Assembly (NCBI GenBank): GCA_946059305.1 | Contig: CAMGMU010000016.1 | Span: forward strand, 1-34,336 | Length of the DNA stretch: 34,336 nucleotides | Direction: 5' to 3' | Source of the DNA: an uncultured Bacteroidales bacterium | Lineage (GTDB): Bacteria; Bacteroidota; Bacteroidia; Bacteroidales; Paludibacteraceae | Shown: positions 1-34,336 of the stretch, in pieces | Numbering within the stretch: position 1 is the stretch's first letter | How the letters are laid out: every line of letters begins with the position of its first letter | Translations under genes and position numbers: made by a program | Notes under the pieces: model-generated | What the model was told of the DNA's origin: nothing | The model's input: only the letters and a program-made list of their open reading frames with translations | Database searches by the model: none

Positions 1-2
1 TT

Positions 3-422
3 GAGAATTTCAAAAAGCAAGCAAAGCGCTCTGAACAAGATTTAATTCCAATGGTAGATGTTGAGGCCGAACTTGGTAAATGGACACATAAGCAGATACA
101 GGATTCGCTTTTTGTTTTTATGCGTCTCTGCAAAGCTTATTATGGTGCTTATCCAATGATATATGGTACTCAACGTTCATATAATACCTACTGTGCCCCA
201 AGATTTAATAATTTTCATCTGATGATTGCTAACTACAATGGGGTGGCACCAATTATTATTGGTGAGGGACATTATTCGCTTTGGCAATACACCGAAAAAG
301 GTAAGGTCAATGGAATAAATCATCCAGTAGATAAAAGTCGTTTTCATAAAGACTACAACATAAAAAAAATCACCATTCCTGCTTCGAAGAAGAAAAAGGT
401 AAAATCACAAAAAAAGAAATAA
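3..422 (+). CDS. GH25-family lysozyme (muramidase), 5' truncated by window edge
   Basis: The frame stays open to base 3 (ENFKKQAKRSEQDLIPMVDVE...), with GH25-like 'LIPMVDVE' and C-terminal 'YSLWQYTEKGKVNGINHPVDKSRF'. Confidence 0.8.
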   Translation, partial: ENFKKQAKRSEQDLIPMVDVEAELGKWTHKQIQDSLFVFMRLCKAYYGAYPMIYGTQRSYNTYCAPRFNNFHLMIANYNGVAPIIIGEGHYSLWQYTEKGKVNGINHPVDKSRFHKDYNIKKITIPASKKKKVKSQKKK

Positions 423-431
423 TGAATCGAA

Positions 432-1010
432 GATTTTTTTTGTATTGATTCCAAACCGATACTGGTATGCCTAATTGCTCGAGCAAAGCGTTGCAAAATG
501 GGTAAAACGGACTACCTAACGGCACCAAGCATTGGATTTTGTGCGGCTCAAAACACGTATTACTACGGCTACAAACTGCACGCACTCTGCGGACTAACTG
601 GAGTTATACACTCCTACGACCTGTCCAAAGCTGCTGTTGATGATCGATATTGGGTACAAGACCTAAAATATGAGTATCAACAATGTACCATCATAGGGGA
701 TAAAGGATATTTGAGCGCGTCCGTACAACTGGACTTGTTCGAGACATCCGAGATCCGATTGGAAGTGCCTTACCGATTGAATCAAAAAGATTGGAAACCA
801 ACTTTTGCTCCCTTTGCCAAGGCAAGGAAACGTGTGGAAACGCTTTTCTCACAGATGGTTGACCAATTTATGCTTTGTCGCAATTATGCTAAACAACAAG
901 TAGGATTATTTGCTCGTATTATCAGCAAAATCAGCGCATTAACTATCCTACAATATATAAACTTTATTAACAACAAACCGCTTGGGCAAATTAAACATGC
1001 GCTACTTTAA
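432..1010 (+). pseudogene. IS982-family transposase, N-terminally truncated remnant
   Basis: Frame reads CIDSKPILVC...RCK...FGYKLH-like segment (YYYGYKLH), IIGDKGY and ARKRVETLFSQ: the three DDE positions are present, but there is no N-terminal domain and no start before the first D. It begins ~10 nt after the GH25 stop. Confidence 0.8.
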
Positions 1011-1032
1011 TTCCGCCAACGGGTTTATAGAG

Positions 1033-2058
1033 ATGTCTTTATTTTTGAAAGAAATTGCCATTGACCTTGGCACAGCAAATACCATTATTATTTGTAATGG
1101 TGAGGTCGTACTAAATGAACCATCGGTAGTTGCCATCAAAACAGCAGATGAATCGCTGATGGCAGTTGGTAAGAAGGCTGCACCGATGCAGGATCGCGGT
1201 GCAGAACGCATTAGAACGGTACGTCCACTCAAAAACGGAGTTATTGCTGATTTTAAAGCATGTGAGATGATGATTCGAGGATTGATTGCCATGCTACCGA
1301 AGTCGCATAAGTCTTTTCTTGAAACTGTTAAGATGGTTGTTTGTGTTCCGTCCGGAAGTACTGATGCAGAGATTCGTACTGTCATCGACTCTTGCCAACA
1401 CGCAGGTGCTCGTGAACTGTACCTCATCTATGAACCAATGGCAGCAGCTGTGGGTATGGGCATTGATATCGAAGCCCCGGAAGGATGTATGATTGTGGAT
1501 ATCGGTGGAGGAACGACGGAGATTGCTGCGATTTCTCTAGGCTGCTTTGTCGCTAATGAGAGTATCCGCGTTGCTGGAGATTCCTTTAATCAGGATATCA
1601 TCAACTACATGGATCGTGCGCATAATATGCGGATTAGTGCACCTACGGCAGAGCGAATTAAAAAGGAAGTTGGCGCTGCTCTCATGGAACTGGATGATGC
1701 ACCGGAAGATATGCTCGTTGTTGGGCCGAATAAAACAACCGACCTTCCACTAAAAGTCGCTGTCTCATATCAAGAGATTGCTCGTTGTTTAGAAAAAGAC
1801 ATTGCGCAGATTGAAACAGCTGTTTTGCGTGCATTGGGGCAGACTCCTTCGGAGGTGTATTCGGATATCGTGGAGCGTGGTATCTATCTAACCGGAGGTG
1901 GCGCTTTACTTCGTGGTTTGGCAAAAAGATTGGAGGAGAAAACCACCATACCATGCCATGTAGCAGAAGAACCACTACTCTCTGTGGCCAAAGGTACTGG
2001 CATCGCCTTGAAGAATACCAAAAACTTCTCATTTTTGATTAATGGAAATATAAGGTAG
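1033..2058 (+). CDS. MreB/actin-like rod-shape protein
   Basis: MSLFLKEIAIDLGTANTIIICNGEVVLNEPSVVAI...; phosphate motifs IDLGTANT and IVDIGGGTTEIA; TGGGALLRGL. Start chosen at 1033 because the ORF-track start at 982 lies inside the IS remnant. Confidence 0.9.
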   Translation: MSLFLKEIAIDLGTANTIIICNGEVVLNEPSVVAIKTADESLMAVGKKAAPMQDRGAERIRTVRPLKNGVIADFKACEMMIRGLIAMLPKSHKSFLETVKMVVCVPSGSTDAEIRTVIDSCQHAGARELYLIYEPMAAAVGMGIDIEAPEGCMIVDIGGGTTEIAAISLGCFVANESIRVAGDSFNQDIINYMDRAHNMRISAPTAERIKKEVGAALMELDDAPEDMLVVGPNKTTDLPLKVAVSYQEIARCLEKDIAQIETAVLRALGQTPSEVYSDIVERGIYLTGGGALLRGLAKRLEEKTTIPCHVAEEPLLSVAKGTGIALKNTKNFSFLINGNIR

Positions 2059-2061
2059 AAT

Positions 2062-2343
2062 ATGTTAGGAGCAATTTTTGGAGACACCATCGGTAGTGTC
2101 TATGAATTTTGTAATATCAAGGATACTAAGTTCCCCCTCTTTTCGGAACATAGCGGACCGACCGATGATAGCGTGATGTCTATTGCTGTGGCAGTTCTTG
2201 GAGCGATATATTCTGTTTGTCACTATTATCGTGCAGATAGGAATAAGTTCGGTCTCCGCACGGTCACAGCACTTAATTGTGCAATGCTACTACTTTGTAC
2301 TGTTTGTATCTTATCTATTTCCTATTTGCTAAAGTTCCTATGA
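2062..2343 (+). CDS. Chimeric ORF: ADP-ribosylglycohydrolase N-terminus fused to a membrane segment
   Basis: MLGAIFGDTIGSVYEFCNIKDTKFPLFSEHSGPTDDSVMSIAVA is ARH-like; from about residue 46 it becomes a hydrophobic membrane-protein sequence. Confidence 0.6.
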   Translation: MLGAIFGDTIGSVYEFCNIKDTKFPLFSEHSGPTDDSVMSIAVAVLGAIYSVCHYYRADRNKFGLRTVTALNCAMLLLCTVCILSISYLLKFL

Positions 2344-2624
2344 AATCTTTCATATATTCTGCTTGGCAGTGGGGCGGAGACCTCTTGCGTGCTCTTGGTT
2401 CTAGTGATGTAAATCCATACAATTATGAAGAAAGGAATATTATCGTATATGGATTATTGTTCCCACTGCTGATTACTTTTTTTGTAGTAGTTATGAGTGC
2501 ATATCAATTGCGTTTGTATCATCGTGACCGAAACTTCACGGCTCGTCTATGTGCAATATGGAATCTTTGTTTGCTTGTTATTTGTGGTTTTTCAGCACTG
2601 GTACTTGTATATGTTTGCTTGTGA
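2340..2624 (+). CDS. Small membrane protein, homologous to the C-terminal half of the preceding ORF
   Basis: ATGA overlap with the 2062-2343 stop; hydrophobic; the YQLRLYHRDRNFTARLCAIWNLCLLVICGF segment parallels YSVCHYYRADRNKFGLRTVTALNCAMLLLCTV. Confidence 0.5.
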   Translation: MKSFIYSAWQWGGDLLRALGSSDVNPYNYEERNIIVYGLLFPLLITFFVVVMSAYQLRLYHRDRNFTARLCAIWNLCLLVICGFSALVLVYVCL

Positions 2625-2862
2625 CAATTGTAAAAAGTCCACTCTATAGCCTGGTTCGGGGGGATTTGAACTTCAATTTCCCCAAAAAGCGTATCAAAAT
2701 GATTAAATTTCTTTGAAATTATCATTTTTCCATGCGAAAAATTTACTTTTTTCAATATTTTTTCGTAATTTTGCAACCTAATTTGATGTTTTACGTTTTG
2801 ATGGGCAGAACATAAGGTTGTCTAATGTTCGCATTCCATCAAAACTTTATATTTTTTTAACC

Positions 2863-3705
2863 ATGGTTATTCAAGTAAATAATACCATACAACGCGACAA
2901 TACCTGTGAAAAGCATAGTTCTGACATCGCTTATTTATTGTCGTATTTCGAGGAAAACAAACATTTTCCTCTCTTTTCTCAAGTACTTATAGAAACACGT
3001 ACTGACTGCAATAATCGTTGCTCGTTCTGCCCGCAGTCTCACTATCGCAAGCCTCTTGGTGAGATGTCTTGGGACTGCTTCGCCGCAATTATTTCTCAAT
3101 TGGAAAATATGAAGTTTGCAGGAAGAATAGCCCTCTTCCTGTCAAATGAGCCGCTTTTAGATAAGCGTCTATTGCAAATGATTCGCTATGCTCGGGAGCA
3201 TGTTGCTCGTGCTTTCCTGGATATAACGACAAATGGGAAATTGCTCACTGTTTCCGTTGTTGATGATTTGCTTTCTTCTGGAATAGACAACATCAAAATC
3301 AATGACTATCGAAGTGATCGTGATGTTTCACCAGATAGTATGTCGCAGAATCTTAAGGAAGTAATGGACGTGTTTCGCTTCAATCCCAAAGTTTGCTACA
3401 AACCGCGCCGTACAGATGAGCAACTCCCTAATTATGCCGGTATCATAGAGCAGCAGCTAGGTGATACGGAGTGTAGTTTTTGTAATTATCCATTTAGAAA
3501 GTTGACAATTGCCTACAATGGAGATGTCCTATTGTGTTGCAATGACTTTTCATACAAAACGATATTTGGAAACGTCTTGACGGATTCTCTTGTTTCTGCA
3601 TGGAACTCATCGGAGTATAACGACATTCGTCTATCTCTTTTGCAGGGTAAACGAATAAACCTATGCTCCAAGTGTAACGAAACACAAGAATATAACACTT
3701 TTTAG
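2863..3705 (+). CDS. Radical SAM protein with SPASM-like C-terminus
   Basis: CNNRCSFCPQ (CxxxCxxC), C-terminal CSFCNYPFRKLTIAYNGDVLLCCND...CSKC. ATG at 2863 preferred over TTG at 2818. Confidence 0.85.
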   Translation: MVIQVNNTIQRDNTCEKHSSDIAYLLSYFEENKHFPLFSQVLIETRTDCNNRCSFCPQSHYRKPLGEMSWDCFAAIISQLENMKFAGRIALFLSNEPLLDKRLLQMIRYAREHVARAFLDITTNGKLLTVSVVDDLLSSGIDNIKINDYRSDRDVSPDSMSQNLKEVMDVFRFNPKVCYKPRRTDEQLPNYAGIIEQQLGDTECSFCNYPFRKLTIAYNGDVLLCCNDFSYKTIFGNVLTDSLVSAWNSSEYNDIRLSLLQGKRINLCSKCNETQEYNTF

Positions 3706-3707
3706 TT

Positions 3708-4823
3708 ATGGTGCTTAATAAAGAACAATTTGACGCATTCTCAATGGAGATTGCTACCTTCGGCAATATTCCTATCTTGAGCAAATACTGTGGAATTGGA
3801 TGTGTGTTCTGCAAAGTTCACACGGATTCATATTTGGGACAGTATCCCAAGATTCCGATGATAGACGAGGAGGATCTTATACGAGGTTTCTCGTATGTTA
3901 ATCCGAATGTTAATTATGTCCGTCTGGGTGCCGGTGTACTTGTTGCTCCGCATACAGATCCATTCTTGCACCCGGACATATACCATTTTATTAAGTTAGC
4001 TTCGGAGTATTTCCCCACCAAGAAAATAACAACCGTTACTACTGGTGCGTTTATCCGTGAGGATATGCTGGATTTTCTTAATAGCATCCCCAATTTTGGA
4101 ATAGACTTGTCCTTAATAACCATGCAGTCCAAGCGAGAAGTTATTATCCCTAGGTCGGAAAGAGAAAGGACGATGTATTTACTTAAACATGCACCGCTCA
4201 ATAAATGCACTCTCATGTTTACTGGTGATGTGGAAGATGTGAAGCGTGACCTTGAACTTTTGTATAGTTTGGGTGTAGATAAAAAAGTGCGCCAGATACT
4301 TGTTCGTAGAATGGAACATACTGCCACATCTCAACCCAAACTGAAAGAACTCTCTCAGGCATGTATTGATCATTATGAGGAGTGCATAACATGGGTAAAG
4401 GCAAATTATCCTGATGTCGTGTTTACCGTTCCAATACTGAAGGATGTTTTCCGTGGTGGAAACAACGAGTATTTTATTGATGCAGACGAACGAATAGAGA
4501 AAATCAAAGGAATAATTTCACAACAGCCCGTTGGAGCATTTGTGAATATAGTTTGTTCATTATCGACCTATGATTATTTCACTAAAGCTTTTGCGAATGT
4601 GAACAATGTGAAGGTTAATCTCATAGAAAATCACCTCTACGGAGGTTCGGTTTCTGTCTCTGGTCTGCTTAATCATGGAGATATTAAATCGCAATTCCAA
4701 CCGGAACGCAATGATTTAATGATTATGCCAATGGAAATGTACACCTCAGAAGGTCGTGAGCTTCAAGGTGAACATATATCTGACTTGGAAATATTTTATA
4801 ACACTAAAATAGTTTTGGCCTAA
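3708..4823 (+). CDS. Radical SAM protein with DUF512-like C-terminal region
   Basis: KYCGIGCVFCKV (CxxxCxxC); C-terminal 'VNLIENHLYGGSVSVSGLLNHGDI' resembles the DUF512 'N.fFG..V.V.GLLtg.D' signature. Confidence 0.7.
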   Translation: MVLNKEQFDAFSMEIATFGNIPILSKYCGIGCVFCKVHTDSYLGQYPKIPMIDEEDLIRGFSYVNPNVNYVRLGAGVLVAPHTDPFLHPDIYHFIKLASEYFPTKKITTVTTGAFIREDMLDFLNSIPNFGIDLSLITMQSKREVIIPRSERERTMYLLKHAPLNKCTLMFTGDVEDVKRDLELLYSLGVDKKVRQILVRRMEHTATSQPKLKELSQACIDHYEECITWVKANYPDVVFTVPILKDVFRGGNNEYFIDADERIEKIKGIISQQPVGAFVNIVCSLSTYDYFTKAFANVNNVKVNLIENHLYGGSVSVSGLLNHGDIKSQFQPERNDLMIMPMEMYTSEGRELQGEHISDLEIFYNTKIVLA

Positions 4824-5693
4824 ATGGAACTTGAATTTTGGGATAAAATACGTCTTCTGGTGACGAACAGTTGCAATTATCGCTGTCCGTTTTGCCATAA
4901 TGAAGGACAGGCCGCTCATGGCTCTCATCAGTTGATGCCTTATGATAAAGCTATTGCTTTGATTGATGCTATCAGTCAAACTCCCATTCGAGAGATTTGC
5001 TTTAGTGGTGGAGAACCATTCCTTCATCCGGAACTGGTTTCGATGATTAAATATGCTTCGGATCATACTTCTTGTGACGTTTGTTGCGCATCAAATATAT
5101 CCTTACTCAAGAAAGAGCAGGTCGCCTTGCTGCGCGATACACGCGTGAAATTTAATATTCAGTTTCCTTTTGCTGATGGGCATAAATTTCATAGTAGTAC
5201 TGGTCGGACAGAATTAAGTTTCATTTATGACCAAATAAAACTACTGAAAGATGCAGGGTTGGATGTCGGTTTGAACTCCGTAATTCAAAGCTCAAATAGG
5301 CAAGATGTCACGGAACTCGTAAATTTTGCCTTAAAGGAACAATTATCTTTGAAACTATTGCCACAATTAGGTCTTACTGATAGTGCATCTTTTAAATCTT
5401 GGGTCTTTCCAATACTTCAAGCTCATTCCGTGTCAATGGTAGACAAAGGAACTGGAGCAACCCGTTGGCTATTACAGGACGGCTCTCATAGGACGACTGT
5501 TTTGTATATCGACTCTCCTTGCTTTTCTCATGATTTCTCAACATGTAAGCAATATGGCGAGTTGCGAGTTCTTCCTGATATGCTTATGCAATCCTGCATT
5601 GAAAAGCCACAGGGTACTTATCTTCAATTTGATAGTAAAGAAACAATATACAACCAGTTGATGGCTCAATGGAAGAACTTCTCTCATTGTTGA
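4824..5693 (+). CDS. Radical SAM protein, MoaA-like
   Basis: VTNSCNYRCPFCHNEG, SGGEPFLHPEL, ASNISLL, LDVGLNSVI; start directly abuts the previous stop. Confidence 0.88.
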   Translation: MELEFWDKIRLLVTNSCNYRCPFCHNEGQAAHGSHQLMPYDKAIALIDAISQTPIREICFSGGEPFLHPELVSMIKYASDHTSCDVCCASNISLLKKEQVALLRDTRVKFNIQFPFADGHKFHSSTGRTELSFIYDQIKLLKDAGLDVGLNSVIQSSNRQDVTELVNFALKEQLSLKLLPQLGLTDSASFKSWVFPILQAHSVSMVDKGTGATRWLLQDGSHRTTVLYIDSPCFSHDFSTCKQYGELRVLPDMLMQSCIEKPQGTYLQFDSKETIYNQLMAQWKNFSHC

Positions 5694-6301
5694 GGACATA
5701 TTATAACGATAATCCGGACGAGTTGATTCTTTCGCCTTGGAGCTTAGGCTATTCTAATGGGGATATACCTCCTCATTGGAAGATTACGTATGAACTTCTT
5801 TCAAAAATTTCAAGAGACTCTCGAATCATAGAAGTTGGCTGTGGCGTGGGGGATATCACAGTTATTCCCTGTTCTCTTGAATTTGGTTCTATAGTCTCTT
5901 ACGAAAGATCTACCGAACTTGCCGATGCTGCTACTCACAAAATCAGCATTTTGTTTAATCGAACAGACGTGGTCAAAAAGGGTTCGTTCCCGGAAGGCAA
6001 TGTTTGTCTATGCGATGTGTTGCTTGTGGTTAATTGTGTATATACTGACAATGTAAAGTCTCATCAGGATTACCTCAATAATTTGCGTTTGTTATATACT
6101 AGTGCCGGTTCTCCCACGAAATATATACTCGAAGTTATAGATAGTAGTTATTCTGTTCCCGACCCTGAATTCCCAGAGTATATTCGTGTGAGTGAAGCGG
6201 AAATTAGAAACTTGTTCCCGTACTGTAAAATTTCCTCGTTTGTTAGTTATCAATATCCAACAAACAGACGAACAAAAAAAATATATTTGATTGAGAAATG
6301 A
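5669..6301 (+). CDS. Class I SAM-dependent methyltransferase
   Basis: Motif I-like IIEVGCGVGDITVIP; overlaps both neighbours. Confidence 0.7.
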   Translation: MEELLSLLRTYYNDNPDELILSPWSLGYSNGDIPPHWKITYELLSKISRDSRIIEVGCGVGDITVIPCSLEFGSIVSYERSTELADAATHKISILFNRTDVVKKGSFPEGNVCLCDVLLVVNCVYTDNVKSHQDYLNNLRLLYTSAGSPTKYILEVIDSSYSVPDPEFPEYIRVSEAEIRNLFPYCKISSFVSYQYPTNRRTKKIYLIEK

Positions 6302-8055
6302 AAATACTCATAGTAACATCTGAAATTGGCACATCCGGTGGAGGTCTTTCGTTATCTTGCCATCGTTTAGTTGAAGAGTTGTCAAAGAAACATGATGTGA
6401 TGTGGACTGACTCTACTTCTAGTCCTGTGCCTTGTGTCTTAGGGGAAATGGCACATTTCGATGGTCATGTCATATCTAAAGAGTACAAACTTAAATTTGA
6501 TTCTATGCGCTATGCAGACCGCGAGATTGTTATTGGTTTTGGTGCTCGCTATAATGGATATTATGCTTCCCTTTTGGCTCAAAATATAAGTGCTCGTCTA
6601 ATTCTTTCATTGCGAGGAAGTGATGTTAATCTCGCCAAATGGTCGGTTGAGGATTCCTACTATTTGCGTGAGGCTTGTGCTTATGCCTCCAATATTGTAT
6701 GTCTCTCTGAAGAAATGGCTCATAACGTCAGGATGCTTTGCTCGACTCCTGAACATAAATTATGTATCATTCCTAATATGATGGTCGGAACTCCCCAAAA
6801 TATTGTGTTCCCCAATCTTCCATCCAGTCTTGTTATTGGTTGTGCAGCATCCCATCTAAACGAAAAGAAAGGTGTTGTGAATCTTTTACATTTTGTTTCT
6901 GCTCTAAAAAAGAAATCATCAGTCCCTGTTCGGTTAGAATTGGTCGGCATGATTGATGATGATATAGCTTTGCAGTACCATTCGGTTGTAAAAGATTTAT
7001 CCATCCAAGACTCGGTTCGCTTTATTGGCTATGAATCACGCGATCAATTTGAGTCTCGCTTAAAAACTTGGGATTTCTATATTCAAACATCAGTATGCGA
7101 AGGACACCCTAATGCAGTAATGGAAAGCCTACTATGCGGTACCGCGGTTTTAATGTCGCCAACAGGGTTTATTGCAGAACAATTATTGGCGGATGAGCAT
7201 TTCCGTATAGTGGTTTTCAGAAGTTGGCATGCTGATGATATGGTTGACCAAGTCCTGGACATAATTCTTCGTCCAGACCTTTCTTCGTTGTATAATCAGG
7301 TTGTTTCGTTCCTCTTGGAATCATCGTCATGGTCTGCAGCTTATGGCAAATGGTTCACTTTGTTAGAACCTAAATATGATTCGTACCATGCTCTTTCTAT
7401 TGAGCATATTACAAGTGTTGCATTACATGATGTGGGAGGGGATATGCATGATAGTATTACCACTCCGGTTGCAGTCTTTGACTCATTTGTAGATTTTATC
7501 GCTCAGTCTGGCTATCGCCTATGCTCTATGCGTGACTATATTTCAACTGATCCAGAGTCGCGTGCTAATTGTATTGTGTGTACTTTCGATGACGGTTATG
7601 CTGGCTTGAAGTCAGAAGCATTACCTGTATTGAGTAAGTATGGATTTAGTGCAACAGTTTTTGTTTGCACAGAGTTAATAGGGCATGATAATAAGTGGAA
7701 TAATAAAGATGCCAAACTTCGCCATCATCTCAGCAAAGACGACCTACTAATATTGCATCATGCCGGCTGGGAAATAGCCTCTCATGGCGCTCAGCATAAA
7801 AACCTATTGAAATTAACAGACCCTGAGATCGAGTATGAATTAGAAACATCAGCTAATTTTCTCAAAGATTTAGTGGGATATGCTGATACATACTCTTATC
7901 CATATGGGGCATTTAATAGGTTTATTCAGCTTCAGGTAGCCAAGTTCTACAAGTATGCTTTTGCGGTTTCTGAAGGAGGAACAACTTTGACTAACGATGC
8001 ATATCAAATTCGCAGATATTCGATTACTGAATTGTATAAAATGCTTGCAAAATGA
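6298..8055 (+). CDS. Fusion of a GT4-like glycosyltransferase and a NodB-like polysaccharide deacetylase
   Basis: N-terminal GT-B (SEIGTSGGGLSLSCHRLVEEL; SVCEGHPNAVMESLLCGTAVL), C-terminal CTFDDGYAGLKSEALPVL...SHGAQHKNL...SYPYGAFNRF. Confidence 0.85.
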   Translation: MKILIVTSEIGTSGGGLSLSCHRLVEELSKKHDVMWTDSTSSPVPCVLGEMAHFDGHVISKEYKLKFDSMRYADREIVIGFGARYNGYYASLLAQNISARLILSLRGSDVNLAKWSVEDSYYLREACAYASNIVCLSEEMAHNVRMLCSTPEHKLCIIPNMMVGTPQNIVFPNLPSSLVIGCAASHLNEKKGVVNLLHFVSALKKKSSVPVRLELVGMIDDDIALQYHSVVKDLSIQDSVRFIGYESRDQFESRLKTWDFYIQTSVCEGHPNAVMESLLCGTAVLMSPTGFIAEQLLADEHFRIVVFRSWHADDMVDQVLDIILRPDLSSLYNQVVSFLLESSSWSAAYGKWFTLLEPKYDSYHALSIEHITSVALHDVGGDMHDSITTPVAVFDSFVDFIAQSGYRLCSMRDYISTDPESRANCIVCTFDDGYAGLKSEALPVLSKYGFSATVFVCTELIGHDNKWNNKDAKLRHHLSKDDLLILHHAGWEIASHGAQHKNLLKLTDPEIEYELETSANFLKDLVGYADTYSYPYGAFNRFIQLQVAKFYKYAFAVSEGGTTLTNDAYQIRRYSITELYKMLAK

Positions 8056-9098
8056 AAAAAATCATAGGTATTTTTAGAGGTTTCCCGGGTCTGGGTCGTA
8101 TCGTATCCGGAGTGACGCTTCTGGAAACTCTACGAGACGAATACAATTGCGAGGTACAGCCTATATCGTATTTGCAAGGAGTAGAGTATCTTATGCAACA
8201 TGGGTTCTCGAATGATTTTGCTCCTTCATCGACGGATCTGTGCTCAATTGGTATATTGCCTACTGGGCATTTTGGTGCCGAGATTCATCAAAGAATTGCT
8301 GACTTTTGCCCCGATATGATTATTATTGACGGTGAACCACTTATGTTGCAGTCAATAAAAATTTCTCATCCGGGTACAAAAGTTGTTACCCTATTGAATC
8401 CTGCCGATGTGGTTAATCCTTCGAACAACCTGTACGCGATGGACTTCTTCAATGGAATCTACTCGCTTGCTGACTTAGCAATTGTACATGGTTTGAAGTC
8501 TATACAAAAACCTACCATATATGGTAATTTTGTATGTACAAATACAATTCTTCGCAATGAGATACTAACTATCTCTAATACTCCGTCTGCCAATGTGTAT
8601 TGCATTTTGGGTGGTGGTACCGAGAATTGTTCATCTTCTTTTGAAGACACTACTTTGCATGTCGCATTTTCAACGATAGCATTAGCCCAAAATTATCCTC
8701 ATTATACATTCCATATTCTTTGCGCTGGTGGTAAAATTGCTAACATGCTGCTATTGTCTTTCTTGCCGGAGAATGTCGTTATTCATCAGGAACTTGTAGA
8801 ACCTCAACGCTACTATTCGGATGCAGCTATCGTAATAACCCGGGCAGGTCGTAATACGTTGAGTGAATTGGCATATTTGAACTTGCCTGCGATAGTGTTT
8901 GTTTCTGGGGATGAGTACCGCATAGAGGAACAGAAAGCTAATCTTGATTCTTTGGCTTCATCCCTTTTATTGCCGGCTTCAACTGATGAGGACTTACAGA
9001 CTTCGTTTGCTCGTCTTTTTTCAGCGACAGGCAATAATCATTTTGAACCAGGAAATAGAGTTGCAATGGAATATCTTAATTCTTTACTTTTCGAGTAA
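8052..9098 (+). CDS. MurG/GT28-like glycosyltransferase
   Basis: C-terminal YSDAAIVITRAGRNTLSELAYLNLPAIVFV; N-terminal IIGIFRGFPGLGRIVSG. Confidence 0.7.
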   Translation: MKKIIGIFRGFPGLGRIVSGVTLLETLRDEYNCEVQPISYLQGVEYLMQHGFSNDFAPSSTDLCSIGILPTGHFGAEIHQRIADFCPDMIIIDGEPLMLQSIKISHPGTKVVTLLNPADVVNPSNNLYAMDFFNGIYSLADLAIVHGLKSIQKPTIYGNFVCTNTILRNEILTISNTPSANVYCILGGGTENCSSSFEDTTLHVAFSTIALAQNYPHYTFHILCAGGKIANMLLLSFLPENVVIHQELVEPQRYYSDAAIVITRAGRNTLSELAYLNLPAIVFVSGDEYRIEEQKANLDSLASSLLLPASTDEDLQTSFARLFSATGNNHFEPGNRVAMEYLNSLLFE

Positions 9099-9105
9099 GT
9101 GCTTT

Positions 9106-9831
9106 ATGAAAATAGCAATATTATCTGACTTACATGTTACTCACGATGGGCACCCTATATGGGGCGTTGATACTCGACTCAATTTATTTAAGGCTATCGA
9201 GCATCTTCGCTCGATTGAAGAATTGTCTGCTATTTTCATTTTGGGCGATCTTGCTGATGATGGTCTGTTGGCCACCTACAAGTTTGTTGATGAGGTGTTT
9301 AGAAATTTAGGTGTCCCTACATACTATTGTAAAGGGAATCATGATAGCGACGCGATCTATTCTTGCTCCTTCTGCCAATCTCATGAAGTAGTTAATATTG
9401 ATGACTGGAGATTTCTGTTTCTTGATACAACTATTCCTGATGCCGACTGTCCAGGGAAGAACTGTTCACGAGGAAGGGCCGACATAGAAACCATTGCTAA
9501 TATTCAGAATACCCATAGTAAAAGAGTTTGTGTACTATCTCACCATCCCTCTCTTGAAGTAGGCTCATGGCTTGATAGGCGGATTATTGAGAATAAATTT
9601 CAGCTTCGTGATTACTTTTCCGAAAATAAAGACATTATATTACACATAGCAGGGCATATACATTTCTATTCTGACCAGTTCGAAAGGGGAGTTCGATATA
9701 TTACCGCTCCATCTGTTGGATTTGCGTTGAGTCCGAATATGCCTCAATTTACACTGGCTATGGGGGAAGATGGATTCCTACTATTTGACTCTTCTTCATA
9801 TAATGCGGAAATAAAATTGTACAGAATATGA
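9106..9831 (+). CDS. Calcineurin-like metallophosphoesterase
   Basis: ILSDLHVTHDG, FILGDLADDG, YCKGNHDSD, LSHHPS, IAGHIHFYSDQ. In-frame ATG at 9106 used instead of the track's 8944. Confidence 0.9.
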   Translation: MKIAILSDLHVTHDGHPIWGVDTRLNLFKAIEHLRSIEELSAIFILGDLADDGLLATYKFVDEVFRNLGVPTYYCKGNHDSDAIYSCSFCQSHEVVNIDDWRFLFLDTTIPDADCPGKNCSRGRADIETIANIQNTHSKRVCVLSHHPSLEVGSWLDRRIIENKFQLRDYFSENKDIILHIAGHIHFYSDQFERGVRYITAPSVGFALSPNMPQFTLAMGEDGFLLFDSSSYNAEIKLYRI

Positions 9832-10823
9832 CAATACAAAAAAAGAAAATATTAGTTACTGGGGGTGCAGGCTTTATAGGCTCAAACTTATGTGAGCATT
9901 TAATCGATCAAGGTTACTATGTACGTTGTCTGGATAATTTCTCCACAGGGCATATTAGAAATATCCAAAATCTAATTGATAATTTTCCTGACCAATTTGA
10001 ATTGATTGAAGGTGATATTCGCAATTATGAGACTTGCCTGAAGGCAACAAAGGATATAGATATCATCCTTCATGAAGCAGCATTGGGTAGTATACCTCGA
10101 AGCATAAATGATCCTATTACGACAAATGATGTAAATGTAAATGGATTCTTGAATATGTTGGTGTCTGCACGAGACTCCGGAGTCAAAAGGTTTATCTTTG
10201 CGACAAGCAGCTCCGTGTATGGTGATAGCCAGGTGCTACCCAAGTCAGAGGATAATATAGGACATCCCTTATCTCCTTACGCTCTTACTAAGTATGTGGA
10301 TGAGCTTTATGCGGAGGTATTCGCTAAACTTTATGGTATTGAATATATTGGTCTTCGATATTTTAATGTGTTTGGCAGAAATCAAGACCCAAATAGTGTG
10401 TATGCCGCCGTCATCCCTCTGTTTATTAAGCAGTACATCGCACATAAACAACCTGTCATCAATGGCGATGGTCAGCATTCGAGAGACTTTACTTATATTG
10501 ACAATGTTGTCCAAATGAATATGTTGGCCATTGAAACTCAATCTCCTGATGCAATAAATAGAATCTATAATACAGCAGCTTCTGAGAGAACATCAGTTAA
10601 TGATTTGAGTATAATGATTAAGGAAGCATTGTCAAACTTTGATGCCTCGATAGCTGACATAGAACCAGTTCATGGTTCAGATCGGCCAGGAGATATTCCC
10701 CACTCGTATGCAAGTATTGAACTTGCGCGAGAATATCTGGGCTATTCGCCATATATATCTTTCAAAGAAGGTCTAAGAAAGACAGTTGAATGGTATTGGA
10801 GTATATCGAAAAATATACTCTAA
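9828..10823 (+). CDS. NAD-dependent sugar epimerase/dehydratase (UDP-hexose 4-epimerase-like)
   Basis: TGGAGFIGSNLCEHL, HEAALGSIPRS, YALTKYVDELYAEVF, DFTYIDNVVQ. Confidence 0.9.
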   Translation: MTIQKKKILVTGGAGFIGSNLCEHLIDQGYYVRCLDNFSTGHIRNIQNLIDNFPDQFELIEGDIRNYETCLKATKDIDIILHEAALGSIPRSINDPITTNDVNVNGFLNMLVSARDSGVKRFIFATSSSVYGDSQVLPKSEDNIGHPLSPYALTKYVDELYAEVFAKLYGIEYIGLRYFNVFGRNQDPNSVYAAVIPLFIKQYIAHKQPVINGDGQHSRDFTYIDNVVQMNMLAIETQSPDAINRIYNTAASERTSVNDLSIMIKEALSNFDASIADIEPVHGSDRPGDIPHSYASIELAREYLGYSPYISFKEGLRKTVEWYWSISKNIL

Positions 10824-10836
10824 AAACAATTATCCT

Positions 10837-12297
10837 ATGAATGATTTAACCATATATCCCACCGACCAGCCGTTAGTACAGTTTCTAACTCCGTCTGAAT
10901 TACTCGGAATGTTCACCTCCTATTTGTCCCAACAGGAGGCGAACCGACAGGTTATATTCTTGAAGGGCATATACCTTAAAAACCCTAAGCATAATCCCCA
11001 ATGGCAATCCCGTTATGATGTGCTTCGCGATGAGTCCAACCAAACGGAGATAACTCTTCAAATACCTCTTCGTCTTGCCGATAATTTGAAGGACGGAAGT
11101 CTTGTCACTGTATGTGGTGTTCTGGGCCGTCGTGTGCAAATCAATAGCCAAATCCAGATTATGCTCGTTATAAGTCGTATTGAGGTGGTGCAAGACCAGG
11201 CTATTGATGAGGACGAAATGCGCCGTATCGAACTTCGCCGCATTAAAGCATCTGCTGGATTTCGGAATGTAGATACTATTTTGGAGAATTGTTTGTATAA
11301 CGATCAGCGGCCACGTATTGCACTAATCTTTGCTCAAGGCTCCATCACCGATTCCGACTTCAAAGCCGGTGTGGAGGCCGCTCGCGCCAGCATAGATTTT
11401 GATGAGTACCGTGCAACTTTCTCACGCACTGACGAACTAATCAAGGTACTTGATGAGATCGACACTGATTCTTACGAAGCTGTGGCTATCGTGCGTGGTG
11501 GCGGTGCAGGTTTAGAGGTGCTCGATGCAATGCCTTTATTGGAGCGTATCGTGAAACTCAACACTCCACTTATTGCTGCTGTTGGTCACCCCGACGAGAA
11601 GATTTTCTTTAAGCTGTTGGTGGATAAAGAGGTAGCTGTTCCGAATGATCTTGGTCACTATTTCAAAAATATGGTGGAGTCCGTTACTGAACAGAAAACA
11701 CGTTCGCGTGCCCAACTGACAGAGAAAATCAAGAAGCAGTTCCAAGAACAGCTCGAAGCCGGACAAAAACAGAACAAAGAGTTACAGGAGAAACTCACGG
11801 CTCTTACCAAGACGCAGGAGGAATCCACCAAGAAACAGGCTGAGGTTGCTAAATTGCATGATGAGCAAGTAAAGGCTGCTCACAAGCAAAACGAGGAACT
11901 TCAGAAGCAACTCAAAACGATTACTGAGGAGCAGTCCAAGAAGCAGGCTGAGATGGTGAAACTGCATGAGGAACAGGTTAAGGCAGCTAATAAGCAGAAC
12001 GAAGAACTTCAAAAGCAGTTGATGACCATCTCTGAGCAGAATGAGCAGCAAACGAAGAAGTTCAACGAGAGTCTCAAAGCTATCCAAGAGACGAATGGTA
12101 ACCTGCAAAAGTCTATAGAAAAGGCTAACGCTCAAAGCCAAGAATCCCTGAAGCAATTGAACCAGTCTAAAGACCAGGTTCTCGAACTCCAGCGCAAATT
12201 GGATGCCGCTCAAAAACCATCTTCTAATACAGCGCTCTACGCTTGCATTGGAGTAATCGTTATTTTACTTATTATTATTTTCGCCTTGCTTGCTTAA
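10837..12297 (+). CDS. ExoVII large-subunit (XseA)-like protein with coiled-coil and C-terminal transmembrane anchor
   Basis: OB-like N-terminus, AIVRGGGAGLEVLD and PLIAAVGHPDEK match the XseA 'RGGGS..DL' and 'PVisavGHE.D' blocks; then a long K/E/Q coiled coil and a terminal YACIGVIVILLIIIFALLA helix. Confidence 0.75.
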   Translation: MNDLTIYPTDQPLVQFLTPSELLGMFTSYLSQQEANRQVIFLKGIYLKNPKHNPQWQSRYDVLRDESNQTEITLQIPLRLADNLKDGSLVTVCGVLGRRVQINSQIQIMLVISRIEVVQDQAIDEDEMRRIELRRIKASAGFRNVDTILENCLYNDQRPRIALIFAQGSITDSDFKAGVEAARASIDFDEYRATFSRTDELIKVLDEIDTDSYEAVAIVRGGGAGLEVLDAMPLLERIVKLNTPLIAAVGHPDEKIFFKLLVDKEVAVPNDLGHYFKNMVESVTEQKTRSRAQLTEKIKKQFQEQLEAGQKQNKELQEKLTALTKTQEESTKKQAEVAKLHDEQVKAAHKQNEELQKQLKTITEEQSKKQAEMVKLHEEQVKAANKQNEELQKQLMTISEQNEQQTKKFNESLKAIQETNGNLQKSIEKANAQSQESLKQLNQSKDQVLELQRKLDAAQKPSSNTALYACIGVIVILLIIIFALLA

Positions 12298-12354
12298 TTC
12301 CCAATGGAATTTTAGTAATATGTATGGTTATTATCTAAAGTTATAAACATCTTT

Positions 12355-12702
12355 ATGAATATAGAATCAGTACTCAGTCATGACCAATTGGTCGACATCT
12401 ATGTTGAAGCATGGAATACATTAAATTCCGATTTATTAAAACCAGTGTTGGACAACAATTTTAGGTATGGATCTATGTGGGTTTTGTCTGATCTTGTTGG
12501 TAAACAAGCCTATTTGGATTACATTAAGGGTAAGTTTGAAGCAATCAAATCTTCTCACAGCATAGTAAAGGCTCAAAAAGGCATATCCCCTCAGACTGGT
12601 CTTTCGCGTGTTGAATTGCTTCAAGATGGACATAGAGGTGCCAAGATTGACGTAAAGTCTGATAATGGTGTGATGACCTCTGCGTATATGCATGATCTTT
12701 AA
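12355..12702 (+). CDS. NTF2/SnoaL-like small protein
   Basis: IYVEAWNTLNSDLLKPVLDNNFRYGSMWVLSDLVGKQAYLDYIKGKFEAI pattern. Confidence 0.5.
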   Translation: MNIESVLSHDQLVDIYVEAWNTLNSDLLKPVLDNNFRYGSMWVLSDLVGKQAYLDYIKGKFEAIKSSHSIVKAQKGISPQTGLSRVELLQDGHRGAKIDVKSDNGVMTSAYMHDL

Positions 12703-12711
12703 AGCGGTAAA

Positions 12712-13623
12712 ATGATGAATAATATTCATTCTTTGTTTGTACAGCATTGGCATAATTCGCATGCTAATCGCAAAGTGGAAGCACCATCAGGTATGCCATG
12801 GCTATGTTCACAGATAGATCTTGGGCTGAACGTTATTGCCTCTCGTCCAGGTATGGGTTCTACAACTATGGCTGTATCTTTGGCGTCGGAGTTGGCATTA
12901 GCAGGGAAGAGAGTGTTGTACATGGCTTTCCCCAGCCAAGGAGCGGACAAAATTTTTGTTCGCCAATTTGGCCTTCATATGAATATCCCATGGGAATGTC
13001 AACTACCATCTGAGAATAAATTATGGGAGCAAAATCTACCCTTATTGGAAAATATCAAGTTATTTTACAATCAATTACTCTATTGTTGTTCTGACTATAT
13101 TGAAATTCGGGAGAAACTTAGAAATTGTGTTAGAGAACAACATTTAGACTATATCTTTATTGACTGCATTCAAGAAATCACTATAGATAAAGAGTTATAT
13201 AAAATTAGCGTCGTTGACTATATCTGTTCTGAACTTCGGGCTCTGTCATACGAATTAAATGTCCCAATTGTAGCTACTTCTCAATTAAACCGAAATCCCG
13301 AACATCGTTGTGGAGTTGAGGGCAAGATCCCCCAATTAGGAGACTTTAAAGGTGGAAATGTAGATCAATATGCTCGATTAGTGTATTTCCCATTTCGTCC
13401 TGAGTATTATCGTGTAACTTGTGATTATGACGGTAAATCATTGAAGGATATTGTGAATGTGGTTGTGGAAAAGAATGATGATGGGAATGTCGGTGAAGTT
13501 AGGCTAAAATATGACCGTGAGCACTTGCGATTCAGCTCGGATAAATCATTTGCTGAATTTGTAGATGGGGTGAAATTTTCTAAATCAGCCCCTCTCCCTC
13601 ATACGGTGGATATGCCCTTTTAA
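12712..13623 (+). CDS. DnaB C-terminal-like RecA-fold ATPase with altered Walker A
   Basis: GLNVIASRPGMGSTTMAVSLASELA, LDYIFIDCIQEI, VPIVATSQLNRNPEHR, QLGDFKGGNVDQYARLVYFPFRPEYY. Confidence 0.8.
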   Translation: MMNNIHSLFVQHWHNSHANRKVEAPSGMPWLCSQIDLGLNVIASRPGMGSTTMAVSLASELALAGKRVLYMAFPSQGADKIFVRQFGLHMNIPWECQLPSENKLWEQNLPLLENIKLFYNQLLYCCSDYIEIREKLRNCVREQHLDYIFIDCIQEITIDKELYKISVVDYICSELRALSYELNVPIVATSQLNRNPEHRCGVEGKIPQLGDFKGGNVDQYARLVYFPFRPEYYRVTCDYDGKSLKDIVNVVVEKNDDGNVGEVRLKYDREHLRFSSDKSFAEFVDGVKFSKSAPLPHTVDMPF

Positions 13624-13723
13624 TTGAGGTAATATTGAGACTGAAGAATAATATGGTCACTATTATAAACAATTCTCAGACCCTTAAATATCACGTGAAA
13701 TTACTGCCGAACTTTTTAAGTAA

Positions 13724-15151
13724 ATGTTGTCGATGGAAGAACTTAAACATAGGGTAGAGCTGCTGAATCGCCTTTGTGATTTAGCAAAAGGAAATTTCTC
13801 CAAGTCTGACTACTTGGAAGCACAAATTCTTTTGGCAGGTCTTAATGAAATTCAAAGGGATAAAGTAATAGCCTATTACGAGGAGCGTCAATGGGATAAT
13901 TGTTACTTTGTTAAAAGGGTTATGGATATGCAATTGCCCGAAGTTGATTATTCGAAGAAGGTCGACATCAATACGCCAGTTGTTGATCTATTGGATAATT
14001 TTCAAAATCGAAAGAGCAAGAAGGTGGTTATATCTCGGCATGAGCTGCTTCGTCGATATGACTATCTGGACTCTACTGACCAATTGACTTTTCGGTTAGC
14101 TCTTTTGAATAGTCCGTCTATGGCAGACAATATTCAAGGTTGTAAATATGCCATGGAAAGGTGGTCTGGCGAAGAACTCCCTCTTGTTGAACAAGTTTGG
14201 CATAAGGCTTACACCGATAAAAAATATGACCTATGGTATTGGTCCGGTCGTTTATTGCTTCGCCATGCATCTACTGAGTTCCTTTTGGAATACCAGTATG
14301 GCCTTACTCATCTCCGTTCCGAGGTTGTAAGTGCCTTGTACTATTACCTTTCATTACGCCTTTGTAAAGAGCCCTCTTTCTCTTTAAATAAGGAAAAACT
14401 GCGTATAGGCGATTATTATCGCATTTTATTTCAGGCTGACATGCTGTTCAATGAATGTGAATGGTTGGAAGACTTTTTCCGTGCTGTAGCCGAAATCTAT
14501 ATCTTTAGTGCGCATCATTTCGAGCGGCGTAATGTTTTATCTGCTGAGATTACCCCCGAGGTAGCTCGTAAATATACAAAGGCTGATGAATTTGTTCCGG
14601 AGGCATTTCGCTTTAGAGACCAACCCCGAAATAAAGTATCTCTTTCTATGATTCCGACCATCCGTCGTCTACTTCTATATGGTTCTGTTATGGGATGTGA
14701 GCGAATAGGCTATGTTTTGGACTATTTGCACGATGCTGAGGAGCATATGATAGAAGAGGCAAAAGTGTGCTCAGGTCCTGACTTTTATTATTGGCCGAGT
14801 AGTTGGTCTAGGGAACAATGGCTTTATGTTAAAAGTAAGATAGTTATACCTTGTGTGGAACCTTTGAAGACTTGTTGCCCTGAACGTTTTAAATACTGTT
14901 TTGACGAGAGTATCAAAGAATATGAGGAGTGGCTTGCGCCCTATGTTGAACTGGCCGAACTTGGTGGCTACACTGATGTAGAACCTGTTTATAGAGATGG
15001 AGAGTCTTATGACGTGGTTCCACCTATTAATGATTTTGATTGGGACACGGCTTTTGGTACATTTCCTTCTAAACTTGATAAATCTCCAGAATTTCAGCAA
15101 CTCAAAGATTCTCTTGGTTTAGAGCCTGATTATATTGATGCACCATTTTAA
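13724..15151 (+). CDS. Hypothetical protein, 475 aa
   Basis: Long ORF, no family recognised; followed by a terminator. Confidence 0.75.
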   Translation: MLSMEELKHRVELLNRLCDLAKGNFSKSDYLEAQILLAGLNEIQRDKVIAYYEERQWDNCYFVKRVMDMQLPEVDYSKKVDINTPVVDLLDNFQNRKSKKVVISRHELLRRYDYLDSTDQLTFRLALLNSPSMADNIQGCKYAMERWSGEELPLVEQVWHKAYTDKKYDLWYWSGRLLLRHASTEFLLEYQYGLTHLRSEVVSALYYYLSLRLCKEPSFSLNKEKLRIGDYYRILFQADMLFNECEWLEDFFRAVAEIYIFSAHHFERRNVLSAEITPEVARKYTKADEFVPEAFRFRDQPRNKVSLSMIPTIRRLLLYGSVMGCERIGYVLDYLHDAEEHMIEEAKVCSGPDFYYWPSSWSREQWLYVKSKIVIPCVEPLKTCCPERFKYCFDESIKEYEEWLAPYVELAELGGYTDVEPVYRDGESYDVVPPINDFDWDTAFGTFPSKLDKSPEFQQLKDSLGLEPDYIDAPF

Positions 15152-15162
15152 ACAAATTTTTT

Positions 15163-15192
15163 AGCCCTGACTAACGTTGGGGCTTTCTTTTT
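15163..15192 (+). terminator. Rho-independent terminator
   Basis: AGCCC-(12 nt)-GGGCT followed by TTCTTTTT. Confidence 0.7.
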
Positions 15193-15716
15193 ACCCTCTG
15201 CCTTGGCAGACCGCAGTTGCCACTTGTTTCCATCACCGCCACGGCGTGCGCCATCTGGACATCGGTGGAATCCATTGCCTCCGTCCATGTCATACTTGTA
15301 GAGATAACCTCACTCCTTTGGTGACTCGTGCCCGTGGCACTCCCGGAACATGGAGCTCCGTCCTCATGCTTTGGCTGCTTGGCCGTCATCCTTAACGGCT
15401 GTACCTATAGCCGTTCTCTTATCTTGCCGCTTTCTATCCCTATACTTGCTCGGGCTCCTAATCTTGGGAGTCCGGGCTTGCTTCGCGTAGAGTAGGGCTC
15501 GCCTCTCCCCTCCTCTTCCTGTCGAACGCAGGCGCAGCAGCTGTTACTACCGCTCGTTCTGCGTACTTCTGCCGTCGGTACTGAAGCAGTTGTTTCTATT
15601 CTCGGTCTTGCTCTGGTTGTTTCCTGATTCAGCCATAGCAACTCGCTATAGTCATTCGTTACTTTTGTGGCATGTTCTTTTGGTTATACACATTGTTCCT
15701 GAGATTTTGATGTTCC

Positions 15717-15880
15717 TTTTAGCAATGCAAAGTTAGTTGGTTTACGCTGTATGGCAAGGCTATACAAGTGGCTGGCAAAAATCTTCCTTCCGGACGTGCC
15801 GGAAGAGTATTGTTTGCCGCCATCCTTGCTTTTGACATCGTCGGTCACCCCGCTGCGCTAACTGATAAAGCATTGTAAAA
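15717..15880 (+). promoter_or_regulatory. Structured leader/repeat element, copy A, upstream of ardA
   Basis: TTTTAgCAATGC..AGTTAG (left) can pair with CTAACT..GCATTGTAAAA (right); internal CTTCCGG-ACGTG-CCGGAAG hairpin; near-identical arms in copy B. Confidence 0.75.
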
Positions 15881-15925
15881 GAAACAAATCTCAAACAAAT
15901 GTATAATTCCAAAAACATCAGAAGT

Positions 15926-16492
15926 ATGAAAACAATGTATCGCGAACCGCTTACGGCTGAGGAAATCAACCTCCACAAGAACAATTACGAGAACAAAACC
16001 CCTGCCGTGTATATCGGTACCTATGGCAAGTACAACGAGGGCAGTTTATTTGGCTGCTGGGTAGATATAACTACCTTCGATAGCTACGAGGAACTCTTGG
16101 AGTTTGGCGAGCGCCTCCACGCTGATGAAGCAGATCCCGAACTCATGTTCCAGGATTACGAGTGTTTCCCACGCGAGTATTACGGGGAAAGCCACTTGGA
16201 TTTCGAGGAAATCAAGGCTTGGTATAATCTCGATTCGGATGAGCAAGAGGCCTTCGAAGCCTACATCGAGTATGAGGGCAAGTCTGCTTCCATCGAGAAG
16301 TTCCAAGAGGCCTATTCCGGTCACTTCGATACACCGGAGGAGTTTGCCGAGGCTCTCTACTACAATACCGGTATGATGGAAGGAGTACCCGAGTGGGTCA
16401 TGGGGTCCATCGATTGGTCGTCCATCTGGCGCAATCTCCGCTGTGCCGGTGATTATTGGGAGAACAAGGGCTACTATTTCGCTTCCTGCTAA
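15926..16492 (+). CDS. ardA: ArdA-like antirestriction protein
   Basis: PAVYIGTYGKYNEGSLFGCWVDI..., FGERLHADEADPELMFQDYECFPREYYGE; strongly acidic. Confidence 0.9.
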   Translation: MKTMYREPLTAEEINLHKNNYENKTPAVYIGTYGKYNEGSLFGCWVDITTFDSYEELLEFGERLHADEADPELMFQDYECFPREYYGESHLDFEEIKAWYNLDSDEQEAFEAYIEYEGKSASIEKFQEAYSGHFDTPEEFAEALYYNTGMMEGVPEWVMGSIDWSSIWRNLRCAGDYWENKGYYFASC

Positions 16493-16493
16493 G

Positions 16494-16515
16494 GCAGGGG
16501 GCGAAAGCCCCTTGC
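16494..16515 (+). other. Intercistronic hairpin without U-tract
   Basis: GCAGGGGGC-GAAA-GCCCCTTGC immediately after the ardA stop. Confidence 0.7.
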
Positions 16516-16547
16516 TAAATCATTCACTTCATAAATACTTATTCGCT

Positions 16548-16784
16548 ATGATTTCTATTGAACACATTCTTTCGCACTGCAACGAGGAGCAGCTCCAAAG
16601 CATCCTCGATTCGTCGCTCACCATCATGAAGCACATGGAGTTCGTTACCGGGCGAACTTGCACGCAGCTCGCCATCGAAGATGATCACTTCTGGAAACTG
16701 TACGGCATAAATGCTCTTACACTTTCCGAACTGGCTGGCCGAGCCCAAGGGCGTCGGCAGCAGCAAACGGATCCCATCGATTGA
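16548..16784 (+). CDS. Small hypothetical protein, paralog of 24300-24530
   Basis: MISIEHILSHCNEEQLQSILDSSLTIMKHMEF aligns with MITIESILQNCTDEELDKLFSASCTITETLLL. Confidence 0.7.
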   Translation: MISIEHILSHCNEEQLQSILDSSLTIMKHMEFVTGRTCTQLAIEDDHFWKLYGINALTLSELAGRAQGRRQQQTDPID

Positions 16785-16790
16785 GCCATC

Positions 16791-16821
16791 GCACCTGCCT
16801 CCTCGGAGGTGGGTGCTTTTT
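16791..16821 (+). terminator. Rho-independent terminator of the ardA cassette
   Basis: GCACCtgCCTCCTCGGAGGtgGGTGC followed by TTTTT. Confidence 0.85.
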
Positions 16822-16935
16822 CTCTTTCGCTTCCCCTCCTCTATGCCCATTTTTTGCCTCCATTTTACTTTGGAATCCCTTTTGAAATGGTGCAGTATAA
16901 AATGCACCTAATGGCTTAGAAATCAGCACTAAAAC

Positions 16936-16966
16936 TTGCATATTTCAGATTTTTTTTGTAACTTTG
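16936..16966 (+). promoter_or_regulatory. Bacteroidetes-type promoter
   Basis: TTG, 20 nt spacer, TAACTTTG; upstream of 17006. Confidence 0.7.
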
Positions 16967-17005
16967 CATCGCTTTTTAAATGAAACCTAACTTTTAAATC
17001 AAACT

Positions 17006-17554
17006 ATGACGGACCATTTACTCTATCTGTCTCTGCCGCCGTACCTTGCTCAATGGTATGCTGACGAGTGCAGGCGAAACGAACAAGCTCGAAGCGACAC
17101 GTACGCTCCAGAGCCCTATCGTTTCCCTCAACCGATTCAGCCCATTCGAGGCTCTCTCGAATCCGGCATTTTGGAGTTGTTCTTAACCAAGCAGCCAGCT
17201 GCTGTTCCACAAGATTTCAAAGAAGGCGCGAATATCGTATTGGCGATTCCTTCGTTCCGAAATCGTGACCCACGTATCTATAACTACTTGCGGCCCTCAG
17301 CGCGCGAAATGCTCCAAGCCGCTATACATACTCGTTTTCAAGTGAAACTGTTTCAAGATATCCATCAATTGGTGGGTCTTGGTAAGGCTCGCAAAGATCT
17401 TACAATCATCGCTTGGATGGAGCAGCACGGTATTGAAGTGGACGATACCAACTACAATTCCGTCCTGAAGGTTTTCGATCGCGTACGGAATACGTATACA
17501 CAGTCCGAGAACCGCAAAATCAAGAAAGAGCGAAAAAAAGTTCAAAAACCGTAA
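17006..17554 (+). CDS. Hypothetical protein, first gene of the capsid unit
   Basis: 182-aa ORF directly downstream of a promoter. Confidence 0.65.
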   Translation: MTDHLLYLSLPPYLAQWYADECRRNEQARSDTYAPEPYRFPQPIQPIRGSLESGILELFLTKQPAAVPQDFKEGANIVLAIPSFRNRDPRIYNYLRPSAREMLQAAIHTRFQVKLFQDIHQLVGLGKARKDLTIIAWMEQHGIEVDDTNYNSVLKVFDRVRNTYTQSENRKIKKERKKVQKP

Positions 17555-17613
17555 CGAACTCAAACGCCTTTTGTCTTTTTAGTCACATCTGTCATTCACC
17601 TATATACGTCACT

Positions 17614-18033
17614 ATGAATACACACTTCTCTCTCCCGGGCATCAAGTCGATAGCAGTCGCTTCTGCAAATGTCCTTCCTTCGGAACTGGCAATGCAGTCT
17701 CTTGCCGGTCTGCCCATATCAGCTCCGTCAACGGCTGAGGACATCCCCTTTCATGGTGAAGCCACATGCGAGTGTACGCAAACGTATGCGCCCGCACTCT
17801 CTGAAACGGTAGAACTCACGTTTTCATCGCTCATAGAGCTTCCTTCGGATACGCACATGGCTATCCTCGTTACTGATGCCAACCGCATCCCATATCTGAT
17901 TGGTACAAAAGAGGAGCATCCTGCCATCGAGCGTCGTCAGACGTTTGGTAACCCTGAGTCGGACTCCAATATTTATACATATACTATACGTATGTCCGCA
18001 CCACGTGCGCTCATACGATGTGTGATAAGGTAA
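17614..18033 (+). CDS. Hypothetical protein
   Basis: 139-aa ORF, same strand and spacing as the surrounding phage genes. Confidence 0.6.
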   Translation: MNTHFSLPGIKSIAVASANVLPSELAMQSLAGLPISAPSTAEDIPFHGEATCECTQTYAPALSETVELTFSSLIELPSDTHMAILVTDANRIPYLIGTKEEHPAIERRQTFGNPESDSNIYTYTIRMSAPRALIRCVIR

Positions 18034-18279
18034 AAGTAGTTAACCTAAACCTAATACTTGAAAAAATCTTTGATACTTCGATTGGCCGGTTCTTGCTCGG
18101 GAGAGTAGGGCCGGTTTGTTGTGAAAAAATGGTCTTTTCGCGCACGCGAAATAAGCAATAATTTTGTGGCAAATTTAAATCTTTGCTATGAACTATCGTG
18201 CCAACGAACGCAGACCAAGCTTGCTTGTGTATGCCGAGTGCAGCCGATAGTCTATAGGCAAAAAACCTTATTATTGACT

Positions 18280-19398
18280 ATGAAAAATTACCATCTTCAC
18301 TTGCGCGGAGTTGTCGGAGGATATGACTTCGACAGCCGCCATGTGCAGAATGTCCTCACTGCCAACAAGAATAAGCAGGTGGACGTTCTTATCGACTCGC
18401 TCGGTGGCTCAGTGGCTACCGCTCTCACTATTGCTTCTGCTTTCCGCGATCATGGCGATGTGCATGTGCATTTCGTGGGCATGAACGCGTCAGCGGCCAC
18501 CATCGCTTCCATGGGTGCCAAGCGCATCACCATGGATAGTTCTGCCATGTACCTCGTACACAAATGCTCCTCGGAGTTCTTCCAATGGGCATCGCTCAAT
18601 GCCGACCAGCTGGAGCAGCAGATCGCTGATCTTACGCAGTTGAAAACCGACTTGGAGAAGATTGATGCCAACGTAGCCACCATGTATGCTAAACGTTGTG
18701 GCAAGGAACGCGACGCGCTCCTTCAACTGATGAAGGTTGGTGGTTGGCTGAACGCTACCGAGGCCAAAGACTGGGGCTTTGTTGATGAAATAACGGATGA
18801 AGCCGAAGACGCAGCGCCTGTGCTCACTGACAGTATTGCATCGGCTATGGCTGCTGTAGGTATGCCCATCCCGAATCTTCCTATTCAGTCGAGTTCGCAG
18901 TTCCAAAAGTTCCTTGCGGCTATGATAGAGTTCTTCCGTGGGGGCAAAGAAGCGCAAGCTAATCCACCCAAACAAACCATAACTATGAAGAAATTTCCAT
19001 TCCTTGCTGCGGTCTTGCTGATGGCAGACGCGCAGATTGCTCTCATAGAGGGCAAGTTCTCCCTGGATGAACAGCAGCTAGGCACGCTCGAAGATGCCCT
19101 CAAGGAGGCCAGCGAGAATGCCGAAGCACTCAAGGCTGCTCAAACCCGTGTTTCGGAGTTGGAGTCCCAACTCTTAGAAGCTAACACCAAAGCCGCCGAA
19201 GCAGCAACCCTGCGCCAGTCGGTAGAGGCTAAGAACCTCGAAATCCAGCAGCTCCAGGCTAAAGCGGAGGAGCTCGGTAAGCAGCCGGGTGACACTACAC
19301 AACAGGTGCATAACAATGCCGGTGAAGGGGTTGAGTCGCCGATGGATGACTTCTTCCAGCGGCTTCAGGCTGCCAAGGCTCTCTACGACATGGTCTGA
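18280..19398 (+). CDS. ClpP-like prohead protease with C-terminal scaffold-like coiled coil
   Basis: VDVLIDSLGGSVATALTIASAF, GMNASAATIASMGAKRITM, SSAMYLVHKCSS; then a long coiled coil; directly precedes the capsid gene. ATG 18280 preferred over 18121. Confidence 0.85.
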   Translation: MKNYHLHLRGVVGGYDFDSRHVQNVLTANKNKQVDVLIDSLGGSVATALTIASAFRDHGDVHVHFVGMNASAATIASMGAKRITMDSSAMYLVHKCSSEFFQWASLNADQLEQQIADLTQLKTDLEKIDANVATMYAKRCGKERDALLQLMKVGGWLNATEAKDWGFVDEITDEAEDAAPVLTDSIASAMAAVGMPIPNLPIQSSSQFQKFLAAMIEFFRGGKEAQANPPKQTITMKKFPFLAAVLLMADAQIALIEGKFSLDEQQLGTLEDALKEASENAEALKAAQTRVSELESQLLEANTKAAEAATLRQSVEAKNLEIQQLQAKAEELGKQPGDTTQQVHNNAGEGVESPMDDFFQRLQAAKALYDMV

Positions 19399-19443
19399 CC
19401 ATGTAACCATTAACATTAAACGCTAATCCTAAACTTATTCATT

Positions 19444-20412
19444 ATGGCAGGAAAACTTCAATTTACTCTGGATGATTTTCAGAAAGCCGCTCATCAGTTC
19501 CGCAAGGAACTCTTGATGCTGCCGATTATCGGCATTAACGACACGCTTCAATTTATGACTCCGCGTCCCGGTATCCGCTACAAGGAATCAGTAGGTGATA
19601 TGTCCGGTGCAGCACAGTTTGCACCCTACAAGCCGAGCCGAAGCGATGACTTCTACCTTAACCTCAACTTCCGCACGCTCGAAACCTTCTTTGGTAACGT
19701 GCATGCCAAGTTTGAACCTAACTCGGCTATCTCTACGCTCCTTGGTACGATCGCGGCACAAGCCAAGGGCGATGGTCAACTCACCGCTCCCACCGCCAAG
19801 CATGTGCTCTCGCTCATTGCCAAGTCATCGTCGGAGAATCTCAACAACGCCATTTGGAAGGGTAAACGTAACCCGAATGGCAACACGTCCATGGACCTCT
19901 TCGATGGCTTCGACACCATCACCGAGAAGGAGATTACCGAGGGCAATATCTCTTTGGAAAAGGGTAACTACCTCAAACTTACTGAGGCCGTCACCTCTGA
20001 AAATGCCTATGATCTGGCTAAGCAAATCCTCTATTCGCTCGACCCTCGTCTGCGTGCTCAGGATTGCTACCTGTTCTGCTCGCAGGACTTCGCCGACAAG
20101 TACAACGATGCCTACCAGCTTACGCACTCGGGCTACGTGTACAACTCGCAGTTCGATCAGGTGGCTGTAGAGGGGTCTAACAACCGTCTTCACATCATTC
20201 CGCTCTTCAACAAGGCAGATTCCAAGTTCATTCACGTCTGCCCCAAGTCGAACATGCTCGTTGGCTACGACCAGATGTCTGACACCGAGTCCGTTATGGT
20301 CAAGGAGTACGAACCGTTCATCCTCTCTTACATCGCTACGATGTTCTTCGGTGTGCAGTTTGAGTCTATCGACAAGCGTCGCTTCAAGGCCATCGAGCTT
20401 GTAGTTGAGTAA
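19444..20412 (+). CDS. Major capsid protein (putative HK97-fold)
   Basis: 322 aa, follows the protease/scaffold gene, MAGKLQFTLDDFQKAAHQFRKELLMLPIIG... and C-terminal FILSYIATMFFGVQFESIDKRRFKAIEL. Confidence 0.7.
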   Translation: MAGKLQFTLDDFQKAAHQFRKELLMLPIIGINDTLQFMTPRPGIRYKESVGDMSGAAQFAPYKPSRSDDFYLNLNFRTLETFFGNVHAKFEPNSAISTLLGTIAAQAKGDGQLTAPTAKHVLSLIAKSSSENLNNAIWKGKRNPNGNTSMDLFDGFDTITEKEITEGNISLEKGNYLKLTEAVTSENAYDLAKQILYSLDPRLRAQDCYLFCSQDFADKYNDAYQLTHSGYVYNSQFDQVAVEGSNNRLHIIPLFNKADSKFIHVCPKSNMLVGYDQMSDTESVMVKEYEPFILSYIATMFFGVQFESIDKRRFKAIELVVE

Positions 20413-20481
20413 CGCAATGATTGAGCGGTTAAACACCGCTCAACAGTATTAAATCTTTAAACCATTAAAACCTATTAAATT

Positions 20482-21234
20482 ATGCCTAATTGTTCTTCTT
20501 TACAGAAATCACTCGCGTGGTGCCAAGGCACTCCCGAGTTCCCCGGCATCAAGCGCCGTTTGTATTACATCTCAAAGGCGAGTATCGCCAAGTGGCCGAC
20601 GCTTCCCACCGATGCTGCTGGCCGTCCTACTGGGGCCGTCTATCAAGGTTCGTTTGTGCTGGTTGCCGATGCTAATTGGAAGTACATCGACATTCTCTCG
20701 GAAAAGTCGCAGCTTACTTCTGAAGCACAGGGTGAAGTACCATCGCAGACGCAGCTCAACAAGCTCACCGCTGTGCATCCGGCAGTAGGCCCTGATGCAA
20801 CTGCCGCATCGGCTTACCTTAACAACTCTGACAACGTCTTCATCATTGAGGATATGAAGGGTAAGTATCGTGTCGTTGGTTCGGATATGTGGAACACCAA
20901 AACCACCGTTAGCCAGGACCTTGGCCAAGGTGCTACAGGAACCACCTCCACTACCATCAATGTGGAAGCAACCGACGTTGTTCCAGCTCCCTTCTATGAA
21001 GGTGAAATCGTTACCGAAGATGGTACTATTGAAGCATCCGGTTCTCAGTCGGGTTCAACCAACACCGGTAGTGGCTCAACGAATACTGGCGGCAGCGGAA
21101 GTGGCTCTACCAATACTGGTAGTGGATCGTCTAACACTGGCGGCAGCGGAAGTGGCTCTACCATTACTGGTAGTGGATCGTCTAACACTGGCGGCAGCGG
21201 AAGTGTTCCAGATGACTTTCCGGGCTATGATTAA
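20482..21234 (+). CDS. Capsid-adjacent structural protein with Ser/Gly/Thr/Asn repeat tail
   Basis: Follows MCP; C-terminal repeats GGSGSGSTNTGSGSSNT. Confidence 0.6.
   Translation: MPNCSSLQKSLAWCQGTPEFPGIKRRLYYISKASIAKWPTLPTDAAGRPTGAVYQGSFVLVADANWKYIDILSEKSQLTSEAQGEVPSQTQLNKLTAVHPAVGPDATAASAYLNNSDNVFIIEDMKGKYRVVGSDMWNTKTTVSQDLGQGATGTTSTTINVEATDVVPAPFYEGEIVTEDGTIEASGSQSGSTNTGSGSTNTGGSGSGSTNTGSGSSNTGGSGSGSTITGSGSSNTGGSGSVPDDFPGYD
21088..21206 (+). repeat. 51-bp coding tandem repeat (17 aa)
   Basis: Copies start at 21088 and 21139 with a partial third from 21190 (GGSGSGSTNTGSGSSNT / GGSGSGSTITGSGSSNT / GGSGS). Confidence 0.85.
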
Positions 21235-21292
21235 TCCGTGTCTGAACTTCACCAATAGCTGCGGAATGGATTATTATTAATGTTCTTTACGA

Positions 21293-21928
21293 ATGGCACT
21301 ATTCGATTTATCTGAAGTTGGAATTGGCGAGGCAAACAGCTCCGCCAGTTCCTCTTTGTCTTCATCGCCTGCTCCCGTCAAAGACCTCTTTGCCGAAGAG
21401 TCTCGCAAGGGGTGGCATAAGCCCGATACGATGGAGGCCCGATGTGACCTTTCAATTGAGCGGCTGACTATGTCACCCCATGCTTCTGTGCCAGTTGTTT
21501 CCATTTGGAAAAAGTCCATCAAAGGACGTAAACTTACGGACATCAAAGCCGACGACTCGATGGTTGTCTATTTTGCTGACCATCTTACGCCCGTTATCCA
21601 GCGTGTGCTCGGTAACTACCTTAGAGAAGGGCATTGGGCTATCTGTGCCACCCCAAAGCGAAGGCATCTCACCCAAAACTTTGCATGCCGAATAGCTGCT
21701 GAGATAGGCCGCCGGCTGCAAATCCCCTACTACGAAGATGTGGCTATTGCTCACTCTCGTCAGCGTGTAGCGGTGGATTTCGATCTTGGCATCTTGCCCA
21801 AAGAGCCGAACCTCATCATCTTTGATGATTTTGTTACAACCGGCTCCACCATTGCCGCCATGAAAAGATTGCTCGACCCATTGGGCAAGAACCTCTTTTT
21901 TGTTGTCGGCATCAATAACAACATGTAA
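21293..21928 (+). CDS. Phosphoribosyltransferase-fold (ComF-like) protein
   Basis: NLIIFDDFVTTGSTIAAMKRL matches the PRPP-binding DDxxTTGST loop; CATPKRRHLTQNFACRIAAEIGRRL. Confidence 0.75.
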   Translation: MALFDLSEVGIGEANSSASSSLSSSPAPVKDLFAEESRKGWHKPDTMEARCDLSIERLTMSPHASVPVVSIWKKSIKGRKLTDIKADDSMVVYFADHLTPVIQRVLGNYLREGHWAICATPKRRHLTQNFACRIAAEIGRRLQIPYYEDVAIAHSRQRVAVDFDLGILPKEPNLIIFDDFVTTGSTIAAMKRLLDPLGKNLFFVVGINNNM

Positions 21929-21947
21929 TTTCTAAACTCTCTATACT

Positions 21948-22748
21948 ATGGATCACGAACTTACTAAAAAAATGCGCGCATGGCTCGAAACTCCTGAAGA
22001 GCAGCGCGACCTCGAAGAGGGCGCACTCTTCGTCCTCCAACTCTCCAATAACCGCATTATGTATCAGGGCTTTATGCGAAATCTCAAGCGTTCTGCCAAG
22101 ATGATTGCCTACCAACTGCAGAAGTATTACAACTTCCGTGTGAAGGACCTCACGCATCAGGAAGTGGCTGAGATGACTGCTCAGGTCAAGAAGATTGCAG
22201 AAAAGGATAATCTTCAGGCCATTCCAACCTCGTCTGAAAACGAATCCAAGGCAGCCGGAGATAATCCATCCCCGGAACTGGTGGCAGCGATTCGCAAAGG
22301 AAGGCGCGTTGACCACGATGCCTTGCCGGAGGATATTCAGGCACTCTATATTGAGAACCTCCATATCATCCAGCGTATGCGTAATCTCCATGCCAAATTG
22401 GAATTGCTGTCGGTGGAACATGCCACCTGTCCTGACTCTGAGCGCTATCCATTCTTGAAAGAGCTAATCGCGCTCGATAAGCAGTACCACGAGAATTGGA
22501 ACACCTATGACCACTACGTGCTCTCCGGTGCACCTGCTCCCGTGGAGGTGAAGATCGATGAGGAAGCAGCCTCTTTGCCGGAGCAAGTTTCTGAGACTGT
22601 GCCTGGTGAGACTTGCCCAGCTTCCGAGCCCGCTGATTCTGAGAAAGCGCCTGCAACTTCCGCGCCCGAGCCTGCTCCTGCTCCGGCAGAACCGAAGAAG
22701 AAAGGCAAGCGCCAATCCTCCACCTCTAAATCCACTAAAAAGGCATGA
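21948..22748 (+). CDS. Hypothetical protein with low-complexity Pro/Ala/Glu and Lys-rich tail
   Basis: 266-aa ORF in the operon; tail ASEPADSEKAPATSAPEPAPAPAEPKKKGKRQSSTSKSTKKA. Confidence 0.65.
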   Translation: MDHELTKKMRAWLETPEEQRDLEEGALFVLQLSNNRIMYQGFMRNLKRSAKMIAYQLQKYYNFRVKDLTHQEVAEMTAQVKKIAEKDNLQAIPTSSENESKAAGDNPSPELVAAIRKGRRVDHDALPEDIQALYIENLHIIQRMRNLHAKLELLSVEHATCPDSERYPFLKELIALDKQYHENWNTYDHYVLSGAPAPVEVKIDEEAASLPEQVSETVPGETCPASEPADSEKAPATSAPEPAPAPAEPKKKGKRQSSTSKSTKKA

Positions 22749-22823
22749 ATGGAATAGCCGCCCGATGTATGCTTGCATTGGCAACTCGGTGCAGCATTTC
22801 ATTCATAAATTACGTAGTAACGT

Positions 22824-23342
22824 ATGAAAAGAGGTGTAGGCATTGACGACCTTCTCAAGCCGCTGTCCAGCCACCCCACGCAGTGCTATCTCACGAATGT
22901 GCTGCAGGTGGCTGACGTGCTTGAGTGGGTATTGAAGCAGGTCGGCAAATCAACGGTTTGGCAGACATCCTTCTCTATCTCCGAGGAGTTCCTCCGTCGC
23001 CTTTACTTTATCGAAAAAAGTGGTCGTGTGAATACCATCCACCTTATACTCGATTTCAAGGCCACGCAGAAAACGCTCAAACTTTGGCCCTTTCTCACCA
23101 AGGTTATTGAGCATACCTACCTTGCGGACAATCATTCCAAAGTGATACTCATCCAATCCGACGCGGGTGATAAGGTCTCCATTATCACCTCACAGAACCT
23201 CACCCGAGGTAACCGTATGGAGGGTGCAGTGGTTTCAACCGATTCGCATGTGTTTGATACCTTCCATGCCTCGCTCGAGGATATTATCATTAATCACTCC
23301 GTGCCGCTCTCGGAGTTGTTCAAACAGAAGATTGCACAATGA
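22824..23342 (+). CDS. Phospholipase D-like superfamily protein
   Basis: NHSKVILIQSDAGDKVSIITSQNLTRGNRMEGAVVSTD resembles HxK....D...GSxN.T...E, with imperfect catalytic positions. Confidence 0.65.
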   Translation: MKRGVGIDDLLKPLSSHPTQCYLTNVLQVADVLEWVLKQVGKSTVWQTSFSISEEFLRRLYFIEKSGRVNTIHLILDFKATQKTLKLWPFLTKVIEHTYLADNHSKVILIQSDAGDKVSIITSQNLTRGNRMEGAVVSTDSHVFDTFHASLEDIIINHSVPLSELFKQKIAQ

Positions 23343-23584
23343 AGTCAGCCGCTCTACCTTACATTCATATTTCTACCGCCAAGCATCTGCTCGCGCAGCC
23401 TGACCCTGTTTCACTTGTCGTCTGGAAGCGCGATGGTTCGCTCGTTACCTACGAGAATGTTATCTCAATCTCTTATGATTTCTACAAGGGTACTCGGCAT
23501 ATCAAGTTCTTGCGTTCGGGCGAAATTCGCTTGGTGCGTGATGTGTGCATCTATAAGCTTAACGGTATGCAGGTGATTCTGTAG
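23339..23584 (+). CDS. Small hypothetical protein
   Basis: 81-aa ORF overlapping the previous stop by ATGA. Confidence 0.6.
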   Translation: MKSAALPYIHISTAKHLLAQPDPVSLVVWKRDGSLVTYENVISISYDFYKGTRHIKFLRSGEIRLVRDVCIYKLNGMQVIL

Positions 23585-23636
23585 TATCGTTGCTTTTTTT
23601 ATTAACTTTCATATTTTTCGAATCGTTTTACTTATA

Positions 23637-23666
23637 GCCGGATTATGATGTAGTCCGGCGTTTTTT
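23637..23666 (+). terminator. Rho-independent terminator
   Basis: GCCGGA-(11 nt)-TCCGGC followed by GTTTTTT. Confidence 0.85.
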
Positions 23667-23674
23667 GTCGTTCT

Positions 23675-23852
23675 TTTTAGCAATGCAAAGTTAGTTGGTT
23701 CTCTCCGTATGGCAAGGCCAAGGCGAGTTCCGTACCGCAAGCTAAGAAATCTTCCTTTTTCCTGTTGAGCCGGAAAAGCGTATTTCTTCCGGAAGTCTTG
23801 CTGTTCACGTCGTGGGTCACCCCGCTTCGCTAACTGATATAGCATTGTAAAA
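23675..23852 (+). promoter_or_regulatory. Structured leader/repeat element, copy B
   Basis: TTTTAgCAATGCAAAGTTAGTTGGTT...ATGGCAAGGC...GTCACCCCGCTtCGCTAACTGATATAGCATTGTAAAA, shared with copy A; the variable middle has its own pairing (AGAAAT/ATTTCT, TTTTCC/GGAAAA). Confidence 0.75.
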
Positions 23853-23912
23853 ATAACAAAAACACCGAAACATCATTCATCCTATAAGTTTAACATTCAA
23901 AATTTTACAGTT

Positions 23913-24248
23913 ATGAAAAAGCAAAATTCTAACGTACAGAACACCGCAGTTGAAACCGCAAAGCAGAGCGCACGTAAGCAGCTCAAGAGTCTCTCGAACA
24001 GCCTCATGGAACTCGCTAAGGCCGAAGGTCGTACGGATGTATCCATCAATGAGCTTTTGAGAGAAGCATATCAGCTCGTAGGTAAGCAGCTTAAAACCTT
24101 CGAAGCTTGGCAGGCCGAAGGCGCCAACATCCGCAGAGGTCAGCGCGCCTACCTCTTCTGGGGCGCACCTGTAGAAACAGAAGCCGGTTATCGCTACTGT
24201 CCAGTGAAATATCTCTTCTCACAAGAGCAAGTTCACGTAGCTCACTAA
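23913..24248 (+). CDS. ArdC N-terminal-like (ssDNA-binding) small protein, tentative
   Basis: TFEAWQAEGANIRRGQRAYLFWGAPV...CPVKYLFSQEQV resembles the ArdC N-terminal 'TF.qa...Gg.VrkGekg..v.fw' pattern; 111 aa, no protease domain. Confidence 0.5.
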   Translation: MKKQNSNVQNTAVETAKQSARKQLKSLSNSLMELAKAEGRTDVSINELLREAYQLVGKQLKTFEAWQAEGANIRRGQRAYLFWGAPVETEAGYRYCPVKYLFSQEQVHVAH

Positions 24249-24257
24249 TGTTTAATT

Positions 24258-24283
24258 GCCCCCGAGCCGTAAAGCAAGGGGGC
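24258..24283 (+). other. Intercistronic hairpin without U-tract
   Basis: GCCCCC-(14 nt)-GGGGGC just after the ArdC-like stop; same relative position as 16494-16515. Confidence 0.6.
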
Positions 24284-24299
24284 TTCAAATCTCCACATT

Positions 24300-24530
24300 A
24301 TGATAACGATTGAATCCATCTTACAGAACTGCACCGATGAGGAGCTCGATAAATTGTTTTCTGCATCGTGCACCATCACGGAAACCCTTCTTCTCAACGC
24401 GGATATGGATAGTACCCAATTGATGATTGAAAGCCGCGCGTATTTTTATGCTAACCTTGTTCAGATAAGCGCTTTTGATGAAATTCGCAATCGCGCGAAA
24501 GGCCTGAAAGAGCATAAGTATAACCATTAA
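24300..24530 (+). CDS. Small hypothetical protein, paralog of 16548-16784
   Basis: MITIESILQNCTDEELDKLFSASCTITETLLLNADMDSTQLMIE. Confidence 0.7.
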   Translation: MITIESILQNCTDEELDKLFSASCTITETLLLNADMDSTQLMIESRAYFYANLVQISAFDEIRNRAKGLKEHKYNH

Positions 24531-24543
24531 CACTTCACTAATT

Positions 24544-24714
24544 ATGGCTAAAGAAATTCGTTATTACCTGTGTAACCGTCATAGAGAAGTCCTCTACCAA
24601 TACGGCTGTTTCACCAGTCTCGAAGCGGCTGAAATCAAGTTCCGCACCATCCTTTACAACACTTCTGGCGATTGTCCTGTCTGTGGCATCAGAGCTTTTG
24701 AGGAAGAAGTGTAA
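24544..24714 (+). CDS. Small Cys-containing protein, possible zinc ribbon (56 aa; not in ORF track)
   Basis: MAKEIRYYLCNRHREVLYQYGCFTSLEAAEIKFRTILYNTSGDCPVCGIRAFEEEV. Confidence 0.6.
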   Translation: MAKEIRYYLCNRHREVLYQYGCFTSLEAAEIKFRTILYNTSGDCPVCGIRAFEEEV

Positions 24715-24723
24715 AGTACAACA

Positions 24724-24765
24724 AGCGCTCATCCCAATAGGGTGGGCGCTTCTGCTGTCTTTTCG
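24724..24765 (+). terminator. Terminator-like hairpin closing cassette B
   Basis: AGCGCTCATCCC-AATA-GGGTGGGCGCT followed by a T-rich but not continuous tract. Confidence 0.6.
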
Positions 24766-24782
24766 TGTGCGTGTGCGTAGCA

Positions 24783-24790
24783 GTAACTTT
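24783..24790 (+). promoter_or_regulatory. -7 box of a Bacteroidetes-type promoter upstream of the portal gene
   Basis: TAACTTTG; -33 not clear. Confidence 0.5.
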
Positions 24791-24813
24791 GCAGCATAAT
24801 CAGTAAAGTCGCT

Positions 24814-26133
24814 ATGCAAACCTATTTTACTCCCTCCGTTGAAACCATCCCTGGCGTTAATGCCAAGGTGGTTTTTACACCAGATACCACAACGCTCTTT
24901 AAGGAGTCTATTGATATTCCGAATCTTGTTATCAACGACAAGACATCCATCGTACCTTGGGGCGCAGACAACCTCATGCCTTACGACATCCTGAATAAGA
25001 TAGAGGCCGACGAAACGCTCACCACCTGCCAGACCTTCAATGCTGAAGTCTGTTATGGTGGTGGCATCAACTATTGTACGAGAGATGCAAGTAAGCAGAC
25101 GAAGCAGGAAGTGGAGGACTTCCTTTTTGAGAATAATATGGCAGATTACTACCTCGGTGCTTGCCTCGACTTCAAGCACTTTGGTTTTTGTGTATCACTT
25201 CTGATTCTCTCAAAGGATGGTACGCGCATCACGAATATTATCCGCAAAGAGGCTGCCAATTGTCGCTTCACGCCCGCTGACGGGCATGGCGTTTCCAAAG
25301 AGGTGCTCTTTGCTAATTGGGAATCTACGGATTTAAGTCAGATAGAGCATATGCCCTTGCTCTCCCTCATCAATCCGTGGCGCGATCTGCAATCACGAAT
25401 GCAGAACGGCGATAAGCATCGAAAGTTTGCTGTGGTTTCACGCATCCCTACAGCGCGCAACACGTATTATCCTATCCCTTATTACGCTTCGATTTTCAGG
25501 TCTCGCTGGTACGATATCAAGCAGCTGATTACAACGGCCAAGAAAGCCAAGCTCGAGAACTCGGCTCCCATTAAATATCAGATTGAGATTTCCGCTCGCT
25601 ATTGGGAGAAACTGTTTATCTCTAAGGGTATCACGTCCATTGAGGATAAACGCGTTGCTGTCAATGAATCCAAGCAGCAGATGATTGATTTCCTTACCCG
25701 CGCAGAGAACTCGGGCAAGGTGCTCTTTTCGGAGTTCTACCAAACGCCCGATGGCAAGGAGCAGCAGGAAGTTCGCATCACCACCATTGCCACCGGCAAA
25801 GAGGGTGGGGACTGGGAAACGGACATCCAAGAGGCTATCAACATCATGTGCTTCACCCTGCGCGTTCACTCTAATCTCGTAGGCTCCGTTCCGGGAAAAG
25901 CACAAACCAACAACTCCGGTTCTGACAAGCGCGAGCTGTACACCATCGCGCAGGCCCTACAGAAGCCATACCATGATATTCTTTTCATGCCGCATCGGAT
26001 AATTATCCGCTACAACGGATGGGATGGAGTGCATGTAGATTGTCCATTCATTCAGCTCACCACGCTCGACGAGCATCGTGATGCCAAACTTGTAACCACA
26101 AACCAAGACAACAATGATACTGATAACCAATGA
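24814..26133 (+). CDS. Phage portal protein
   Basis: 439 aa; VPWGADNLMPYDILNKIEADETLTTCQTFNAEVCYGGGI...; position in the packaging module. Confidence 0.75.
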   Translation: MQTYFTPSVETIPGVNAKVVFTPDTTTLFKESIDIPNLVINDKTSIVPWGADNLMPYDILNKIEADETLTTCQTFNAEVCYGGGINYCTRDASKQTKQEVEDFLFENNMADYYLGACLDFKHFGFCVSLLILSKDGTRITNIIRKEAANCRFTPADGHGVSKEVLFANWESTDLSQIEHMPLLSLINPWRDLQSRMQNGDKHRKFAVVSRIPTARNTYYPIPYYASIFRSRWYDIKQLITTAKKAKLENSAPIKYQIEISARYWEKLFISKGITSIEDKRVAVNESKQQMIDFLTRAENSGKVLFSEFYQTPDGKEQQEVRITTIATGKEGGDWETDIQEAINIMCFTLRVHSNLVGSVPGKAQTNNSGSDKRELYTIAQALQKPYHDILFMPHRIIIRYNGWDGVHVDCPFIQLTTLDEHRDAKLVTTNQDNNDTDNQ

Positions 26134-26953
26134 TGCGCAGCTGCGTTCGTATGTACCCAATGCGCTGGTCACCGTGACGGGTGAGATGTCTCTCTTCGAT
26201 AAGATGCGTACTGATTTGGCGCTTTCCGAGCAGTGGCTTACCATCCATTTTGTGGATGCTTCTCTTTTAGGAAAGATTGCCTTGGAGAAAGAACATAATG
26301 AAGCCGCAAACATATGCTGTCGTGCCGTCGTGGCCGACGCACTCCTTCGGGCTATTCCCTCGCTAGACCTCGTTCTTACCCCCAACGGCTTCGGTATCGT
26401 GTCCAACCAAAATGTCGCACCTGCATCCAAGGATCGTGTGGACCGTCTCCTTTCGAACCTTGAACTCGTTCGCGACCGCTCTCTGCAGCAGCTGCTCTAT
26501 CTGCTCCCCAAGGCGGCCACCTCGGAATGGCTTCAGTCGGAGGCGGGGAAGTATTTCGCTGCAACGCTCTTCCCATACCTCGACCTGCCATCGCTCCTTG
26601 GTTATACCGATAAACTGTGGGAACGGTATCAGCAGTATTGGGCACAACTGAAACTTATCGAAGCTGAACTCGCTGATAAGTTTATCTCTTCAGAGGTCTA
26701 TGCCCGATTGCGTCAACGCTTCATCGAGGACTCGTGCGACATCGTTGAACTCGACCTCGTGAATCGCCTGCGTGCCATCGAACTCGCTCTCCTCAAGGGG
26801 AAGCCGCTCGATATGCAGGCCCTTCATGCCATCGTAACCTATATCCGTAAGAATCCAGCGGATTTTCCAGAGTGGGTAGCTTCTGAAACTGCCACTCATT
26901 TTTCGGATCAATCGTTTCACAATTCTAAACAGTCCGGCGGTTACTGGTTTTAG
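26114..26953 (+). CDS. Phage structural protein (possibly DUF6712-like head-completion)
   Basis: 279 aa, overlaps portal end; composition resembles Bacteroidetes phage head-completion proteins (tentative). Confidence 0.55.
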   Translation: MILITNDAQLRSYVPNALVTVTGEMSLFDKMRTDLALSEQWLTIHFVDASLLGKIALEKEHNEAANICCRAVVADALLRAIPSLDLVLTPNGFGIVSNQNVAPASKDRVDRLLSNLELVRDRSLQQLLYLLPKAATSEWLQSEAGKYFAATLFPYLDLPSLLGYTDKLWERYQQYWAQLKLIEAELADKFISSEVYARLRQRFIEDSCDIVELDLVNRLRAIELALLKGKPLDMQALHAIVTYIRKNPADFPEWVASETATHFSDQSFHNSKQSGGYWF

Positions 26954-26959
26954 CCGCCA

Positions 26960-27682
26960 ATGATTATGAACTTAAATCTAACCGTGCCTACCTGTTGGCA
27001 GGAACTCAATCAAAAACAACTTCGTTATGTGTACTACTTGCTCGCAGAGGGCTACTCCAAAGAAGCCCTTCAAACGCATTGCCTCTGCCGGTGGTCCGGC
27101 CTCGAAATTCTTTGTCCGGAAGGAGATGGCTACAGCGTACGCCACAACTTCGCTCGCCATCATGTAACGGCTCTTCAAGTGGCAGAAGTATTATCGCACG
27201 TTGACTGGCTACTGCAACTTCCTTTTGTGCCGGTACGTCTCTCTGAGATTCAGGGCCACGCAGCTGCACGAGCCGACCTACAGGGCGTCAGCTTTGAGCA
27301 GTACCTCATCCTCGAAAACCTCTTCCAGGGCTATCTCGTCACCAAGAACCTTTCCTTGTTTGATGATACTACGGAAATCCTCTATGGTACGCAGCTCAAA
27401 CTGCTTCCGGAGGAGCAAGTGAGTGTCTTCTATTGGCTCTCATCTGTAAAACAAGTGTTTGCCCGCCGATGGAATCACTTCTTCAAACCCACGGGTGGGG
27501 AGCAGCATATGAATATGGAAGCTCATCTGCAGAACCTGATGGACACTCAGATTCGTGCGCTAACCAAAGGCGATATCACCAAGGAACCTGAGGTGCTCTC
27601 GATGGATGTGCATCGGGCGTTGACGGAACTTAATGCCCAAGCTAAAGATTACGAAGAACTCAAAAAATCTGCCAAATCATGA
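26960..27682 (+). CDS. Hypothetical phage protein
   Basis: 240-aa ORF in a tightly packed operon. Confidence 0.65.
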   Translation: MIMNLNLTVPTCWQELNQKQLRYVYYLLAEGYSKEALQTHCLCRWSGLEILCPEGDGYSVRHNFARHHVTALQVAEVLSHVDWLLQLPFVPVRLSEIQGHAAARADLQGVSFEQYLILENLFQGYLVTKNLSLFDDTTEILYGTQLKLLPEEQVSVFYWLSSVKQVFARRWNHFFKPTGGEQHMNMEAHLQNLMDTQIRALTKGDITKEPEVLSMDVHRALTELNAQAKDYEELKKSAKS

Positions 27683-28167
27683 ACTGGAACGCAACCGCTT
27701 TTTTCGAGAAACTGACGGAAACCAACCGCTTGGCACAGCAGGAGCATTTCCGCTTCTGCAGTGTCAGCGGATTGCAGGGGTTTGAGGAAGCGTTGGCCGC
27801 CATGGGCAGCACTACTGCATTTGTATGCGTAGCAGATAACTCTGATGGTTATACTGACATCAACAACTCGCCTCATACGCGTCGTATTAAAACCGTGTTC
27901 ATGGCAATGCGCCATGCACTCGATAGCCAAGATGCACGATTAGAGTGCATCTATACGATGCGGGAACTGTTTCGGCAGTTTATGTCGGTGCTTATTCTTG
28001 AGAAGACCAAGCTGCAGGAGGATAATATCTACCTCGACCCGCGAGTCCGTTTTACTGAGATACCTCAGTATTTTGCATCAGGATGCGCTTGCGCATACTT
28101 TCAGATAGCTGTTGATATTTATACCGATCTTCGTCTTAATCCGTCAGAGTGGTCATCCGCAAAATAA
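27679..28167 (+). CDS. Hypothetical phage protein
   Basis: 162-aa ORF, ATGA overlap with previous gene. Confidence 0.65.
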   Translation: MNWNATAFFEKLTETNRLAQQEHFRFCSVSGLQGFEEALAAMGSTTAFVCVADNSDGYTDINNSPHTRRIKTVFMAMRHALDSQDARLECIYTMRELFRQFMSVLILEKTKLQEDNIYLDPRVRFTEIPQYFASGCACAYFQIAVDIYTDLRLNPSEWSSAK

Positions 28168-28174
28168 TGTAACT

Positions 28175-28450
28175 ATGAATTATACCGTCGAACAACTCAA
28201 TATGATTGAGCAATATGCATCCATCTATCTCCCAATATCGGATATAGCCGTGATTTTGGAAATCACTCCGGAGCAACTCCGTGAGGATATCCATGACAGC
28301 CAAAATCCAGCCTCTTTCCACTACCGCAAAGGCAAGGCTCTCTCCAAGGTGCAGCTCCACCAGCAAGAGATGACGCTTGCCAAGGTGGGCTCACCGCTTG
28401 CTTTGCAGAATGCTCGCGATAACCTGCTCGCCATGGAGGATGATGAATAA
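28175..28450 (+). CDS. Small HTH-like protein, possible packaging accessory
   Basis: MNYTVEQLNMIEQYASIYLPISDIAVILEITPEQLREDI resembles an HTH. Confidence 0.55.
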   Translation: MNYTVEQLNMIEQYASIYLPISDIAVILEITPEQLREDIHDSQNPASFHYRKGKALSKVQLHQQEMTLAKVGSPLALQNARDNLLAMEDDE

Positions 28451-28470
28451 CATTAAACCAAACCTTAACT

Positions 28471-29103
28471 ATGCCATTACCTGCAATTATTACAGTTGCC
28501 ACAGCTGACCTCTTTACCGATGAGGCCACGCTTCGTAAGAAGTACCAAGAGGTGCAAGTTACGCACATCCTGCGGCTTCGTGATATGTACAATTGGTATC
28601 TCTCCAACCCTGATGCGCATGACCGCCAGTTTGTGGATCAATGCCGTTCGCGTTATTCTCTTGGTAAGTCGCAAGCCTACGAAGACCTTGCGCTTATCAA
28701 GAAGCTTCTTCCTGCACTGTCGCAGTCTTCCCGAGATTTCCATCGCTGGAAAGCCAACGAGATGCTGCTGGAAACCTACCGTATGGCCAAAGCTCGTAAA
28801 GATACCAAAACCATGGAGAAAGCAGCTTCGGCTTATGCCAAGTACAATCGTGTGGATATTGAAGATGAGCAGGTGATGCCTTACGATGATATCGTTATCC
28901 AGCCGTTCCGTGCTACCATGGATCCTACTGTTCTTAACCTGAAGCCTATTCCGAACATAGACGATAAGATTGCAGCTATGATTGCACGTTATTCCAAGGA
29001 ATCCATGGATATAGAAGATGTAGAATATGAAGAAGCCGACCTCGACGAACAGGAGCTTTTCGCCGAGCCGGACAGCACTCCTGATGAACCCTTTATTGTC
29101 TGA
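28471..29103 (+). CDS. Terminase small subunit-like
   Basis: FVDQCRSRYSLGKSQAYEDLALIKKLLP helix-turn-helix-like region; directly upstream of TerL; acidic tail. Confidence 0.6.
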   Translation: MPLPAIITVATADLFTDEATLRKKYQEVQVTHILRLRDMYNWYLSNPDAHDRQFVDQCRSRYSLGKSQAYEDLALIKKLLPALSQSSRDFHRWKANEMLLETYRMAKARKDTKTMEKAASAYAKYNRVDIEDEQVMPYDDIVIQPFRATMDPTVLNLKPIPNIDDKIAAMIARYSKESMDIEDVEYEEADLDEQELFAEPDSTPDEPFIV

Positions 29104-29105
29104 CT

Positions 29106-30749
29106 ATGCAAAAAGAAATTTACTTCAATAAACCGCAGTTGCGCACGCAACTTATTGGCGCAAACACTACAGTCATAGTAGCTGGCCGCCGTACAGGAAA
29201 GACGGATTCTATCGCATCGCCTTTCGTTTTCCGGAATATGCAACGGATGGCTGGTTCAACCGGTGGTATAGTCGTGCCTACCTTCAAGCATGGTCTTACT
29301 AATACTATTCCTGGTTTACTCTCAGCGTGGCGCCGATGGGGGCTTCTCCCCGGTGTGCATTATGTGGTCGGACGGAAACCGCCCAAGTCCTTTAAGTCTG
29401 CTATTATCGAGCCTACCGATTATGAGCACGTGATATCGTTTTATAATGGTTCACGAGCCATCATCATTTCGCAAGACCGTCCGGGTTCTTCCAACTCACT
29501 CACGCTGAGCTGGCTACTCATCGATGAGGCAAAATTTATCGATTTCGAGAAATTGAAGGATGAAACCCTTCCGGCTAATGGTGGTATCAAATCGTACTTC
29601 GGCAAGCACTCTTTCAACCACTCAATAATGATACTCTCCGACATGCCGCAAACCAAGAAAGGCTCATGGTTCTTGCATTATAAGGAGAAAATGGATGCGG
29701 AGCTTATCCGCACCATTGAGGCTACTGTTTATGAAATATGGAAAATCAAGGAGCGCATACGCTCTGACAAAGCGGCAGGCCTCAAGAGTCCGGATTATCT
29801 ACGCTCTCGGCTACGTAAACTCGACCGCCAGCTCAATCAGATGCGCTCAGTAGCTGTCTATTATCAAGAATATAGTTCTATTGAAAACCTGCAACTTCTT
29901 GGGGAAAACTACATTAAGCAGATGAAGCGCGATTTAACGCCTCTTACGTTTCAGACTTCTATCCTCTGCAAGAAGATTGGTATTGCCAAGGATGGCTTCT
30001 ATTCTTCGATGAGGGAATCGCACAAATATGATGCTTCCAACTTTGAGTATTTGGATAAAGTGTGGCAGAATATCGAGCAGTCGCACGTTGCTCCAACAAC
30101 TGCTTTCACCTCGGATGCTGACCGAGATGTCAATCCCGATGCACCTATCTGTATCGGCATGGACTATAATGCCAACATCAACTGGATTGTTGCCGGTCAA
30201 ATTTCAGGAAGAAGGCTTAATGTCATCAAGTCCTTCTACGTAAAATTTGAGCGCAAGATTCCGGAATTGATTGCTGATTTCTGCCACTACTATAAAGGGC
30301 AAAGAAACAAAACAGTCATATTTTATTACGATGCTACGGCACTTGGTTCGAACTACGCTGTGAACACCCAAGACTTCCATTGGGTGATCAAAACACAGTT
30401 CGAGCAGCAGGGATGGCGCGTGATAGACGTCTATCTCGGCCAACCGATGCGTCATGATGAGAAGTACCTGCTCATCAATAACGCTTTCAAGGGCCTGCAA
30501 AACCTCATGCCTTTCTTCAATCGTCAGAACAACGATGACCTGATTCTCGCCATCCAAACGGCAGGTGTCAGCCGAGGCCGACTCGGCTTCCGAAAGAATA
30601 AGTCCGGCGAGAAACTTGCCGAAACCGAGGAGGATCTGCTTCAGCATCGTACCGATGGCACCGACGCATTTGATACCCTCTACATCGGCTGTGAGAAATT
30701 TCCTCAGGAGGTCAGTTCTACCGATATTTTTGTTTCTGGAGTGGGATAA
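29106..30749 (+). CDS. Terminase large subunit
   Basis: VIVAGRRTGKTDS (Walker A), LTLSWLLIDEAKFID (Walker B), CIGMDYNANINWIVAGQ (nuclease Asp). Confidence 0.9.
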   Translation: MQKEIYFNKPQLRTQLIGANTTVIVAGRRTGKTDSIASPFVFRNMQRMAGSTGGIVVPTFKHGLTNTIPGLLSAWRRWGLLPGVHYVVGRKPPKSFKSAIIEPTDYEHVISFYNGSRAIIISQDRPGSSNSLTLSWLLIDEAKFIDFEKLKDETLPANGGIKSYFGKHSFNHSIMILSDMPQTKKGSWFLHYKEKMDAELIRTIEATVYEIWKIKERIRSDKAAGLKSPDYLRSRLRKLDRQLNQMRSVAVYYQEYSSIENLQLLGENYIKQMKRDLTPLTFQTSILCKKIGIAKDGFYSSMRESHKYDASNFEYLDKVWQNIEQSHVAPTTAFTSDADRDVNPDAPICIGMDYNANINWIVAGQISGRRLNVIKSFYVKFERKIPELIADFCHYYKGQRNKTVIFYYDATALGSNYAVNTQDFHWVIKTQFEQQGWRVIDVYLGQPMRHDEKYLLINNAFKGLQNLMPFFNRQNNDDLILAIQTAGVSRGRLGFRKNKSGEKLAETEEDLLQHRTDGTDAFDTLYIGCEKFPQEVSSTDIFVSGVG

Positions 30750-30875
30750 TTTTCAGACTGTTATTGTTTTATAAATCAAGTTTTGAGAAAAAAGAAAGAA
30801 AATTTCCCTATTTTTTATGCGTTCTTGCGAATATTAGGAGACCTGAACATTATCTTTGCACATTGAAACGGAACT

Positions 30876-30971
30876 ATGCTCGCAAAAGTGCGAGCCATTC
30901 TGCTTTTGTTGAGCGGGATGTCCGTCAATGAAAAAATATGGAAAAACTTAAAAAAAGAGGGTAGGAACTAG
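30876..30971 (+). CDS. Tiny ORF downstream of TerL with its own promoter (uncertain)
   Basis: TATCTTTG at 30851-30858, then MLAKVRAILLLLSGMSVNEKIWKNLKKEGRN; a longer +1-frame extension is described in findings. Confidence 0.3.
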   Translation: MLAKVRAILLLLSGMSVNEKIWKNLKKEGRN

Positions 30972-31247
30972 TGATTCTGCCCTCAGCAGGAAGACCTACG
31001 AACGTCGGCTTCGTCGATGTCAGCGTCACCTGCAGCGATTGGAGGCGCAAGAACGTCTTAAGTGTCAAACCAACGAGTTGATCAGGCAAGTGCGACAGCT
31101 CCTAGATGAACTCTCAAAATTGGCTAACTCAGATATATCGTAGCCGCTGATTTTGACACAGAAGAGGCATGAATGGCTCTGTTTGTGCAACTAAAGTGCC
31201 CCAAATAGCCTTAGAATGCATAAATTTTTAAATTTATTGCATTTTTC

Positions 31248-31278
31248 TTGCATATTTCAAAAATAAAGTGTAACTTTG
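31248..31278 (+). promoter_or_regulatory. Bacteroidetes-type promoter
   Basis: TTGCATATTTCA...TAACTTTG with 20 nt between TTG and TAACTTTG, same layout as 16936-16966. Confidence 0.75.
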
Positions 31279-31283
31279 CACAG

Positions 31284-31499
31284 CTTTAGCTAAACGTGTG
31301 TAGAGTTAGAGCTTTGACATATTAGTAAAGAAGTTGCAGTTTCGCAGTTCGGTCATGAAGGAATGGGAACCAAATATGATGCTGAATACGTACTCGACAA
31401 CTGCTCATGCCTCTTGGTGTGGGCGTTTCGTTGTATTCAGCTTGGGGCCGGTTCCCAAAACTTTGCCCTCTTCATGGCAACGAACCCCACACCTTTTTT
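31284..31499 (+). ncRNA. Candidate free-standing structured ncRNA
   Basis: Promoter at 31248-31278; nested helices CATGAAG/CTTCATG, GGGAACC/GGTTCCC, GCTGAATAC/GTATTCAGC; overlapping helix GGTGTGGGcgtTTCGTT/AACGAAcCCCACACC ending in TTTTTT. Confidence 0.65.
31479..31499 (+). terminator. 3' arm and T-tract of the ncRNA terminator
   Basis: AACGAACCCCACACC (pairs with 31416-31432) followed by TTTTTT. Confidence 0.65.
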
Positions 31500-31553
31500 A
31501 TATAACATCTAATTGGAACCCAAAAAGAATTTTATTAAATAAAATATTGAACC

Positions 31554-32123
31554 ATGAAGAAGTTTTTGCTTTTGATTATTACCGTTATCGCATTCAACTT
31601 TGCTACCGCACAGGAGCATATGAGATTTAAAGGAATAGAAATGAATGGTTCTTTGAATTCTTTTGTATCTCAGTTACAATCTAAAGGATTGAAGGAGTCA
31701 TATGCAGAAGGAAATATTGCTAAGCTATCCGGTGACTTTGCTTCTTACCATGATTGTACTATTGTCGTTATAGCTAATAACAATGATAATGTGGTTAAAG
31801 TTGATGTTAAATTTCCGTATCAAACTACTTGGTCATTGCTTTATAATAACTATTCGAATATTAAGGATATGCTGATTATGAAATATGGTAAGTGCTCAAA
31901 TTCCGTTGAAAAATGGGATGGTACTTATCAACCGTCAGACGATAGGGAACGTATGTATAGAGTGCAAATGGATCGTTGTAAATACGTTTCTAAATGGGAG
32001 ACTGAGAATGGAGATATTGAATTGACAATTTCTCATAATAACAATCTATGCTATATTACGCTGTCATATTTCGATAAACAGAATCAAGCTCAAACAATTC
32101 AAAACGCTATTGATGATCTTTAG
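31554..32123 (+). CDS. Secreted/periplasmic hypothetical protein
   Basis: Signal peptide MKKFLLLIITVIAFNFATAQ; 189 aa. Confidence 0.75.
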   Translation: MKKFLLLIITVIAFNFATAQEHMRFKGIEMNGSLNSFVSQLQSKGLKESYAEGNIAKLSGDFASYHDCTIVVIANNNDNVVKVDVKFPYQTTWSLLYNNYSNIKDMLIMKYGKCSNSVEKWDGTYQPSDDRERMYRVQMDRCKYVSKWETENGDIELTISHNNNLCYITLSYFDKQNQAQTIQNAIDDL

Positions 32124-32221
32124 TGTACAGCCAATGTTGCGCCTATGCGCGCATCGCAACAGGTGGTTACCAAACTCTCGGCATGACTTTATGGCTTATA
32201 GTGGCAATAAACAATTAGTAT

Positions 32222-33136
32222 ATGTCTAGTTCCCAACAAATAAAGGAATATTTCTGGATGCTGCAAGTTCTCCAGTCCGGACCAATTACCAAACGCGAAA
32301 TTGATTCTCGTTGGTCTCGTTCTGCACTCAATGAAAATGGTGTCTCAACAATTGTTGATAGCCGCTTTCATCGTCATCTTAGAGCAATAGAGAAGATTTT
32401 TGGCGTTACTGTCGAGTGTAATAAAAAATCAAATGTTTATGAGTATTACATCAAAGAGTCGGAGTCTGAAATCGGACAGCAACATCAATGGTATCTTTCC
32501 GGTCTCGCTATTGGCAATACGCTGAAAGAATGTGAGAACTTGCGAGGGCGAATCCTCTTTGAGAATATTCCTGGTGGTACACAGTTTCTTCCAACTATGG
32601 TAGATGGTATGCAAAACAACTTGGTACTTTCAATGTGTTATGGTAGTTTTGTTAGGGAAGCTCGCGAATTTTTCTTCCATCCATATGCTATCAAGGTGTT
32701 CAAGCAACGTTGGTATGCGGTAGGATACAGCTCAGCTCATCCGGAAGACGAGGTACGTGTTTATGCATTCGACCGAATATTGAGCCTCAAACTCACCAAG
32801 GAACATTTTTCGATGCCGGCTGATTTCGATGCCGAGGAATATTTCTCAAAGTGCTATGGTGTTACAGTTGGCAATATCGGCCCTGTAGAACGCATTCATA
32901 TTCGAGTAGCTAAAACAGGAGTACCATATCTTCGAACACTACCTTTGCATAAGTCGCAGGAGGAAATTGAAACTACGGATGAATATTCCGTTTTTGAGTA
33001 TTTCTTAGCACCCAATAAAGAATTTAAACTGGAACTACTTTCTCGCAGTGAAGAAGTAGAGGTACTTACTCCTCAGTTTTTACGCGACGAATTCGCTAAA
33101 ATTGCTGCTGCACAAAATGATAGATATAATGTATAA
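32222..33136 (+). CDS. WYL-domain transcriptional regulator
   Basis: FFFHPYAIKVFKQRWYAVGYSSAHPEDEVRVYAFDRILSLKLT matches the WYL domain; N-terminal winged-helix-like region. Confidence 0.85.
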   Translation: MSSSQQIKEYFWMLQVLQSGPITKREIDSRWSRSALNENGVSTIVDSRFHRHLRAIEKIFGVTVECNKKSNVYEYYIKESESEIGQQHQWYLSGLAIGNTLKECENLRGRILFENIPGGTQFLPTMVDGMQNNLVLSMCYGSFVREAREFFFHPYAIKVFKQRWYAVGYSSAHPEDEVRVYAFDRILSLKLTKEHFSMPADFDAEEYFSKCYGVTVGNIGPVERIHIRVAKTGVPYLRTLPLHKSQEEIETTDEYSVFEYFLAPNKEFKLELLSRSEEVEVLTPQFLRDEFAKIAAAQNDRYNV

Positions 33137-33330
33137 ACACAGCACAAATACTCAAGTCTTAGTTGATGAATAAATCGTCAGCATTGCATTTTGTTGATAA
33201 AGTCTATCGTGGAATCTACCATTAGTGGTTTGTGTATCTGATTTTTCGGTTTATTTTTACTTACAAGAGGTTATTACTTTTCTTCAGATAAAATTTTTAA
33301 ACTATTACTTAATAGAAAACAATTCAACTT

Positions 33331-34336
33331 ATGGCAAAGAAAATAAGTAAAAAAGATGAGACTCTGAATCTTGAGAATATATTGTTCAGGTGTCGGAATA
33401 TTTTAAGGCAGGCGAAGAACTCGGGGTCGTTCTTTGAGAAACGCGACATGATGCTTACTCTCGTGTTCCTTCGCTTTATTGGCGAGAAATACGAGGATGG
33501 AGTGGCTGCGCTTCGTAAAAAGCTCATCGAGGAAGGCTTAGACCCTGATAACGAACAAATTATCAAGGCGTTCTTTGATGATGCTACTTTTGCAGATGGC
33601 ACTTTCGATTTGCCAATAGAGGCTCGTTGGTCGACCATTATCAATACGGCTGCATCCCAGTTGAATGTGGCCCTTGATATAGCTTTACGTAGAATAGGCG
33701 AATCTAATCCTACGCTAAAAGGCTGTTTCGTGGAGGGTACATTTACCCAACGCAATCTTGGCGGTAACGACATGAAGAAGATTGTGGATGAGGTCAACAA
33801 AATCAGCCATAAGAAGTTTGGCGAGGAGAAAGACCTGATAGGCCGCGTATATGAATATTTCCTAAAGGAGTTTGCCGTAAATGCCACGAAGGAGGAGGGT
33901 GAGTTCTATACGCCACATGATGTTGTGCAGCTCATCGCTACTGTTATCGAACCTTTCGATGGCACATTGTATGACCCATGTTGTGGCTCCGGCGGCATGT
34001 TCATTCAAAGCTCCGACCTAGTGAAAGCCAAACAGGGCGACATCAGTCGTATCAATGTGTATGGACAGGAGAAGGAGGCCGCCACCTATCGTTTGGCGAA
34101 GATGAACCTCGCTCTGCGTGGCATCAGCCACCATCTGGGGTCGGAAAGTGAATCCACTTTCACCAAGGACCTGCATAAGGGGCTGTATTTCGACTATATT
34201 ATGGCCAATCCACCTTTTAATTATAAAACCTGGTATAATGACGATTTGAAGAACGACCCTCGTTGGACAGACTATGCTACTCCTCCTGAGAGCAATGCCA
34301 ATTATGCCTGGATTCTTCACATGCTCTCCCACCTGA
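33331..34336 (+). CDS. hsdM: Type I restriction-modification methyltransferase subunit (HsdM), truncated by window end
   Basis: MAKKISKKDETLNLENILFRCRNILR..., EGEFYTPHDVVQLIATVIEP, YDPCCGSGGMFIQS, IMANPPFN; frame open to the end of the window. Confidence 0.92.
   Translation, partial: MAKKISKKDETLNLENILFRCRNILRQAKNSGSFFEKRDMMLTLVFLRFIGEKYEDGVAALRKKLIEEGLDPDNEQIIKAFFDDATFADGTFDLPIEARWSTIINTAASQLNVALDIALRRIGESNPTLKGCFVEGTFTQRNLGGNDMKKIVDEVNKISHKKFGEEKDLIGRVYEYFLKEFAVNATKEEGEFYTPHDVVQLIATVIEPFDGTLYDPCCGSGGMFIQSSDLVKAKQGDISRINVYGQEKEAATYRLAKMNLALRGISHHLGSESESTFTKDLHKGLYFDYIMANPPFNYKTWYNDDLKNDPRWTDYATPPESNANYAWILHMLSHL

Follow-up and report, generated by a model that had tools for sequence, protein, structure and literature searches.

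Two long imperfect hairpins, which lie 8 kb apart in the window (the whole stretch of DNA analysed, 34,336 nt, constituting an entire 34-kb contig of a 2.18-Mb Bacteroidales genome) and each stand directly upstream of a plus-strand gene, probably act as single-stranded DNA promoters. Judged from their sequence, each would be a functional analogue of the Frpo/ssi elements of conjugative plasmids, built on the consensus of sigma-ABfr, the housekeeping sigma factor of Bacteroidetes. The parts of the two copies, termed A and B, are:

15703–15890, minus (folding) strand: hairpin copy A (covariance-model match 15712–15886; the outer stem reaches about 15703/15890)
15728–15735, minus strand: -7 box of copy A (TAACTTTG), on the 3′-arm side of an internal loop
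15755–15757, minus strand: -33 TTG (CCTTGC) of copy A, 19 nt upstream of the -7 box, within a GCAAG/CTTGC helix
15858–15880, minus strand: 5′ arm (putative template arm) of copy A, plus-strand reading CTAACTGATAAAGCATTGTAAAA, lacking TAnnTTTG
15899–16492, plus strand: ardA, first gene downstream of copy A (PF07275, E 2.3e-21)
23662–23866 (outer limits approximate), minus (folding) strand: hairpin copy B (covariance-model match 23670–23858)
23686–23693, minus strand: -7 box TAACTTTG of copy B
23713–23715, minus strand: -33 TTG of copy B, 19 nt upstream of the -7 box
23913–24248, plus strand: gene of a 111-aa protein, first downstream of copy B

A preliminary description of this DNA had reported conserved ends around a diverged middle, and alignment of the two copies over their whole length confirmed this. 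With copy A as query against the whole genome, copy B was found at 75% identity (E 8e-29), together with a third copy on contig C97. The paired arms that had been described are real and reach further out than claimed, pairing in copy A continuing to GATTT...AAATC, but the stem is imperfect: on the minus strand of copy A a 6x6 loop (TTTATC versus AACTTT) lies between GCATT and an inner AGTT/AACT helix, and it is in this loop that the -7 box is located. A conserved apical motif, AAAATACT..GGAAGATTTTT or TGGAGATTTTT, precedes the -33 box in all hairpins (minus strand, 15774–15818 and 23747–23800 in the window). Its conservation exceeds what pairing alone would require, and at a guess the AAAATACT..GGAAGATTTTT part might play a role like that of an UP element.

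Both downstream genes had been taken for antirestriction-type genes, an assignment that stands for ardA, in which an in-frame ATG at 15926 offers an alternative start, but is only tentative for the gene after copy B. The 111-aa product of the latter matched ArdC-N in Pfam below threshold only (E 0.09; best relative E 0.009), had no match among solved structures and yielded a structure model (pLDDT 59) with no meaningful fold match. Its relatives follow hairpins and precede ardA in other genomes (L070 and L075), and the sequence weakly suggests an ArdC-like protein.

Copies A and B belong to a family of hairpins of 150–215 nt. In named Bacteroidales MAGs from rumen and gut, a search with the left-arm pattern turned up 27 further stretches, of which 26 are true relatives, and it also matched an IMG/VR contig; one pattern match, L028, was set aside, as it resembles two divergent ordinary promoters. 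The exact left-arm pattern gave no match in viral contigs, and distant blastn searches with copy A gave none in phages and a single, spurious one in plasmids. Covariance model R1, built on the minus strand, found diverged copies within the genus and in three other families, and model R2, built from 17 diverse copies, matched in 64 of 395 Bacteroidales genomes and in 21 of 399 genomes drawn across the phylum, nearly all of the class Bacteroidia. Up to 11–13 copies occur per genome, several of them in one element. The homologues in Bacteroidales mobile elements that the preliminary description had asked about were found, in many cases ahead of ardA or other genes of establishment, and the proposed check against Rfam returned 0 matches for the window at gathering scores.

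Selection on structure, proposed from the two copies alone, was borne out in the larger alignments. Among 17 diverse copies, in an alignment fitted to the model, 45 of 53 base pairs had changed on both sides and yet remained paired (25.4 ± 2.8 after shuffling), with such pairs in every helix; 90% of paired cells were standard pairs, and the covariation score was 0.509, compared with 0.155 for shuffled alignments and at most 0.112 in slid controls. A MAFFT alignment of 18 distinct copies, unfitted to any structure, retained 94.6% standard pairs among paired cells and 11 pairs changed on both sides (3.7 ± 1.3 shuffled). For hairpins below 70% identity over both arms, complementarity of the outer stems lay above the 95th percentile of shuffles in 36 of 37 cases. 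Stem sequences turn over completely while the promoter boxes stay.

The preliminary description had missed these boxes inside the arm. Of 44 dereplicated hairpins, 37 have TAnnTTTG at one fixed place in the 3′ arm of the minus strand, a recurrence that is partly circular among model matches because the -7 letters sit in the covariance model; the stem changes and the orientation relative to the relaxase are free of this circularity. The exact motif is absent from the remaining seven representatives, which are diverged hairpins. TTG lies 16–24 nt upstream of the motif in 35 of the 37 box-bearing representatives, and in the window TTG-N19-TAACTTTGC occurs twice, both times inside a hairpin, with 0.01 occurrences expected. 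The two boxes agree with the consensus for sigma-ABfr, -33 TTTG / -7 TAnnTTTG (as cited in PMC7366714), and we infer that this factor would recognise them. In the plus-strand right arm TAnnTTTG was found in none of the 44 representatives, and just to the right of the hairpin 62 of 63 distinct copies have no -7 box on the plus strand. Mean predicted pairing was 0.91–0.97 at the TTG, 0.38–0.66 over the -7 box and mostly 0.8–0.96 just downstream, so that the folded strand is predicted to be closed at -33, loosened at -7 and duplex ahead; one strand folds into a mimic of duplex DNA with correctly spaced host promoter boxes. An ordinary duplex promoter of the same Bacteroidetes type, TTTTTTTTGTAACTTTGC, was also observed at 16950–16973 of the window, before an ORF at 17006, and makes a useful duplex control within the same element.

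The genes that follow the hairpins are varied. The 96 downstream proteins include 7 ArdA, 4 PcfK, 4 PcfJ and 4 DUF6943 proteins, besides HsdR, Dam methylase, ParB, RadC and one ArdC-N protein, in a set partly chosen to include known ArdA neighbours, so that the count is no test of enrichment. A close copy of one hairpin family is present at 55008–55188 of CTn214 from Bacteroides fragilis, a conjugative transposon of the CTnDOT/CTn341 type, where it precedes a minus-strand operon with PcfK, PcfJ and DUF3873. The transfer genes of CTn214 are annotated as follows:

22715–26406, minus strand: mobABC
from 26828, plus strand: ParA and tra genes

The ICE of genome G336 (L069, L078) is organised likewise, with several hairpins, and in both elements the hairpins lie beyond the tra operon and do not adjoin oriT, which counts against the promoter reading. 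The CTn214 paper mentions many inverted repeats as possible oriT sites (PMC10865816), and we found no description of the hairpin as a promoter. In an IME of genome G352 (L072:6870–9839) the hairpin has the mobilisation genes on one side and, directly after it, a type I restriction operon with hsdR first, so that defence, not anti-defence, cargo would be read first. Separately, an element of about 4.8 kb was observed in four copies in genome G132 (L165:9040–13880, L166, L167 and L073), with relatives in L168 and L169; it holds one hairpin, a 158-aa J-domain-like protein, two DUF6266-type proteins and a 150-aa protein, and no integrase or relaxase was seen in it.

Orientation was consistent rather than random. 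In 30 elements a PF03432 relaxase lies no more than 60 kb from a hairpin; the folding strand was opposite to the relaxase coding strand in 27 of them (p 8e-6), or for 42 of 46 when counted by hairpin, and 25 of 26 pairs of adjacent hairpins shared a strand. Across 20 relaxase–hairpin intervals about 75% of the coding DNA is oriented against the relaxase gene, which indicates that the rule does not arise from all genes running one way; such a share is what the tra operon of the annotated cases would lead one to expect. Three of the 30 elements break the rule, and hairpins oriented against it are found in the elements G067:C37, G333:C25, G147:C68 and G397:C11. Those of G333 and G147 are the same hairpin with the same downstream gene, and their elements may be of a different type. 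Relaxase genes usually enter last during transfer. If this general rule holds here, ICEs and IMEs would transfer the folding strand.

The minus strand is the strand that folds. Its dereplicated outer stems, scored symmetrically, contain 37 G-T and 12 A-C oppositions (p 5e-4; 65 and 19 without dereplication), a count that keeps some selection bias, as the covariance model permits wobbles and not A-C. The preliminary description had left the choice between RNA and folded single-stranded DNA open; wobble asymmetry, promoter boxes and orientation relative to the relaxase favour single-stranded DNA of the minus strand over a plus-strand RNA. A structured leader of the downstream gene, acting as a riboregulator or antiterminator, would account for the strong covariation and the position directly 5′ of genes, and the plus-strand RNA does fold well. 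Such a leader, however, predicts the reverse wobble asymmetry, leaves both the intact -33/-7 promoter on the minus-strand arm and the link to the relaxase strand unexplained, and has a plus-strand TAnnTTTG within 80 nt upstream in only 4 of 63 cases; we regard it as quite unlikely.

That the hairpins are single-strand origins, at which RNA polymerase would prime second-strand synthesis rather than transcribe a gene, is a reading we consider quite unlikely as a replacement for the promoter, even though the anatomy would be identical and the title of Masai and Arai 1997, as cited in PMC11541004, describes Frpo itself as serving both transcription and primer synthesis. The numbers of copies per genome and per element given above, and the placement of hairpins before gene blocks and reading towards them, fit promoters better. 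The two roles are not exclusive.

The folded minus strand, with a central bubble that recalls 6S RNA, might alternatively be a non-coding RNA, for example a 6S-like promoter mimic. We find this very unlikely: of 63 distinct hairpins, copy A alone has a minus-strand -7 box 5′ of the element, the window lacks an Rfam match, and the conserved letters are those of promoter DNA, which a mimic of the 6S type does not need. An ordinary duplex promoter reading leftward from the left arm, where the minus-strand -33/-7 promoter is indeed good, is highly improbable, as it would leave the covarying right arm unexplained and would run antisense into the upstream gene (L069 and L072 were inspected). Least credible of all is a small transposable element (MITE), which would explain inverted-repeat ends and a variable middle but not the compensatory changes across the whole stem and inner helices, the fixed orientation, the position before genes or, by eye, the lack of a duplicated target site at copies A and B.

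As a single-stranded promoter the hairpin would work as follows. The minus strand, once single-stranded, would fold back into the long imperfect hairpin. Its 3′ arm would contribute the non-template strand, with TTG at -33 and TAnnTTTG at -7 for the housekeeping sigma factor of Bacteroidetes, and its 5′ arm the template. The -33 box and spacer would become duplex, the -7 box would lie in a pre-opened loop, and the duplex ahead would be provided by the outer stem. From a start close to the stem base, RNA polymerase would proceed outward along the 5′ arm into the gene at the right, which for copy A means that transcription from the folded strand would enter ardA. When the DNA is duplex, the coding strand of this arm offers no -7 box, and rightward transcription would be off; dependence on single-stranded DNA would follow from this arrangement. 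With the folding strand as the transferred strand of ICEs and IMEs, the genes would be read on entry, before second-strand synthesis.

The carrier in the window is phage-like and not an ICE. It had been considered as an ICE, and this was dropped when Pfam and PHROGs gave phage head genes, which occupy the right half of the window:

at 18121: ClpP-type head protease
at 24814: portal-like gene
at 26114: DUF6712 gene
at 29106: terminase-like gene

In the window (18121–30749) and in L045/L046 the head protease, portal, DUF6712 and terminase genes were seen, a long tape-measure gene was not recognised among the ORFs, and these phage-like elements may be head-only satellites or truncated contigs. 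L046, an IMG/VR relative of the window element, additionally encodes a 1660-aa type ISP restriction-modification enzyme (10343–15325) alongside ArdA. No relaxase of families PF03432 and PF01076 was found in the genome of the window or in the tested genomes of its genus, and single-stranded DNA of the window element may come from the action of some other family of relaxases, from conjugation with a helper, from an intermediate of replication or from extruded cruciforms. That phage-like elements in which neither relaxase family was found also use single-strand promoters is a tentative idea, and to us a somewhat doubtful one. If they do, they would pass through a single-stranded form by an undescribed route of transfer or replication, or else cruciform extrusion, or gaps in the lagging strand during replication, would let the hairpin promoter fire.

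Single-strand promoters are known from E. coli conjugative plasmids. In the Frpo/ssi elements of F and ColIb-P9 the single strand of transferred DNA folds so that promoter boxes are restored, and early genes, ssb, psiB and ardA among them, are expressed from it; F carries two similar Frpo copies about 5 kb apart, and conversion to duplex switches its early genes off (PMC9849209, PMC11541004). The window hairpins likewise form two similar copies, 8 kb apart, one of them before ardA. However, where Frpo rebuilds -35 TTGACA / -10 TATAAT, the hairpins here present -33 TTG / -7 TAnnTTTG, and the combination of TTGACA and TATAAT in the fold, by which Frpo/ssi elements were searched for (PMC11541004), does not occur in them. 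They further differ in the symmetric loop that holds the -7 box, in the conserved apical element, in their Bacteroidota hosts and in having some carriers that are phage-like rather than conjugative. Our comparison suggests that the hairpins work like Frpo by logic and are not members by sequence, and we claim no homology. Promoters formed by DNA hairpins are also used by the virion RNA polymerase of phage N4; those hairpins are short and read by N4's own polymerase, whereas here a fold of 150–215 nt carries host sigma-factor boxes.

Single-strand promoters have been worked out in enterobacterial plasmids, and a published survey of them, based on known Frpo/ssi sequences and TTGACA/TATAAT boxes, contains no word beginning with 'Bacteroid' in its main text (PMC11541004). 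In a literature search that had bioRxiv and most subscription journals outside its reach, we found no paper on such promoters in Bacteroidota, where, as far as we found, they are apparently undescribed. An alignment of the diverged copies is at hand for working out the requirements of RNA polymerase in a folded promoter. If the proposal is true, Bacteroidota either evolved or retained this solution, using a promoter consensus of their own, and sequence alone would reveal which strand an element transfers. The hairpins would then mark the genes switched on first in a new host, and would point to anti-defence genes not yet known in the ICEs by which resistance spreads through gut bacteria.

Follow-up and report, generated by a model that had tools for sequence, protein, structure and literature searches.

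A candidate fold-back promoter upstream of ardA and other genes in predicted tailed prophages of a Bacteroidales genus

Overview

A hairpin element of about 175 nucleotides precedes ardA and a variety of other genes in what appear to be temperate prophages of a Bacteroidales genus. We lean, with somewhat better than even confidence, toward a model where the minus strand of this element folds back on itself to assemble a promoter, and thus works like the Frpo promoters of conjugative plasmids. Comparison among copies supports this model well. Its starting point is a 34,336-nucleotide stretch of DNA from an uncultured Bacteroidales bacterium (this whole stretch is called the window below), which carries two copies of the element, A and B.

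Architecture of the two copies

Each copy is an imperfect hairpin wherein two conserved arms of ~56-64 nucleotides flank a variable middle. The features of both copies and their surroundings are as follows.

15712-15885, minus strand: copy A of the hairpin element, minus strand folded as DNA (fold z -4.6, with 0 of 200 shuffles as good; covariance model 139 bits at 15709-15888)
15712-15728, plus strand: left basal arm of copy A, GTTCCTTTTAGCAATGC, which pairs downstream of the start site (covariation)
15728-15735, minus strand: -7 box of copy A, TAACTTTG (motif scan)
15755-15757, minus strand: -33 box of copy A, TTG, 19 nucleotides from the -7 box (motif scan)
15824-15829, plus strand: CCTTGC of copy A, partner in the -33 helix, pairing with GCAAGG at 15754-15759 (arm pairing)
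15864-15869, plus strand: GATAAA of copy A, unpaired and facing the -7 box (predicted fold)
15870-15885, plus strand: right basal arm of copy A, GCATTGTAAAAGAAAC (covariation)
15899-16492, plus strand: ardA, the first ORF past the base of copy A (Pfam ArdA, E = 2.3e-21)
17006-30749, plus strand: phage head and packaging genes, including a Clp-type protease (18121), a capsid-like protein (19444), a portal-like protein (24814), DUF6712 (26114) and the terminase large subunit (29106)
23670-23857, minus strand: copy B of the hairpin element (a weaker minus-strand DNA fold, z -2.6, with 1 of 200 shuffles as good; covariance model 164.5 bits at 23667-23860)
23670-23686, plus strand: left basal arm of copy B (covariation)
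23686-23693, minus strand: -7 box of copy B, TAACTTTG (motif scan)
23713-23715, minus strand: -33 box of copy B, TTG (motif scan)
23797-23801, plus strand: CTTGC of copy B, partner in the -33 helix (arm pairing)
23842-23857, plus strand: right basal arm of copy B (covariation)
23913-24248, plus strand: 111-amino-acid ORF, the first past copy B; a related protein matches the ArdC N-domain below threshold (homology)

The original prediction placed TTG, a 19-nucleotide spacer and TAACTTTG on the minus strand of both copies, and both promoters lie exactly where it put them. The internal loop that it described as AA opposite GATAWA is likewise present, at 15729-15730 versus 15864-15869 and at 23687-23688 versus 23836-23841. 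The apical stem-loop of copy A (15787-15805) resembles an intrinsic terminator on both strands.

The promoter motif

The window has two perfect matches to TTG-N19-TANNTTTG (TTG-n19-TAnnTTTG), one in copy A and one in copy B, and no others. This count is statistically weak by itself (2 versus 0.53 expected, with at least 2 in 12 of 100 shuffles), and so the weight rests on 41 distinct homologous copies. All 41 keep 8-9 of the nine specified promoter bases on the minus strand, compared to 6.8 in shuffles, and the promoter score of the plus strand, including 200 nucleotides upstream of the element, is at the level of shuffles. In a background sample of 1.12 Mb of same-genus DNA, the 120 nucleotides that precede ORFs contain 95 occurrences of the motif in the sense orientation versus 15 in antisense. 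Thus, the genus uses as its native promoter what had been called a good match to the -33/-7 promoters of Bacteroidetes.

Conserved pairing among divergent copies

Divergent copies retain CCTTG or CCTTT, a spacer of 18-21 nucleotides and TAnnTTTG (rarely TAACTTCG) on the minus-strand arm. The letters of the stems vary but their pairing is kept, as in CAATGC/GCATTG, CGGTGC/GCACCG, CACTGC/GCAGTG, CGGTAC/GTACCG and CATTGC/GCAATG. Covariation is evident in two helices, the basal one beneath the start site and another that encloses the -33 box. Among 22 distinct rows of the alignment, three of which were added by hand, these helices have 92.7% of cells paired; letter shuffles give 84.2%, and sliding the helices gives 22-43%. 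The same rows contain 33 double-change cells versus 8.9 in shuffles, and neither observed value was reached in any of 500 shuffles. The partner of the -33 box was picked by complementarity, so the -33 helix is favored by construction; the basal helix alone has 98.5% of its cells paired. A partner of 5-8 nucleotides for the -33 box is present in 35 of 36 distinct copies, where the sole exception is copy B with a mis-set window, whose own partner is GCAAG. Because copies within a genus are kin, these statistics overstate the independence of the rows.

The bases opposite the -7 box are kept non-complementary, mostly as TTT facing TTT. When the whole stretch from -33 to -8 is compared with the other arm, the pairing (0.49) exceeds that of shuffled insides (0.42) only modestly, and this stretch is paired at 0.12 in the predicted fold of copy B. 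Full pairing of the promoter spacer is therefore weakly supported, and what is conserved is a pair of helices with an open loop, not a complete duplex. In a comparison of 25 representatives, which are partly interdependent, folding is stronger for the minus strand than for the plus strand to a degree that composition does not account for (Wilcoxon p = 0.0016).

A scan by structure alone, which required the native promoter, a basal stem and a -33 helix in same-genus DNA, returned 42 distinct sites versus five in a reversed control, with ordinary promoters among the matches. One site (L150) is a second, sequence-unrelated hairpin that the covariance model had missed. Its -33 helix has 8 bp (CCAAGGTG/CACCTTGG), its -7 loop is open, and the next gene to its right is ardA. 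Hence, the proposed geometry, with a -33 box that is helical and a -7 box in an unpaired loop that is conserved, recurs both in many divergent copies and in an element recovered without reference to their sequence.

Orientation and associated genes

In all 45 distinct leader contexts, including three IMG/VR contigs, the promoter points away from the gene. An ORF starts soon past the right base of the hairpin, commonly within 5-50 nucleotides, and ardA and ArdC-like genes are among these ORFs, although copies precede different genes. The label 'ArdC-like' applied earlier to the gene beyond copy B is weak, because a close homolog matches ArdcN at E = 0.009, which is under the family cut-off. Judged by position only, the element would drive anti-defense genes, since ardA lies directly after copy A and after elements in other carriers. 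Similarity among flanks is higher on the right (0.47) than on the left (0.37). The minus-strand promoter signal, the fixed side of the gene, the likeness of the right flanks and the better fold of the minus strand together indicate that the promoter is kept where the gene would be readable by fold-back alone.

Distribution

The covariance model identifies the element in 44 of 178 same-genus genomes. About 85 copies were recovered in total; a genome has at most five, and carriers frequently have two or three. Near-identical arms turned up in more than 20 same-genus genomes when 300 genomes of the taxonomic family were scanned with a pattern, and the element also occurs on IMG/VR viral contigs. 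A covariance model scan of 295 genomes across the order yielded no match in the 294 besides the source genome. That genome has a third, divergent copy on a 2.8-kb contig (G000:C97:1188-1389; L103), where it precedes an ORF of 69 amino acids.

Searches elsewhere were negative. There was no match to the element among Rfam covariance models, and blastn against 72,556 plasmids gave a single chance match of 34 nucleotides and no homology to Frpo of F or ColIb-P9. A phage nucleotide search produced chance matches only, and an exact-pattern search returned only unrelated sequence in genome contigs and no hairpin in viral contigs.

Two copies are aberrant. A 55-nucleotide version near a contig end (L020/L074; G215:C11:51741-51811) has both basal arms without the -33 part and the middle, which might reflect a deletion or an assembly collapse. 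In another (L142 2207-2398; G227:C4), unrelated sequence takes the place of the left basal arm immediately after the -7 box, and this might be a breakpoint or a chimera.

The carrier elements

A typical carrier neighborhood includes a divergent regulator, a DnaG-type or DUF5906 primase, the element, small ORFs (one of which is ArdC-N-like), cargo and ardA. Beyond ardA are genes for a protease, capsid, portal, terminase and tape measure, and a tyrosine integrase is located at the far end. The terminase and primase match those of Porphyromonas gingivalis, Microcystis and faecal phages of the same gene order; a search for a related viral primase found none. Judging from the integrase, terminase and tape measure genes, the carriers are predicted to be temperate tailed prophages.

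A conjugative carrier, such as an integrative conjugative element, was considered and rejected. Among 12 carrier genomes, relaxase PF03432 (the sole relaxase family searched) was detected in three and coupling protein PF02534 in two, but never on carrier contigs, which encode tailed-phage genes instead. Conjugative entry, which the original prediction had offered as the route to single-stranded DNA, is therefore not a likely source of single strands. By its own terms, that prediction would be refuted by homologs in elements that never pass through a single-stranded state. As far as conjugation is concerned, such homologs are what we find, and the idea of a hairpin promoter is itself unaffected.

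Several carriers have additional features. One, the carrier of genome G118, encodes an RNA polymerase alpha C-terminal-like domain (L172:4112-4603; PF03118, E = 4.7e-18) between its regulators and head genes, and this protein might be a phage transcription factor. The same carrier (L172:10465-11826) has head genes, a tape measure and an integrase with no recognized portal or terminase between them, and so it could be a satellite or a decayed phage. At five loci (L073, L075, L076, L078 and L139), the cargo between the element and the head genes includes an LRR protein, a peptidyl-arginine deiminase-like protein, a 3211-amino-acid repeat-like protein, alpha-amylase, RtcB, UmuC, Fic and a Schlafen-type helicase. 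The window also contains three 51-nucleotide tandem repeats (21052-21204) in a stretch of ORF 20482-21234 that is rich in Gly, Ser, Asn and Thr.

Proposed mechanism

In duplex DNA, the promoter would face away from the gene. With no forward promoter near the gene, expression of the ard genes in a lysogen would be absent or would depend on read-through. Once freed from its complement, the minus strand would fold with the non-template promoter boxes on its 3' arm and the template on its 5' arm, such that the -33 box is in a helix and the -7 box in a pre-opened loop. RNA polymerase would then exit via the basal stem, continue through an A-rich leader and enter ardA or the ArdC-like gene. The promoter, the fold, the covariation, the conserved open loop and the fixed side of the gene are shown by the comparisons above. 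We infer that polymerase uses the folded strand, that exposure of the minus strand occurs early during infection and that the purpose of the arrangement is to provide anti-restriction proteins on entry.

Exposure might occur by gyrase-driven extrusion as in phage N4, or through single-stranded DNA that arises from replication or end resection. Extrusion of the N4 type would best fit the carrier and would not require conjugation. The resemblance of the carriers to double-stranded DNA tailed phages, with no known single-stranded stage, counts against the fold-back model.

Alternative explanations

The element could instead be a structured 5' leader, in which the plus-strand sequence folds within mRNA that reads through from the upstream primase operon and thereby regulates translation or termination of the ard genes. 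This possibility is unlikely in our estimation, but it survives best among the alternatives, given that the element is oriented with the upstream operon, has a strong predicted plus-strand RNA fold and carries the terminator-like apical stem-loop in copy A. However, a leader would leave unexplained why a promoter on the opposite strand is conserved at fixed spacing. The better fold of the minus strand, the lack of an Rfam match and the diversity of downstream genes also disfavor a leader.

The fixed orientation of the promoter bears on a second and rather improbable scheme, that of an invertible promoter caught in the OFF state, whose inversion would aim it at ardA. Such promoters are common in Bacteroidota (PMC10994844), capsule loci being an example, and the layout is suitable in that an outward promoter sits between inverted repeats, its -7 box is just inside a repeat and the gene follows immediately after the far repeat. 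No flipped copy is found among the 45 leader contexts, which counts against inversion, and the covarying -33 helix and inner pairings would be superfluous for it. The only recombinase recognized near carriers, among them one complete carrier, is the far-end integrase, and this result covers enzymes that the carrier itself encodes.

We give equally little credence to a plain duplex promoter that fires leftward to produce an antisense or interfering transcript, thereby keeping the ard genes off in the prophage, with repeats that are incidental or bind a repressor. The motif is indeed a working promoter of the genus and would fire leftward in duplex DNA. Yet conservation is lower in the left flank than in the right one, upstream genes point toward the element in mapped carriers, and the covarying stems and conserved open loop would have no explanation.

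Even less probable is a single-strand initiation site, in which the hairpin primes complementary- or lagging-strand synthesis and RNA extending into ardA is secondary. The element does lie just downstream of a primase gene in many carriers, and Frpo also primes DNA synthesis, according to the title of Masai and Arai 1997, cited in PMC11541004. Gene control fits better than a single replication site because carriers have several copies, each before a different gene start. An integron attC site was considered and set aside, as the boxes are in the wrong order.

Comparison to known systems

One precedent for the fold-back promoter model is Frpo, whose single-stranded DNA stem-loop restores the two promoter boxes so that early genes are expressed; ColIb-P9 has a homologous arrangement, and its early leading genes include ardA (PMC9849209, PMC11541004). 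Like Frpo1 and Frpo2 (ssi) of F and ColIb-P9, the element is a one-strand stem-loop that would rebuild two boxes, is present in duplicate a few kb apart and precedes anti-defense genes including ardA (PMC9849209, PMC11541004, PMC8708921). However, the boxes are of the Bacteroidota -33/-7 type rather than -35/-10, and the -7 box is mismatched rather than paired. Two further Frpo features were absent when tested: the element does not lie in a conjugative leading region with the transferred strand as template, given that PF03432 and PF02534 were not detected on its tailed-prophage carrier contigs, and there is no sequence similarity to plasmids.

Phage N4 is a double-stranded DNA tailed phage whose early hairpin promoters, used on entry, are extruded by gyrase supercoiling and stabilized by SSB (PMC4496689). 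Like these, the element would be a hairpin promoter in a tailed double-stranded DNA phage. In N4, the hairpin is short, lies around -11 and is read by a virion RNA polymerase of the phage's own, whereas the element has host-type boxes and a hairpin of ~175 nucleotides; the protein families matched in one complete carrier include no virion RNA polymerase.

The element also resembles Bacteroidota invertible promoters in having an outward promoter between inverted repeats, but differs from them in its single orientation in 45 contexts and its extra covarying -33 helix. Carriers share the order of regulator, primase, protease, capsid, terminase, tape measure and integrase with Porphyromonas gingivalis prophages and Microcystis phage Mea-Yong924-1. 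Unlike the carriers, four records of their Porphyromonas, Microcystis and faecal phage relatives gave no significant match to the hairpin model.

Implications

Conjugative plasmids are known to use single-strand promoters, which allow incoming DNA to get ahead of host defenses. At slightly less than even confidence, we suggest that the hairpins represent a family of fold-back promoters for host RNA polymerase in temperate tailed phages of Bacteroidota, independent of Frpo and N4, which would keep anti-restriction genes off in the duplex prophage and turn them on when a strand is exposed by entry, replication or attack. If so, tailed phages would time anti-defense genes by the strand state of their DNA and not by repressors alone, using a design that combines the boxes of the local sigma factor with a conserved open -7 loop. 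This raises the question of when phage DNA is single-stranded enough to be read, and whether damage to incoming DNA switches on the antidote.

What the first reader, a model, noticed from the sequence alone, without database searches (positions are those of the whole stretch)
31284..31499. Free-standing ~215 nt ncRNA with nested helices and overlapping pseudoknot/terminator
After a TTG-20-TAACTTTG promoter, three stacked complementary blocks nest: 31354-31360/31470-31476, 31365-31371/31450-31456 and 31381-31389/31433-31441. The central loop holds GGTGTGGGcgtTTCGTT (31416-31432), which pairs with AACGAAcCCCACACC (31479-31493) just before TTTTTT. The helices can form a pseudoknot or compete (terminator versus antiterminator). 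That is far more order than an intergenic spacer would show by chance.
Basis: partly seen in the sequence, partly recalled or inferred. Interest (0 to 1): 0.82.

Follow-up and report, generated by a model that had tools for sequence, protein, structure and literature searches.

The report
New RNA switch before bacterial defence genes
A folded RNA in this stretch belongs to a so far unlisted RNA family spread across the Bacteroidota phylum; it sits just in front of anti-phage (restriction-modification) genes and surface-protein genes and looks built to decide whether they are transcribed.

Summary
In detail: promoter, three nested helices, a long-range pseudoknot and a U-run lie at 31248-31499. 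The fold is very unlikely by chance (z -3.6; a covariance model built only from four homologues finds the window at E 2e-13). It is a real RNA family: 113 distinct members collected, all from Bacteroidota, no Rfam 15 match. P2-P4 show massive compensatory change. The loop strand GGYGYGGG pairs with an upstream loop strand (P5) and, exclusively of that, with the 3' tail lying directly before the U-run; one position varies in three strands together (C-G-G 83, U-A-A 15). A fourth strand at the 5' end pairs with the loop's 5' half. This is a 1-2-3-4 attenuator layout on a pseudoknotted scaffold. A sense ORF follows in 94 of 96 cases (median gap 70 nt), almost never with a promoter in between: DNA methyltransferases/RM, AlbA_2 and helicases in two subtypes, leucine-rich or TonB surface proteins in others. 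So it is most likely a cis-acting, terminator-controlled 5' leader, not a free-standing ncRNA. Here it sits between a prophage terminase gene and a type I RM island. Structure and context are shown; switching, and the signal sensed, are inferred.

The parts
31248..31278 (+). Bacteroidota-type promoter (TTG - 20 nt - TAACTTTG)
   Evidence: same promoter motif matches across the genus; TAnnTTTG found upstream of 71 of 113 members
31283..31312 (+). 5' hairpin right after the presumed start; a hairpin is also there in several homologues with other letters, absent in others
31336..31341 (+). strand 1: GCAGUU, pairs with strand 2 (pseudoknot PK1); a second GCAGUU at 31344-31349 could serve too
   Evidence: mean helix score 5.69 against 5.04 when strands are permuted among members (maximum of 200: 5.24)
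31353..31360 (+). P2 5' side (UCAUGAAG), with 31470-31477
   Evidence: 8 of 8 pairs with changes on both sides
31365..31371 (+). P3 5' side (GGGAACC), with 31450-31456
   Evidence: 6 of 7 pairs with changes on both sides, 7 of 7
31381..31389 (+). P4 5' side (GCUGAAUAC), with 31433-31441
   Evidence: 8 of 9 pairs with changes on both sides
31399..31404 (+). strand 2, PK1 part (AACUGC), pairs with strand 1
31404..31411 (+). strand 2, P5 part (CUCAUGCC): pairs with strand 3
   Evidence: mean 7.65 of 8 pairs over 113 members
31416..31423 (+). strand 3 (GGUGUGGG): shared by P5 and the terminator helix PK2
   Evidence: three-strand covariation
31433..31441 (+). P4 3' side
31450..31456 (+). P3 3' side (GGUUCCC)
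31470..31477 (+). P2 3' side (CUUCAUGG)
31486..31493 (+). strand 4, tail (CCCACACC): pairs with strand 3 (PK2/terminator)
   Evidence: mean 7.79 of 8 pairs, in register with the U-run, 110 members with a tail; -16.7 kcal/mol against -8.3 with shuffled tails
31494..31499 (+). U-run of the intrinsic terminator
   Evidence: U-run of 4 or more in 108 of 113 members
31554..32123 (+). first gene after the leader: small secreted protein, 60 nt from the start of the U-run
   Evidence: no Pfam match
32222..33136 (+). WYL/WCX regulator
33331..34336 (+). type I RM methyltransferase HsdM (runs off the contig)
29106..30749 (+). context upstream: phage terminase large subunit
   Evidence: homologue upstream of the RNA in most related elements

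Best explanation
A cis-acting 5' leader RNA that controls transcription of the operon behind it. From its own promoter the RNA folds a long hairpin scaffold (P2-P3-P4). The apical loop then has two fates. If loop strand 2 pairs with loop strand 3 (P5), the tail stays free and polymerase reads on into the defence or surface-protein gene. If strand 3 pairs with the tail (PK2), an 8-10 bp helix ends directly at a U-run and transcription terminates; pairing of the 5' end with strand 2 (PK1) would favour this state. Some signal, perhaps bound at the conserved internal-loop bases of the scaffold (AA after P2, GG before P3', CCU before P2'), would shift the balance. Shown: structure, covariation, shared strand, U-run, gene context. 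Inferred: termination, read-through, direction of control, signal.
For: Model built without the window finds it at E 2.3e-13. P2-P4: 22 of 24 pairs with changes on both sides in 19 distinct sequences; shuffled and slid controls far lower. R3 finds 24 of 299 genomes drawn across the phylum and the loci with a Bacteroidota title from a pattern scan it was not trained on, but not the two off-phylum pattern matches. Strand 3 pairs with both P5 and the tail in 113 members; same position C-G-G 83, U-A-A 15. P5 (-13.8) and PK2 (-16.7 kcal/mol) are of similar strength. PK1 exceeds permuted pairing. A sense ORF is next in 94 of 96, p 1e-25, median gap 70 nt, with a promoter motif in the gap in 1 case. 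RNA subtype goes with gene class: subtype A 28 of 37 RM/helicase and 0 surface, subtype B 9 of 16 LRR and 0 RM.
Against: No transcript data. In the TonB-receptor subtype the gap is 200-300 nt, long enough for a second promoter of another type. Promoter consensus was found strictly in only 71 of 113. The wide range of genes gives no obvious common ligand. P5 and PK1 overlap by only about two bases in most subtypes and not at all in some, so PK1 need not be an anti-antiterminator. PK2 must form as a pseudoknot around P2-P4, or P2-P4 must open; whether such a helix terminates is untested. Members were aligned with models of P2-P5, so counts for those helices lean towards them (PK2 was never in a model).
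Confidence: 0.62

Rival explanations
1. A stand-alone trans-acting small RNA with a pseudoknotted intrinsic terminator, kept near its target genes.
For: Own promoter and a U-run at the end; large gap to the next gene in some members.
Confidence: 0.17
2. A processive antitermination leader (like put RNA or the LoaP-dependent leader): the folded RNA acts on RNA polymerase so that long, foreign operons are read to the end.
For: Sits right after a promoter, before long horizontally moving operons; conserved scaffold.
Against: The pairing of strand 3 with the tail directly before a U-run is unexplained; no NusG-like gene seen in the window.
Confidence: 0.1
3. An immunity or incompatibility RNA of phages and satellites (like c4 antisense or P4 CI RNA).
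For: Lies at a fixed joint of phage-like elements; co-resident copies in four genomes are all different alleles.
Against: Members across the phylum lie beside RM and surface genes without phage genes; the loop that would carry specificity is conserved while stems vary.
Confidence: 0.06
4. A DNA-level recombination site (attC-like hairpin) at which cargo genes are swapped.
For: Cargo changes right behind the element; RNA alleles and cargo are reassorted.
Against: Conserved U-run, promoter upstream, many G-U pairs; sense strand scores 204 bits against 27 for the other strand.
Confidence: 0.04

Closest known systems
Transcription attenuators with 1-2-3-4 strands (trp-type; terminator riboswitch leaders)
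   Same: Four strands, 1:2, 2:3 and 3:4 helices, 3:4 directly before a U-run, in front of a sense gene.
   Different: No leader peptide seen; 1:2 and 3:4 are pseudoknots around a conserved three-helix scaffold; associated genes are RM, AlbA_2, LRR and TonB proteins.
put RNA / LoaP-dependent leader and UpxY-type antitermination in Bacteroides
   Same: Leader RNA right after the promoter of a long operon.
   Different: No NusG-like partner found here; a terminator-like tail shares a strand with the fold.
c4 antisense RNA (RF01695)
   Same: Phage/satellite-linked RNA with complementary loop and flank segments.
   Different: No Rfam match; distribution and gene context differ.
HMP2_4205 and other palindromic Bacteroidetes candidates (PMC8040213)
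   Same: Predicted terminator-type structured RNA in Bacteroidetes, near TPR genes.
   Different: 132 bp, no pseudoknot or RM link described in the main text; sequences could not be compared here, so overlap is possible.
Known RNA control of RM systems: antisense RNAs of EcoRI and a second type II system (PMC3874152)
   Same: RNA-level control of RM genes.
   Different: Those are antisense transcripts; no leader attenuator or riboswitch came up in that review.

Membership tests
Any Rfam 15 family (incl. 6S, 6S-flavo, Bacteroidales-1, Flavo-1, retron, c4, T-box, SAM riboswitches) | covariance model score at the gathering cutoff | tested here: not met
   (about 40 loci); best sub-threshold matches in and around the RNAs are chance-like
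6S RNA | one conserved copy per genome | tested here: not met
   14 of 178 genus genomes, up to 4 copies in one
Retron msr-msd | reverse transcriptase gene directly downstream | tested here: not met
   downstream genes are RM, AlbA_2, LRR, TonB; no RT recognised in the window
Transcription attenuator | two mutually exclusive helices sharing one strand, one of them before a U-run | tested here: met
Transcription attenuator | signal-dependent termination and read-through | not testable with these tools
   needs in vitro transcription or RNA-seq
Riboswitch | ligand-binding aptamer | not testable with these tools
   conserved internal-loop bases seen, no ligand known
Translation-coupled attenuator (trp-type) | conserved leader peptide | tested here: inconclusive
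   no conserved ATG frame seen by eye in the 5' region; the loop frame shifts between members
phi29-type packaging RNA | link to the packaging motor | tested here: not met
   members without a terminase nearby

The most novel reading that the evidence does not exclude
A phylum-wide class of RNA switch, with a double-pseudoknot attenuator, that Bacteroidota and their mobile elements place in front of whatever genes face phages (RM, helicases, AlbA_2, TonB and leucine-rich surface proteins), sensing one common signal such as infection or entry into a new cell.
Probability: 0.25. Interest if true: 0.93.

Novelty: new variant of a known kind. Interest (0 to 1): 0.8.

Why it matters
How restriction systems are kept off until the new host is methylated is largely explained by controller proteins and antisense RNAs. 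A structured leader in front of RM genes of types I, II, IIG and III in one phylum would be a general RNA layer of control for defence genes. The same switch core in front of surface receptors raises a testable question: what single signal do these genes share? The alignments and helices give direct mutational tests.

Tried and rejected
BLAST for homologues in phage and plasmid records: none. Most short BLAST matches in the family were chance; one (L034) was real and opened the family. 80 IMG/VR relatives of the terminase carry no such RNA, so it is not a constant part of that phage head module. Packaging RNA, 6S RNA, retron, coding sequence (frame not kept) and tRNA-like reading were considered and dropped. 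A first MAFFT alignment misplaced the P2 3' side by one base; it was replaced by model-based alignments. Antisense matches of the model come from the palindromic build and were excluded. Literature searches found no described leader RNA of RM genes; supplementary files could not be read.

Full report
OBSERVATION. The region folds better than all 200 dinucleotide shuffles (z -3.58). No Rfam family is reached in the window or, with permissive limits, in the stretch itself.

FINDING THE FAMILY. BLAST across 178 genomes of the genus matches only the promoter. In a 358-genome family search one weak match, L034, proved to be a real homologue: its stems have other letters but pair. A pattern of the conserved pieces then found four viral contigs. 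A covariance model of those four (R1), which does not contain the window, finds the window at 56.6 bits, E 2.3e-13, and about 20 copies in 14 of 178 genus genomes. Widened models reach 29 of 358 family genomes (R2; the weakest of these, near E 0.003-0.01, are uncertain one by one) and 24 of 299 genomes drawn over the phylum (R3). A DNA pattern scan of all GTDB genomes returned 58 loci, 56 from Bacteroidota; R3, not trained on them, matches the Bacteroidota loci, nearly all at E 1e-8 to 1e-21, and neither of the two off-phylum loci. None of about 40 loci scanned hits Rfam with this RNA.

STRUCTURE. On 19 distinct close members P2, P3, P4 have changes on both sides in 8 of 8, 6 of 7 and 8 of 9 pairs; 98 % of cells pair, against 82 % after shuffling and 30-48 % after sliding. 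On 32 distinct members 96 % pair. The helix of loop strand 3 with the tail (PK2) was never part of a model, yet 97 % of its cells pair. Over 113 distinct members strand 3 (GGYGYGGG) pairs on average 7.65 of 8 with the upstream loop strand (P5) and 7.79 of 8 with the tail next to the U-run; at the variable position the three strands read C-G-G in 83 and U-A-A in 15. For each member the best register within a few bases was taken, which raises both averages somewhat; the joint change at one position is not affected by that. P5 and PK2 have similar computed strength, -13.8 and -16.7 kcal/mol; shuffled tails give -8.3. A further strand at the 5' end pairs with the 5' half of the loop in different letters (AGCAUU/AAUGCU, AGCGUU/AACGCU, GCAGUU/AACUGC, AGUUUGC/GCAAACU), above the permuted control. 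This gives a four-strand attenuator order: 1:2 PK1, 2:3 P5, 3:4 terminator.

CONTEXT. In the window the RNA lies between a phage head-packaging module that ends with the terminase and a small secreted protein, a WYL regulator and HsdM. In related elements the same joint is kept while the cargo changes: AlbA_2, type I RM, MmeI-like and other RM genes, helicases, usually with a WYL regulator at the end. Over all members the next ORF is in sense in 94 of 96 cases, median gap 70 nt, against 69 of 99 on the upstream side. Pfam and PADLOC name it as type I, II, IIG or III methyltransferase, type III restriction enzyme, PLD-SNF2 helicase, AlbA_2, BspA-type LRR protein or TonB receptor. The labels were spread by BLAST from the 33 scanned proteins, so 'unlabelled' means not similar to those, not functionless. 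Gene class follows the RNA subtype: A 28 of 37 RM/helicase; window type 15 of 20 defence, mostly AlbA_2; B 9 of 16 LRR and none RM; phylum-wide set 15 of 28 TonB receptors.

INTERPRETATION. Fixed orientation, short gap and missing promoter between U-run and gene argue for a cis-acting leader. The shared strand with three-way covariation and the U-run argue for a terminator switch. What moves the switch is not known. The conserved unpaired bases lie in the internal loops next to P2 and P3, where a ligand or protein could bind. That step, and the act of termination, are inference.

LIMITS. No expression data. E-values of the home-made models are rough. Gene starts are mechanical ORF calls. The gene-class tally and the sense/antisense test are not corrected for relatedness of the genomes. 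Open-access literature only; one published list of Bacteroidetes candidates could contain a piece of this RNA. Statements on trp attenuators, put RNA, LoaP, P4 and PICI elements rest on general knowledge.

Noticed in passing
window 15899-30749; L164, L165, L166: The head-packaging module (anti-restriction ArdA, head protease, portal, terminase) has no recognised tail genes or integrase in the window; related 14-kb elements keep a small ORF, the RNA and the defence cargo but carry a primase-like gene instead of capsid genes. This resembles the pair of phage satellites with and without own capsid (PICI and capsid-forming PICI).
   Followed up: partly
L044, L045, L046, L129, L140, L145: A tRNA gene (GGC anticodon by eye, probably alanine) starts a few bases after the RNA's U-run.
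   Followed up: partly
G138 (4 copies), G141, G164, G168: RNA copies living in one genome are all of different sequence types; too few to be significant.
   Followed up: no
L144: Copy whose 3' tail is lost and joined to an AlbA_2 gene: possible broken terminator.
   Followed up: no
L184-L212: Many members outside the window's order have a divergent XRE/HTH gene 110-145 nt upstream.
   Followed up: no
window 30952-31143: Small basic ORF between terminase and RNA, no Pfam match.
   Followed up: no
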